From a virus, in IMG/VR virus record IMGVR_UViG_3300031651_000004, positions 1-43,451 of that record: a stretch of 43,451 bases of DNA. One strand, given 5' to 3'. This document shows positions 1 through 43,451 of this stretch, in pieces. Positions within the stretch are counted from its first letter, which is position 1. Every line of letters begins with the position of its first letter. A program made the position numbers and the translations under genes. The notes beneath the pieces were generated by a model that worked only from the letters and a program-made list of their open reading frames with translations, had not been told where the DNA came from and made no database searches.

Positions 1-120
1 GGAAGTACATCCGGGTATTCAACAACTACCTGTTCCTGGCCGGGAACTCGACGTACCCCTCCCGTCTCTACTGGTCCAACCTCAAGGACTTCGAGACGTG
101 GGGCGGCTCGGACTTCATCG
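1..120. repeat. Terminal overlap repeat, left copy
   Basis: Bases 1-120 match 43332-43451 at 119 of 120 positions; the one difference is T108 versus G43439. Both copies lie in the same reading frame of the tail stabilisation gene, so the difference is Ser (TCG) versus Ala (GCG). This is what a circular or circularly permuted genome looks like when cut at an arbitrary point. The mismatch suggests strain variation in the sample, a sequencing error at a contig end, or true terminal redundancy. Confidence 0.95.
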
Positions 121-1004
121 ACATCAACCGTGAGGACGGCGATCCCATCACCGCGCTGTTCCTCTTGGGGGACTACCTCTACATCGGAAAGGAAGATACC
201 CTCTGGCGGCTCACCTACACGGGAGACTCGCTGTTCCCCTTCGAGTTACGCAAGGCGGCGGACGTAGGGGTGCGTTCCCACTGGTCGGTAGCGGGCATCT
301 CGGATGTCAAGTTCTTCCTCTCTGGGGATGGGGTCTACATGGTATCCGTAGACTCGCTCCCGCAGAAAATCAGTGAGCCCATCGAAACGAGTGATGAGTT
401 GCTCGGAACCGCCACGAGCCGGTGGGACAACGCCGTCGCTCTCTTCCAGCCGGACCGCCGGGAATACTGGCTGTTCATCGCCGGGAGCGGGCAAGTGACC
501 AACACGGTCGTCTATATGTTCGACGTGGGGTTACAGGCGTGGGCGAAGTGGACGGGGTGGAGTTTCAACGTAGTAGGTCAAGTGGAATCTGTGAGCAATA
601 CATGGACACCCTATGGAGGTGACTACTCAGGCAACATCTATGAGTTAGACTCAGGAACCAACGACAATGCTTCTGCGATCGATTTCCAGATAGAGACAGG
701 AGCGTATGATTATGGCTCACCCGCGTTGCGGAAACAACTCCGGCAGATATTCCTGTTCTGCTCGGAGGACTCGGCATGGACGATGGTCGTGAGCCACCGC
801 ACCGACTTCAACACCTGGAACAGCCAGACGATTCTCTCGACCGGGGATGAGACAAGCGGCTCGGGAATCCACAAACGCCGCATCTTCATCACCACGGACA
901 ACATCGGCTACTGGCACGAGTTGAAGTTCCGCAACAACGAAGCGGACAAGCCCTTGGTCATCTACGGATGGTCCCTGCTTCCGAAACCGGCGGGGGTGCA
1001 GTAG
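3..1004 (+). CDS. Tail stabilisation / hub protein, C-terminal part (continues from 43451)
   Basis: The frame is open from base 3 and is the direct continuation of the gene that starts at 41648 and runs off the right end. Joined across the circle it gives an 895-residue protein. This part carries repeated aromatic, Gly-rich strands such as YLFLAG, RLYWSNL, DGDPITAL, GDYLYIG and EDTLWRL. That pattern is typical of the beta-propeller-like stabilisation proteins of podoviruses (P22 gp10 or T7 gp12 type), which plug the portal-adaptor channel and hold the tail hub. The stop overlaps the GTG start of the fibre gene by one base (TAGTG). The family assignment rests on pattern recognition only. Confidence 0.75.
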   Translation, partial: KYIRVFNNYLFLAGNSTYPSRLYWSNLKDFETWGGSDFIDINREDGDPITALFLLGDYLYIGKEDTLWRLTYTGDSLFPFELRKAADVGVRSHWSVAGISDVKFFLSGDGVYMVSVDSLPQKISEPIETSDELLGTATSRWDNAVALFQPDRREYWLFIAGSGQVTNTVVYMFDVGLQAWAKWTGWSFNVVGQVESVSNTWTPYGGDYSGNIYELDSGTNDNASAIDFQIETGAYDYGSPALRKQLRQIFLFCSEDSAWTMVVSHRTDFNTWNSQTILSTGDETSGSGIHKRRIFITTDNIGYWHELKFRNNEADKPLVIYGWSLLPKPAGVQ

Positions 1005-2134
1005 TGCCAGCCGGGTTCCAGAAGATAGCCTTAAGCCGAAGGAAAGAAATAGGAGCCATCCTCAACGACCTCCAGCGTATCGAGATATGGTGGAACCAGC
1101 AGGGCTTCGGAACAACCGACGACATAGCCGACGTATCCACTTCCGCAGAATCGGCCGGAACCTCCAATCTGTTCGCCCGCGCCGATCACGTCCACCTTCT
1201 TGACCTGACCGACGCCGCGCTGCTGGAAGCCGTAGACGATGAAGTAGCGGGGCTGTTGCAGAACGCTTCCGGGGTGGTCTGGACCTACGACGATGAAGCG
1301 GGTACCCTGACCCCGGCAGTAGACCACGGAGGCTTGGGCGGGCTCACGGATGACGACCATGAGCAATACTTATTGGCGAACGCTACTCGCGGAGTAAGTG
1401 CGAATTGGGACATCGGGGACTACCAACTCCGGGCCAAGCAGTTCTACTCGGATACGGATGGAGTAACGGGAGGATTGCTTGGCGGGGCGAGCGGGGACGT
1501 TCAATGGTTCAGGAGTGGTGTAAATACATGGGGAACCGTAAACGATGTTGTTATCGGTGGTACCCCAACAACGACCCCGTATGACCTCGAAGTGTGGAGC
1601 AAGGCACGGCTCATATCGCAGAGTGGGGATACCTACCTAATCATCCGGCGCGAGTCTGCGGACGAGTGGTATCCGTCCATGATTTTCCAGAAAACCCGTG
1701 CCTCTTCCGCAATCTGCCAAAGCGGGGACTGGCTTGGCGAGTTCTCGTTTGCGGGTTCCGATGGTTCAACAACTCGGACTGCGGCATGGATTCGGGCGGC
1801 GGTTGACGGGACTCCGGGTGCGTCGGATATGCCGGGACGCCTCTCGTTTGCCACTACTCCGGATGGGTCTGTTACTCCCGTTGAGCGGGTTCGGATAAAC
1901 AACGTAGGCAACACCTCTCTCGGCACCCACTCTCTCTTGTTCGGCACCTTCGGTAGTGAAGATGTCAACCTCTACCGTAGTGCTGCTAACGTACTCAAGA
2001 CAGATGACGCGTTTGATGCGGCGCTTGGGTTCAAGGATGCAGGAGTACCGGGAATAGACACGACGTTCTTAGACCAGGATGGGAACACCATCACGGTTAG
2101 TGGAGGAATCGTAACGGCCAAGACTGCGCCGTAG
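1004..2134 (+). CDS. Tail fibre protein
   Basis: The GTG start at 1004 overlaps the upstream stop and follows GGGGGTG; it gives 376 residues. Typical fibre signatures are visible: LFARADHVH near residue 70, LTDDDHEQYLL near 115, and a shaft of short Gly/Asp-rich repeats. Next comes GRLSFATTPDG with VERVRINN near 300, and finally LYRSAANVLKTDDAF before a C-terminal FLDQDGNTITVSGG motif. These segments recur in trimeric fibres with triple-helical shafts. The first 40 residues (FQKIALSRRKEIGAILNDLQRIEIWW) are probably the virion-attachment helix. No chaperone domain is visible, and receptor binding is inferred from family and position. Confidence 0.85.
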   Translation: MPAGFQKIALSRRKEIGAILNDLQRIEIWWNQQGFGTTDDIADVSTSAESAGTSNLFARADHVHLLDLTDAALLEAVDDEVAGLLQNASGVVWTYDDEAGTLTPAVDHGGLGGLTDDDHEQYLLANATRGVSANWDIGDYQLRAKQFYSDTDGVTGGLLGGASGDVQWFRSGVNTWGTVNDVVIGGTPTTTPYDLEVWSKARLISQSGDTYLIIRRESADEWYPSMIFQKTRASSAICQSGDWLGEFSFAGSDGSTTRTAAWIRAAVDGTPGASDMPGRLSFATTPDGSVTPVERVRINNVGNTSLGTHSLLFGTFGSEDVNLYRSAANVLKTDDAFDAALGFKDAGVPGIDTTFLDQDGNTITVSGGIVTAKTAP

Positions 2135-2146
2135 GAGGGTTCACAA

Positions 2147-2365
2147 GTGGGTAAGAAGAACAAAGAGAAACCGGAACCGGCGAAGGCGAAGATCGCGGAG
2201 TTGCGCGTCATTCTGACCGAGTGCCGGGAGAACATCGGCAAACTGCGCGAGATGCTTCAGCGGGAAGCGGTGCGGGAGCAGCAGTTGATAGGAGCAATCG
2301 GGGTTCTGGCCGAGATGACTGGTGAGCCACCAAGTGAGCCCCCACAGAAAGAGGGTGAGCAGTAA
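2147..2365 (+). CDS. Small coiled-coil protein
   Basis: A 72-residue protein with a GTG start behind GGAGGG. A Lys-rich head (MGKKNKEKPEPAKAK) leads into a heptad-like helix (IAELRVILTECRENIGKLREMLQREAVREQQL) and a Pro/Glu tail. The stop overlaps the next ATG (TAATG). It sits between the fibre gene and Pro/Gln-rich structural genes, so a minor virion or assembly role is possible. I do not recognise the family. Confidence 0.7.
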   Translation: MGKKNKEKPEPAKAKIAELRVILTECRENIGKLREMLQREAVREQQLIGAIGVLAEMTGEPPSEPPQKEGEQ

Positions 2366-3027
2366 TGCCATTCGGAATGACGCCGGAAATCGAAGCCTAC
2401 TTGAAGTCTCTCGGCGGCGAGGGCTCCAAAGATTGGGGGAAGAATGACTGGTTGGAGTTCCTAAAGGGACAGATATCTTCCGGCCAGTTCGACCCCAAAA
2501 TGTTCCAGGCATACGGTTCGCTGGGCGGGGGACTCGACACGCTGATGCGGGCGATGACAGCGGGGATGATGGGCTATCAGCAACAGCAGGCCACGGAGTC
2601 GCAGGGCAGGACCAATGCGATTCGGCAGGCTTTGATGGCTCCCGGAGCGGAAGGGGGACCGTCTGCTATCTCCAACATGCTGAACCGCAAGTCGTTCTTC
2701 AATCCGTATTCAGGGTCACAGCAGGTGCCTAGCAATCCGTTGGCAGGGGTACAGTTTCCGGGGATGGGTGGGGGCTCACAGGGAACGCCCCAGCCTCCGG
2801 CTCCCCCGGCCCCACCGGCTCCCCAGCCGCCCCCGGCCGCCCCACCCCCGGTTCTGCCGGAGGAGCCGCTACCCCCAGGTAAGGGGGACGATGGGAGACT
2901 TCCGGGTGGGGATATGGTAAACGCGCTGATGGGCGGGGTTCCGAAACAGGCACCCGTGAACCCGAACACACAGAATCAATACTTAGCCTTCTTAGAAGCA
3001 CTCAGAAGGAGTGGTACCAATGGCTGA
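2365..3027 (+). CDS. Pro/Gly-rich putative virion protein
   Basis: 220 residues, starting at an ATG that overlaps the upstream TAA. The first 100 residues look globular (FGMTPEIEAYLKSLGGEG, WLEFLKGQISSGQFDPKMFQAYGSLGGG). Residues 130-175 are almost only Pro, Ala and Gly (PPAPPAPPAPQPPPAAPPP), a flexible linker, followed by a short C-terminal helix (QYLAFLEALRRSG). The neighbours are Gln-rich and large virion proteins, so this is probably an internal or ejected virion component. No enzymatic motif is visible. Confidence 0.75.
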   Translation: MPFGMTPEIEAYLKSLGGEGSKDWGKNDWLEFLKGQISSGQFDPKMFQAYGSLGGGLDTLMRAMTAGMMGYQQQQATESQGRTNAIRQALMAPGAEGGPSAISNMLNRKSFFNPYSGSQQVPSNPLAGVQFPGMGGGSQGTPQPPAPPAPPAPQPPPAAPPPVLPEEPLPPGKGDDGRLPGGDMVNALMGGVPKQAPVNPNTQNQYLAFLEALRRSGTNG

Positions 3028-4747
3028 GACATGGACCCGTTCCTACCCCATGCCCGAGGATATCATCGGCCCCGCAGACCCGACGCTGGCGTCTGTCTTC
3101 GGTGGGGTGGGTGGAGAAAATACCATCGGTGGTCCCACTCCGGGTATTCAGCAGGTCGGACCATTCCAGCGCCCCGGTAGCGGCCAGGACCTGAACCTCC
3201 CGACACAGGAGGGGCAGACTGGTGGGGGGCGCATGGACCCCGACCTAACCGTACCACCTCCGGGGGGTAGTCCCGGTGTGCCTCCACCGAACGAACCGCT
3301 GCCACCACCGGACATGGGTGTACCGCCCCCGGAGACGACCATGCCTCCACCGGAGACACAGCCGCCGGGGTTCGACTACGGCACGTTCGAGCAGATGTTC
3401 CAGCAGTACCTCGACCCGTTCCAGCAGCAGTTGGGTCAGTTGGGACAGCAGATGAGCCAGTACGAACAGACGCTTCAGGGGCTTCAGGGCTCACCGGACT
3501 ACTCCGAGCAGTTGGCCGCGCTGTTGAGTGGTCAGCAGGGACTCGGGAGTCAACTTGGCGGGTTCCAGATGCCGGACTACTCCCAGCAGTTACAGCAGTT
3601 ACTGGCTGGACAGCAGGGGTTGGGTTCACAACTCGGGGGGCTGGATACGTTCACGGGTCCTGAACAGCAGGATTTCATGTCACAACTGCAAGGGTCTTTG
3701 GGCTCACAGGGCCAGAACCCGGAACAGTTCCAGCAGATACTCGACCTGCTCAATCAGATGGGCTCACAGGCTTCCGGTGGAACTGGAGGAACCGGCGGAG
3801 GGACCGGGGAAGGTACGGGCGGGGGGACAGGCATAGACCTACCCGAGCCGGAGCCCCCGGCGGAGCCGATTCCGGGCGAGTACGATGCGCAGCAGCCGGA
3901 GAACCCCTATGAGCCATCACCCGAACTCATGCAGCAACTCCAAGACCTCTTCGGTCAGTTAGGACAGAGCCCAGCAGATACCCTACCCGGAGAGATGTAC
4001 GGAAGAGAATACCAGCAGCAGGCCAACCAAGCCCTGCTCAACGCCATCATGGGGCAGAACACCTTCGGCGGACTCTCCCCGGAAACGGCAGGGCTATTCA
4101 GCGAGTCGGCACAGGCCATCCGTGGACTCCAGCCGGGTATCTCCAATGAGCAGACCCAGCGGGAGATATCGCAGTTCGAGCAGCAGTTGGACCAGAAGGG
4201 GTTGCAGGAGAAGAACGCGCTGGAGGCCCGGCTGAACAAACTCGGGGTTCTGACCAGTGGGATCACAGGAGCCCGAGGAGTAGACCTGAACACAATGCTC
4301 CAGCAGGAGCGAGGCAACTTCCTGACCAACACACTCGGAGAGTTGGAGCGCAGACGGTTCGATGAGGGGTCACAGCGGGCAGGGATGCTTGGCTCACTAG
4401 GACAGGCCGCTGCCGGGACCGAGATGGGAGCCTCACAGTTGGGCTTCGATCAGCAGTTGGGGCAGAACCAGCAGTTGCAGAGTCTGCTCGGACAGCAGTT
4501 CGGCCAGAACATGCAGGACGCGCAGTTCCAGCAGCAGTTGTTCGAGAGCGGGATGGGCCAGCAGAACCAGAACCTCCAGATGGCTCTTTCCCTGCTGGGG
4601 ATGGGGGACATGGGCTTCCCACAGGGACAGTACACACAGAGTCAGGATAACAACGCTTCCTTACAGGGGCTTTTGGGCTCACTGCTTGGAACCGGCGCAG
4701 GTGGTATGTTCGGGAGCGATGCCTTCTGGAAGTCAATCTTCGGATAA
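3020..4747 (+). CDS. Gln/Pro/Gly-rich putative internal virion protein
   Basis: I start at ATG 3020, behind a near-perfect AGAAGGAG site and overlapping the preceding stop by eight bases; this gives 575 residues. Residues 1-110 are Pro-rich (PPPDMGVPPPETTMPPPETQPPG). Residues 120-240 are Gln-rich, with tandem units around QLAALLSGQQGLGSQLGG and QQLLAGQQGLGSQLGG. A Gly/Thr linker follows near 255-270, and then a Gln-rich helical region with NQTLF-like amphipathic stretches. This composition is seen in podovirus internal or ejected proteins and in low-complexity virion proteins. Its DNA carries many GGCTCAC heptamers as Gly-Ser codons. Confidence 0.75.
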   Translation: MAETWTRSYPMPEDIIGPADPTLASVFGGVGGENTIGGPTPGIQQVGPFQRPGSGQDLNLPTQEGQTGGGRMDPDLTVPPPGGSPGVPPPNEPLPPPDMGVPPPETTMPPPETQPPGFDYGTFEQMFQQYLDPFQQQLGQLGQQMSQYEQTLQGLQGSPDYSEQLAALLSGQQGLGSQLGGFQMPDYSQQLQQLLAGQQGLGSQLGGLDTFTGPEQQDFMSQLQGSLGSQGQNPEQFQQILDLLNQMGSQASGGTGGTGGGTGEGTGGGTGIDLPEPEPPAEPIPGEYDAQQPENPYEPSPELMQQLQDLFGQLGQSPADTLPGEMYGREYQQQANQALLNAIMGQNTFGGLSPETAGLFSESAQAIRGLQPGISNEQTQREISQFEQQLDQKGLQEKNALEARLNKLGVLTSGITGARGVDLNTMLQQERGNFLTNTLGELERRRFDEGSQRAGMLGSLGQAAAGTEMGASQLGFDQQLGQNQQLQSLLGQQFGQNMQDAQFQQQLFESGMGQQNQNLQMALSLLGMGDMGFPQGQYTQSQDNNASLQGLLGSLLGTGAGGMFGSDAFWKSIFG

Positions 4748-4759
4748 GGGTGATGATAG

Positions 4760-5911
4760 ATGCCTAGAGGAACGAACAGGGGACCAGGGGCGTTCGCGGC
4801 CGGGTTCGAGCAGACCTTCCCGCAGATGCTGGCGATGATGCTGCAAAGGAGCCAACAGAACAAGTCTCTGGAGGAGCAGAAGCGTCAGTTCGACCTTCTC
4901 CAGCGGGAACGTCAGGATGAGCGGCTCCAAAACACACGCGACGCCAATACCGCCCGCGTTGACGAGTCCCGGCGATACTGGCAGGATCGGTCAAGGGGAC
5001 AACAGCGGGACCAGGGGGTCCGCATGGACCAGTGGAGCGACCGCGCACTTGAGTCCGGGGTGAACCCCATAGAGTTCCTGCGTACCGCAACGCAAAAGGT
5101 TGACGTACCGGCCTTGCGGCTTCCGTTCCGTGGGTTCATGGGCTTCAAGGGAGGGGAAGAACCACGGGCCATTGGGCAGGTAGAGAAGTTCGACCCGCTA
5201 TCCGAGGAGGCTATGGCCCTGTTCGACGCCGCGCAGAAGAGGGGCGAGGAACAGGCAATGCTCCGAGACTTCCAGAAGCAGATGGAACTCGACAGCGACG
5301 ACGCGAAACTGGTCATGGACGCGGTGAAGGAGGGCCGGGCCATGTACCAGACCAACCTTGAGCAAGCGAACATGACAAGTGACGGGGTGAACCCTGCGGG
5401 TATCGCCGTAGACACCATCGGGTACATCCGGTCCATGCTTCCCGAGAGGCTATGGGACAAGTTCAACACCAACGAGTTCGCCCGTGGGTTCCTCGGTGCG
5501 CCAGCGGAGTACGCCAAGCAGTTGTGGGATTCCACGACAGGAACGTCGGTGGCGGACCGGGCTACCCGAGCGGCGGAACAGGTGGACGCCCTCCGTGAGC
5601 AAAGAGTCTCCGACGAATACGTCGGCGCCCTGTTGGACGAACTGGTAAGACTGGCCGAGCAATCCGATGAGCAGGAAATGGCCGCTTCTGGGGTTGGTAC
5701 TGGACCGATGCCAGATATGATGGGACTATCGGGGCTCATGGCCGACCGCCCTGAGTGGCTACAGAACAATCGTGTAGCAAGGATGTACGAACAGACGTTC
5801 GGGAAAGACGTTCCGAAGGGCCTGACGCCCCAGCAGTTCTCGTCAAAGGACCAGGAACTTGCTCTTGCCATGCGTCGGTTGCAGCAGTTCAACCGGAACC
5901 CGAACAGGTAA
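4760..5911 (+). CDS. Putative virion structural protein
   Basis: 383 residues, mostly predicted helical. The N-terminus (FEQTFPQMLAMMLQRSQQNKSLEEQKRQ) runs into a long charged coiled coil (RQFDLLQRERQDERLQNTRD) to about residue 100. Acidic helical segments follow, and a C-terminal segment reads GKDVPKGLTPQQFSSKDQELALAMRRLQQ. It is co-directional and tightly packed with the flanking virion genes: 12 bp from the upstream stop and 3 bp to the next start. An internal or ejected virion role is inferred from position. I recognise no family. Confidence 0.75.
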   Translation: MPRGTNRGPGAFAAGFEQTFPQMLAMMLQRSQQNKSLEEQKRQFDLLQRERQDERLQNTRDANTARVDESRRYWQDRSRGQQRDQGVRMDQWSDRALESGVNPIEFLRTATQKVDVPALRLPFRGFMGFKGGEEPRAIGQVEKFDPLSEEAMALFDAAQKRGEEQAMLRDFQKQMELDSDDAKLVMDAVKEGRAMYQTNLEQANMTSDGVNPAGIAVDTIGYIRSMLPERLWDKFNTNEFARGFLGAPAEYAKQLWDSTTGTSVADRATRAAEQVDALREQRVSDEYVGALLDELVRLAEQSDEQEMAASGVGTGPMPDMMGLSGLMADRPEWLQNNRVARMYEQTFGKDVPKGLTPQQFSSKDQELALAMRRLQQFNRNPNR

Positions 5912-5914
5912 GTC

Positions 5915-8551
5915 ATGCCTTACGGTGAGCAAGAACCGCTAGACTATCAGGCCAGAAGGCAGGCGTTCCGCAACCGGATGGAAGAACTCTCCATGCGTCG
6001 CCGTGGTGTAGACGCTCGTGGGTTCATCGAAGGAGAGGAGAAAAAGAACGAGTCTGTCCTGACCAAGATATTTGATGTTTTGCAACGCCCCCTGTACGCT
6101 ACGGTAGGAGCCGTAGAAGAAGTCAAGGAAGGGGGGGGAGCATCAGACGCAGCCAACCGAGCGTTCACGGAACTGTTCAGCGGATTGGGCGGGCTCCAGG
6201 GCCAGAAAGAAACCTTCGGGGACCTGCTCCGTCAGGAGGGTGTGACGGGAGCGGGGGCCGCTATCGGTGGGTTCGCCGCAGACGTACTTCTCGACCCGCT
6301 CACATGGGTAGGCCCCGGACTGTTCAAGGCTACTGCGAAGGGCATCTCCAAGATTCCAGGCGCGGCCCGTGCGGGAGCGGCGATCCGTGCATCTGCCCCG
6401 GCCCAAACCCTCGGTCGTGCGTTCGTTCCCAACTTCGCACTCCGGCAGGCAGGGGAAGCAGGAGAAGCAGTCATCCGGGCAGAGCGGGCGGCAAGGGTGT
6501 TCGAGCGGGAGCAGGGGGTTCTACTGGCATCATCGTTGGAGGATGCGGTCAAGGGAGCCTCAATGGAGGACTTGAAACTCGTCGGAAGGGCGATGGGCTC
6601 ACAGATATCGGTTGACGACCTCCCGGCCGACCTCCGTATGGTCCACGACAAGTTCAGGACCATCTTCGATGAGATAGAGACACTGGATGTAGCCGCCGGG
6701 GTGCTGGACGAGTCTCTGCTCCGTGATGCGTACATGACGGGGATGTATCCAGAGGGTTCCTTCCTCGGCCGCATCTTCGGGCAGTCGCGCAGGGCAGGCA
6801 AGCAGCCGTTCCAGCGGGCCAAGACCTACGCCACCATCGCAGAGCGCGAAGCCGCCGGGGTTCCTACCGAGTTCAACATCGCCCGTCTTGCGTCCTATCG
6901 GGGAGCCCAAAGCATCCGAGCCCGCTCCACCAAAGAGTTCATGGACCGGGTACTGACAGACGTTGGAAAGAAGTACGTCGGAAGCAAGGCACCCCACGCC
7001 CTCCCGGAAGGGATGTCCCTGTTCCTGCCCCGTGGAGCCCTCCGGCTGTTCCAGGCAGACACCATCCCGCAGGCCCTTGTGAACGCCGCACGAAAGAGCG
7101 GAGAAGCGTTCCTCGAAGTCGGACTGGATGACCTGCGGAAGATTCCAGCACTCGGTAAGGCCCCGGTCTACATGATGCCCACGGAGATCGTGGAACACCT
7201 CAACTCGGTGAACCGCACGTTCTTCTCCGACGAAGCGACGAAGGGACTGCTCGGTGCGTTCGACAAGGTGATGAACGTATGGAAGGGCCACGCTACGGCG
7301 GTCAACCCCGGATTCCACTTCCGCAATATGTATTCCAACTGGTTCCTCAACGGCCTCGGCGGACTGGACATCACGGATGTCGGTCCGTACATCGCCGCGA
7401 CCAAGATGCAGTGGATGATGCGTGAGCCCGGATTGCGGGGGCTCATCAAGGGTGATGTGGGGGAGTTGGCAAAGAGGTTCATCAAGACCTCGAACGGGCA
7501 GAAGTATTCCTACGCCGACGTTATGCGTATGGCGATGGAGAAGGAAGTCTACAACACCGGATGGATGGGGGCGGACATCCCTGAGTACGTCAAGGGGATG
7601 CTCGTGAACGCTTCCACTCCTTCCGGGAACAAGATTCTCGCCCGGATGAACCCACTGTCCCAGCAGTTCGCCCCCCTCCGTGCCGGGCGCAAGATGGGTA
7701 CGGCCATCGAGAACAACGCCCGACTCGCCCTGTTCGTAGATCAACTCAAGAAGGGCATAGACCCCGAGCAGGCGGCCACGCACGTCAAGAAGTTCCTGTT
7801 CGACTACCACGAGTTGACGCCGTTCGAGAAGAACGTGATGAAGCGGCTCATCCCCTTCTACACCTGGATGCGGAAGAACATCCCCCTCCAGTTGGAGCAG
7901 TTGGCGAAGCAACCCCATCGGTATGCCGCCGTTGCGAAGGGGATATCCGAGATAGAGGGCTCCATCGAGAAGGACGCCTATCTGGACAAGGTGATGCTCC
8001 CGAAGTGGATGCAGGACCTGAACGTGGTCCAGTTGCCGGGCTCTATCCGTGGGCGCGAGGTGTTCCTGAACCCGAACCTTCCGTTCCAGGACCTGAACCG
8101 GCTCGGGGAGTGGAGGGACCTGTTCTCGTCACTGGCCCCGCCCATCAAGGTTGCCATTGAAGAGGCTACCAACAAAGATATCTACTTCGACCGGCCCATC
8201 GAGGAGTATCCGGGACAGTTGCGTACCACCCCGGAGGTAGACATGCTGACACAACTCATGGAAGAAGCTGGGTACGATGGTCCCCACGCTGTTCCAGCCC
8301 GGTGGGCGCACCTCATCGGTAACGTCAGCCCGTTCCTGCGGAACGTATCGCAGGCTACGCAGATAGGAACGGAGTTGGGAACGGGGCAGGCCCCGGACCC
8401 GTACAACATGGCCCGGCTGATGAGCATGGGAGTAGGGATAAAGCCCATTCCGTATTCACGAGCCAGAGCGCAGAAGAACCAGATATACCGGAACCGTGAC
8501 TTGCTGGAGGCGTTGCGGCGCAAACTTCGAGAGGACGAACGGTACAAATGA
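5915..8551 (+). CDS. Large virion protein (putative ejected/internal protein)
   Basis: 878 residues, the longest single-frame gene in the window. Residues 100-165 are Ala/Gly-rich and hydrophobic (GVTGAGAAIGGFAADVLLDPLTW, FKATAKGISKIPGAARAGAAI), a membrane-active-looking segment. Further on come NPGFHFRNMYSNWFLNG near 470 and ENNARLALFVDQLKKG near 605. Then FLFDYHELTPFEKNVMKRLIPFYTWMRKN lies near 630-660. The last combination, in particular D-Y-x-x-L-T then PFYTWMRKN, recurs in very large phage virion and polyvalent proteins. DNA-ejection function is inference; no lytic transglycosylase motif is seen. The TGA overlaps the next ATG (ATGA). Confidence 0.8.
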   Translation: MPYGEQEPLDYQARRQAFRNRMEELSMRRRGVDARGFIEGEEKKNESVLTKIFDVLQRPLYATVGAVEEVKEGGGASDAANRAFTELFSGLGGLQGQKETFGDLLRQEGVTGAGAAIGGFAADVLLDPLTWVGPGLFKATAKGISKIPGAARAGAAIRASAPAQTLGRAFVPNFALRQAGEAGEAVIRAERAARVFEREQGVLLASSLEDAVKGASMEDLKLVGRAMGSQISVDDLPADLRMVHDKFRTIFDEIETLDVAAGVLDESLLRDAYMTGMYPEGSFLGRIFGQSRRAGKQPFQRAKTYATIAEREAAGVPTEFNIARLASYRGAQSIRARSTKEFMDRVLTDVGKKYVGSKAPHALPEGMSLFLPRGALRLFQADTIPQALVNAARKSGEAFLEVGLDDLRKIPALGKAPVYMMPTEIVEHLNSVNRTFFSDEATKGLLGAFDKVMNVWKGHATAVNPGFHFRNMYSNWFLNGLGGLDITDVGPYIAATKMQWMMREPGLRGLIKGDVGELAKRFIKTSNGQKYSYADVMRMAMEKEVYNTGWMGADIPEYVKGMLVNASTPSGNKILARMNPLSQQFAPLRAGRKMGTAIENNARLALFVDQLKKGIDPEQAATHVKKFLFDYHELTPFEKNVMKRLIPFYTWMRKNIPLQLEQLAKQPHRYAAVAKGISEIEGSIEKDAYLDKVMLPKWMQDLNVVQLPGSIRGREVFLNPNLPFQDLNRLGEWRDLFSSLAPPIKVAIEEATNKDIYFDRPIEEYPGQLRTTPEVDMLTQLMEEAGYDGPHAVPARWAHLIGNVSPFLRNVSQATQIGTELGTGQAPDPYNMARLMSMGVGIKPIPYSRARAQKNQIYRNRDLLEALRRKLREDERYK

Positions 8552-8826
8552 CACCTACAGAAGTAGGAATCGCGGTCAACATCGCTATCAACTTAGGAGC
8601 GTTGGGGTATGCGTTTGGCTCACTAGGGGCGAAGGTGAAACGGAACGTGGACGACATACAGGGGCTGTTCAGGAACCGAGAGATGGACCGAGAGGCCCTG
8701 AACAAAAGCCTTGGTGCCGTAGAGGGTAAGCAGGGGCAGGCTCACGGTCGCCTCCGGGAAACACTGGACAAACACGAGACGCGCATCACCCGGATGGAGG
8801 CCAAAGCGAACGGAGCAAAGGCATGA
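8548..8826 (+). CDS. Small membrane protein with coiled coil, lysis cassette
   Basis: 92 residues. One hydrophobic segment at about residues 6-28 (VGIAVNIAINLGALGYAFGSL) is followed by a charged coiled coil (NREMDREALNKSLGAVEGKQG, LRETLDKHETRITRMEAK). It overlaps the upstream stop by ATGA and the endolysin start by four bases. A single membrane helix plus coiled coil directly before an endolysin suggests a holin- or antiholin-like role, but sequence alone does not establish it. Confidence 0.75.
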   Translation: MTPTEVGIAVNIAINLGALGYAFGSLGAKVKRNVDDIQGLFRNREMDREALNKSLGAVEGKQGQAHGRLRETLDKHETRITRMEAKANGAKA

Positions 8827-9191
8827 GTTGGCCCACCGACCTCAAGTTCTTCGACCGGAGCGAGTTTGACGGCCCTGACGAGATGGACGAGGGGTTCCTT
8901 CGGACGCTGGACCTCGCCCGGCACTACGCCGGAATCCCCTTTATCATCACATCCGACTTCCGCACCGCCGTCCACAACGCAGATATCGGGGGGGCCAAAG
9001 ACTCCCCGCACCTCTACGGGAAAGCCGTGGACATCCGCGTCCACAACTCCCGAGAGCGGTTCATGATCGTCCATGCCCTGCTACGGGCCGGGTTCCGAAG
9101 AATCGGTGTGTATGACCATCACGTTCACTGTGATACCGTGAGCGATGATACACACCCTGAAACCGCCATGTGGGTAGGAACGTCCAAGTGA
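8823..9191 (+). CDS. Endolysin, M15-type peptidoglycan peptidase
   Basis: 122 residues, the usual size of single-domain phage M15 peptidases. It should cleave peptide cross-links of host peptidoglycan for lysis. The zinc-site pattern is intact: S-P-H63 with D70 (SPHLYGKAVD, H-x6-D) and H102-x-D104 (VHCD), plus the substrate-side SDFRT near residue 44. No signal peptide or wall-binding domain is seen, so export would depend on a holin. Its ATG lies inside the preceding gene's last codons. Four tiny membrane or lysis-type genes follow with coupled starts. Confidence 0.9.
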   Translation: MSWPTDLKFFDRSEFDGPDEMDEGFLRTLDLARHYAGIPFIITSDFRTAVHNADIGGAKDSPHLYGKAVDIRVHNSRERFMIVHALLRAGFRRIGVYDHHVHCDTVSDDTHPETAMWVGTSK

Positions 9192-9304
9192 AGTACGAGC
9201 GTCAGGAGCGCGGCAGGAAGTACGACCTTGTGCTGTTCGGCTTTCTAACATCCGTCCCGTTACTGTGCGTCGGCTTGATAGACCGGGGGTACGTCGATGT
9301 TTGA
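9188..9304 (+). CDS. 38-residue membrane protein
   Basis: A GTG start at 9188 overlaps the endolysin stop (GTGA). The product has a basic head (KYERQERGRKYD) and one hydrophobic helix (LVLFGFLTSVPLLCVGLI). The stop lies just past the ATG of the next membrane gene (overlap of eight bases). The coupled starts on both sides support translation. It is likely part of the lysis cassette. Confidence 0.65.
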   Translation: MKYERQERGRKYDLVLFGFLTSVPLLCVGLIDRGYVDV

Positions 9305-9482
9305 CCTGCTGCAACGCCTGACCGCCCGCTCGTTCTTGTTGGTTGTGCTCGTCGTGATTCTATCTACCGTCCTGGTCTGGCACGGGAAAATCAGCGAGGG
9401 CATCTTCGCCGGGGTGGTGAGCGGTCCCGTAGTGGCCTACATCATCCGAGCGGTCGTGCAGGACTTCAAGGGCTCACAATGA
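9297..9482 (+). CDS. Holin-like two-helix membrane protein
   Basis: 61 residues with two hydrophobic segments, at about 12-30 (SFLLVVLVVILSTVLVW) and 35-53 (ISEGIFAGVVSGPVVAYII), and a short charged C-terminus (RAVVQDFKGSQ). Small size, two helices and a position just after an M15 endolysin are the class-II holin pattern, but holins cannot be assigned from sequence with certainty. The stop overlaps the next ATG (ATGA). Confidence 0.7.
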   Translation: MFDLLQRLTARSFLLVVLVVILSTVLVWHGKISEGIFAGVVSGPVVAYIIRAVVQDFKGSQ

Positions 9483-9646
9483 TAGACTTCGGAACCTTCC
9501 GGCTCATTCGCGAGGACCCCGACGGCAGAATAGAAATCTCCTTCTGTGGCGACGCCTGTATTGACGACCTCCTCGGCCATGTCGAGGACTTCATGCAGGC
9601 CTGCGGCTTCCACTTCGCCGGACACATCACCATAAGTCAGGACTAA
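9479..9646 (+). CDS. Small acidic protein, unknown
   Basis: 55 residues starting at an ATG that overlaps the upstream stop (ATGA at 9479-9482). The sequence is acidic with three cysteines (ISFCGDACIDDLL, FMQACGFHF). The coupled start and unbroken high-GC codon use support a real gene. It is the last gene before an AT-rich junction. Function unknown. Confidence 0.65.
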   Translation: MIDFGTFRLIREDPDGRIEISFCGDACIDDLLGHVEDFMQACGFHFAGHITISQD

Positions 9647-9800
9647 TAATCGTGAGCCCAAAATATAAGATAAGACTAATAATCTGCTATAAGATAAGTG
9701 GCGAAGATTGGACTCCATCCAATGATTGCCGGACAATAACTAAATCCCGCAAGCATCACTGCCTATATCTCGCGCAGCAACATAACCTAGAGGTTATACC
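9647..9800 (+). promoter_or_regulatory. AT-rich intergenic region with interleaved direct repeats
   Basis: This gap is far richer in A+T than its surroundings. It holds two pairs of exact 11-bp direct repeats: GACTAATAATC at 9641-9651 and 9674-9684, and TATAAGATAAG at 9664-9674 and 9688-9698. The second TATAAG is preceded by TGC, an extended -10 arrangement, so a rightward promoter there is possible. A perfect 7-bp inverted repeat (ATAACCT-AG-AGGTTAT, 9782-9797) abuts the next gene's start and contains its Shine-Dalgarno AGAGG. The layout suggests regulator sites controlling the last lysis genes. Confidence 0.5.
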
Positions 9801-10487
9801 GTGACCGGCAAACTGACACCCCTCGGCTGGTCCTTGCTGATCATCGTAATTCTATTCTTGACGATAGTTTTACAATGCTTCCACCTTAATTCCATTCAAT
9901 CGGACGCCTATCACTGGCGAAGCGTTGCCGCAGCAAGGGATACGCTCGTACAGGACGCTCAAGGTAGAGCGCACCGGGCGGCAGTGGACCTGGCCGGCGT
10001 CCGGGAGATGTATGCCGCAATCGAGCGGGTGAGCGAAGAGCAGGCCGCAGAGATCAAGAGGCTCCGCGCTCACGTACAAAGCGTGACGACGGTTACGGTA
10101 CAGGCTCCCGCTGAAACGCTATACGTGCACTCCGAGGGCACACCAACGTACCCAGATAGCATACAATCGTATGCTTTTGGTATACGTTCCTTCCTGTTCG
10201 ACTTCGAGGGAGCGACGGTCAGGGTCGGGTATAAGCAAGACGCTTATAGCCTACTAAACGCTACTATAACTTACAAACCCGTGTCACTTCTGCTCACGGT
10301 TTCCCGGATGAAGGATGATTCCTACCGCACCGACGTGGAAACCATACCTCCCATCTGGACGGTCCAGGTGCTGGACACCGTGGTCCTGGTCGAGCGTCCG
10401 TCGGCACTTACCCGTATCTGGCGACGTATTCGGTTCCCGCTGGTGTTCTGCTCTGGTGTCTACGTGGGAGCGAGGTTGTTCCGGTGA
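9801..10487 (+). CDS. Spanin-like membrane-anchored coiled-coil protein
   Basis: 228 residues from a GTG start behind AGAGG. One N-terminal membrane helix at about 8-28 (LGWSLLIIVILFLTIVLQC) precedes a coiled coil (about 50-95) and then a beta-rich domain with DTVVLVERP near 195. A second weak hydrophobic stretch lies at the end (LVFCSGVYVGARL). Inner-membrane anchor, periplasmic coiled coil and lysis-cassette location fit an i-spanin-like role in a Gram-negative host, but it is longer than usual. Codon use is more A+T-rich than in its neighbours, hinting at separate acquisition. Confidence 0.6.
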   Translation: MTGKLTPLGWSLLIIVILFLTIVLQCFHLNSIQSDAYHWRSVAAARDTLVQDAQGRAHRAAVDLAGVREMYAAIERVSEEQAAEIKRLRAHVQSVTTVTVQAPAETLYVHSEGTPTYPDSIQSYAFGIRSFLFDFEGATVRVGYKQDAYSLLNATITYKPVSLLLTVSRMKDDSYRTDVETIPPIWTVQVLDTVVLVERPSALTRIWRRIRFPLVFCSGVYVGARLFR

Positions 10488-10798
10488 GGTACAAAGACTG
10501 CGTACCGTTAGACGTAGTGCGTTGTGGGGGGCTCACTTACAGGACCAAGTACGTCGCACCAGAGAAGATGGCTGAGATGGCTGGTGATCCATGCTTGGGG
10601 GCCGTAGCATGGGACGACCAGATTATCTACATACGGGACGACTTGAGCCCGGCGCGTACCTTCCTTGTCTGGTGTCATGAGGTGAACCACATTCTAGCGG
10701 ACTCAGGGGGCTACGGGGACGACATGGGAGAAGAGATCGCCCAACGGCTAGAGCGTCCCCTTGCCTCATTCCTGGCCGAGAATGGACTGGCGGGCTAG
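10484..10798 (+). CDS. Small HExxH metallopeptidase-like protein
   Basis: 104 residues from a GTG overlapping the previous stop (GTGA). The zinc-binding HExxH motif is H65-E-V-N-H69 in LVWCHEVNHIL, and E83/E84 downstream (MGEEIAQRL) could supply the third ligand, as in ImmA/IrrE- or SprT-like small proteases. Four cysteines are present. Similar tiny HExxH proteins occur in many phages with unknown targets. It is the last rightward gene and runs tail to tail into the leftward block, overlapping its last gene by four bases. Confidence 0.75.
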   Translation: MRYKDCVPLDVVRCGGLTYRTKYVAPEKMAEMAGDPCLGAVAWDDQIIYIRDDLSPARTFLVWCHEVNHILADSGGYGDDMGEEIAQRLERPLASFLAENGLAG

Positions 10799-10914
10799 AC
10801 GAACATAGGCCAGTCTCCCGCTTCCTCCATACCGAAGTAGGGTGTCTTGTTCCACTCTTTCCATACATAGGTTCCCAAGAGTAGGAGTCCTAAGAGTACT
10901 AAGAGGCGTTTCAT
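10795..10914 (-). CDS. 39-residue membrane or secreted peptide
   Basis: Leftward ATG at 10914. The product is KRLLVLLGLLLLGTYVWKEW followed by a short polar tail ending FGMEEAGDWPMFV. A positive N-terminus plus a 12-residue Leu-rich core is a signal-anchor. The start follows GAGGAAGATGAGCC. Single-helix peptides of this kind are common in phage early and lysis regions; no function can be assigned. It converges with the rightward HExxH gene. Confidence 0.55.
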   Translation of the reverse strand: MKRLLVLLGLLLLGTYVWKEWNKTPYFGMEEAGDWPMFV

Positions 10915-10991
10915 GGCTCATCTTCCTCACTTTCTCCCGGCGCGTTTATTTCGATTCTAAGACCCTATCCCGGTTTTCCCATGCTGGGACA

Positions 10992-11053
10992 CCCGCCCGG
11001 CCCGTTCGTCCGTCTCCGTTCGCTTGGGGGCGTCTGACGGCAAACCGGGCGGG
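10992..11053 (-). other. Nested GC-rich inverted repeat
   Basis: Perfect 9-bp arms (CCCGCCCGG at 10992-11000, CCGGGCGGG at 11045-11053) enclose a second 5-bp pair (CCGTC 11010-11014, GACGG 11036-11040). A separate short hairpin (TCCCA-TGC-TGGGA) lies just left of it. The structure sits in the 164-bp gap between two leftward genes, next to the point where the rightward block ends. No U-run follows, so it is not a classical terminator; an RNA processing or readthrough barrier is possible. Confidence 0.4.
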
Positions 11054-11078
11054 GTTCCTCCTGTTGACTTGTGAGCCA

Positions 11079-11288
11079 TCAGACGAGCATGTAAGCATCG
11101 GGGTCTGGTCCAATGAACTGCATAGGTTCTTCACAGTTTGGACACAGGGGGTCGTCGTTAGCATCGAACTCGACTATTTCGTACTCTTCGTAGTAGGCTT
11201 CACACATAGGGCAGTACCAGTCTCCCGAGCCTCTATCGGGTTCTGCGTGACGTAGTAACTGTCCGTCGTGGTTCGGGATGTCGTTCAT
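11079..11288 (-). CDS. Zinc-ribbon protein
   Basis: 69 residues with two Cys pairs: C-P-M-C near residue 26 (DWYCPMCEAYYEEY) and C-P-N-C near 49 (PLCPNCEEPMQFIG). This is a classic zinc-ribbon spacing with a basic/acidic halo. The ATG is immediately preceded by GTGAGCC, which also holds the stop of the upstream membrane gene. It is one of many small zinc-ribbon genes in this leftward block. Nucleic-acid or protein binding is likely but not demonstrated. Confidence 0.75.
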   Translation of the reverse strand: MNDIPNHDGQLLRHAEPDRGSGDWYCPMCEAYYEEYEIVEFDANDDPLCPNCEEPMQFIGPDPDAYMLV

Positions 11289-11291
11289 GGC

Positions 11292-11654
11292 TCACCCGCC
11301 GATGAGGGCTTTGAAGGCGTAGTAGGCGGGGTTGAGCACCTTTGCAACGGCATCCGGCAACACAAATGTGCCGCCAAGAATCCCCACAATAGCAAAAACC
11401 ACGTTCACCGTGAATCGTGAGTCTTTTTGCGTCCACTCCCCCGTACTGGTATCCGGGCCGCCAAGCAGGTAGAGGCGCATACAACCAACAGCACCAACCA
11501 GCAGGAGCGCAACACCAAGCCCGACACACATCCACCCCTCCACAAGCCACATCTGCCGAATAAGCACATCCCACAGATACTCGGCGGCCACACCCAACTT
11601 CGCCGCGAGTACGTCGATTCGCTGAAGAATCTCCTGTCCCATTTGCTCGTTCAT
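11292..11654 (-). CDS. Small two-helix membrane protein
   Basis: 120 residues, ATG at 11654 behind GAGGAGGTG. The N-terminal amphipathic stretch QEILQRIDVLAAKLGVAAEY leads to LWDVLIRQ, a pattern recurring in phage membrane proteins of unknown function. Two hydrophobic helices follow, at about 43-62 (VGLGVALLLVGAVGCM) and 84-103 (NVVFAIVGILGGTFVL). Its operon contains mostly soluble small genes. Holin, superinfection exclusion or another membrane role cannot be separated from sequence. Confidence 0.7.
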   Translation of the reverse strand: MNEQMGQEILQRIDVLAAKLGVAAEYLWDVLIRQMWLVEGWMCVGLGVALLLVGAVGCMRLYLLGGPDTSTGEWTQKDSRFTVNVVFAIVGILGGTFVLPDAVAKVLNPAYYAFKALIGG

Positions 11655-11665
11655 CTTACACCTCC

Positions 11666-12007
11666 TCAGAAGGGTACGTCATCATCGGGGGAAGCGGCGG
11701 ATTCCGGCGGACCCTGTGAGCCCAGCGCCTGATACACGGCTTGGACTTCCAGGTTCCCGGTGACTTTGATCCATCCAAGCCCCATCGCCTGAAGCAGTTT
11801 GACCATGAACTGTTCGGCGGCGGCTTTCTTGTCTTCGGGGCACTTGTCTCCGGTATTCATCCAGAGGGCACCGGCGTTTCCTTCTACGAACCCATCGCCG
11901 TCCACGATCCCCATCCAGAGGTGGAAGGCGGGCTGTTTGGGGGAGTTGGCCCGGTTCTTGTTGAGGTTGAGTCCGATACGGATGTGTTCGTTTTTCTTAT
12001 CAGGCAT
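11666..12007 (-). CDS. Possible ssDNA-binding protein (SSB-like acidic tip)
   Basis: 113 residues starting at ATG 12007, chosen because GGAGAAGG lies just upstream; an in-frame ATG further out lacks such a site. The C-terminus ends in SPDDDVPF, which matches the acidic tip by which bacterial and phage SSB proteins recruit partners (DDDIPF type). The body (IRIGLNLNKNRANSPKQP, HLWMGIVDGDG) could be a beta-barrel, but I cannot confirm an OB fold. It has its own candidate promoter 50 bp upstream, unlike most genes in the block, which fits a highly expressed DNA-binding protein. Confidence 0.5.
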   Translation of the reverse strand: MPDKKNEHIRIGLNLNKNRANSPKQPAFHLWMGIVDGDGFVEGNAGALWMNTGDKCPEDKKAAAEQFMVKLLQAMGLGWIKVTGNLEVQAVYQALGSQGPPESAASPDDDVPF

Positions 12008-12052
12008 GGTCCTTCTCCGGGTTCTGGTTAGTCTCTCGTGAGCCACAAACCA

Positions 12053-12082
12053 AGTATATCACACATTCTAACCCTATGTCAC
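12053..12082 (-). promoter_or_regulatory. Leftward sigma-70-like promoter
   Basis: Reading leftward, GTGACA (12082-12077) and TATACT (12058-12053) are separated by 18 bp. Each hexamer differs from consensus at one base. The site lies in the 71-bp gap before the SSB-like gene, and transcription would begin about 40 bp ahead of its start. Confidence 0.5.
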
Positions 12083-12354
12083 TCCTCCTCTTGTGTGTAG
12101 CGGGCCTCGATTTCCCCGTAGCGGGTGACGTTGTACCCCCTTGGTTCCAGCAGCCACCGCACGTCGTCCTCGGTCTGCTCCCGTAGTTGCTCGGAGGCGA
12201 GGAGGGCGTCGAGGATGGCTCCTACCCACGGCCACATCTCCGCCTCATCAAAGCCAGTGTCAAGCCACCATGTTGCGCCCACGCATTCATACTCGTCATA
12301 TCCTACGCCGTCGGGCCTCGGCACTCGCACCGTCACCGTCTGTCGGTCAGTCAT
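12079..12354 (-). CDS. Unknown small protein with DVRWLL module
   Basis: 91 residues from ATG 12354, behind GGAGG. It is acidic and Trp-rich (ATWWLDTGFDEAEMWPWVGAILD). The segment EQTEDDVRWLLEPRGY resembles the end of the gene at 15036 (LQAEADVRWLLRG), and the DNA there is also similar (CAGCCACCGCACGTC is shared), so the two genes have exchanged or duplicated this end. Function unknown. Confidence 0.65.
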   Translation of the reverse strand: MTDRQTVTVRVPRPDGVGYDEYECVGATWWLDTGFDEAEMWPWVGAILDALLASEQLREQTEDDVRWLLEPRGYNVTRYGEIEARYTQEEE

Positions 12355-12718
12355 GGGGTGCCTCCAGGGCATCTAATAGCGCGTTGTACTCTTCCCACGT
12401 TTGGAGGCAAGTCGGCCAAAGATGTCTCGGTCCTCCGTCTCCGGTGATGCAGTTCTGGTGATGGGCAGCCATGAAGGCGCGAAGGCCGTGCCTCCCGTAG
12501 TGCTCGGGGTGAGCCTCGGCCTGCCGTAGAAACTCGTCGGCGTTGTCGGTCTGCATCAGCATCCCGCCCCGTGGGTCGCACGGTAGCCCGCACTCCGGAT
12601 GCCGGTATAGGTCGGATTCCCTGTGTGTCCACCAGCAGGTGTTGACGCCGTAGAAGATGGTCGTCGGCTTTGCCCGGCGGACGTTTTCAAAGCTCATGCG
12701 CTCAACCACGGCTGGCAT
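12347..12718 (-). CDS. Unknown Cys/His-rich protein
   Basis: 123 residues from ATG 12718, which lies inside a 25-bp leader repeat (12716-12740) that supplies its GGAGG. Cys and His are spread through it (NTCWWTHRESDLYRHPECGLPCDP, AAHHQNCITGDGG, HLWPTC), suggesting metal binding. Overlaps the neighbours at both ends: 8 bases with the downstream gene and 17 with the upstream. No family recognised. Confidence 0.65.
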   Translation of the reverse strand: MPAVVERMSFENVRRAKPTTIFYGVNTCWWTHRESDLYRHPECGLPCDPRGGMLMQTDNADEFLRQAEAHPEHYGRHGLRAFMAAHHQNCITGDGGPRHLWPTCLQTWEEYNALLDALEAPHD

Positions 12719-13178
12719 CGGATACCTCCGGGGTGGGGGTGGCTCGGGAGCGGACAAGATCAACCAGAAGTCGTATCGCTCCTCGGAAGTCGTCGTCCAA
12801 CTCCACCTGCAAGACATCAGCGGGGCCATTCTCTCGTAACTCCTGGTTGATACAGTCGGCAAGTCCGGCCATCTTCGTCTCTGCCGCTTGGAGGCGGGAT
12901 TGGAGGGCGGCGAGTTCACTGACCCTCGACTTCAGGGCGCTGACCCGGGGCCAGTAGAGTCGCTTCGATCTTCCTACCTGTACCAGATACGACTCGTGAT
13001 CTCGTCGAGAGCCATACCCGGCAGAGGAGTTCGGTGAGTAACCGCTGGGTAGACATAGGTTGGGGCTTGCGAAGGCCGGAACTACAGCGACAATCATTCC
13101 CTCCTTTTTCGCCCTGTAACCTTGGCTCTGGCTCGTCCACATTACTTCGTCACCCGCCTTGAATCTCGGCTCACTCAT
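12702..13178 (-). CDS. Small protein with KOW/SH3-like head and coiled coil
   Basis: 158 residues from ATG 13178 behind AAGGAGAGG. The N-terminus (FKAGDEVMWTSQSQGYRAKKEGMIVAVV) resembles a small barrel that binds polymers. The middle is a coiled coil (LKSRVSELAALQSRLQAAETKM) related to the heads of the genes at 13884 and 14408. The C-terminus ends ATPTPEVSDASRG, and those last residues are encoded by the leader repeat of the next gene. It overlaps the previous gene through ATGAGTGA. Confidence 0.65.
   Translation of the reverse strand: MSEPRFKAGDEVMWTSQSQGYRAKKEGMIVAVVPAFASPNLCLPSGYSPNSSAGYGSRRDHESYLVQVGRSKRLYWPRVSALKSRVSELAALQSRLQAAETKMAGLADCINQELRENGPADVLQVELDDDFRGAIRLLVDLVRSRATPTPEVSDASRG
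12716..12740. repeat. 25-bp start-leader repeat, copy 1
   Basis: CATCGGATACCTCC followed by GGGGTGGGGGT on the plus strand; on the coding strand it reads ACCCCCACCCCGGAGG then TATCCGATG, supplying GGAGG and the ATG. Exact copies lie at 13889-13913 and 14419-14443, and 16 bp of it at 13530-13545. The preceding gene's last codons always read through it as TPTPEVSD. Confidence 0.9.
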
Positions 13179-13335
13179 CGTCCTCTCCTTCCTGGCGGGC
13201 ATCGGCTCTGCTCGTCGGAAACGGGGGCACCAACTCGTGTTCATAGGCGTCTTGGTCCCCGCGACAGTGAGGGCAAAGTCCTTCATAGTTCGGGAGCCCA
13301 CACCCAGGACACGACGGACCATCACGGACGGGCAT
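13171..13335 (-). CDS. Zinc-ribbon mini-protein
   Basis: 54 residues from ATG 13335 behind AAGGAG. It carries CPGCG near residue 9 and CPHC near 21 (LCPHCRGDQD), one compact zinc ribbon, followed by an acidic tail (RQEGEDDE). The tail codons are the next gene's ribosome-binding leader, and the same leader (TCTCCTTCCTGGCGGG on the plus strand, at 13184-13199 and 13341-13356) precedes this gene. A nucleic-acid-binding role is possible. Confidence 0.65.
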   Translation of the reverse strand: MPVRDGPSCPGCGLPNYEGLCPHCRGDQDAYEHELVPPFPTSRADARQEGEDDE

Positions 13336-13477
13336 CTTGTTCTCCTTCCTGGCGGGGAGTCCAGCAATCCTCCGGTGCCGGGTCATCGTACCATTTATGC
13401 CGGTAGGCTTCTGCGACCTTCGGACGTTCAGGACAATCCGTGAACCGTCCGCACGTCCCGCAGGTACGCTCACTCAT
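13322..13477 (-). CDS. Zinc-ribbon mini-protein
   Basis: 51 residues from ATG 13477; the start overlaps the stop of the upstream gene (CCATGAG). Begins MSERTCGTCGRFTDCPERP, a CxxC knuckle with a third Cys, and has a second Cys near residue 39. It resembles the starts of the genes at 15417 (EPRTCAGC) and 17389 (EPRTCGNC), so the three are probably a paralogous set. Its last residues RQEGEQDARP come from the leader repeat of the next gene. Confidence 0.6.
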   Translation of the reverse strand: MSERTCGTCGRFTDCPERPKVAEAYRHKWYDDPAPEDCWTPRQEGEQDARP

Positions 13478-13695
13478 GGGGACACGCCCATTTCAATTCC
13501 GTCCCATCCTTCGTCGTACTCATGGTCGTCCTCCGGGGTGGGGGTTGGTAGAACACTGTGGAACACCTGGCCCCTCTCGGTCAGGCGGTACTCACCGTCG
13601 GGGTGGCCGGGATGATATTCAGCCATCCAGTACCGGGTGTGGACGTATCGTCCGTGACTGTCTGGCCCCGAGTGTACTTCGATTCGGTCAGACAT
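13474..13695 (-). CDS. Unknown small protein
   Basis: 73 residues from ATG 13695, with GAGGAGG upstream. The centre is aromatic and Gly-rich (GPDSHGRYVHTRYWMAEYHPGHPDGEYRL) and the C-terminus is acidic (TPTPEDDHEYDEGWDG). TPTPE is encoded by a partial leader repeat (13530-13545) that is now buried in the coding sequence; a 17-codon frame starting just after it may be a fossil start site. Function unknown. Confidence 0.6.
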   Translation of the reverse strand: MSDRIEVHSGPDSHGRYVHTRYWMAEYHPGHPDGEYRLTERGQVFHSVLPTPTPEDDHEYDEGWDGIEMGVSP

Positions 13696-13891
13696 GAGGG
13701 GGCTCCTCCTCGGGCGCGGGGTCCTCATCCCACACCTTATCCCACACCTTTGCATTGATTTCCCGTCCGCAATACATGCAGTAGCGGGTACCATTCTCTG
13801 CGGGGCCATCGGCGGTGAACTGAAACGCTTCGCCGCAACTGGTGTGCCAAATGCCGTCTTCGTCTTCTTCCCAGAGACAGAGGTCAGACAT
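13688..13891 (-). CDS. Zinc-binding small protein
   Basis: 67 residues from ATG 13891, inside leader repeat copy 13889-13913. Three Cys (HTSCGEAF near 16 and RYCMYCGREI near 37-40) form a short zinc-finger pattern, followed by an acidic tail (DEDPAPEEEPP). Phage genomes often carry such Com-like or ribbon proteins. Overlaps the next gene by eight bases. Confidence 0.65.
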   Translation of the reverse strand: MSDLCLWEEDEDGIWHTSCGEAFQFTADGPAENGTRYCMYCGREINAKVWDKVWDEDPAPEEEPPHV

Positions 13892-14225
13892 CGGATACCT
13901 CCGGGGTGGGGGTGGCATCGCGCTCTTCATCCCATCGTTTTTTCATTCTGGTCAGGGCCTCATGTCTGTTCATACCGTGTTCGTCCTCCGCACGCTGAAG
14001 AATCTCTTCGCAGGCCACCCAATAGCCCTGATGCCAGTTCGCTCCTTCGCTGTCTCCCTCATCACCGCTCTTCTTTGCCATCTCCAGTTGTTTGTGCCCG
14101 TTCACATGAGCAGCGGACACGAGGTCATCCGCTATCCGCTCTACCGCTTGGAGGCGGGAGTGGAGAGCGGCGTTCTCTGATCGCAAGTCCTCAAGTTCGG
14201 CTGCGAAGTCTGCCATCTTACTCAT
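13884..14225 (-). CDS. Coiled-coil protein, duplicated head
   Basis: 113 residues from ATG 14225, behind CCGGAGG. Begins MSKMADFAAELEDLRSEN and continues as a strong coiled coil to about residue 35; the rest differs from its sister gene at 14408. The tail reads ATPTPEVSDV, encoded by the next gene's leader repeat. The 97 bp at 14138-14234 recur at 14596-14692 with two mismatches, so this is a recent head duplication with a different body. Confidence 0.65.
   Translation of the reverse strand: MSKMADFAAELEDLRSENAALHSRLQAVERIADDLVSAAHVNGHKQLEMAKKSGDEGDSEGANWHQGYWVACEEILQRAEDEHGMNRHEALTRMKKRWDEERDATPTPEVSDV
13889..13913. repeat. 25-bp start-leader repeat, copy 2
   Basis: Exact match to 12716-12740. 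It starts the zinc-binding gene at 13688 and ends the coiled-coil gene at 13884. Confidence 0.9.
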
Positions 14226-14234
14226 CGTGTGCCT
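14138..14234. repeat. 97-bp direct repeat, copy A
   Basis: Matches 14596-14692 at 95 of 97 positions (458-bp offset). It covers the leader and coiled-coil head of the gene at 13884. A more diverged part (cgcttggaggcgggatt and neighbours near 12888-12915) recurs in the gene at 12702. The unchanged heads with unrelated bodies point to recombination within repeated starts. Confidence 0.9.
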
Positions 14235-14421
14235 CCGGGGTTTGTCCAACGTATTGTCCTCCGGGCCGTAGACGGTCTTGTACTTTCCACCATGTCCACT
14301 GGCCTCCTCTTTTCACTGCAACGCGCTCCCCGGTATCGGTTGCAACGACTTTGGCGTAATAGCCGCCCTGGAACCCGAGGTTCTCTGTCACTCGATACTT
14401 CTTGCCGTCAACGGTTATCAT
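14218..14421 (-). CDS. Unknown small basic protein
   Basis: 67 residues from ATG 14421 inside leader repeat copy 14419-14443. The sequence alternates beta-like segments (MITVDGKKYRVTENLGFQGG, YAKVVATDTGERVAV) with a Trp-rich basic patch (GGQWTWWKVQDRL), consistent with a small barrel. Overlaps both neighbours. Function unknown. Confidence 0.65.
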   Translation of the reverse strand: MITVDGKKYRVTENLGFQGGYYAKVVATDTGERVAVKRGGQWTWWKVQDRLRPGGQYVGQTPEAHDE

Positions 14422-14683
14422 CGGATACCTCCGGGGTGGGGGTGAGCACTCGGTCCACCTTGCTGAACACGCAGTCCAGGTCGATCCAGACGATGGCATC
14501 CATCGACCCTCCGCCTTCTCGACACTTGGGTAGGAGGATATCGTTCACGACCCGCTTGAGTTCTCGAAGCGCGGTGACAGCCTCGTCCCTCTCCTGCTCT
14601 ACCGCTTCAAGGCGGGAGTGGAGAGCGGCGTTCTCTGATCGCAAGTCCTCAAGTTCGGCTGCGAAGTCTGCCATCTTACTCAT
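14408..14683 (-). CDS. Coiled-coil protein, duplicated head
   Basis: 91 residues from ATG 14683. The first 24 residues equal those of the gene at 13884 except one Gln/Glu change. The remainder (EQERDEAVTALRELKRVVND, KCREGGGSMDAIVWIDLD) is distinct. Ends LTPTPEVSDDNR, where the TPTPEVSD codons are again the following gene's leader. Protein-interaction role likely from the coiled coil. Confidence 0.65.
   Translation of the reverse strand: MSKMADFAAELEDLRSENAALHSRLEAVEQERDEAVTALRELKRVVNDILLPKCREGGGSMDAIVWIDLDCVFSKVDRVLTPTPEVSDDNR
14419..14443. repeat. 25-bp start-leader repeat, copy 3
   Basis: Exact match to 12716-12740. It starts the gene at 14218 and ends the coiled-coil gene at 14408. Confidence 0.9.
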
Positions 14684-14692
14684 CGTGTGCCT
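14596..14692. repeat. 97-bp direct repeat, copy B
   Basis: Second copy of the repeat at 14138-14234 (95/97 identical). It covers the leader CACACGATG and the coiled-coil head of the gene at 14408. Confidence 0.9.
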
Positions 14693-15039
14693 TCCTCTCT
14701 GTACGCTTGCCAGCATGTTTCGTAGTCAGGGGCGAGGGTTTTGATGTACTGTCGGCTCACGAGATACCTAGCCTCGAACCCGGCGTCTGACAGGAGCCCG
14801 TCGTCGAAGTCCACGTGGACGGTTGCCAGCATGGGGACGAGGTGCCGCTTGTCGCCTCCGCACCCGCCCATCTTCCGCGTTATCATGTGCGCCGCCACGA
14901 CCGGGTTCCAGTCCGTCCCTGGTGAGCCCGTAACCGCACACTCCTGTTCCCTGATCCAGTCCGCCTTTTCTCCGAAGTTCCGCTCATACTTCTTCTTGCG
15001 TCTCTTGCTGTTCACGGGGTTCAGGCGGCTACGCTTCAT
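14680..15039 (-). CDS. HNH-like nuclease/recombination protein
   Basis: 119 residues from ATG 15039, which overlaps the upstream TGA (ATGA). A very basic head (KRSRLNPVNSKRRKKKYERN) leads to CAVTG near 34, AAHMITRKMGGCGGDKRHLVPM near 50-70 and HVDFDDG near 75. The C...H...G-D..LVP..H order is that of phage HNH-type proteins of the NinG/YbcO/DUF968 group, which act on recombination intermediates. A clear second metal-site Cys pair is missing, so the family call is tentative. It overlaps the coiled-coil gene downstream. Confidence 0.6.
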   Translation of the reverse strand: MKRSRLNPVNSKRRKKKYERNFGEKADWIREQECAVTGSPGTDWNPVVAAHMITRKMGGCGGDKRHLVPMLATVHVDFDDGLLSDAGFEARYLVSRQYIKTLAPDYETCWQAYREEGTR

Positions 15040-15317
15040 CCCCGCAACAGCCACCGCACGTCGGCCTCGGCCTGAAGACCGCGCCAAGTGGTGAGAAGGT
15101 CTTCTGTCTTTCCGCAGAGCGCCTCCGACGTGGAGTAGTCGTTCGGCCCTTCTGGGTCTACCCCCTGGTCGGTAACAACGGACTCCAGCACGTCCACGAT
15201 GCGGGACCAGAGGGCCTCACTGTCCTTGTCGTCATCGTAACCCAGGGCAATCCGCGCCCAGGTTGGACGCTCCCGCAGGTCGGCTATCATGTCTGGGTAG
15301 GTCATGGCGTCAGTCAT
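15036..15317 (-). CDS. Unknown small acidic protein
   Basis: 93 residues from ATG 15317, with AGAGGAG upstream at a wide spacing. Helical and acidic (YPDMIADLRERPTWARIALG, DSEALWSRIVDVLESVVTDQG). The end LQAEADVRWLLRG is shared with the gene at 12079. Overlaps the HNH-like gene by ATGA. No family recognised. Confidence 0.6.
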   Translation of the reverse strand: MTDAMTYPDMIADLRERPTWARIALGYDDDKDSEALWSRIVDVLESVVTDQGVDPEGPNDYSTSEALCGKTEDLLTTWRGLQAEADVRWLLRG

Positions 15318-15324
15318 ATTCCAT

Positions 15325-15417
15325 CTACTCCTCTTGGTAGTCTTCAAGGGCTTGTACCCGCTTAAGTAATTTAACCACTAGTTCCGTGAGTTGTTCGTTG
15401 CTCAGTGTCGGTATCAT
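15325..15417 (-). CDS. 30-residue helical peptide
   Basis: ATG 15417 behind GGAGG, overlapping the upstream TGA (TGATG). The product IPTLSNEQLTELVVKLLKRV then QALEDYQEE is one amphipathic helix with leucine heptads, probably a dimerising peptide. A good leader and coupled start support translation, though the frame is very short. Confidence 0.55.
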   Translation of the reverse strand: MIPTLSNEQLTELVVKLLKRVQALEDYQEE

Positions 15418-15569
15418 CACTCGTCCTCCGTGTTGGGGGTCGGTTCCTTGGCCACATACTCTCGACAGGCTGGGTCGGCCCCCGCGCAGACCCGACAGTG
15501 GACAGCCGCATCGGGGTGGTTCCAGCACGCACAGCCTGCGCACGTCCGGGGTTCAGTCTGGTCAGCCAT
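15417..15569 (-). CDS. Cys-rich zinc-binding mini-protein
   Basis: 50 residues from ATG 15569. Six Cys in EPRTCAGCACW, VHCRVCAG and PACREY give a double-knuckle pattern. The start resembles the gene at 17389 at both protein (EPRTC) and DNA level (cacgtccggg then ttcag/ctcag). It overlaps the upstream gene by eight bases, and GGAGGACTGACC precedes the ATG. Confidence 0.65.
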   Translation of the reverse strand: MADQTEPRTCAGCACWNHPDAAVHCRVCAGADPACREYVAKEPTPNTEDE

Positions 15570-16059
15570 CGGTCAGTCCTCCGTGATACGGGATAGAAGT
15601 GTTCTCCGGTAATGGAATCCAACCAAGCAGCCACGGCCCATTGAGAGCCGTGTCAACGTAGTATCTGGTGTTCTCATCATCTTCCCAATCGTGGCCAACG
15701 GTGTCCGGTGCTCGCCTGACCTTGAGCACCTTCCCCTCGCGGGTCAGTCCAATGAACCACTCACTCGCACCATGACAGACCCACGTACCCTTTGTCGAAG
15801 TCCACATTGGGAGCCCCTTCGGAGCCGTGTCCATCGTCTGCCAGCCCTCACCATGCGGTACAGATACGTCCTCCCCAATGATGCGGAACAAAGCGGTTCC
15901 AAGACGTATAGGGAAACTCCACCCACCCCGTTCCACCACCTCCAGGGCTTCTACCAGTTCCAGTAGAGCCTCGGCGTCCTCCAGGGAGCACTCACACCAG
16001 AGGTCGCGATACTTGCTGTGCTCAGCCACATCATGGGCCAGCCTTGTCTTTACGCTCAC
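15562..16059 (-). CDS. DUF551-like phage protein
   Basis: 165 residues from GTG 16059 behind AGGAGG. The N-terminal half is helical (LAHDVAEHSKYRDLWCECSL, ALLELVEALEVVERG). GWQTMDTAPKGLPMW near 72 begins a small domain with VCHGASEWFIG and WEDDENTRYYVDTALNGPWLLGWIPLP. The W-x-x-M-D-T-A-P signature is that of DUF551-type proteins found in many phages, whose function is unknown. Confidence 0.65.
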   Translation of the reverse strand: MSVKTRLAHDVAEHSKYRDLWCECSLEDAEALLELVEALEVVERGGWSFPIRLGTALFRIIGEDVSVPHGEGWQTMDTAPKGLPMWTSTKGTWVCHGASEWFIGLTREGKVLKVRRAPDTVGHDWEDDENTRYYVDTALNGPWLLGWIPLPENTSIPYHGGLTDG

Positions 16060-16295
16060 GACTCACCTCCTGTCGGTTCGGGCTCACCGGCCAGTTTCCC
16101 GGCCAAGTCACGGACCTGCTTGGTCAACCGGTTGACCTTATAGCGCAACCGCTTCTCGCGCTTCTTGGACTGCTCCAGTTCCTCTGTGAGCCGTCGGTTC
16201 TCTTGGCGTAGACGCTCCACCAGCATTTCTGGCGGCAATACTGGCGACGAGTTCGGGCTGAACACGACACGCCCCACCATGTTTCCGGCGGCCAT
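16056..16295 (-). CDS. Basic coiled-coil protein
   Basis: 79 residues from ATG 16295; a GTG nine bases upstream overlaps the AGGAGG and is unlikely to be used. Residues 20-60 are a highly charged coiled coil (LVERLRQENRRLTEELEQSK, KREKRLRYKVNRLTKQVRDL). Overlaps the next gene by four bases. Probably a dimeric nucleic-acid- or protein-binding factor; no family recognised. Confidence 0.65.
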   Translation of the reverse strand: MAAGNMVGRVVFSPNSSPVLPPEMLVERLRQENRRLTEELEQSKKREKRLRYKVNRLTKQVRDLAGKLAGEPEPTGGES

Positions 16296-16296
16296 C

Positions 16297-16332
16297 CTAC
16301 TCACCTCCTGTCAAGTCACGGACCGCTTTCAT
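16297..16332 (-). pseudogene. 11-codon remnant of the neighbouring gene end
   Basis: ATG 16332, with GGAGGTGAAG upstream, encodes MKAVRDLTGGE and stops two bases before the coiled-coil gene. The core VRDLTGGE mirrors the end of that gene (VRDLAGKLAGEPEPTGGES) with the middle deleted, and caagtcacggacc occurs in both places. It looks like a collapsed duplicate that now serves as a leader with AGGAGG for the gene at 16056. Confidence 0.45.
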
Positions 16333-16333
16333 C

Positions 16334-16621
16334 TCACTTCACCTCCGGTTTGGGGGGCTCACTGGCCTCCGGGGGCCAAGGCTGGAAGAATCCTCTCGTC
16401 TCGCCATACGTTGTGATGACCTGTTGCCAGTAGCCCGTTTCCAGGTTGAGTTCGTACCGGCGGCCGTCCTTCGGGTCAACAGGGGCCAGGGCGACCCAGA
16501 AGTTGTTCAGCGTCACTCCTCCCATACCTTCCTTTGATGGGGAAGCGATTTCCACAACCGGAACCTGCCCGATGTAAAACGGCACCCTCTTGCACGCCTC
16601 AACCAGCGTAATCGCGCTCAT
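16334..16621 (-). CDS. Unknown small protein
   Basis: 95 residues from ATG 16621, overlapping the initiator gene's stop (TGATG). Sequence MSAITLVEACKRVPFYIGQV then a beta-rich part (LNNFWVALAPVDPKDGRRYELN, GYWQQVITTYGETRGFF) and a Pro tail. Position directly after the replication initiator suggests a replication or regulatory partner, but nothing in the sequence names it. Confidence 0.65.
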   Translation of the reverse strand: MSAITLVEACKRVPFYIGQVPVVEIASPSKEGMGGVTLNNFWVALAPVDPKDGRRYELNLETGYWQQVITTYGETRGFFQPWPPEASEPPKPEVK

Positions 16622-17385
16622 CACTCCGCTCCCTTCGGTAGCAGGTCCTTCAGGCTCACGGTTCCCCCCCTGGAAACCGGCGTAGGCTCCACCTCGTCCA
16701 TCCACTTCTGTATCAGGGGTGCGCCGTACTTCGCGCTGAACAGGTACGTCACGTCCCGGAAGTCGGTGGCCGCGATCCGCGCCAGCAACGCCTCTACTCC
16801 CATCACTCGGATAGCGTCCTCTATCGGCTTGACGTACTGCTTCCGCCAGACCTTGCCTTTCCTGTCCCAGCACTTCTCGTCAATGGCGGCACAGACGTCC
16901 CTGTATTCCTTCGACTGTGACTTATCCACACCCGGCGCAGCCGGATTAGTCATTGCTTCTCCTTCTTTCCCATTGTTTATAATTGGTTCGTCAGTGGTTC
17001 GTGAGTGGTTCGTCAGTGGTCCGTCAGTGGTGTCGTCGGTGGTTCGCCTCCCCTGGTATCTCTCGTAGTTGCATAGGGTTATCATGGTCGCCTCGTGGGT
17101 CGATTTCGTGTCGATTCTCTGCCACTTGTTTAATAGCGACTGAAAGCGTCGGACTTTAGAGCGTCCCCAGCACCACCGTTCGGACAACTTACGTTCACTG
17201 GTCAGCACCTGGCCCCGGCGTACCGTGACGGGGTTCCCTTCCAGGAGCCTTACGTGGTCCGAATGGGCGGCCATCTGAAGCAGGTCCATCCATGCCTCCC
17301 AACGGCTGAAGACGCGACGCTCCTCCCAAAGCGGATCGGCTCCGTCAAACTGCTTTCGGCTCACGAGGAAGAAGCCGTGCGTCAT
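16621..17385 (-). CDS. Replication initiator (lambda O / DnaD-like winged helix)
   Basis: 254 residues, ATG 17385 behind AGGAG. The first 112 residues have the order typical of phage replication-initiation proteins: WMDLLQMAAHSD, then VTVRRGQVLTSERKLSERWCW, SKVRRFQSLLNKW and TMITLCNYERYQG, a winged-helix DNA-binding domain. A low-complexity Thr/Asp linker (residues 113-140) follows, and then a C-terminal helical domain (from about 156) that may bind the helicase or loader. The linker codons contain five to six 11-bp iterons and an adjacent AT-rich patch, with a DnaA box just beyond, as in lambda O where ori lies inside the gene. No phage helicase is visible, so host helicase recruitment is expected. 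Confidence 0.75.
   Translation of the reverse strand: MTHGFFLVSRKQFDGADPLWEERRVFSRWEAWMDLLQMAAHSDHVRLLEGNPVTVRRGQVLTSERKLSERWCWGRSKVRRFQSLLNKWQRIDTKSTHEATMITLCNYERYQGRRTTDDTTDGPLTNHSRTTDEPIINNGKEGEAMTNPAAPGVDKSQSKEYRDVCAAIDEKCWDRKGKVWRKQYVKPIEDAIRVMGVEALLARIAATDFRDVTYLFSAKYGAPLIQKWMDEVEPTPVSRGGTVSLKDLLPKGAE
16922..16930 (+). promoter_or_regulatory. DnaA box (TTATCCACA)
   Basis: A perfect TTATCCACA lies inside the initiator gene, about 50 bp from the iterons, with an A/T-rich patch (tgtttataatt, 16973-16983) between them. Proximity to iterons supports an origin role. Confidence 0.55.
16984..17046. repeat. Iteron array, probable replication origin
   Basis: Tandem 11-bp units on the plus strand: TGGTTCGTCAG (16984), TGGTTCGTGAG (16995), TGGTTCGTCAG (17006), TGGTCCGTCAG (17017), TGGTGTCGTCGG (17028, 12 bp) and a partial TGGTTCG (17040). 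An 11-bp period is about one helical turn, so a bound initiator would stack on one DNA face. The units are not in codon register, which argues for selection on DNA rather than on the encoded Thr/Asp-rich linker. Adjacent bases 16973-16983 are A/T only in part but clearly A+T-rich for this genome. Confidence 0.7.
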
Positions 17386-17388
17386 CCC

Positions 17389-17583
17389 CTACTCCTGCTC
17401 GTGGTCGGTAGTGGGGTTGTTGGGGGTGCGGAGAGTCCAGCACTCGCAGTCCGTTGCATCCTCACTCCCATCCCTGAAATCGTCAGAGCCGTAGGTATCA
17501 GCCCACATTGGGAGAAGCACCCCACAGCATCCCATCCATAGGTGGCGGCAGTTCCCGCACGTCCGGGGCTCAGGCTTGTCCAT
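17389..17583 (-). CDS. Cys-rich zinc-binding protein
   Basis: 64 residues from ATG 17583, behind GGGAGG. Cys pairs in PEPRTCGNCRH (C9, C12) and DCECW (near residue 46), plus MGCCGVLLP. Similar in its start to the genes at 15417 and 13322. It lies between the winged-helix gene and the initiator and overlaps the former by 14 bases. Small ribbons next to initiators can be DNA-binding partners, but that is inference. Confidence 0.65.
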   Translation of the reverse strand: MDKPEPRTCGNCRHLWMGCCGVLLPMWADTYGSDDFRDGSEDATDCECWTLRTPNNPTTDHEQE

Positions 17584-17860
17584 CGTGAGCCTCCCGTTTC
17601 GCCAGCCGGTACCAGGACCGACCGGACGTTCTGTCAAGTTCGTTCTCCACGGTCCAGCCAAGAGGACGCAGGTACTCCCGGAGGTCGCTGATCCGCGCCG
17701 TGACTTTCGTGGACGCCACCTCGACCAGTCGGGGAAGCGGTACCCACTGCGGATAGTGGCTGGACAGCATGTCGTAGACGCGGGCGCGTGAGCCGAAGCG
17801 GTTCCAGTGTCCGGGCTCAGGCGGCCTCTCGGTCAGCGTCATGGCAAGCTGGGTGGTCAC
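17570..17860 (-). CDS. Winged-helix DNA-binding protein
   Basis: 96 residues from GTG 17860, behind GGAGG and overlapping the previous stop (GTGA). Residues 28-85 read RVYDMLSSHYPQWVPLPRLVEVASTKVTARISDLREYLRPLGWTVEN, cut here by function: a first helix, a turn, a recognition helix (KVTARISDLREYL) and a wing (GRSWYRLAK). This is the typical small phage winged-helix regulator layout. It sits upstream of the initiator and may control replication or early transcription. Confidence 0.7.
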   Translation of the reverse strand: MTTQLAMTLTERPPEPGHWNRFGSRARVYDMLSSHYPQWVPLPRLVEVASTKVTARISDLREYLRPLGWTVENELDRTSGRSWYRLAKREAHDGQA

Positions 17861-18006
17861 CGGATCGCCTCCCTCACCTTCCTGGACTGCTCGGTGTCCA
17901 GCGTGCGGACCTCCAGGTGCCGGTCTGCTTCCTTGGCTATGACCATGAGGGAGCAGATGACCCAGCCAACTCCGAAGCCGAGATAGAAGACGACGACGTA
18001 CAGCAT
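17857..18006 (-). CDS. Single-helix membrane protein
   Basis: 49 residues from ATG 18006. One N-terminal membrane helix (LYVVVFYLGFGVGWVICSLM) and a charged cytoplasmic tail (KEADRHLEVRTLDTEQSRKV). The stop overlaps the next GTG. Stop/start coupling and a GGAGG-type upstream leader support translation. Function unknown. Confidence 0.65.
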   Translation of the reverse strand: MLYVVVFYLGFGVGWVICSLMVIAKEADRHLEVRTLDTEQSRKVREAIR

Positions 18007-18008
18007 GG

Positions 18009-18212
18009 TCAGCCCTCCTTGCGTTTGTCGTACTCTGCCCGGAGCGTTGCATAAGACACCGGGCTGGACAGTAGAGCGCGTATCTCAGGAGATAGTCCCC
18101 GTGTCCTGGCCAGCGACTCGCGCTTCTTCGGCCACTGCTTGGGATGCGCGGCCGCCAACTCTGCGTGCCAATCAATCGCCAGCCGGAGTACGTGAGTGTC
18201 CACGTCGCTCAC
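18009..18212 (-). CDS. Unknown small basic protein
   Basis: 67 residues from GTG 18212. Helical and basic (LRLAIDWHAELAAAHPKQWP, LSPEIRALLSSPVSYATLRA, EYDKRKEG). Its start overlaps the stop of a 10-codon leader frame at 18209. No family recognised. Confidence 0.6.
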   Translation of the reverse strand: MSDVDTHVLRLAIDWHAELAAAHPKQWPKKRESLARTRGLSPEIRALLSSPVSYATLRAEYDKRKEG

Positions 18213-18241
18213 GGGCTGACCTTCTCGGTTCCGGGGGTCAT
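18209..18241 (-). other. 10-codon coupling leader (MTPGTEKVSP)
   Basis: ATG 18241 overlaps the stop of the gene at 18238 and ends exactly on the GTG of the gene at 18009. Its first bases TGACCCCCGGAACCGAG also open the gene at 18238 (as GTGACCCCCGG), so a start segment has been copied. It probably hands ribosomes from one gene to the next. Confidence 0.45.
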
Positions 18242-18495
18242 CGTGACAACCTCCGCTTCTGTTCTGCCATCGCGTGAATCAGGCCCCGGCTTCGTTCGCG
18301 GACAAACTCAGCGCAATACTCGGGGTCGTTGACGAACTCGGAGCCGCCAGGGGTGCACCCTTCCAGCGCCTTCTTATAGCGCCAGAGCAGTTCGTTGACG
18401 AAGCGGGCGTCCTCAAGGTTGGGCCGACGGTACTCCTCGATGCTTTCCTTGATTCGCGCCAATCTGTCGGGGATAGACTCGGTTCCGGGGGTCAC
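18238..18495 (-). CDS. Unknown small helical protein
   Basis: 85 residues from GTG 18495, overlapping the previous stop (GTGA). Contains RLARIKESIEEYRRPNLEDARFVNELLWRYKKALEG; the E-D-A-R-F-V pattern occurs in many phage-encoded helical proteins of unknown role. Starts with the same TPGTE as the leader peptide downstream. Ends EQKRRLSR. Confidence 0.6.
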   Translation of the reverse strand: MTPGTESIPDRLARIKESIEEYRRPNLEDARFVNELLWRYKKALEGCTPGGSEFVNDPEYCAEFVRERSRGLIHAMAEQKRRLSR

Positions 18496-19160
18496 TTGGA
18501 CAACACCTTGATGAGCCGCTTCCCCTGCCAAACCTTTTCGGCAGCCCCAGCGGCAACCCAAGCGGCAGCCCCAGCGGCAGCCTCAGCGGCATCCCAAGCG
18601 GCAGCCCAAGCGGCAGCCCCAGCGGCATCCCCAGCGGCAGCCCCAGCGGCAGCCCCAGCGGCATCCCAAGCGGCAGCCCCAGCGGCATCCCCAGCGGCAG
18701 CCCCAGCGGCAGCCCCAGCGGCATCCCCAGCGGCATCCAACTCAGCGGGGGTAGCCTTGCCGTTGGCGTATCGTCGGGCGACAGCAATAGCCTTTCTGGG
18801 CCGTTTGTCGTCGGGGTACTTCTTCTCGAATAGCGGTAGTACATGAGCGGCACAGTCGCAGGCGAACAGCCGGAGATTGCGTTCCCCGGCGACTCCAACC
18901 ATGCGCACTAGTCTGGCCTTGCTTACCACTGTCTTGTTATCCCCATGTCGGATGATTTCAGCATCGGGAGCGACTTCAACCTCCCATAGGACGCCATGCT
19001 TATCTGGTATCCACCCTGCGATATCTTGTATTTCACAGATATGAAGGCCGTGGTAACATGGGACCAAGGGGGGCTCAACCTTCATCCACCCACGGGACCA
19101 AGTACCTGTGCCTCCATTTGCGGCCTTACGACCTTTGAGTAGCCACTTGTAGTAGGTCAT
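18492..19160 (-). CDS. DUF7666 / putative immunity-like protein with Ala repeat tail
   Basis: 222 residues from ATG 19160, behind GAAGAGG. Residues 1-100 (YKWLLKGRKAANGGTGTWS, PLVPCYHGLHICEIQDIAGW, LWEVEVAPDAEIIRHGDNKT, VVSKARLVRM) match the pattern of DUF7666-type proteins. Residues 105-145 (RNLRLFACDCAAHVLPLFE, PRKAIAVARRYANGKAT) are typical of the domain annotated as putative immunity protein. A 60-residue Ala/Gly/Asp/Trp repeat (AAGAAAGDAAGAAAWDAAG) precedes the basic C-terminus. Function unknown despite the family labels. Confidence 0.65.
   Translation of the reverse strand: MTYYKWLLKGRKAANGGTGTWSRGWMKVEPPLVPCYHGLHICEIQDIAGWIPDKHGVLWEVEVAPDAEIIRHGDNKTVVSKARLVRMVGVAGERNLRLFACDCAAHVLPLFEKKYPDDKRPRKAIAVARRYANGKATPAELDAAGDAAGAAAGAAAGDAAGAAAWDAAGAAAGAAAGDAAGAAAWAAAWDAAEAAAGAAAWVAAGAAEKVWQGKRLIKVLSK
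18541..18738. repeat. Imperfect tandem repeat coding Ala-rich tail
   Basis: About sixteen 12-bp units built from GCAGCCCCAGCG, GCATCCCAAGCG and similar. They encode AAGA, AAWD and AAGD steps in the protein at 18492. Copy number is likely to vary by slippage. The repeat is in codon register, so the peptide, not only the DNA, is maintained. Confidence 0.85.
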
Positions 19161-19375
19161 CCTCTTCCCACCCTTTCGGTGTAGCGGTCCCACTGGACCT
19201 GTATGTCTGCGATGATATCTTCGTATGCCTCTCTCCACGCACGAGCCGTTGGAGTCAGTTTGGGGCCGGTAGAGAGTTCATTCATCTTTTCCCGGTAGGC
19301 CCAGCCCAGCACCTTGAGCGCGGTCTTGCGGTCTGTCTCTGTGGGTGTGTAGTTCACCAGTTCTTTCGTTGTCAT
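19157..19375 (-). CDS. Unknown small helical protein
   Basis: 72 residues from ATG 19375, directly after GTGAGCC. Mostly helical (TETDRKTALKVLGWAYREKM, ARAWREAYEDIIADIQVQWD). Its start overlaps the stop of the 42-codon frame upstream (ATGA). No recognised family. Confidence 0.6.
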   Translation of the reverse strand: MTTKELVNYTPTETDRKTALKVLGWAYREKMNELSTGPKLTPTARAWREAYEDIIADIQVQWDRYTERVGRG

Positions 19376-19500
19376 GGCTCACTGGCTCCTGTCTGGAACC
19401 CGGAAAAGGAGAGGCCGCCGAATCCCGTTGCACCGGAGGGTTCCCCAGGACGGGGAGGACTCACGCGGGACCAGCGGCCTCTGTTGTTATCGAATATCAT
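19372..19500 (-). CDS. 42-codon leader frame, coding or RNA-regulatory
   Basis: ATG 19500 has an excellent GGAGG and the stop overlaps the next ATG (ATGA), so it can be translated. The product (IFDNNRGRWSRVSPPRPGEP, SGATGFGGLSFSGFQTGASE) is Pro/Gly/Ser-rich and recognises nothing. Its mRNA is unusually structured: the Shine-Dalgarno leader GCACCGGAGG (19515-19506) has a perfect 10-base complement inside the coding part (19439-19430). It directly follows a consensus-like promoter and may be a regulatory leader rather than a functional protein. Confidence 0.45.
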   Translation of the reverse strand: MIFDNNRGRWSRVSPPRPGEPSGATGFGGLSFSGFQTGASEP

Positions 19501-19515
19501 CGAATCCTCCGGTGC
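19410..19515 (-). ncRNA. Candidate structured leader RNA with sequestered SD
   Basis: On the leftward transcript, arms at 19482-19474 and 19418-19410 (AGAGGCCGC with GCGGCCTCT) form a 9-bp stem, followed by CCTTTTCC. Inside it TCCCG pairs with CGGGA (19470-19466 and 19427-19423), and CCCC with GGGG. The loop holds CCTCCGGTGC (19439-19430), perfectly complementary to the ribosome-binding leader GCACCGGAGG (19515-19506). The two pairings would form a pseudoknot or compete, a layout typical of cis-acting translation switches. The same CCTCCGGTGC could also pair with the identical leader of the gene at 21970. Confidence 0.4.
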
Positions 19516-19519
19516 TCTA

Positions 19520-19906
19520 TTATGAGCATACACCTTCCGCGTTCTGTGTGTCAAGTTCCTGTTGCCTGCCCCTGGTCCCGTATTGCTCCACGAGATCGGA
19601 GCACCAGCGCTGTACGGTTCTCCGGTGTCGGTCTGTTTCTTCCGCAACGCGGGTGAAGGTTCCGTAGCGCTTGTAGAGTTCACGGATGCGTTCGCGTTCC
19701 TCTTGTTTGACGTGACTGCGGCTCACCATCCAGTGATGCCCATCTATGTCGGGGTCCTCCGGTGGGTGAAACGCCTCCCACTCTTCCTCGGTAAACGTCT
19801 TCAGGAACCTTCGGACGTGAAGGGCGCAGAAGTAGCGTGTGCCATCGTCGAACGTCACGGGGTAGGTGGGTCCGCAGAAGGGGCAGCCTTTCTCCTGGCA
19901 CTTCAT
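19520..19906 (-). CDS. Zinc-finger plus HTH DNA-binding protein
   Basis: 128 residues from ATG 19906 (overlap ATGA with the upstream peptide gene). The head KCQEKGCPFCG with YFCALHVRRF gives C-x4-C-x2-C and C-x2-H zinc ligands. Residues 70-115 (QEERERIRELYKRYGTFTRV, AEETDRHRRTVQRWCSDLVE) form a helix-turn-helix with a recognition helix at DRHRRTVQRWC. Together they suggest a sequence-specific transcription regulator. The strong leftward promoter lies in its last codons, so it could regulate its own downstream genes. Confidence 0.65.
   Translation of the reverse strand: MKCQEKGCPFCGPTYPVTFDDGTRYFCALHVRRFLKTFTEEEWEAFHPPEDPDIDGHHWMVSRSHVKQEERERIRELYKRYGTFTRVAEETDRHRRTVQRWCSDLVEQYGTRGRQQELDTQNAEGVCS
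19525..19554 (-). promoter_or_regulatory. Leftward sigma-70-like promoter
   Basis: TTGACA (19554-19549), an 18-bp spacer and TATGCT (19530-19525), read leftward. The -35 is perfect and the -10 matches at four of six bases. It lies inside the 3' end of the upstream HTH gene. Transcription would start near 19518, just before the structured leader. Confidence 0.6.
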
Positions 19907-19998
19907 CGTGCGAACCAGTACAGGAAGTGAGCCCCGAAGTAGAGGACCACGAAGAGGAAGAACCACTTGATCGGGGTGGGGACCTTGTGAGCTCTCAT
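19903..19998 (-). CDS. 31-residue membrane peptide
   Basis: ATG 19998, coupled by ATGA to both the exonuclease upstream and the regulator downstream. A short basic head (RAHKVPTPIK) precedes one membrane helix (WFFLFVVLYFGAHFLYWF) and a final Arg. The double coupling supports translation. Function unknown. Confidence 0.6.
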   Translation of the reverse strand: MRAHKVPTPIKWFFLFVVLYFGAHFLYWFAR

Positions 19999-20816
19999 GA
20001 CGGACGCCTCACCGTGTAGATAGGCTTGGACTTGGAATCATAGGACACCTCCAGTTCTCCCCAGCAGGGACGCTTGACATCACAATACTGGCACCGTATG
20101 TCCTTGATCCGTTCCTTCTCCAGTGTGGCCCACTCGGGGCGTTCGGGGACCGACTCGGCTCCTACGTCTGCGATGGTCTGGTTGAAGATGGGGACGTAGT
20201 GTTCACGGTCGTGTTCTACGACGTATTCCCCGAAGTGTCCGGTTTCCTTGTTGAAGTAGAGGAACAGCCCCTTGGTCCAGGGTTGTCCGGTTTCCTGCTG
20301 GAGCGCGAGGCCATACATGACATTCTGCGAGATGTAGCCCCAAGTTTCGTCCGGGCCTTCTTTGGTGAACCTCTTAAACCCCCAGCCGTTCGTTGACTTG
20401 ACTTCCCCGACGTAGTCCACCCCATCCACGGTGATCGGCAGGTCGGCGTGTCCCTTGAGTCCTTTCCAGGTGATATCCTTCTGGATAAGGGACTCGTGGA
20501 TGGTGACGGCGGGGTCGTTGTAGGTAGCGGCGCGGACGAGGGCGACGAGGGCGGTTTCCGCGAAGTCACCGACGAGGAAGTTGAGGATGGCGCGGGCGGG
20601 GAGGGGTTCCCGCTCGGCACCGTGAACCTGAAGCCATACCTTCCTTGAACACTGACCAATGTTCGAGCCAGAGAGGGAAGGTTTACGTTGCTCACTGGAT
20701 AGTTGCCGGAAGATAGATTCCCCGGCCTGTTGGGTGGCGGCGGTAAGGACTTCCATCGGCAGGTGCCGCTCAGGGTCCTCCAGGTATGCGGTGAGCCGGT
20801 CAACGAGAATCCCCAT
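19995..20816 (-). CDS. Cas4-like PD-(D/E)xK exonuclease
   Basis: 273 residues; I choose ATG 20816 over a GTG one codon upstream because the ATG overlaps the previous TGA (TGATG). Catalytic signature: D125 in GHADLPI, E138-V-K140 in YVGEVKST and Q164 in YISQN. Four Cys (C56 in GQCSRKV, then C242, C245 and C251 in CQYCDVKRPC) have the arrangement of the Fe-S cluster of Cas4/RecB-type exonucleases. Phage Cas4-like enzymes process DNA ends in recombination or replication. No CRISPR array or other cas gene is present, so a CRISPR role is not supported. Confidence 0.8.
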   Translation of the reverse strand: MGILVDRLTAYLEDPERHLPMEVLTAATQQAGESIFRQLSSEQRKPSLSGSNIGQCSRKVWLQVHGAEREPLPARAILNFLVGDFAETALVALVRAATYNDPAVTIHESLIQKDITWKGLKGHADLPITVDGVDYVGEVKSTNGWGFKRFTKEGPDETWGYISQNVMYGLALQQETGQPWTKGLFLYFNKETGHFGEYVVEHDREHYVPIFNQTIADVGAESVPERPEWATLEKERIKDIRCQYCDVKRPCWGELEVSYDSKSKPIYTVRRPS

Positions 20817-21007
20817 CACATCTTCTCCAGTTCATCGGCGGCATCGCGGAGCATGGCACAGAAGTTCTTCCGGTTGTCGCCCGTGAGCCAGTGAACGTGA
20901 ATCGTGATGTCGGTATAGCCCCCCTGTTTGATGGAGAGCCAGCCGGAACCACCTACCGTCATCTCCACCGGCTCGTTGTCTAGGTGGACACTTGTTGATA
21001 TGAGCAT
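20816..21007 (-). CDS. Unknown small protein
   Basis: 63 residues from ATG 21007, with AAAGG upstream. Beta-rich first half (ISTSVHLDNEPVEMTVGGSG, WLSIKQGGYTDITIHVHWL) and an acidic helical end (NFCAMLRDAADELEKM). Overlaps the exonuclease start and could be a partner, but nothing identifies it. Confidence 0.6.
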   Translation of the reverse strand: MLISTSVHLDNEPVEMTVGGSGWLSIKQGGYTDITIHVHWLTGDNRKNFCAMLRDAADELEKM

Positions 21008-21008
21008 A

Positions 21009-21296
21009 TCAGCCTTTCAGGATGGTGGCTCGGTAGGTAGCGTCTTCCAGTTCTGCCTCTTTCTGGCGCAGTTTGTACCGGAGGTCCATGTTATCAGCGG
21101 AGATGAGGGTGATGGAGCGGGCCAGGTGGAGCCTGGTGGCCTCTGCCGTCGCCCGTTCATGTTGTGATCTGTTCGGGTCGTGAGCAATCGGCCTGAGGGT
21201 CTTGCGTTGCTCCATGCAGTCGGCAATCTCCACCTCGTTATACGTCAGACGCCGTTTCAGGTCGTCTATGTCGTCTTTGAGTCCTTTGAGGTCCAT
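21009..21296 (-). CDS. Coiled-coil protein
   Basis: 95 residues from ATG 21296. Almost all helical and charged: DLKGLKDDIDDLKRRLTYNE, VEIADCMEQRKTL, then MDLRYKLRQKEAELEDATYR. Two coiled coils are separated by a Thr/Ala/Arg-rich turn. Probably an oligomeric accessory protein of the recombination gene cluster. Confidence 0.6.
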   Translation of the reverse strand: MDLKGLKDDIDDLKRRLTYNEVEIADCMEQRKTLRPIAHDPNRSQHERATAEATRLHLARSITLISADNMDLRYKLRQKEAELEDATYRATILKG

Positions 21297-21297
21297 A

Positions 21298-21528
21298 CTA
21301 GTAACCCCTTGCCCGCCGTCGCTCCAGTCTGTGCTCGGCTTCGGCGTCGTTAAAGGCTTCGGCCCGTTCCTCTGCGGTGTCCTCGTCCCATGCTCGGAAG
21401 GTGAGGATTGCGTCGCAGATTCGGTAGAGCCGTTCCAGTCTGTGCCCCTCGGGCTGGCCCGCCACGTCGAAGATATCCGCGTCTGTGAGCGAGTCCAGGG
21501 CCAGGGTGCAAGCTTCCTCTCGTGTCAA
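21298..21528 (-). CDS. Unknown small acidic/basic helical protein
   Basis: 76 residues from TTG 21528; AAGGAGG eight bases upstream decides this rare start. Helical with an acidic middle (TDADIFDVAGQPEG, ILTFRAWDEDTAEERAEAF) and a basic end (HRLERRRARGY). No family recognised. Confidence 0.55.
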   Translation of the reverse strand: MTREEACTLALDSLTDADIFDVAGQPEGHRLERLYRICDAILTFRAWDEDTAEERAEAFNDAEAEHRLERRRARGY

Positions 21529-21549
21529 GCCGGGTTCCTCCTTGTGTTG

Positions 21550-21684
21550 CTAGTGAACCCTCATACCAGAGCGTCTAAGCCACTCCTCCAAGGTGTACCA
21601 GTAAACAGGTTGAGGGAGGGGTCTGGGCTCCTCGGCCAGAATGGGCTCGTCCTCTTCTTCGAGTATGTCGGGCTCGGTGGTCAT
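21550..21684 (-). CDS. Small acidic protein
   Basis: 44 residues from ATG 21684, overlapping the upstream gene by four bases. Very acidic head (TTEPDILEEEDEPILAEEPR) and an aromatic C-terminal helix (QPVYWYTLEEWLRRSGMRV). Acidic mini-proteins of phages may mimic DNA or inhibit host enzymes; this is only a possibility here. Confidence 0.55.
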   Translation of the reverse strand: MTTEPDILEEEDEPILAEEPRPLPQPVYWYTLEEWLRRSGMRVH

Positions 21685-21977
21685 GGTGTGTCGGTCCCTT
21701 CGATATCTAGGGCCTCTTGTTCTAGGCTGTCGGCTTCTCGGGCAAACTTCCGGGGAGACATCCCACGGGCGGCGAGGTCGCGCAAGTTCTGCGCGGACCG
21801 GCGAAGCGTTGCGGCCCGATCTGCCCGCTTCTTTGCTTCGTCCGGTTCTGTCGGTGTCCAGAATCCGGGCGGGAACAGTCTGTCGTGTTCGCGCCTGAGT
21901 GCCTGTTCCCTGGCCCTCCTCGACACCTTCCCGGACGGGGAAAGGATTGTATGGTCAATCGCTGGTCGCTCAGTCAT
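21681..21977 (-). CDS. Basic helical protein, unknown
   Basis: 98 residues from ATG 21977. Highly basic helices (SPSGKVSRRAREQALRREHD, EAKKRADRAATLRRSAQNLR) followed by an acidic end (DSLEQEALDIEG). Overlaps the zinc-ribbon gene upstream by eight bases. Nucleic-acid binding is plausible from charge alone. Confidence 0.6.
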   Translation of the reverse strand: MTERPAIDHTILSPSGKVSRRAREQALRREHDRLFPPGFWTPTEPDEAKKRADRAATLRRSAQNLRDLAARGMSPRKFAREADSLEQEALDIEGTDTP

Positions 21978-22143
21978 TGGACTGGAACCTCTCCCGGAGC
22001 AGGTCGGCGCAGTCGCGGCAGTAGTAGTCGGTGAAGGGCTTTCCGTCTAGGTCCGCGAAGGCTTCCGCCAGGGGAACGCGGGCAAAGCAACGGGAGCAGG
22101 TGACAGCCTGTCCGTGCTTGTCTGTGCAGGGCTTCATGTTCAT
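21970..22143 (-). CDS. Zinc-ribbon protein, first gene of the long leftward block
   Basis: 57 residues from ATG 22143 (or MKPC six bases on), behind GCACCGGAGG, the same leader as at 19506-19515. Cys pairs CSRC near residue 15 and CRDC near 41 (YYCRDCADLL) form a TRASH- or DksA-like ribbon. An extended -10 promoter lies 30 bp upstream, so this is the first gene of the leftward operon running toward 10795. Confidence 0.7.
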   Translation of the reverse strand: MNMKPCTDKHGQAVTCSRCFARVPLAEAFADLDGKPFTDYYCRDCADLLRERFQSND

Positions 22144-22171
22144 GACTTCCTCCGGTGCTGAGGTTTCTGTG

Positions 22172-22180
22172 ATTATAGCA
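22172..22180 (-). promoter_or_regulatory. Leftward extended -10 promoter
   Basis: Read leftward, TGC immediately precedes a perfect TATAAT (22177-22172), the extended -10 arrangement that can work without a good -35; none is evident. It sits in the divergent gap between the leftward block (start 22143) and the rightward TerS-like gene (start 22322). Confidence 0.55.
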
Positions 22181-22286
22181 CAACAGCAAGGAATAGGGCC
22201 GGGCGAAGGCTCGTAACTCTGTGAGCCACAACAAGATAAAAGTTTCAAGGGCCGTCAACAGATGTCAAGTATGTGCGCCGCAGGTC

Positions 22287-22315
22287 TTGACATGATCGCC
22301 AATCGGTAGTAACCT
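22287..22315 (+). promoter_or_regulatory. Rightward promoter of the TerS-like gene
   Basis: TTGACA (22287-22292), a 17-bp spacer and TAACCT (22310-22315). The start codon at 22322 is only six bases beyond the -10, so a transcript from here would be nearly leaderless. That fits the poor Shine-Dalgarno (CAAGG) in front of the gene. Confidence 0.45.
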
Positions 22316-22321
22316 CAAGGT

Positions 22322-22876
22322 ATGGCAAAGAGCAAATATCAGGTGGCGGGCGGATGCAAACTCCCGCGGGCCGACTATCCTTACAAATCACCCTTCGATG
22401 ACTTCGTCCACAATACGGAATCCAGGAGTCTCAAGGAAGTCGCCCGAATCTGGTCCATCGACTACGAGAATCTCCGCAAGGTAGCGGGCCGGAACGGATG
22501 GACGGACGAGCGAAAGCGTTACTTTCAGTCTCAGGGTGTCCAGGATGGTCCCGCACCGTTTGCTCTGCTCCAGGCCGACATGGACAAGGCTATGGAACTT
22601 ACGCGCCAGTTTGAGAACGGAGAGCTTACGGACGACGATCTACGGGCTCGGATGCGGCCGTTGATTCTCCGGGGTTTGCTATCTCATGCCATGTCAGCAG
22701 ACGCCTCAACGTCTCGCGGGGCTCTGGCCGAACTGCTCGTGAGCCTACAGAAGACTCAACAGACTGGAGACACTGCAAATAGATTCGAGAGAGCGAGTCC
22801 TGGAGAACTGCTAGACCTTATGTCAAAGATCAGTGATGGACAGATTCCCGACGAACTAAGGGACTATTACGACTAG
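22322..22876 (+). CDS. TerS-like DNA-binding protein
   Basis: 184 residues. Residues 38-68 (SLKEVARIWSIDYENLRKVA then GRNGWTDERKRYFQ) match the helix-turn-helix of terminase small subunits, where S-L-x-x-V-A is followed by a recognition helix and G-W...R...F. The rest is helical with a repeated SKISDGQ end, suited to oligomerisation. Terminase small subunits select phage DNA for packaging. It lies 7.5 kb from the large terminase and in the early control region, so a different DNA-binding role is possible. It converges with the leftward gene at 22873 (4-bp overlap). Confidence 0.6.
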   Translation: MAKSKYQVAGGCKLPRADYPYKSPFDDFVHNTESRSLKEVARIWSIDYENLRKVAGRNGWTDERKRYFQSQGVQDGPAPFALLQADMDKAMELTRQFENGELTDDDLRARMRPLILRGLLSHAMSADASTSRGALAELLVSLQKTQQTGDTANRFERASPGELLDLMSKISDGQIPDELRDYYD

Positions 22877-23091
22877 TCGCTGTGGTAGTCCTTACAGCAC
22901 GACCAGGAACAGAACAGGCCTGGTATAGCATCGGCCCGGCCCGAAAGCCTATCGTCAGGGAGCACAGAGTAAGAGAACAGACGTCCCTGCCGGTTGCTAC
23001 CGCACCAGGAACAGGTCGCATCGGTTCTGACAATCTCCCTGACGATCTCGTACCTGGCGAACGCATCGTGATTAATGGAAACTCGTGCCAT
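22873..23091 (-). CDS. Zinc-binding small protein
   Basis: 72 residues from ATG 23091, behind GCGCCGGAGGAG, a variant of the GCACCGGAGG leader. Cys pairs CSWC near residue 27 and CSWSC near 61 (GLFCSWSCCKDYHSD) form a zinc finger of MYM/TRASH appearance. It lies beyond a terminator hairpin of the same operon, so it may be expressed by readthrough. Confidence 0.65.
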   Translation of the reverse strand: MARVSINHDAFARYEIVREIVRTDATCSWCGSNRQGRLFSYSVLPDDRLSGRADAIPGLFCSWSCCKDYHSD

Positions 23092-23110
23092 GATCTCCTC
23101 CGGCGCTAGT

Positions 23111-23145
23111 GTAAGAGAAGAGACGGAGGACTACTCCTCCGTCTC
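23111..23145 (-). terminator. Intrinsic terminator, leftward
   Basis: An 11-bp perfect stem (GAGACGGAGGA 23120-23130 with TCCTCCGTCTC 23135-23145) and a four-base loop. On the leftward strand it is followed by TTCTCTTAC, a pyrimidine-rich tail. The stem includes the last codons and stop of the gene at 23131, so the protein end and the terminator are shaped together. Confidence 0.65.
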
Positions 23146-23298
23146 CTCGAATCCGAGACAGTGGCCGTGCTCGTCTACGTTGTCACAGCAGGGGAAGCAG
23201 TCGTAGCCCTTCGCCGTGAACCCAACAACCGGCTCCCTCGGGACTCGGGGGTACCAGGAGTGCCCGCAGCGGTTACAGCGCAGGGTGGGGAGGTGCAT
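23131..23298 (-). CDS. Zinc-ribbon protein
   Basis: 55 residues from ATG 23298, behind GGGAGG; overlaps the upstream stop by one base. HLPTLRCNRCGHSWYPRVP opens with a CxxCG knuckle, and YDCFPCCDNVDEHGHCLG near 32-47 supplies further Cys/His. The Glu-rich end (FEETEE) is coded by the terminator stem. Likely a single zinc ribbon that binds nucleic acid or protein. Confidence 0.65.
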   Translation of the reverse strand: MHLPTLRCNRCGHSWYPRVPREPVVGFTAKGYDCFPCCDNVDEHGHCLGFEETEE

Positions 23299-23618
23299 TA
23301 GGCCCTCCCGTCTACGCCGCACACATCGCAGTATCCGTACTCGTTCCAGGTGTGGATGTGGTCTTGGAGGTCCCGAAGTTCCGATGCGCCACGCTCAAAC
23401 TCACGGACAAGGGCCTCGTATGGGTCCTGCTCGTCACCTTCTCCCGCGAGGACCCAATACTCATGGGTGCGTCGGGCGGCGGCTACAAGAGCGTCTACCA
23501 GTCTTGCGGCGTCTCCGATGCGGACGGGTATGCATACTTCGCGCTGCCCGCAGTCGGGGGCGAGCCTATGAGTGTCATGGTCGGGGACGATGAAGTTCAG
23601 AAACGTGCGAACAAGCAT
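23298..23618 (-). CDS. Unknown protein with C-terminal zinc motif
   Basis: 106 residues from ATG 23618, behind AAAGGAG. Central helical part (RIGDAARLVDALVAAARRTH, EYWVLAGEGDEQDPYEALV) and a C-terminal HIHTWNEYGYCDVCGVDG in which two His and a CxxC could bind zinc. First gene of a short leftward operon under the promoter at 23650-23677. Confidence 0.65.
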   Translation of the reverse strand: MLVRTFLNFIVPDHDTHRLAPDCGQREVCIPVRIGDAARLVDALVAAARRTHEYWVLAGEGDEQDPYEALVREFERGASELRDLQDHIHTWNEYGYCDVCGVDGRA

Positions 23619-23649
23619 GAGACTCTCCTTTGTTTGACTACCTGCGGCA

Positions 23650-23677
23650 AGCGTACAATGGCCCGTAATCTTGTCAA
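23650..23677 (-). promoter_or_regulatory. Leftward sigma-70-like promoter
   Basis: TTGACA (23677-23672), 16-bp spacer and TACGCT (23655-23650), read leftward, 30 bp before the start at 23618. The perfect -35 makes this the best promoter for the small leftward operon that ends at the 23120 hairpin. Confidence 0.5.
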
Positions 23678-23961
23678 GAGGAAGAAAAGGCGAAAGTCTG
23701 TAACCTAGTGAGCCATAACGAGATAGGAAGGCAAGAAAGTTTTGGGCTCGATCCAGGTACTTGACAGACGCGCCGCAGGTAGCGAAAGGAAGGCGAACAC
23801 AGGCGGATCACCGGGTCAGGCCGGTATGTCCCAGGCCGGGAAACAGACCAGTGACGATACGCGACAGCGTATACGGTGAGCACGCAACACAGTACCCTCC
23901 TACTTATATAAATACCCTACCATACCACAGTCTATTGACCAAGCCGTCGGAGTATCCCTTC

Positions 23962-23976
23962 TTAGACATTGTCTAA
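23962..23976. promoter_or_regulatory. 15-bp perfect palindrome, operator candidate
   Basis: TTAGACA-T-TGTCTAA: perfect 7-bp arms around one base. The length and symmetry suit a dimeric HTH regulator such as those encoded at 17570 or 19520. A shorter CTAG-A-CTAG lies 12 bp to the right. Confidence 0.5.
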
Positions 23977-24018
23977 ACTAAAGGTTCTAGACTAGTTTGC
24001 GGTACAAAGTAGAACGGT

Positions 24019-24030
24019 ATAACTAGTTAT
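24019..24030. promoter_or_regulatory. 12-bp palindrome ATAACTAGTTAT
   Basis: Perfectly symmetrical and A+T-rich in a G+C-rich genome. It shares ATAAC/GTTAT ends with the inverted repeat before the gene at 9801 (ATAACCT-AG-AGGTTAT, 9782-9797), so the same regulator might bind both. Confidence 0.4.
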
Positions 24031-24253
24031 GGGAGAACAAGTTAAGGGAAACGTGCACGCGAGGAGGGGTACCCCCGGCCCCCCGTCCGGCGGACGCGCG
24101 ATCTGGTCTTATTGGGACTCCTCCCGCACAGAATTGGGAAAAAGTAAGGGGGACATGTAGCCGAAGGATACACGAAGTGGTTGGATTTGGGATTTAAGGG
24201 GTATCCACGCGGGGGAAATGGGGGAATAGGAGTCCTAACGGTGGGGTTCCAGA

Positions 24254-24308
24254 CTTACAGATGTGTAAGGGAAAGGGCTTGACAGGGTTACATATATGGC
24301 AGTATGAT
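24254..24308 (+). promoter_or_regulatory. Strong rightward promoter with upstream operator
   Basis: TTGACA (24279-24284), 18 bp and TATGAT (24303-24308): eleven of twelve consensus bases. Just upstream CTTACA-GATG-TGTAAG (24254-24269) is a perfect 6-bp-arm inverted repeat, suited to activator or repressor binding. It would drive the rightward genes from 24452. Confidence 0.7.
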
Positions 24309-24362
24309 GAGAGTAGATGGTATGGAACCCGGCCTTGGCTCTCGGGGGTTACATATGTAGAA

Positions 24363-24382
24363 GGTGGATAAGGTGTGGATAA
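24363..24382 (-). promoter_or_regulatory. Paired DnaA-like boxes
   Basis: TGTGGATAA (24374-24382) is the exact complement of TTATCCACA, and GGTGGATAA (24363-24371) matches at eight of nine bases. The spacing is 11 bp, one helical turn. They lie between the promoter and the first rightward gene. Confidence 0.45.
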
Positions 24383-24451
24383 GTTGAGGATGGGGGTTAG
24401 GGCTGGGAAATACGCGGGTGGATACCCGTTTACGCCAAAAGGAGGCCCGGA

Positions 24452-24727
24452 ATGGAAGCGATGTTGAAGGTCACGCCCCCGGATGCGGAGAGTATTCAGG
24501 GGATCATGGACGGCATCATGCGGATTGTAGAGGCTCCCTGCGGGGACGCCGTGAAACTGGAGGCCCTGCGGACCCTGGGCACTCACGTTGGGGCTCCGAC
24601 GAGTATCTCCAACTGCACCTTCAGTCAGGTGAACCGTGAGCCAGAACCCGAAAAATCCGAACCGCGGAGCGACTCGACCACACCGGCTGAGGAAGTAATG
24701 GCGGACCTCAAGTCCCGTATCCTTTAG
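24452..24727 (+). CDS. Unknown early rightward protein
   Basis: 91 residues from ATG 24452, behind AAAAGGAGG. The first half is helical (TPPDAESIQGIMDGIMRIVE, GDAVKLEALRTLGTHVG) and the second half is charged and Pro/Ser-rich (REPEPEKSEPRSDSTTPAEE). First gene after the strong promoter at 24279. Its leader gccaaaaggaggcccgg is repeated before the gene at 24833. Family not recognised. Confidence 0.65.
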   Translation: MEAMLKVTPPDAESIQGIMDGIMRIVEAPCGDAVKLEALRTLGTHVGAPTSISNCTFSQVNREPEPEKSEPRSDSTTPAEEVMADLKSRIL

Positions 24728-24761
24728 CCCGAAATCACCATCTACAAGTAGGGGGTTCGGG

Positions 24762-24815
24762 ATGGAAACCGTGACGGTGGATAAAGTCATCAAGTGGCTC
24801 CGTGAACCACTTTAG
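24762..24815 (+). pseudogene. Truncated duplicate of the gene at 25172
   Basis: Encodes METVTVDKVIKWLREPL then stops. The 50 bp at 24761-24810 equal 25171-25220 except for two adjacent changes (GA/AG), so this is a copied head of the gene at 25172 that ends where the copy ends. The next gene's leader follows immediately. It is probably a scar of recombination between repeated gene starts. Confidence 0.7.
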
Positions 24816-24832
24816 CCAAAAGGAGGCCCGGA

Positions 24833-25168
24833 ATGAAGTGGATAGAGAAGATGAAGGCGAAGCGCAAGGAAGAGATGGAGAAACTTGCCAAGGCAGCGGT
24901 ACGGGAGGCCGTGCTGGGGGACTCCAACGAGCAGTCCCTGCTTGACGCCCGGTTCAAGAGGGCTACGGGCTCACCCCCCGAGGTCCGCGTCGTCGCGGAG
25001 GAACACGAAGATGGCTCACCCGGCTACTCCGCTACCGCTACCTGCCGTATCTTCGGTAAGGACTACGAAGCGAGAGACTGGGCGAAGGAACCGATGGATG
25101 CCGCAATGATGGCGATGGGCGCGTTGGACCGCAAGATTTGGACGCCGAAGATAACCGTGGAGGGCTGA
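24833..25168 (+). CDS. Unknown charged protein
   Basis: 111 residues from ATG 24833, with AAAAGGAGG seven bases upstream. Lys/Glu-rich head (KWIEKMKAKRKEEMEKLAKA) and a beta-like second half (PGYSATATCRIFGKDYEARD, PMDAAMMAMGALDRKIW). No recognised family; early rightward operon. Confidence 0.65.
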   Translation: MKWIEKMKAKRKEEMEKLAKAAVREAVLGDSNEQSLLDARFKRATGSPPEVRVVAEEHEDGSPGYSATATCRIFGKDYEARDWAKEPMDAAMMAMGALDRKIWTPKITVEG

Positions 25169-25171
25169 CGG

Positions 25172-25417
25172 ATGAGAACCGTGACGGTGGATAAAGTCAT
25201 CAAGTGGCTCCGTGAACCACAAGTACGGGAAGAACTGAAAGACCTCGTAGAAGAGGTTTTGCGTTCTTTGGTGGGCCTACGGGACCTTGATTACGAGGCC
25301 TTCGCCATGAATGCGGTACTGCTCGGGTGGAGCGATGAAGAGGCCAAGAAGCGTCTCGCGCAGTTAGAAGAAAGGGTGAGGACGGGTGGACAGGGAAGCC
25401 GTAGAGCAGTTACTTGA
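25172..25417 (+). CDS. Unknown helical protein (intact copy)
   Basis: 81 residues from ATG 25172. Begins RTVTVDKVIKWLREPQVREE and continues as amphipathic helices (LKDLVEEVLRSLVG, SDEEAKKRLAQLEERVRTG). The head is duplicated at 24762. It overlaps the next gene by 32 bases. Confidence 0.65.
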   Translation: MRTVTVDKVIKWLREPQVREELKDLVEEVLRSLVGLRDLDYEAFAMNAVLLGWSDEEAKKRLAQLEERVRTGGQGSRRAVT

Positions 25418-25520
25418 CGAACTGAGGATGCGTTACCTCTTAAAACCAACGGAGGTTACGTTGACATGGGAAGAGTTCATTACTCTTGTTGAAGTCGGAT
25501 ACGCATGGCTCACAGATTGA
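25386..25520 (+). CDS. Small helical protein
   Basis: 44 residues from GTG 25386, inside the end of the previous gene, with GAGGACGG upstream. Sequence DREAVEQLLDELRMRYLLKP, then LTWEEFITLVEVGYAWLTD. Helical and acidic; a possible partner of the protein at 25172, with which it is co-translated. Function unknown. Confidence 0.5.
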   Translation: MDREAVEQLLDELRMRYLLKPTEVTLTWEEFITLVEVGYAWLTD

Positions 25521-25536
25521 ACCAGGAGGAACCCCG

Positions 25537-25728
25537 GTGAACCTGCTTCTCGTTTCATCCATGCTCACTTGGGCTCTCCTTCTCGGGGCGCTTTTTATGG
25601 CTGTCGGAACGCCCCGCGACGGTCTCGTCGCCTTCGTTGCCTCCATCGTTCTCCTGACCATCCGTACCCTCATAGTCCGCTTTCTCCCCGCCCGGACCAT
25701 CCGGGAGATTCAGGATATGCTCCCATGA
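25537..25728 (+). CDS. Two-helix membrane protein
   Basis: 63 residues from GTG 25537, behind AGGAGG. Two hydrophobic helices: about 4-22 (LLVSSMLTWALLLGALFMA) and 28-44 (LVAFVASIVLLTIRTLI), with a basic C-terminus ([16 protein letters not shown]). Stop coupled by ATGA to the next gene. Membrane role unknown. Confidence 0.7.
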   Translation: MNLLLVSSMLTWALLLGALFMAVGTPRDGLVAFVASIVLLTIRTLIVRFLPARTIREIQDMLP

Positions 25729-25868
25729 AACGGTGCGAGAACTGCCGGTTCTGGAAACCCCTCCGCAGGGTTCAACCCGATGAGCCCAAACGCGGTAAGT
25801 GCTTCGGCAACCGTAAAATCTTCACCTCCCCCAACGACTACCACTGCGACAAGTTCAAACCCAAATGA
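25725..25868 (+). CDS. Zinc-binding small protein
   Basis: 47 residues from ATG 25725 (ATGA overlap). Cys at [17 protein letters not shown] and YHCDKFKP give a C-x2-C ... C ... C pattern. C-x-x-C-R-F-W is seen in small phage ribbons annotated as hypothetical. Coupled to the NrdR-like gene downstream. Confidence 0.7.
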
Positions 25869-26005
25869 AGTGCCCCAAGTGCAAAGGCTCCACCCGCGTC
25901 GTCTGGTCCCGCCCGGAATCCGATACCGAGATACGCCGCCGCCGCGAGTGCCTTGCCTGCTCCCATCGCTTCACAACCATTGAGAAACCGAAGGAGCCCA
26001 AATGA
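25865..26005 (+). CDS. NrdR-like zinc-ribbon mini-protein (no ATP cone)
   Basis: 46 residues from ATG 25865, coupled to both neighbours. [19 protein letters not shown] then [18 protein letters not shown] reproduces almost exactly the N-terminal zinc ribbon of bacterial NrdR (C-P-x-C, V-x-x-S-R, R-R-R-x-C-x-x-C, R-F-T-T-x-E). NrdR represses ribonucleotide-reductase genes. The ATP-cone regulatory domain is absent, so this could bind NrdR boxes without nucleotide control, or compete with host NrdR and change dNTP supply. That is an inference. Confidence 0.8.
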
Positions 26006-26367
26006 ACACAGCCATAACCATGCTCCTACTCTTCCTCTTCTTAGATGGAGTCCTCGAAGGAGTACGCTGGACACACTCAGAATCCAGACTCCTTGAACCC
26101 TTCGATATCTACCACCCACTCATCGGCATGAGAAACCTGGCCGCCTTCATCGCCGTCATCGCAGCTTCCGTGAACCCTCCCCTGCTCATCAACTACTTGG
26201 GAGCATGGCTCCTGGGTAACGCAGGCTTCCGCGAAACGGCCATCAATACGATCACGCGGGGTAAGGTCCCCTGGAGAAAGCCGAACCTCATGGGCTTCCC
26301 ACGATACCCCGTCATCGAACTCATCCTGGCCGTCACCATCGGCGGCTGGCTCTGTCTTGCGAGGTGA
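26002..26367 (+). CDS. Membrane protein
   Basis: 121 residues from ATG 26002 (ATGA overlap). Hydrophobic segments at about 2-17 ([16 protein letters not shown]), 45-70 ([25 protein letters not shown]) and 104-120 ([17 protein letters not shown]). The loop [20 protein letters not shown] is basic. Unknown; a superinfection-exclusion or scaffold role can only be guessed. Confidence 0.7.
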
Positions 26368-26370
26368 TTG

Positions 26371-27252
26371 ATGAAGCACGTCCGGTTCCTCTTCGAGTTC
26401 GACCGACATCCCCCGGTCCAACGCTTCCTACCCATCGGTGACTGTCACGTCGGCGTCCGGGGCTCCGACGTAGGACACCTGCGCAAGTACGTCGATTGGG
26501 TCAAGAAGAACGGAGCCTACTGGTTCGGCATGGGCGACTACTGCGACCTCATCGCCTACAACGACCCGCGCTTCGACGCCCGCTCCTGCGATATGGAGAT
26601 TCAAGACCTCTTCGACCTCCCCAAGAAACAGGCCGACCTGTTCTGCTCCATCGTGGAACCCATCAAAGACCGCTGTATGTTCATCCTCTCCGGGAACCAC
26701 GAAGAAGCCGTCACCAAGCACTACAACCAGGACATCGCCGCCTACATCGCTACCAAACTCGGCGTCCCCTACCTCGGCTACTCAGGACTCATCAACGTGG
26801 CGTGGCGATGGAAGTCCGGGAAGTCCTCCTACATCACCGACAGGACGTGGTTCGTGCATCACGGCTGGGGAGGGGGCCGGTCCTATGGGGGCAAACTGAA
26901 CAAGGTCATCAACTTCATCCAGGGGTTCGACGCGACCGACTACTTCATGGGCCATGTCCACGACGTTACCATCACCAAGACCTCACGCCTCCAGTTCGGA
27001 TCGCGCACCATCGGCAAGCCCAAGCAGTTCCGCAAGAACGTGGCATGGCAGGAGCACGTCGCGGAGAGTATCGAACACTGCTTCGCGCTCACCGGCTCCT
27101 TCCTCCGAAGTGCCGAGTACGCCGAGAAGAAGGGCTACAACCCATCCTTCGTAGGAGCCATCAAATACGAGGTGGACCCGTTCCGCTGGGTAGGTGGGAA
27201 GAAAGCCGGTAAGTGGCGGTCCATCGCTGACGTAGGAACCCTGACACTATGA
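26371..27252 (+). CDS. Calcineurin-like metallophosphatase
   Basis: 293 residues; ATG 26371 is preferred over the adjacent TTG because GAGGTG is well spaced. All core motifs are present in order: G-D24-C-H26-V (D-x-H), G-D56-Y, G-N109-H-E, H163-H and G-H195-V-H197. These bind two metal ions. Length and order match the single-domain metallophosphoesterases of phages, such as the ppPP family of protein or nucleic-acid phosphatases. Substrate unknown. It lies between a membrane protein and the sugar-nucleotide genes, so a role in phosphate removal in that pathway is possible. Confidence 0.85.
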   Translation: MKHVRFLFEFDRHPPVQRFLPIGDCHVGVRGSDVGHLRKYVDWVKKNGAYWFGMGDYCDLIAYNDPRFDARSCDMEIQDLFDLPKKQADLFCSIVEPIKDRCMFILSGNHEEAVTKHYNQDIAAYIATKLGVPYLGYSGLINVAWRWKSGKSSYITDRTWFVHHGWGGGRSYGGKLNKVINFIQGFDATDYFMGHVHDVTITKTSRLQFGSRTIGKPKQFRKNVAWQEHVAESIEHCFALTGSFLRSAEYAEKKGYNPSFVGAIKYEVDPFRWVGGKKAGKWRSIADVGTLTL

Positions 27253-27656
27253 TAGAAACCCATGTTTTCATCCTTTGGGAAGCGGCGGTCAAGTGGGATG
27301 AGGCCAATGGCTCACGAGTCTCCGGGGATATCTACAAACACTTCCTCGTCATCGCGGAGGATACCGTTGACGACGCGGACGTGCGAGAGGTCATGAGAAG
27401 GGTCTACCGTATCGACGGCCCCCTGCTTGAGTACAAACGAGCCCACTGCGGAGCCGGGCCGTTCAAGGTGCTCATCGTGCTGGACTGCGTACCATCTTAT
27501 GAGACACGCAGTACCTCGCATGGAATCCGGCAGGTGAACCGGAATATGTACGACCTCAAGGTGAAGTACCGTGAGTGGATGGGCGGGGGACATACCATCC
27601 ATGTCTCGGACGACCCGGAAGATGCTTATCACACCCTGGAGGTGCTGTATGGATAA
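27249..27656 (+). CDS. Unknown protein preceding the sugar module
   Basis: 135 residues, ATG overlapping the previous stop (ATGA). Mixed alpha/beta: THVFILWEAAVKW, HFLVIAEDTVDDADVREVM, FKVLIVLDCVPSYETRSTSH and ending HTIHVSDDPEDAYHTLEVLY. I recall phage proteins with a similar R-x-T-S-x-G-x-x-x-V-N pattern, but cannot name the family. Co-transcribed with the phosphatase and the UDP-galactopyranose mutase. Confidence 0.6.
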   Translation: MIETHVFILWEAAVKWDEANGSRVSGDIYKHFLVIAEDTVDDADVREVMRRVYRIDGPLLEYKRAHCGAGPFKVLIVLDCVPSYETRSTSHGIRQVNRNMYDLKVKYREWMGGGHTIHVSDDPEDAYHTLEVLYG

Positions 27657-27718
27657 GGGATATACGGCAACCGTAGAGGCTCGGTGATCCAGAACCCTGT
27701 CAATCTCGGGAGCCGAAC

Positions 27719-28801
27719 ATGAACGTAGACTACCTCATCGTCGGAGCGGGTATGTACGGCTCGGTCATCGCCCAGCAGTTGAATGACGCGGGCAAGCGCG
27801 TAGCCGTGGTAGACTCCCGCAACCACATCGGGGGCATCTGCTACACCGAACCCCTCGAACACATCATCCTCCATATGTTCGGCCCGCACATCTTCCACAC
27901 GAACAACCAGCGGGTCTGGAAGTACATGAACACCTACGCGGCGATGAAGCCCTACGTCCATACGGTTCGGGTTCATGTAGGCGGAGTCAACTACCCATTC
28001 CCCATCAATCTGGATACGATGGGTATGCTCATGGGTCTGCGCACTCCCCGGCAGGCGAAGGCGTACTTCAAGACGGCGGCCCGGCTCAACGTGGACACGA
28101 CGAACGCGGAAGGGTGGCTCATCTCGCAGGTCGGTCCCTTCCTCTACGACAAGTTCTACAAGGGGTACACGGAGAAGTTCTGGGGACGCCCGGCCAAAGA
28201 GGTTCCCGCGTCGGTCATCAAGCGGATTCCGATACGGACCAACTACGACGGGCGGTATCACTCGTCATGGTACTCCGGCATCCCGGTCGGGGGGTACACG
28301 CCGTTCTTCGAGCGGGTTCTGGATGGGATACCCGTGAGCCTTGAAACGCCTTATCCCGACTGTCTAGACGACTTCAAACCCGACCACACTGTTTACTCTG
28401 GACCGATTGATGCCTTCTTTGGCAACACCTACGGCAAACTAGAGTACCGCTCCCTCCGCTTCGATATTGAGAAACACCACACCGACGACTACCAGGGATG
28501 CGCCCAAGTCAACTACCCGGAGAAGGAGAAAGCCTACACGCGCATCACCGAACACAAACACTTCGACCACCGCTCCACACCCTATACGTTCATCACCAAA
28601 GAGTTCCCAATGGATGAGGGCGACCCGTACTACCCTGTTACCACGGATGATAACGTCCGTCACTACCAGCAGTACACGAACCTCGCGCACAAGGAAAAGC
28701 GCGTGACGTTCGGCGGCAGGCTGGGAACCTACCAATACCTCAACATGGACCAAGTGATCGCCGTTGCGTTACAGACGGCAGAAAGGCTGCTTCGGAGATG
28801 A
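27719..28801 (+). CDS. glf: UDP-galactopyranose mutase
   Basis: 360 residues, the normal length. This FAD enzyme interconverts UDP-galactopyranose and UDP-galactofuranose, the donor for Galf glycans. Evidence: Rossmann FAD motif GAGMYG at 9-14 with D32, and HIGGICYTE. Further on come GPHIFHTNN, GVNYPFPINL and FWGRPAKEVPASVIKRIPIR. The C-terminal half has SGPIDAFF, LEYRSLRFD and YTRITEHKHF. The end carries PYYPVT and GRLGTYQYLNMDQVIA. All are UGM hallmarks, including the conserved Arg residues near FAD and substrate. Phage-borne glf is unusual. Starts 62 bp after the previous gene and overlaps the epimerase (ATGA). Confidence 0.93.
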   Translation: MNVDYLIVGAGMYGSVIAQQLNDAGKRVAVVDSRNHIGGICYTEPLEHIILHMFGPHIFHTNNQRVWKYMNTYAAMKPYVHTVRVHVGGVNYPFPINLDTMGMLMGLRTPRQAKAYFKTAARLNVDTTNAEGWLISQVGPFLYDKFYKGYTEKFWGRPAKEVPASVIKRIPIRTNYDGRYHSSWYSGIPVGGYTPFFERVLDGIPVSLETPYPDCLDDFKPDHTVYSGPIDAFFGNTYGKLEYRSLRFDIEKHHTDDYQGCAQVNYPEKEKAYTRITEHKHFDHRSTPYTFITKEFPMDEGDPYYPVTTDDNVRHYQQYTNLAHKEKRVTFGGRLGTYQYLNMDQVIAVALQTAERLLRR

Positions 28802-29541
28802 AGATTTTGATGACCGGGGACAAGGGGCTCATCGGCGGGATTCTCCAGAAAGAACTCCCGCAGTATGGGTACGAAATCTCTGGATACGACAAGAAGGACG
28901 GGCTGGAACTGAACAACACGGATTGCCTGACCGAGCATCTGAAGGGGAACGAAGCGGTCGTGCATCTGGCGGGTATCCCCGGTCCGTGGGGAGAGGATTG
29001 GGAACTCTACCAGTACAACAACGTGGACGGGACCTTGAGTGTCATCGAGGCTTGCCGCCGGGCGAAGGTCGGGAGAATCGTCTATGCTTCATCAGGAGCC
29101 GTCTACGGTATGTCGAACGGGAAGATGGAGGTCCCCGAGTTGCCCTTGACCGAGGGGAGTCCGTTGGCCCTTGAGCCCCTATGCTACGACCGGAGCAAGA
29201 TTCTCTGTGAGCAGCACCTCGCCGGGGCAGAGGACATCAAGGCGCGGATCGCCCTCCGGCTGGAAACCCCGACGCCCCACGCGATTCCCCTGGCCTCACA
29301 CCTGTGGGCCTCCATCACCGAGGAGAATCTTGGAAGAGCCTTCCACGCGGCACTGAAAGCGGACTTCATCGGGTTCGGGGCCTTCAACATCGGCAACGAC
29401 CAGATGGGGGAGAAGTTCGACTCCATCGCGTTCTGGAACGAGCACTATCCGGGGTCCAGGAGTTCAATCCTGTACCCTCGTGAGCCCCTGTACTGCATCA
29501 GGAAGGCCAAAGAGATACTAGGCTATGTCCCAACATCGTAA
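28798..29541 (+). CDS. NAD-dependent sugar epimerase (extended SDR)
   Basis: 247 residues, ATG inside glf's stop. Rossmann motif GDKGLIG at 7-13, HLAG near 56, ASSGAVYG at 97-104 and the catalytic Y130-x-x-x-K134 (CYDRSKIL) define a nucleotide-sugar epimerase/dehydratase. It is shorter than GalE (about 330) and lacks much of the substrate-binding domain. Next to glf the simplest role is making UDP-galactose from UDP-glucose, the precursor for the mutase, but other epimerase specificities cannot be excluded. Confidence 0.8.
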   Translation: MKILMTGDKGLIGGILQKELPQYGYEISGYDKKDGLELNNTDCLTEHLKGNEAVVHLAGIPGPWGEDWELYQYNNVDGTLSVIEACRRAKVGRIVYASSGAVYGMSNGKMEVPELPLTEGSPLALEPLCYDRSKILCEQHLAGAEDIKARIALRLETPTPHAIPLASHLWASITEENLGRAFHAALKADFIGFGAFNIGNDQMGEKFDSIAFWNEHYPGSRSSILYPREPLYCIRKAKEILGYVPTS

Positions 29542-29550
29542 AGGAGAAAC

Positions 29551-29937
29551 ATGGCACTCACATTACTAGAGCCGTACAGTCCCGACAAGGTGCCCTTTGA
29601 TGACGACTACTCATGGGCCAGTGTCATTGTCCAGTTGCGGGAGAAGTTGGATGGGTTCACGGATTGCCGGGGATGCGGGGGTTTGTTCAACTACAACCGC
29701 TTCGTCCATGTGGGATACTTGGACCCTGAAACGGCTTCTAAGCACGGAATATGCTGGACGATGGCGTGGTCCCCGGATTCTACCGGACCCGCGGCGACCT
29801 GTCTCCCCATCAAACTCTGCCCCCACTGTGCGCGGGACAGGGCTACGGTCCTTCGGTTCATCACCATCTGGCCGGATGGGTCCTATACGGGGACAGAGCC
29901 GACATACTGGCAGGACCCCGACAGGGATGTCTGGTGA
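29551..29937 (+). CDS. Zinc-ribbon-containing protein
   Basis: 128 residues from ATG 29551, behind AAAGGAG. Two Cys pairs, DCRGCGGLFN near 39-42 and LCPHCARDR near 90-93, enclose a Trp-rich domain (HGICWTMAWSPDSTG). Ends with a Tyr/Trp-rich tail. It sits between the epimerase and a DUF3431-like protein, so an accessory role in glycosylation is possible; not identified. Confidence 0.65.
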   Translation: MALTLLEPYSPDKVPFDDDYSWASVIVQLREKLDGFTDCRGCGGLFNYNRFVHVGYLDPETASKHGICWTMAWSPDSTGPAATCLPIKLCPHCARDRATVLRFITIWPDGSYTGTEPTYWQDPDRDVW

Positions 29938-30452
29938 GCCAACACCCTGAACTCGTCGTAGCCCACTACAACGAGAACCTGGACTGGCTGGAAGGACGTG
30001 AGGCAACGGTCTACAAGAAGGGGAAAGACCTCCCCAACATAGGGCGGGAAGCGTCCACGTTCGCCCATCACCTGCTCACGAAGGAACCCGCTGAATGGAC
30101 CGCCTTCCTTCAGGGCAACGCACTCGATCACTGCCAAGACCTGTTCACGGTACTTGACAGGGAGCAAACAGATAAGGTCGTCCCACTCCACCCGTTCTGG
30201 GAGTGCGACCCCACCGGACACCCCCACCATTGGGAATGTCTGGACCTGGATGCCGCGTTCAGGTACATTCTCGAAACAGAGTGTCCCATGCGGTACAGGT
30301 TCTCTCCGGGCGCACAGTATATTGTGCATCGGTCGTGCATACCGGACCGGGGGATGTTGGAGCGGATCGTGAAAATGAGCCATGAACGAAGGGGACCTTG
30401 GGAGTTAGAAAGGTTGTGGTGGTACATTTGGACCTCACGCCAGAGCGAGTAA
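29934..30452 (+). CDS. DUF3431-like putative glycosyltransferase
   Basis: 172 residues from GTG 29934, overlapping the upstream TGA (GTGA). HPELVVAHYNENLDWLEGRE, then VYKKGKDLPNIGREASTFAH, matches the DUF3431 pattern (VVA.Y.EDLSWL ... KG ... LPN.GRE...Y..H). These proteins look like glycosyltransferases and occur in eukaryotes, bacteria and viruses. The C-terminus overlaps the terminase coding start by 55 bases. Completes a sugar-related group of three or four genes. Confidence 0.6.
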   Translation: MSQHPELVVAHYNENLDWLEGREATVYKKGKDLPNIGREASTFAHHLLTKEPAEWTAFLQGNALDHCQDLFTVLDREQTDKVVPLHPFWECDPTGHPHHWECLDLDAAFRYILETECPMRYRFSPGAQYIVHRSCIPDRGMLERIVKMSHERRGPWELERLWWYIWTSRQSE

Positions 30453-31879
30453 GGAACGACCTACAGAACGCGCTCAAGAGGATGTATAAGCGCGACCGCT
30501 GGAAGTTCTACGTTCCGTACACTTCCAGGCTGAACCCGGAGCGCAAGCCGCAGGAGGAGTTCCATCTGTCCCCGGCGCGGGTGCGGGCCATCATCGCGGG
30601 CAACCGGAGCGGTAAGACGGAGGCCGGGGCGATGGAGTGTATCTGGCGGTCCCTGGGAACCCACCCGTACAACCCCAAGTGGCACACCGACACAGCGGAC
30701 TGCGTACCCAACCACGGCTGGATCATCGTACCGGACTGGAAGAACCACGCCGCGCAGGTGACGCTTCCGAAGATGAACCTCTACCTGCCCCAGCACCGCT
30801 ACCAGTGGTACGGGGACCTGAGTATGTGGCAGGACAAGAGAACCGGCTCGACCATCACGGTGAAAACGACGGAATCCGGGCGCACGAAGTTCCAGGGGGC
30901 GGACATAGATTGGGCTTGGGAGGACGAGGAGATTCCTAACGACATCCACCGGGAGGTCAGGATTCGGCTCACGGACCGCCGGGGGGACTTGTGGATCACC
31001 GCCACCCCGCTTCTCGGCCTGACGTGGCTCATGGACGACATCTATGAGCCCTGGAAGAACAACCAAGTGAGCCCCGAAGAAATCGCCTGCTTCAACATCC
31101 ACATGCGGGAGAACCCCTACCTCTCCGAAGATGAAGTAGACTTCCTTGAGCGGGAGTTCGAGGACGACGCACTCGCCCCCGCCCGGTTCGAGGGCCGCTT
31201 CGTCCAACTGACCGGACTGGTCTATCCGATGTTCAACGCTCGGGAGACACACGCGCTCTCGCAGGACTGGAAACTCCCTGCGGGCTGGCGGGTGTTCTGC
31301 GCTATCGACTTCGGGTTCACCAACCCGTTCGTCTGTCTGTGGTTCGCTATCGACGGGGATGGCTCACTGTACCTGTTCCACGAATACTACAAGACGGAAA
31401 CGCTCATCAGCGACCATGTGCGGGCGATCAAGAGCATCAATGAGCAATACGGATGTACCCCCGCATACTACGTCGCAGACCCTGAAGAAGCGCAGTCCCG
31501 TCATGAGATGAGCGCACAGGGCATCACCACCATCCCGGCAGACAAGAAGTTCATGGAAGGCATGAACCGCGTCCGGGAGTACCTCAAGGTCCGCGACAAC
31601 GGCAAGCCCATGTTCTACGTCCACCCGCGCTGTAAGGAGTTCATCTGGGAGATGGGGCGGTATGTGTTCAAGGACCGCGCCCGCCAGTCACAGGAACTCA
31701 ACACCCATGAGATAGCCGAGAAGAAGAATGATCACGGCGCAGATGCGTTACGCTATGGTGTGATGTCCCGTCCTTCCCCCGCCCGTATGGGCCGAAAGCG
31801 CGTCCCGCCGGGTTCCTACAAGGATTGGGAGCGCACCCTCCCCACCGGAAGAACAGGCAGAATAGACCCCACAGTGTAA
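30398..31879 (+). CDS. terL: Terminase large subunit
   Basis: Up to 493 residues. The start is uncertain: TTG 30398 has AAGGGG upstream, while GTG 30416 or 30419 has GAAAGG. Numbered from 30398, the ATPase has Walker A G68-N-R-S-G-K-T74 and Walker B acidic residues D176-E177 in WAWEDEE, with TAT near 201. The nuclease half has D304 (AIDFGFTNP), D361 (VADPEE) and D445/D449 (NDHGADALRYG). It cuts concatemers and drives DNA into the prohead through the portal. The circular permutation of the window suggests headful cutting. Confidence 0.92.
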   Translation: MGVRKVVVVHLDLTPERVRNDLQNALKRMYKRDRWKFYVPYTSRLNPERKPQEEFHLSPARVRAIIAGNRSGKTEAGAMECIWRSLGTHPYNPKWHTDTADCVPNHGWIIVPDWKNHAAQVTLPKMNLYLPQHRYQWYGDLSMWQDKRTGSTITVKTTESGRTKFQGADIDWAWEDEEIPNDIHREVRIRLTDRRGDLWITATPLLGLTWLMDDIYEPWKNNQVSPEEIACFNIHMRENPYLSEDEVDFLEREFEDDALAPARFEGRFVQLTGLVYPMFNARETHALSQDWKLPAGWRVFCAIDFGFTNPFVCLWFAIDGDGSLYLFHEYYKTETLISDHVRAIKSINEQYGCTPAYYVADPEEAQSRHEMSAQGITTIPADKKFMEGMNRVREYLKVRDNGKPMFYVHPRCKEFIWEMGRYVFKDRARQSQELNTHEIAEKKNDHGADALRYGVMSRPSPARMGRKRVPPGSYKDWERTLPTGRTGRIDPTV

Positions 31880-31906
31880 ACTTCTTCTTACAGGTGTAAA
31901 TATCCG

Positions 31907-31983
31907 TTGACAGTCTTGCGTACCATGTGGTACACTGTGCTATGGTGGGAGTACGTTCTTGAACCATGTGTACCATACGGTAC
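31907..31983 (+). promoter_or_regulatory. Promoter with two palindromic operators
   Basis: TTGACA (31907-31912), 18 bp and TACACT (31931-31936). The palindrome GTACCA-TG-TGGTAC (31920-31933) covers the spacer and -10; a second, GTACC-ATAC-GGTAC (31970-31983), lies 50 bp downstream (five helical turns). The pair is ideal for a repressor that binds two sites and loops or blocks polymerase. It controls the head operon beginning at 31995. Confidence 0.7.
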
Positions 31984-31994
31984 GGGGGTGAGCG

Positions 31995-32279
31995 ATGGCA
32001 GGGCAACATCCATTGTATCAGAAGATTTCCGGGACCACGGCCGCAGCGACGGTTTCTTCCACTCCAGTCTACCTACACGCTCTCATTTGGGACGGGGCAC
32101 CCTCGGGGGCGATTTCTGTTTACGATGGCCCCACGGCGACCGGGACGTTGCTCTATACCGTGGCGTCTTCTACCGCAGCCGGGCAGCGCGACTTCGGGGG
32201 CCTGACCTGTGAAACCGGACTGGTCGTGGCCTTAGAGAAGAATGACGACTGCGTGGTAGTCTATCAGAAGATGGGTTAA
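31995..32279 (+). CDS. Small beta-rich virion protein
   Basis: 94 residues from ATG 31995, behind GGGGGTGAG. Thr/Ser/Gly-rich beta strands (YQKISGTTAAATVSSTPVYL, GAISVYDGPTATGTLLYTV, TGLVVALEKNDDCVVVYQK) suggest a small beta-sandwich, as in minor head or decoration proteins. First gene after the operator-promoter and just before the portal gene. Confidence 0.65.
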   Translation: MAGQHPLYQKISGTTAAATVSSTPVYLHALIWDGAPSGAISVYDGPTATGTLLYTVASSTAAGQRDFGGLTCETGLVVALEKNDDCVVVYQKMG

Positions 32280-32282
32280 CCC

Positions 32283-34316
32283 GTGCCGCGCAAGAAGAAG
32301 TCCTCGGAAACGAAGGCCAACGAGTATTTCGACAAGATACGCACGTCCAAGAAGGCTCGTGAGCACGAAGAAACCAAGTGGAAGAAGTGGATCGACTACT
32401 ATGAGACGCGCTACTACGACCTGACGGACTTCGAGATAGACGGCCTTCAGTCCGACCTCATCGCCATCAACCTGCTGAAAGCGAACATCCAGACCATGCA
32501 GGCTGCGGTCTACTTCCGCAACCCCAAGGTCTACGCCCGCCCCAAGCGCGAAGAGTTTCGCAAAAAAGCCCCCCTCTGCGAATCCGTTATCAACTACTGG
32601 ATAGACGAACTCGACTTCAAAAAGCAGATGCGGAAGTGTACCCTCGACTGGTTCGTGGTCGGGCACTCATGGGACAAGATAGGCTACTACGCCAACGTAT
32701 CGGAGTCCGAGCGGGGTCAGGACGCCAGTGGCGCAGAGACAGAGACGGACATCAACATCCGCAACGGACAGCCGTTCGTCCGGCGGGTGAGCCCCTTCCG
32801 TATGCTCGCAGACACCGGATGCACCGACTACGAACACGCCCGCTGGGTAGCCGAAGAAATCCTCATGCCCTACGAGGAAGCCCGGCGCAAGTACCCGGAA
32901 CTCAAGGACATCGGCCTCTCCGACCTCGCGGTTCCAGAGTCCATTTCCTCCTCGGGAGCCTACGACCAGGACCGCTGGGGAGTCGCGGAGCGCAAGGAAG
33001 GCTTCGTCAAACTCTATCAGGTCTGGTACAAAGAGTACAACAAGGACACGGACGACTACGATATCCGTGTGATGATGCTGGCCGAGGGATGGGACGAACC
33101 CCTCTCGGACGACAAGGATCAGCTGGGCCTCGAAGGGTTCCCCTACGAGTACCTCCCGTGGGACGAGTGCATCGACAAGTTCTACCCGCAGGCGATGGCC
33201 GAAGTCATCGAAGACCTGCTTCTGGAGTACAACAAACTCCGGTCGATGGAACTCAACCACCTCAAGCGGTTCGCCCGCAAGTACGAAGCCCGCAGAGATG
33301 CTTTCGACGACGCGGGAAAGACGGCCCTGCGAAGCGGGGAAGATGGGTATGTGTTCGAGGTAGACACGCTGGACGTACCCAACATCCGGGCTATCGAGGA
33401 CGCCCCGCTGGACGCGCAGCACTCCACGAACATCCGGCTCATCGAGTCCGAGGTGCGGCAACTCATCGGGTTGGACGAGTTCATCAAGGGTTCCGGCTCA
33501 CCGTCCATGACCGCTACGCAGACCGCCGAAATCTCACGCGGTACGTCCCTGCGGGTCCAGTGGCGGAAGGATATGCTGGAGGACTTCCTCATCAAGACGG
33601 TCCGCAAACTCTGGATGGTACTACAACAGTATCACGACACCGAGGATATGCTCCCCATCGTAGGACCCGACGGGCTCACGGAGTACCAGAAGTACAGCCG
33701 TGAGGAGATTCAGGGCGAGTACAAACTGGAGATCGGCGTCAACTCGACCTCTCCCCCGGACCGGCAGCAGGACATCAAGAACGCCATCGACCGCTACAAC
33801 CTGCTCCGCAACGACCCGAAGGTGGACGCCCGCACCCTCATCGTGGACATCCTCACCGCCGATGGGATGGAGAACATCGAGAAGTACGTCAAGCGGCCGG
33901 AGTCTCTTGAGCAGGAACTCATCCAGAAGGAGAACCAGGCACTTCAGAAGGGTACGCCGACGATGGCTCACCCCGGCGACGACCACCAGATGCACCTGAA
34001 GGCCCAGGAGCCCCTAGCCAAGAAACTCGCCACGCAGATTCAGCAGTTGCAGTCGCAGTTCGAGGGCATGGCGCGGGAAGCGCAGGGCGGGACCAACCCG
34101 AACGCGCAGGCGCAGGCCCAGCAGATGCAGCAGCAACTCCAGCAGATTCAGAAACTGGCCCAGGTCTGGCAGGCCCACGTCCAGCAGCACCACGCCTACA
34201 TCGAGACGGACATGGGAGCCGGGGAAGTCAAGCCTCGCGGACCTGTGGACCCGAACATCATGAACCGTCGAACCACCCGGCAGGCAGACCTCATCGCGGA
34301 GTTCCAGGGTGGCTGA
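32283..34316 (+). CDS. Portal protein
   Basis: 677 residues from GTG 32283. The order is that of podovirus portals: a basic head (KKKSSETKANEYFDKIRTSK), NLLKANIQTMQAAVYFRNPK near 60, LDWFVVGHSWDKIGYYANV near 118, RVSPFRMLADTGCTDYEHAR near 170, and a long helical C-terminus. The 520-640 region is Gln/Met-rich (QAQAQAQQMQQQLQQIQKLA), compatible with a crown or barrel. The dodecameric portal would form the DNA channel for TerL and the adaptor. Position between terL and the scaffold/capsid genes agrees. Confidence 0.85.
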   Translation: MPRKKKSSETKANEYFDKIRTSKKAREHEETKWKKWIDYYETRYYDLTDFEIDGLQSDLIAINLLKANIQTMQAAVYFRNPKVYARPKREEFRKKAPLCESVINYWIDELDFKKQMRKCTLDWFVVGHSWDKIGYYANVSESERGQDASGAETETDINIRNGQPFVRRVSPFRMLADTGCTDYEHARWVAEEILMPYEEARRKYPELKDIGLSDLAVPESISSSGAYDQDRWGVAERKEGFVKLYQVWYKEYNKDTDDYDIRVMMLAEGWDEPLSDDKDQLGLEGFPYEYLPWDECIDKFYPQAMAEVIEDLLLEYNKLRSMELNHLKRFARKYEARRDAFDDAGKTALRSGEDGYVFEVDTLDVPNIRAIEDAPLDAQHSTNIRLIESEVRQLIGLDEFIKGSGSPSMTATQTAEISRGTSLRVQWRKDMLEDFLIKTVRKLWMVLQQYHDTEDMLPIVGPDGLTEYQKYSREEIQGEYKLEIGVNSTSPPDRQQDIKNAIDRYNLLRNDPKVDARTLIVDILTADGMENIEKYVKRPESLEQELIQKENQALQKGTPTMAHPGDDHQMHLKAQEPLAKKLATQIQQLQSQFEGMAREAQGGTNPNAQAQAQQMQQQLQQIQKLAQVWQAHVQQHHAYIETDMGAGEVKPRGPVDPNIMNRRTTRQADLIAEFQGG

Positions 34317-34587
34317 CGGATGGAAGCCGAGCGAGTACCACGGAGGACTCGCCGGGATACTCAATAGCAGGAAGTTCCCGACTGCTTACTGCATCCGGGA
34401 CACGGAATACATCGAAGCGATAGATGATGTCGTGACCGGGTGGAAGGACAAGCAGCGGAAGTTGAAGGTTCACGAAGTAGAAGAGTGCGGCGACACCGTA
34501 CACGGTGGCCGCGCCGAAGTGCGTAAGCCGAAGGGAACGCTTACGTTCACAATGGACTCATCCCCGAGGGGACAAGAGGAGAAGTAA
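34309..34587 (+). CDS. Small head-region protein
   Basis: 92 residues from GTG 34309, overlapping the portal gene by eight bases. Mixed charge, no clear motif (KPSEYHGGLAGILNSRKFPT, YIEAIDDVVTGWKDKQRKLK). Located between portal and scaffold, where phages often have small assembly or head-completion genes. Function unknown. Confidence 0.6.
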   Translation: MADGWKPSEYHGGLAGILNSRKFPTAYCIRDTEYIEAIDDVVTGWKDKQRKLKVHEVEECGDTVHGGRAEVRKPKGTLTFTMDSSPRGQEEK

Positions 34588-34589
34588 CA

Positions 34590-35369
34590 ATGGACGAAGA
34601 AGCAGTCGGACAGGTCGAAGAAGCGGGACTGGAATCGGGCATCGAAACCGTTGATGACTCGGCCAGTGAGCCATCGGAGACTACTGTTGACGACACTATG
34701 GTAGACCTTGACGCTCTGGACACGAATCTGGAGAACGTGAATCTGGACGTACTCAAGGCCCGCTATGGTGAGAAGGCCCCTGAAATCGTGCAGTTGGGCA
34801 AGCAGTTTCAGGCCGACTACACGAGAAAGACTCAGGCGTTGGCGGCAGAGCGGCGGGCGTTGGACGCGATCAAACAGGAGATGGAGAAGCAGTGGAACCA
34901 GACCAATCTCCAGAAGGGCGCGGACATCGACATCAATACCGCTACTCCCGAGCAACTGTACCAGCATCTGTTGGGGGAGTTGAGTAACCGCTTCCAGACG
35001 ATGTTGGACTCGCGGGTGAACCCGCTTGCTCAGGAAGTCTCGGTCGCCAAGATGCAGAAGATGGTCAACGAGATGCAGCAGGCAGACCCGGTATTCAAGG
35101 AGCCAGAAGTGATATCCAAAGTCACTGAACTGGCCTCTGAGATGGGAAACCAGGGTGTGCGGGCTCAAGTCGTGATGCAGGCTGCCGCCTACCAGAAAGT
35201 CAAGGGGCAACTCGAAGCACTACAACGTAGTCTCAACAAGAAAAAGGCAGCGGCTGTCAAACAATCCGCTCCGGGAAGTACCGACGTGGCGACCAAAGCG
35301 GCCCCCGCCGGTTCCTTCTCTGACACCTTCGAGTCTATCCGACAGAAGGTTATCCGGGGCGAGTTGTAG
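34590..35369 (+). CDS. Scaffolding-like protein
   Basis: 259 residues from ATG 34590 behind GAGGAG. Very acidic head (DEEAVGQVEEAGLESG, VDDSASEPSETTVDD), then long charged helices (QFQADYTRKTQALAAERRAL, DAIKQEMEKQWNQTN, EVSVAKMQKMVNEMQQADP). This is the classic composition of capsid scaffolds, and the gene lies just before the major capsid gene. Assembly catalysis inside the prohead is inferred. Confidence 0.75.
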   Translation: MDEEAVGQVEEAGLESGIETVDDSASEPSETTVDDTMVDLDALDTNLENVNLDVLKARYGEKAPEIVQLGKQFQADYTRKTQALAAERRALDAIKQEMEKQWNQTNLQKGADIDINTATPEQLYQHLLGELSNRFQTMLDSRVNPLAQEVSVAKMQKMVNEMQQADPVFKEPEVISKVTELASEMGNQGVRAQVVMQAAAYQKVKGQLEALQRSLNKKKAAAVKQSAPGSTDVATKAAPAGSFSDTFESIRQKVIRGEL

Positions 35370-35393
35370 CCGCCCAAAGGAGAGTGAAGTACA

Positions 35394-36350
35394 GTGCCTG
35401 TCGCAAGCGCAGGAGGCAGTTACGACAACCTGCTCACCTCGACGATGGAGATGATCAACCCGACGCTGTACGACCAGTTCTTCGACCACCTTCCCCTCTG
35501 GAAAGCCCTCAACGGGCGCAAGAAGGTCAAGAAGTCTGGCTCGGGCGAGTCTATCCACTACGAAGTGAGTTACGGGAAGGACGACCGTGCCAAGTCGTAC
35601 GCGGACTACGGTATCCTTCACACCAACCCCACCGAGTTCATGATGCGGGCGTTCTACACCTGGAAGCAGTACGCCGTTCCGGTGACTATCTCCGGGATGG
35701 ACAAGGCGAAGAACTCCGGCGACAAGACCAAGATCATCGACCTGCTGGAAGCCAAGACGAAGAACGCCATTTCCTCGCTCCGGGACGACTTGAGCGTGGC
35801 GACCTTCGCTTCCGGTGGCGGGAACGATATCGTGGGGTTGCAGTCTCTGGTGGCCGACACCCCGACCACGGGGACCGTCGGGAACCTGAACGCCGCGACC
35901 TACTCATGGTGGCGGAACCAGTACACCAACACGGCGGGCTCTTTCGCCGGAGGTGGGCTGGGCTACATGAGGACCATGTTCAACAACTGCACCTTCGGTA
36001 CGGACCAGCCCGACATCCTCGTAACGACTCAGACGGTTCACGAGTATTACGAGGGGGCTCTCCAGCCGCAGGAGCGGTTCACCTCGACCAAGCAGGCGGA
36101 CGGTGGCATCGAGACGCTGAAGTTCCGTGGCGCGTCGGTGTTCTTCGACCGGGACTGCGGTAGCGGCCGTATGTACTTCCTGAACTCGGACTACCTGGAC
36201 CTGTGGATTCTCAACGGCCAGGACTTCAAGGCTGGGAAGTTCATCACGCCGCCCGAACAGGACGTGAGCATCAGCCAGATTTTCTTCAAGGGTGCCCTCA
36301 CGGTCCCGGCTCGGCGTTACCACGGGATCATCACTGGTATCAGCGCGTAA
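35394..36350 (+). CDS. Major capsid protein
   Basis: 318 residues from GTG 35394, with AAAGGAG upstream at a slightly long spacing. The order STMEMINPTLYDQFFDHLPL, then GESIHYEVSYGKDD, TNPTEFMMRAFYTWKQYAVP, VTISGMDKAKNSGDKTKIID and LLEAKTKNAISSLRDDL is characteristic of HK97-fold major capsid proteins of this phage group. The C-terminal part (RMYFLNSDYLDLWILNGQDF) lies where the A-domain is expected. No protease gene is seen nearby, consistent with uncleaved capsids. Confidence 0.85.
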   Translation: MPVASAGGSYDNLLTSTMEMINPTLYDQFFDHLPLWKALNGRKKVKKSGSGESIHYEVSYGKDDRAKSYADYGILHTNPTEFMMRAFYTWKQYAVPVTISGMDKAKNSGDKTKIIDLLEAKTKNAISSLRDDLSVATFASGGGNDIVGLQSLVADTPTTGTVGNLNAATYSWWRNQYTNTAGSFAGGGLGYMRTMFNNCTFGTDQPDILVTTQTVHEYYEGALQPQERFTSTKQADGGIETLKFRGASVFFDRDCGSGRMYFLNSDYLDLWILNGQDFKAGKFITPPEQDVSISQIFFKGALTVPARRYHGIITGISA

Positions 36351-36362
36351 GGGGCGATACCA

Positions 36363-36638
36363 ATGGCGATTGATTCATCCGTTGTATTCCAGACGGTACT
36401 CGGGAACCATCGGGTCGTGGTGCGAAAGCACCTCACTCCGGGGGCGGGTACGGCGAACAACATCAATACGGGAGCCGCATACGTCGTCGCGGTTTTTGCC
36501 ACTTCGACGGGCACCGGAGAAGATGTTGTTGCCTGTACCCCGAACACCTCGGACCACTCGACCGAGGCTCTCGGGCACTACACCCTGGAGTGCGAGGCCG
36601 ACGTAACCTGTTACACCCTGGAGTTCCTGTCAGGGTAG
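36363..36638 (+). CDS. Small virion protein, tandem paralogue A
   Basis: 91 residues from ATG 36363. FQTVLGNHRVVVRKHLTPGA, then CTPNTSDHSTEALGHYTLEC and EADVTCYTLEFLSG. It shares the NTSDHxTEALGHYxLECEAxVTC block with the next gene. Small beta-rich proteins directly after a capsid gene are usually decoration or stabilising proteins. Confidence 0.7.
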   Translation: MAIDSSVVFQTVLGNHRVVVRKHLTPGAGTANNINTGAAYVVAVFATSTGTGEDVVACTPNTSDHSTEALGHYTLECEADVTCYTLEFLSG

Positions 36639-36652
36639 AAAGGGGGTGAGTG

Positions 36653-36943
36653 GTGAGTATCTCAACGACTCGACAGTACATCGGTCCGCTGGGTAACTAC
36701 CGCGTGTTCATCGACACGCACACTACCCCCGGGACGCAGACGGCGAACGATATCGACACCTACGCCGGGTATGTCCTTCTGGCTATCGGCAAGCCTGGAG
36801 GCGACGTAGACCCGGACGAAAGCCTGTTCGCTGTCCGCTGTACCGAGAATACGTCGGACCACACCACAGAAGCACTCGGGCACTACTGTCTCGAATGTGA
36901 GGCGAACGTGACCTGCAAGGTCCTGGTCATCGCGGCCGGGTAA
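36653..36943 (+). CDS. Small virion protein, tandem paralogue B
   Basis: 96 residues from GTG 36653, chosen because AGGGGG at 36641-36646 is six bases away; GTG 36650 is too close. STTRQYIGPLGNYRVFIDTH, then TENTSDHTTEALGHYCLECE and ANVTCKVLVIAAG. Clear paralogue of the preceding gene, about 45% identical over the second half. Confidence 0.7.
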   Translation: MSISTTRQYIGPLGNYRVFIDTHTTPGTQTANDIDTYAGYVLLAIGKPGGDVDPDESLFAVRCTENTSDHTTEALGHYCLECEANVTCKVLVIAAG

Positions 36944-36956
36944 CATATCCCACTTG

Positions 36957-36997
36957 CCCCGGCTGGGAGGCCGGGGGTGCCCCGTAGGGATACGGGG
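36957..36997 (+). other. Two tandem perfect hairpins
   Basis: CCCCGGC-TGGGAG-GCCGGGG (36957-36976) and CCCCGTA-GGGA-TACGGGG (36980-36997), each with a perfect 7-bp stem, three bases apart. They lie in the 75-bp gap after the decoration-like genes. No U-run follows, so they are more likely mRNA processing or stabilising elements than terminators. Confidence 0.55.
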
Positions 36998-37018
36998 GTA
37001 AGGAGAGGTGAAGTAAAG

Positions 37019-37474
37019 ATGTTGATCATGAAGGCTACTGCCACCAGTCCAGAACAGGCGTTCGTCACGGCGCGAAACTGTGCCGCGACCACCGCTGTTC
37101 CGGGCGACTCGGCGCAGTGGAAGATCGATGCGAACATCAAGGGTATCGACACCGAGACGGCCAACAGCGGCGAGGAAGAGGCATACGCTGGTATCTGGAG
37201 CGAGACGACTGCTCGGTCCAGTTACGGGCTGCTCCAGGTGTACGGGTACTCCACGAAGATCAAGATGGGGCTGTCGAGTGCCGCGCTGGGAGGGTTCATG
37301 AAACTCCTGGCGGACAAGAGTTACGTCACTCCCATCATCATCGGAAACTCGGCTCCGGGACAGGATTCCGACTACGATGAGCGGTATGGTTTCGTGGTTT
37401 CGTTCAGTGTGACCTCGCTGGCGGACTCGGTTGGGACAACGGGACCGTTCGACGGGTTCATCCACGCGCTGTAA
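37019..37474 (+). CDS. Structural protein, unknown
   Basis: 151 residues from ATG 37019 (ATG 37028 is also possible), with AAGGAGAGG upstream. Beta-rich: LIMKATATSPEQAFVTARNC, then GDSAQWKIDANIKGIDTETA, YGYSTKIKMGLSSAALGGFM and DERYGFVVSFSVTSLADSVG. It lies in the capsid operon just before the hairpin at 37491 and probably encodes a minor head protein. Confidence 0.65.
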   Translation: MLIMKATATSPEQAFVTARNCAATTAVPGDSAQWKIDANIKGIDTETANSGEEEAYAGIWSETTARSSYGLLQVYGYSTKIKMGLSSAALGGFMKLLADKSYVTPIIIGNSAPGQDSDYDERYGFVVSFSVTSLADSVGTTGPFDGFIHAL

Positions 37475-37490
37475 CCAACAACGGGGAGAG

Positions 37491-37512
37491 GGGGGTTCAC
37501 TCGTGAGCCCCC
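37491..37512 (+). terminator. Possible weak terminator or attenuator hairpin
   Basis: GGGGGTTCAC-TC-GTGAGCCCCC forms a 10-bp stem with one G-U pair, followed by TTCTAA. The right arm contains the GTGAGCC heptamer. The U-tract is short, so partial termination or attenuation before the glycosyltransferase genes is more likely than a full stop. Confidence 0.45.
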
Positions 37513-37534
37513 TTCTAACCCTATAAAGGAGAAC

Positions 37535-37837
37535 ATGAAACTCTCGGACAAACTGTTCTACACCATCATGCACCTGCTCCCCCCACGGGACAAAGCGGTG
37601 TCGGTCATGAAGTGTAGGAACTGCGGAAAACTGAGACTCATGGGGGACCTGCACAACGAGAAGAGGCGACACTGCCCGAGATGCAACGGGTCTGCGGTGA
37701 TCGTACCGAAGGACTTTTCGTTCCGTGACAAGATGGACTACCTATGGGCGGCTCTGTTCCGCCGCAAGGTTTTGCTCTTTGGCATAGATGAAGGGGTGCA
37801 TTGGGACCGGGACAACCCCGGCATGGAGGTCCAGTGA
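37535..37837 (+). CDS. Zinc-ribbon protein
   Basis: 100 residues from ATG 37535, behind AAAGGAG. VMKCRNCGKLRLMG near 24 and HCPRCNGSAVIV near 46 are one zinc ribbon. A helical segment and a hydrophobic patch (KMDYLWAALFRRKVLLFGI) follow. It is coupled to the glycosyltransferase (GTGA), so an accessory role is likely. Confidence 0.65.
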   Translation: MKLSDKLFYTIMHLLPPRDKAVSVMKCRNCGKLRLMGDLHNEKRRHCPRCNGSAVIVPKDFSFRDKMDYLWAALFRRKVLLFGIDEGVHWDRDNPGMEVQ

Positions 37838-38538
37838 AGCGGGAAAAGAAGGGCCTGAAGCGGCCGAAGGTCGTGCATCTGGTGATGCCCTCCAACCGGG
37901 GCGAGATAGATGTGCGCGTTGTGTTCGCCTATCACCACATGGTCATCCGGTTCGTCACCGAAGAGTTGGCGAAGCCGGACGGCCCGGACTACGGGCTGTA
38001 CGAGTACAACATCACCGGAGCGTTCATCACCGACGCACGGAACCGGGCGGCAGAAATCGCCATCGAGGGTCAGCCGGACAGGAACCTTCCGCCAGCCGAC
38101 TACCTTGTCATGATGGACGATGACATGGTTCCCCCGTCGGATACCATCGCCCGGCTTCTCGCGCACAACAAGCCCATCGTCGCTCCCCTGTTCCATCACC
38201 GTAGGCCCCCGTTCAAGCCTGTGGTGATGGAATACGCATCGACCGGGGATAAACTGGAATACGTCATCGTGAACCCCGAAAAGTCCCTTCAGGAAGTGGA
38301 CGCCGTAGGAGGGGGACTGGTCTGCATCGACGTGAACCGCACCCTCCGCAAGATGATCCGCCCGTTCTTCTGGATGGCTCCAGAGTACGGAGAGGACATC
38401 TACTTCTGCCACAAGGCCAAGCAGGAGGCAAAGGCTCGGGTGTTCGTGGACACGACCATCGACGTAGGGCACCTCGGGGATAAGGCTGTTGTGGACCGGC
38501 ACTACGCCGAGGCTGCGAGGAAGCAGTTGGGGATATGA
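37834..38538 (+). CDS. Glycosyltransferase, GT-A-like
   Basis: 234 residues from GTG 37834, overlapping the previous stop. TGAFITDARNRAAEIAIEG near 61-79 and YLVMMDDDMVPPSDTIARLL near 90-110, with D95-D96-D97 as the DxD metal/UDP-sugar site, are the typical pattern of GT-A glycosyltransferases. DAVGGGLVCIDVN near 168 and HLGD near the end fit the acceptor side. It transfers a sugar from a nucleotide donor, target unknown. It is coupled by ATGA to the fused enzyme downstream. Confidence 0.8.
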   Translation: MKREKKGLKRPKVVHLVMPSNRGEIDVRVVFAYHHMVIRFVTEELAKPDGPDYGLYEYNITGAFITDARNRAAEIAIEGQPDRNLPPADYLVMMDDDMVPPSDTIARLLAHNKPIVAPLFHHRRPPFKPVVMEYASTGDKLEYVIVNPEKSLQEVDAVGGGLVCIDVNRTLRKMIRPFFWMAPEYGEDIYFCHKAKQEAKARVFVDTTIDVGHLGDKAVVDRHYAEAARKQLGI

Positions 38539-39812
38539 AACTCAACCTCGGTTGCGGCCACCGGCTGTTCCCGGAGGAAGAGGGGTGGATCAACGTAGAC
38601 CTCGACCCTGTGGGTGGGGTGTTCGAGGCGGACGTTCGCAACCTCCCGTGGAAAGGGGAGGCGGACCTTATCTTCGCGGGGCACCTGCTGGAACACTTCC
38701 GGCGCGAGGAGGCGGACAGCCTGCTCCGACACTGGAAAGCGGCCCTGAAGCCCGGCGGTACGCTGGATGTCATCGTGCCCGACATGCTGACAGCGTGCCG
38801 GGACATCGCGGAGCACGGGGTTGACCACTCCTACGGGAACGAGCCGTGGATGAACCCATACGCGCTCCTTTGGGGATACATAGCACCTGGGAAGCCGCTC
38901 ATGGCTCACATGGGGGGATTCTCGGCGGAGTCCCTTGGGAACGCGCTCGTGGGTGCAGGGTTCGAGGACGTGGAGGTTCAGACGGGCAAGGACGACTGGT
39001 GCCCGGCGATAATCGCTCGGGGGCGTAAGCCGGTACACGGCAGGGTGGACATGGTAGTGCCCTGCTGGAACCACGCGGAAATGACCAAGGGGCTGCTTGA
39101 GTCCATCGTGCAGACCCGTCATCCGTACAGGATGATACTCATTGACAACGGTTCGACGGATGAGACTCCGGCGCTCTTGCTTGAGTTCAAGGCAAAGCAT
39201 CCGGAAACCATCCTCATCAGGAACGAGGAGAACCTGGGGTTCGTCAAGGCCACCAACCAGGGTCTTGAAGCCTCAGACTCTCCCTACGTCATGCTGTTGA
39301 ACAACGACGTAGAGATATTGCCGGGGGACACGCTTTGGCTAGATCGGATGCTGGAACACTTTGGGGAAGATGTCGGGGCGGTCGGGCCTACCTCGACGTG
39401 GGTGATGGGGTTCCAGAAGAACGAACTGGCCGGGTTCCCCCGGCACCATATCGTACCCGTTCTTAGCGGGTTTGCCATGCTTGTCCGGCAGGATGTGGTG
39501 AAGAAGATAGGGGTGCTGGACGAAGTGTTCGGAATGGGCGGCAACGATGACTTGGACTACTCGTTCAGGATTCAGGAAGCGGGGTACAATCTCGTCGTTG
39601 CGAGGGATGTGTTCGTCTTGCATGAGGGCTCTGTGAGCCTAAAGACGTTCACCAAAGAGAAGTACGAGATGCCTGAAGAAGATATGAGGTATGTCGAGTG
39701 GCTGGACCAGGAAACAAGAGACGCACTCATCGAGAAGTGGGGACAGGAAAGAATCGATACCATCAACAGCTTCTATGAGTGCTTCACAGCGGTAGAAGTC
39801 TTACACATCTGA
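38535..39812 (+). CDS. Methyltransferase-glycosyltransferase fusion
   Basis: 425 residues from ATG 38535 (ATGA). Domain 1 (1-160): KLNLGCGHR (SAM motif I), GWINVDLD, GHLLEHF and LKPGGTLDVIVPD, a class-I SAM methyltransferase of the LCG type. Domain 2 (171-400): VDMVVPCWNH, ILIDNGSTDETPALL, NLGFVKATNQGLEAS, LLNND258 and GNDDLDYSFRIQEAG, a GT2 glycosyltransferase with H363 near the end. The fusion suggests one sugar is transferred and methylated on the same acceptor. It lies among head genes, so virion decoration is the natural hypothesis. Confidence 0.85.
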   Translation: MKLNLGCGHRLFPEEEGWINVDLDPVGGVFEADVRNLPWKGEADLIFAGHLLEHFRREEADSLLRHWKAALKPGGTLDVIVPDMLTACRDIAEHGVDHSYGNEPWMNPYALLWGYIAPGKPLMAHMGGFSAESLGNALVGAGFEDVEVQTGKDDWCPAIIARGRKPVHGRVDMVVPCWNHAEMTKGLLESIVQTRHPYRMILIDNGSTDETPALLLEFKAKHPETILIRNEENLGFVKATNQGLEASDSPYVMLLNNDVEILPGDTLWLDRMLEHFGEDVGAVGPTSTWVMGFQKNELAGFPRHHIVPVLSGFAMLVRQDVVKKIGVLDEVFGMGGNDDLDYSFRIQEAGYNLVVARDVFVLHEGSVSLKTFTKEKYEMPEEDMRYVEWLDQETRDALIEKWGQERIDTINSFYECFTAVEVLHI

Positions 39813-39835
39813 CTACCGGAAAGGTGAAGTCGAAG

Positions 39836-40483
39836 ATGGCGACAATAGAGGACCTTCTGAAAGCGAAGCCGGAAGCACTCAAGCGGCTGCTGGACGAGGT
39901 TGAGAAGAAGAGCGCTCCACCCCCGAGCAGTATCATCGACGCGCAGTTCTCGCCGTATCAGTATACCGAGGACGTGGATGATGTGAACGGGGACATCGTA
40001 ATGAAGATCGGGGGACGCGAGATTCACAGATTCAGCATCACGCACCCCGACCTGGAACTGAAGAACATCAACCCGGAGAAGTTCCGGGAGCAGTTGGAGC
40101 AATCAGTCAAAGACCGACGTAGAGCACAGGAAGCGCGTGATAAACTACATCGGCGCATCGAAGCGGCTAATGCCGCGCAGAGTCCCGACAGACTCCTGAA
40201 CATGGTACTCGGCACGAGTGAACCTGACGGAGCAACCGCGCTGGAAGCGTTGTCAAACCTTCTCGTTTGCCCGGATTGCCAGGAGGCGTTCCCGACCGAG
40301 AAGGCCCTACGGTTCCACAAAATCGGTAAGGCGCACGGCGAGTTCGCTCCCGGTATGCCCATGTGGGAGAAGTCTACGCCCTTCCGCAACCAGAAGAAGG
40401 CGGAAGATGCTGACACGGGCGCAGGTTCAGGAGATGATCCGGGAGGGTCTGACACTGGAGGAAGTGAAGGAGGAGATTCGTAA
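39836..40483 (+). CDS. Head-region protein with C2H2 zinc finger
   Basis: 215 residues from ATG 39836. Residues 1-130 are mixed and charged (EDLLKAKPEALKRLLDEVEK, MKIGGREIHRFSITHPDLE). Near 143-165, CPDCQEAFPTEKALRFHKIG then KAH gives C-x2-C-x12-H-x5-H, the classical C2H2 spacing. A Gly/Asp/Ser tail follows (GAGSGDDPGGSDTGGSEGG). C2H2 fingers are uncommon in phage proteins; DNA or protein binding inside the head is possible. Confidence 0.65.
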   Translation: MATIEDLLKAKPEALKRLLDEVEKKSAPPPSSIIDAQFSPYQYTEDVDDVNGDIVMKIGGREIHRFSITHPDLELKNINPEKFREQLEQSVKDRRRAQEARDKLHRRIEAANAAQSPDRLLNMVLGTSEPDGATALEALSNLLVCPDCQEAFPTEKALRFHKIGKAHGEFAPGMPMWEKSTPFRNQKKAEDADTGAGSGDDPGGSDTGGSEGGDS

Positions 40484-40568
40484 GGAGTGCGCTGACCTCA
40501 GCGTACGGGGCGTTCTCCTTTCGGACCTGCTCATCAGTGACCTGAACTCCTACGATTGGGGGGCGTAA
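40407..40568 (+). CDS. Small helical protein
   Basis: 53 residues from ATG 40407, entirely or mostly within the end of the previous gene (77-bp overlap), behind AAGGCGG. LTRAQVQEMIREGLTLEEVK, then EEIRKECADLSVRGVLLSDL is a compact helical unit. It ends where the adaptor gene starts (TAATG). The long out-of-frame overlap makes this call moderate. Confidence 0.5.
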   Translation: MLTRAQVQEMIREGLTLEEVKEEIRKECADLSVRGVLLSDLLISDLNSYDWGA

Positions 40569-41467
40569 TGACCTTCGCCACCCTATACGCAGAGGTCGCT
40601 GAAATCCTCGGTGACTCCTCGGCCGCGATGGTAACTCGCGTCAAGGAGTGGATAAACAACGCTCAGCAGGACGTGGCGACTGCCGCATGGTGGCCGTGGC
40701 TATTGAAAGAGGCCACCATCGTCATCTCGGCAGACATCGACGACGGAACCGCCTCGGTCACGAACGGGGACGCCACCGTTGACCTCTCCGACGAGTACCT
40801 GCCTACCGCGATGGGCGCGGGACAGTGGTACTTCCAGGTGGACGACGACGACGAGTGGTATCCGGTAGCCTCCCGCACGGACGCGGACACCTTTGAGTTG
40901 TCCTCGGACTATCAGGGAGACACGGACACCGAGGCGGAGTACACGCTCCGCAGGATGATATACTCGCTCCCCTCGGACTGCTACGCCATCGCCTCCTTCC
41001 GGCAACAGCAGGAGCCCCGGCGCATCCGTGTGGCTACGTTCAACGACTTGGACCTGCTGGACCCGAACAACGACGACTCGGGAACCGACACCTACCTGTT
41101 CATCCCCTTCGGTGTGGATGCTACCGGGTATCCTCAAGGATACTTCTTCCCGCCGACCACCTCCGCCACCATCCGGCACTTGCGTTATTACCGCAAGTTG
41201 ACCGACCTGTCAGGGGATACGGATGTGTCGCTCATCCCATCCCCGCACCACGAGATACTGAAGTACGGGGCTCTCCGGCGCGGCTGGGAGTTCTTGCAGG
41301 ACCCCGAGGGCATGATGCGGAACCTTCAGTTGTACGAGCGGGAACTCTCGAAGATGAAGTCGCGGGTTCTGGCTGGGGCCAATGAGCCCATCGTCGTTGG
41401 GAAGCCTATCACCTCTGGATACCTGGGTATGCTCTCTCGTCTTAACATCCCGGTGAGTACCTCATGA
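40568..41467 (+). CDS. Head-tail adaptor protein
   Basis: 299 residues from ATG 40568, overlapping the previous TAA. Sequence TFATLYAEVAEILGDSSAAM then RVKEWINNAQQDVATAAWWPWL is the typical N-terminus of T7 gp11-like or related adaptors that bind the portal. YLPTAMGAGQWYFQVDDDDE, YRKLTDLSGDTDVSLIPSPH and HHEILKYGALRRGWEFLQDP follow the family order. It would connect portal to the stabilisation protein encoded next. Confidence 0.75.
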   Translation: MTFATLYAEVAEILGDSSAAMVTRVKEWINNAQQDVATAAWWPWLLKEATIVISADIDDGTASVTNGDATVDLSDEYLPTAMGAGQWYFQVDDDDEWYPVASRTDADTFELSSDYQGDTDTEAEYTLRRMIYSLPSDCYAIASFRQQQEPRRIRVATFNDLDLLDPNNDDSGTDTYLFIPFGVDATGYPQGYFFPPTTSATIRHLRYYRKLTDLSGDTDVSLIPSPHHEILKYGALRRGWEFLQDPEGMMRNLQLYERELSKMKSRVLAGANEPIVVGKPITSGYLGMLSRLNIPVSTS

Positions 41468-41646
41468 GCACGAACCTACGCCCGACAGACCAGATGACAC
41501 ACGCCGGGATGGACAAGAAGTCCTCCAAGACCAACACCCAGCAGGGCAAACTACGCCTTGTCCAGAACGCCCACTACCGGGAGCGTGGAGCATTGACCAA
41601 GCGCAACGGCTATGTGAAGATCAACAACAGTCAGGCGACGAACTGA
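41464..41646 (+). CDS. Detached N-terminal peptide of the tail stabilisation protein
   Basis: 60 residues from ATG 41464 (ATGA overlap). QGKLRLVQNAHYRERGALTK then RNGYVKINNSQ matches the opening segment normally found at the N-terminus of podovirus stabilisation proteins. Here it ends with TGA two bases before the start of the long beta-helix/propeller gene. It may assemble with that protein as a separate chain. Confidence 0.6.
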   Translation: MSTNLRPTDQMTHAGMDKKSSKTNTQQGKLRLVQNAHYRERGALTKRNGYVKINNSQATN

Positions 41647-41647
41647 C

Positions 41648-43451
41648 ATGGCGACGTGGTACTGCGACTACACGGACGGCAACGACACCACCGGCACGGG
41701 CACGGCGGCGAACCCGTACAAGACCATCCAGAAGTGCCACGATGAGGCGACTATCGGGGATACCATCATCCCTGCGGCGGACACCTACTCGGAGGCCTTG
41801 GTATTCACGAAGTCTATCACACTTTCGGCGGCGGAGGCAGGGACGGTCACGGTCAAACCAGCGGCGGGGAATAGTGCCTGTCTGGACTTGAACGCTAACG
41901 GTGTGACTACGACGATTCAGAATGTCGATTTCGATGGCTCACTGTTGGACAACGCGAACTCAAACGGCATCTACACGAACAACAGTGGCACCATCACCAT
42001 CGAGGACTGCACCATCACCCCGCCGACAGGGAACACGACAGACTACGGCATCCGGTTCTCCTCGGCCACGCTCGTTCTTCTTCGGGTGGTCATTTCTGGA
42101 GACGTAACGAACGTCATCAAGCAGGAAGGCACCAGCGGCAACATCACCTTGACGGACTGCACCATGACGCAGACCGGAACCGGCGGGAACTGCATCAACG
42201 GCGCGGCCACCTTCACGGGTCCTACCATCACCGTCATCCGTGGAACCTACTCCATCACGGCGACGGGCAATACGGACGACGTAATCAATGCAGGAGCCAA
42301 CAACAAACTCTACTGTCTCGGAGCCCTCGTCATCCACAAGGGCACTTCGTCAACTGCCGGAGAATGTGTTGGGATTGCCTTTAACACTACTGCGGCGACG
42401 CAACTCCAAATCGTCTACAACTGCACCGTCGCAGCCCCGACGTGCATCAGGAACAGCACCGTCGCAACTTATAGCGGGAAGGCGTCTATCAAAAACTGTG
42501 GGCTCCGCTCGACCGTCGCGGGTACGAACGTCGGGTGCATCTACTTCAGCAACGCTTCCGGCGAAGCAGATACGGCGATGGATTACAATGGATACTATCC
42601 GTCTACCGGATGCTTCTACGGCCGAATCGTCGGTACCGACTATGACACACTGGCCGCATGGAAAACCGCCTGCTCAGATGAAACCAACGCAGTGGACGGC
42701 GACCCATCGTTCACCGATCCCGACACGGACGACTACACCATCGGGGCTTCTTCGACGTGGCTGAACGCCGGGGTGGACGTAGGACTCGGGTACGCCGGGA
42801 GTGCGCCTGACATCGGGTACTACGAAGTCGAGTCCTCGTCTATGGCGATGACGGGCATCTACGACTTCAAGCAGGCGGACGGGACGCAGTATCCCCTGTG
42901 TGTCTGCTCGGGAACCGTCAACATCTTCGACCGCACCCCGGAGACAGAGGAGTCAGGGTTCACGCCCATCGGGTCGGGGTTCACCCCGGACGCGGACTCA
43001 TGTTGGGACTTCCAGACCGACTCGGATACCTGCTGGATGCTGGGGGCAGCGGAGGCCCTGCACAAGTGGGACGGGCAAACGAACGATACGGGAACTATCG
43101 CCCTGACGAACGGTTCTACCGCCGTTGTGGGTTCAGGGACCGACTTCACCGACCCTGCGTTGGGAGCCGACGGGAAACTCCACGTCACCGCGACAGGGGA
43201 AGTGCTCACCATCGCCTCAGTGACGGATGAGACGAACATTGTGCTGGCAAGTGCCTATCAAGGACCGACACAGGCGTCATTAGCGTTCACGGCGTACACC
43301 TATCAACCTGCCGATGGCTCACCCCCTTCGGGGAAGTACATCCGGGTATTCAACAACTACCTGTTCCTGGCCGGGAACTCGACGTACCCCTCCCGTCTCT
43401 ACTGGTCCAACCTCAAGGACTTCGAGACGTGGGGCGGCGCGGACTTCATCG
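41648..43451 (+). CDS. Tail stabilisation protein with beta-helix domain (continues at base 3)
   Basis: Open from ATG 41648 to the window end; across the circle it totals 895 residues. Residues 1-395 are a parallel beta-helix of pectate-lyase type, with repeated Thr/Ser/Asn coils such as GTAANPYKTIQKCHDEATIG, TVTVKPAAGNSACLDLNANG, TIQNVDFDGSLLDNANSNGI and TIEDCTITPPTG. Residues from about 400 enter the stabilisation beta-propeller (GIYDFKQADGTQYPLCVCSG, DSCWDFQTDSDTCWMLGAAE). The beta-helix may bind or cleave host polysaccharide or serve as a structural spike; no catalytic residues can be named. A nearby 60-residue peptide carries the missing usual N-terminus. Confidence 0.8.
   Translation, partial: MATWYCDYTDGNDTTGTGTAANPYKTIQKCHDEATIGDTIIPAADTYSEALVFTKSITLSAAEAGTVTVKPAAGNSACLDLNANGVTTTIQNVDFDGSLLDNANSNGIYTNNSGTITIEDCTITPPTGNTTDYGIRFSSATLVLLRVVISGDVTNVIKQEGTSGNITLTDCTMTQTGTGGNCINGAATFTGPTITVIRGTYSITATGNTDDVINAGANNKLYCLGALVIHKGTSSTAGECVGIAFNTTAATQLQIVYNCTVAAPTCIRNSTVATYSGKASIKNCGLRSTVAGTNVGCIYFSNASGEADTAMDYNGYYPSTGCFYGRIVGTDYDTLAAWKTACSDETNAVDGDPSFTDPDTDDYTIGASSTWLNAGVDVGLGYAGSAPDIGYYEVESSSMAMTGIYDFKQADGTQYPLCVCSGTVNIFDRTPETEESGFTPIGSGFTPDADSCWDFQTDSDTCWMLGAAEALHKWDGQTNDTGTIALTNGSTAVVGSGTDFTDPALGADGKLHVTATGEVLTIASVTDETNIVLASAYQGPTQASLAFTAYTYQPADGSPPSGKYIRVFNNYLFLAGNSTYPSRLYWSNLKDFETWGGADFI
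43332..43451. repeat. Terminal overlap repeat, right copy
   Basis: Repeats bases 1-120 at 119 of 120 positions (G43439 where the left copy has T108). See the left copy for interpretation. Confidence 0.95.

Follow-up and report, generated by a model that had tools for sequence, protein, structure and literature searches.

A phage-encoded UDP-galactopyranose mutase (UGM) has been published for Agrobacterium phage Atu_ph04 (gp6), where its authors linked the enzyme to galactofuranose (Galf) of the host cell wall (PMC6630229). In the mycobacteriophages Che8, Corndog and Myrna, capsid and tail tube proteins are reported to carry glycans attached by the phages' own glycosyltransferases (Freeman et al. 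2023, via PMC12363180 and PMC12619734); in the accounts consulted, neither UGM nor DUF3431 was found to be mentioned. Here, a viral stretch of 43,451 nt (IMG/VR record IMGVR_UViG_3300031651_000004; hereafter the window) was analysed, in which a UGM gene (glf) lies close to a gene of the DUF3431 family. The new result is that DUF3431 repeatedly accompanies UGM in phages and may use the sugar that UGM makes.

The window holds a near-complete, podovirus-like genome, and an ORF check found the five sugar genes named in the first-pass annotation to be real, intact and uninterrupted on the + strand (starts at 27719, 28798, 29934, 37834 and 38535). The glf gene (27719–28801; 360 aa) overlaps by 4 nt the gene for a short SDR-fold nucleotide-sugar epimerase/dehydratase-like enzyme (28798–29541; 247 aa). 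Next comes a gene for a 128-aa protein with two CxxC pairs and without a Pfam or PHROG family (29551–29937, +), which overlaps by 4 nt the gene for the DUF3431 protein (29934–30452; 172 aa). The start codon of the terminase large subunit (TerL; 30422–31879, +; phrog_2, 114 bits; PF03237) falls inside the end of the DUF3431 gene, followed by the portal gene (start 32283) and the gene for the major capsid protein (MCP; 35394–36350, +; phrog_9953, 195.6 bits), relatives of which were found in podovirus-like phages. The second sugar block, ∼8 kb from the first, lies after the MCP gene and other head genes and ahead of the next gene for a head protein (start 40556). The sugar genes flank and interrupt the packaging/head operon, as had been described. 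In this block a zinc-ribbon-like protein of 100 aa (37535–37837, +; weak Pfam zinc-ribbon matches, below curated cut-offs) directly precedes a GT-A type glycosyltransferase (GT; 37834–38538; 234 aa, with an MMDDDM motif), whose gene likewise overlaps by 4 nt that of a 425-aa fusion of a class I methyltransferase (aa ∼1–165) to a GT2 domain (aa ∼170–400; 38535–39812).

Judged by its sequence, the product of 27719–28801 is a true UGM. It scored 338.4 bits over aa 4–358 against the TIGR00031 equivalog (cut-off 303.75) and 228.6 bits against PF03275, matched the E. coli UGM in the PDB at E 6e-94, and was about 33–46% identical to other phage UGMs. Neither the catalytic arginines nor the FAD residues, whose loss would have spoken against the original assignment, were missing: R173 and R275, which we take to be the equivalents of the essential K. 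pneumoniae arginines R174 and R280, are retained, as are the FAD motif GxGxxG (G9-G11-G14) and W155, Y180, Y305 and Y340. The window enzyme is a full-length homolog of bacterial Glf that keeps the diagnostic residues, yet unlike bacterial Glf it is phage-encoded and lies within a late head operon. It should convert UDP-Galp to UDP-Galf, and such a functional-looking UGM would give the phage its own UDP-Galf step. A self-supplied Galf pathway had been called unusual, which overstates the rarity of phage UGM itself: Atu_ph04 gp6 is a published case, and UGM was found in 88 of 50,697 GenBank phage records and in at least 581 IMG/VR stretches.

The proposal that UGM and the epimerase together turn UDP-glucose into UDP-galactofuranose was supported for the UGM step and not for the SDR as a UDP-Glc 4-epimerase. 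By sequence the SDR is a real member of the nucleotide-sugar epimerase/dehydratase superfamily (PF01370, 65 bits; cut-off 20.9), in which a Gly-rich NAD motif (TGDKGLIG) and a YxxxK motif (YDRSK) could be read directly. An identity as GalE (UDP-glucose 4-epimerase) found no support: it scored 46.9 bits against the galE equivalog, over aa 40–149 only, where the cut-off is 262.3, and its match to solved epimerases was limited to aa ∼39–145. A self-sufficient route from UDP-Glc to UDP-Galf is therefore conjectural; a host GalE could supply the UDP-Gal. The single-sequence AF2 model of the SDR was unusable (pLDDT 35), and a search of viral contigs for its relatives found none.

A direct match of the window DUF3431 gene to PF11913 (cut-off 25 bits) was found neither by Pfam nor in our own-genome search. 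The label "DUF3431-like" nevertheless holds by transitivity, through a homolog in another phage (L009) that scores 57 bits against PF11913 (cut-off 25) and to which the window protein is 30% identical over nearly its full length (tblastn E 1e-15). All eight invariant columns of the DUF3431 alignment are kept in the window copy, the conserved motifs being YNExxxW, K, GRE, FxQG and a late E. It thus shares the motifs of PF11913, and has homologs above the cut-off, but is divergent, short and missed by the Pfam model. Sequence searches found no solved DUF3431 structure. The AF2 model was confident (pLDDT 91.3, pTM 0.87), and a Foldseek comparison of the model with the PDB returned mostly GT-A or nucleotidyltransferase folds, all at E > 0.1, the best match to a solved glycosyltransferase being weak (E 0.12, TM 0.45). 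The model thus weakly resembles GT-A enzymes, and no obvious DxD motif was seen in the protein. Together with the adjacency to glf in phages, the homology and the model make the window protein a candidate GT-A-like transferase.

Of 13 phage lineages with DUF3431, the window phage not counted, 8 carry it immediately next to glf; in the window itself the two are close, with the SDR and 128-aa CxxC genes between them. Viewed from glf, the association is sparser: DUF3431 occurs within ∼7 kb in 5 of 54 glf clusters (49 are without it), PF11913 accounts for 3 of 93 immediate glf neighbours, and the majority of glf loci in phages occur with other partner genes. When DUF3431 and UGM were compared by a mirror-tree test, the correlation did not reach significance (Mantel r 0.26, p 0.16). 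A connection with Galf or sugar transfer is also suggested by two fusions, one of them deduced from the name of a database entry. Two scans of bacterial genomes yielded no DUF3431 relatives, and a plasmid DUF3431 of Planctomyces has glycosyltransferase genes nearby, where no glf is annotated. In L031 and L061 Ser/Thr-rich repeat proteins, possible O-glycan acceptors, are encoded near DUF3431. Tentatively, DUF3431 could represent small GT-A-like galactofuranosyltransferases of a kind not yet described, with glf-DUF3431 as a portable pair by which phages place Galf on their own virion proteins, a generalization that we regard as possible and still doubtful.

The GT at 37834 and the fusion at 38535 also proved to be real. 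The former matched phrog_12406 (E 1e-7); in the latter the GT2 domain scored 75.7 bits against PF00535 (aa 174–285) and the methyltransferase domain, more weakly, 28.3 bits against PF13489 (aa 38–147; cut-off 27). The best PDB matches of the fusion were chondroitin synthase and TagF, its GT2 domain resembles exopolysaccharide enzymes, and a search of viral contigs found no such fusion. The GT family is present in L004, L006, L007/8, L024 and L036. Its occurrence with UGM in L004, L006 and L007/8, and beside DUF3431 in L036, speaks against two independent acquisitions, in which UGM-SDR-DUF3431 would serve a sugar pathway of its own, while the GT and fusion would draw solely on sugar nucleotides of the host and the two blocks would build no common glycan. 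The distance between the two blocks, the other partners of most phage glf genes and a GT homolog that directly follows the MCP region in MW202711, there without glf, are what such separate origins would predict; on balance we consider them distinctly unlikely.

The first-pass annotation had also looked to co-occurrence of the five genes elsewhere. The complete set was not found, nor was any close relative of the window phage; pairs and triples do recur. Comparable head-gene cassettes are found in unrelated phages, with the orders TerL-MT-DUF3431-glf-portal (L009), GT-GT-DUF3431-glf-TerL-portal (L026-28), TerL-DUF3431-glf (L030), portal-GT-glf-scaffold-MCP (L007), MCP-GTs-MT-glf-tail (L004) and MCP-GTs-glf-connector (L011). 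Glf lies amid head genes in only ∼7 of 16 glf lineages, a proportion that may not exceed chance.

Our preferred reading, to which we give an even chance, is a late-expressed module in which UGM supplies DUF3431 with the substrate for Galf transfer and virion proteins are glycosylated by cytosolic enzymes. Expression would coincide with that of the late genes for packaging and head; UDP-Gal would come from host GalE or from the window SDR, UGM would convert UDP-Galp to UDP-Galf, and DUF3431, as a small GT-A-like transferase, would use the UDP-Galf. The GT and the methyltransferase-GT2 fusion would then elongate or cap the glycan, probably adding a methyl group, on one or more virion proteins made simultaneously in the cytoplasm, as in glycosylated mycobacteriophage virions. 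A Ser/Thr-rich protein, a possible acceptor, was sought in the window and not found. Across the five proteins the maximum 19-residue Kyte-Doolittle mean was 1.06, with no strongly hydrophobic or transmembrane-like segment, which fits cytosolic enzymes. It also counts against a module that adds Galf or a methylated sugar to the O-antigen, capsule or wall polysaccharide at the host surface and so blocks superinfection or changes the receptor, although peripheral LPS-type glycosyltransferases likewise lack membrane segments and the absence is thus compatible with such a target. Galf and UGM are classic components of surface polysaccharides, PHROGs assigns the GT families concerned to 'moron, host takeover', the module genes resemble capsule-cluster genes, and the GT2 domain resembles exopolysaccharide enzymes; yet the genes are located in the late head operon and not in a lysogeny region, and neither a flippase nor a polymerase nor a membrane-bound partner of the GtrB type was identified. 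We view a host-surface role as rather unlikely.

Phage glycosyltransferases often modify DNA (PMC12619734), and a few other phage glf genes neighbour thymidylate synthase, dCMP deaminase or DNA polymerase. Glycosylation of the phage's own DNA via hypermodified bases was set aside as very improbable because the larger replication-region ORFs scanned included no recognisable hydroxymethylase, thymidylate-synthase-like or base kinase gene; in addition, the methyltransferase and GT2 domains resemble polysaccharide enzymes.

If decoration of virion proteins is correct, there are phages that supply a rare-sugar donor of their own for modifying their particles, a point relevant to how common virion glycosylation is and what purpose it serves. 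The gene adjacency in many unrelated phages, the weakly GT-A-like model and a giant-virus fusion, protein A0A481Z5S5 of Pithovirus LCPAC202, that probably ties DUF3431 to Galf suggest a testable function for this domain of unknown function. UGM is a studied drug target and, to our knowledge, is absent from animals, so its partner enzymes are of wider interest.

Among the systems described, Atu_ph04 shares a phage-encoded UGM with the window phage and differs in being T4-like, its genome measuring 143 kb; with three DUF3431 queries (the window copy and two others), no match turned up in any GenBank phage record, those of Atu_ph04 and other phages with annotated glf genes included. With virion glycosylation systems the window shares phage glycosyltransferase genes near structural genes. 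In the mycobacteriophages these enzymes are likewise phage-encoded, and glycosylation is reported there from experiment, whereas the window module is known from its genes. Temperate-phage serotype-converting gtr/O-antigen modules also carry glycosyltransferases; unlike them, the window has no GtrA/GtrB-like membrane component among the proteins scanned, and its sugar genes lie in the late head operon.

All five sugar genes claimed in the first-pass annotation were found intact on the plus strand and closely packed: glf, encoding UDP-galactopyranose mutase (UGM; 27719-28801), an SDR gene (28798-29541), a DUF3431 gene (29934-30452), a glycosyltransferase gene (GT; 37834-38538) and a methyltransferase-GT2 fusion (MT-GT2; 38535-39812). 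Overlaps of 4 nt join glf to the SDR gene and GT to MT-GT2, and the DUF3431 gene shares 4 nt with the gene just upstream (128 aa) and ∼30 nt with the start of TerL. The phage reads as podovirus-like, with head and packaging genes (TerL at 30422, portal at 32283, putative scaffold at 34590, MCP at 35394 and a further head protein at 40556). At 43,451 bases, the window is a virus record close to completeness. It carries a 120-bp terminal direct repeat (1-120 and 43332-43451; a single mismatch, G at 43439 versus T at 108), so it probably represents a complete genome from a circular assembly. Elsewhere, a 12-bp tandem array (18539-18735; ∼16 copies, 89% matches) reads on the minus strand as a (Pro-Leu-Gly-Leu/Met) repeat within an ORF at 18413-18898, and a long ORF at 41648-43451 (at least 601 aa, continuing past the window end) has a beta-helix-like N-terminal half and matched no Pfam family.

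The UGM (360 aa) scored 338.4 bits against the 303.75 cut-off of the NCBI equivalog model and its alignment with solved UGMs (E. coli, E 6e-94) spans the full length; the FAD motif is conserved, as are the positions matching the catalytic arginines. A self-supplied Galf pathway had been called unusual; phage UGMs are not rare, however, with 88 among 50,697 GenBank phage records (each <60% identical to that of the window), a widespread occurrence in IMG/VR uncultivated viruses (at least 581 confirmed stretches) and a phage example described in 2019 (Atu_ph04 gp6; PMC6630229). The 247-aa SDR belongs to the epimerase superfamily (PF01370) but scored only 46.9 bits with the galE equivalog model, far short of its 262.3-bit cut-off, and solved epimerases aligned only with residues ∼39-145. 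A GalE role for the SDR is thus not supported, and conversion of UDP-glucose to UDP-Galf by UGM plus SDR would be conjectural, though a host GalE would suffice in place of the SDR. The module is real, and the first-pass annotation of it was right in part.

The DUF3431 protein (172 aa) was not recognized by Pfam; its homolog in the IMG/VR phage locus L009, 30% identical over nearly the whole length, matched PF11913 with 57 bits (cut-off 25). Further loci were added by profile search and grouped by near-identity into 13 phage lineages, in eight of which (L009; L026-28; L029; L030/32/33; L031; L035; L037/60; L038) glf directly follows DUF3431, usually overlapping it; no glf was found within the record stretches examined for the remaining five. 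The pairs are much diverged (22-38% identity for DUF3431, 32-55% for UGM), so they do not represent a single cassette spread by recent copying. Mirror-tree comparison of DUF3431 with UGM gave no significant correlation (r 0.26, p 0.16). In the reverse survey, the 80 best UGM loci of a separate scan formed 54 clusters at 80% identity, and DUF3431 lay within ∼7 kb of glf in five (in two of these only downstream), possibly an overestimate since the survey was partly seeded with DUF3431-linked UGMs. PF11913 accounted for 3 of 93 immediate glf neighbours, the others including epimerases, GT2, GT90 and methyltransferases, and three DUF3431 queries found no member in any GenBank phage. Phage DUF3431 thus usually occurs with glf, whereas phage glf usually has other partners, an asymmetry that would fit DUF3431 as one among several Galf-using enzymes. 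Outside phages, a plasmid of Planctomyces sp. SH-PL62 (L043) carries a DUF3431 gene (6010-6747) near two glycosyltransferase genes, with no annotated glf inside the surrounding 12-kb stretch.

The AlphaFold2 model of DUF3431 (15 sequences; pLDDT 91.3, pTM 0.87) had no significant match among solved structures. The non-significant matches were mostly GT-A and related nucleotidyltransferase folds, including the LH3 glycosyltransferase domain (E 0.12, TM 0.45), the PBCV-1 capsid-linked glycosyltransferase 2p73, IspD and Mimivirus enzymes. Comparison with viral models gave two strong matches: a 693-aa phage 'Glyco_tranf_GTA_type' protein (TM 0.83) and BFVD A0A481Z5S5 of Pithovirus LCPAC202 (769 aa; E 7e-8, TM 0.75). 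The latter is named 'flavin containing amine oxidoreductase' and, since UGMs match the amine-oxidase family, its name and length suggest that it is probably a giant-virus DUF3431-UGM fusion. At 7209-8648 of the phage locus L029, directly upstream of glf, DUF3431 is fused behind a ∼255-aa domain that by eye looks glycosyltransferase-like and had no Pfam match.

The window GT (234 aa) belongs to phage family phrog_12406. Its homolog in MW202711 follows MCP and one small gene. A profile combining these two sequences found members in L004, L006 and L007/8, all of which carry glf, and in L036, where the member sits immediately ahead of DUF3431; loci retrieved solely through MCP or TerL had none. 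MT-GT2 is open over 425 aa, with a clear GT2 half and a methyltransferase half barely above one cut-off.

Sugar genes lie in the late head operon in the window and in L004, L006, L007, L009, L011, L026-28 and L030, although such placement, in ∼7 of 16 lineages, is by rough estimate near chance expectation. In the window they are probably translated together with the late head genes, and their products have no transmembrane-like segments. Ser/Thr-rich proteins of low complexity (Ser or Thr at up to 40 of 50 residues), possible glycan acceptors, lie near DUF3431 in three phage lineages (L031, 4545-5381; L061, 6613-8333, where two directly follow DUF3431; L042, 11915-12394, minus strand) and in no other loci examined. 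We propose that UGM would supply UDP-Galf, that DUF3431 would transfer its sugar, and that GT and MT-GT2 may add or cap further sugars. From the head-operon location, the lack of membrane partners, the Ser/Thr-rich repeat proteins at L031 and L061 and the analogy with mycobacteriophages, whose capsid and tail proteins are known to be glycosylated (Freeman et al. 2023, as cited in PMC12363180 and PMC12619734), we infer, on indirect support, that the acceptor may be a virion protein. Within the literature searched, the recurrent DUF3431-glf pair and the predicted function of DUF3431 are undescribed; phage UGM and virion glycosylation are of already known kinds.
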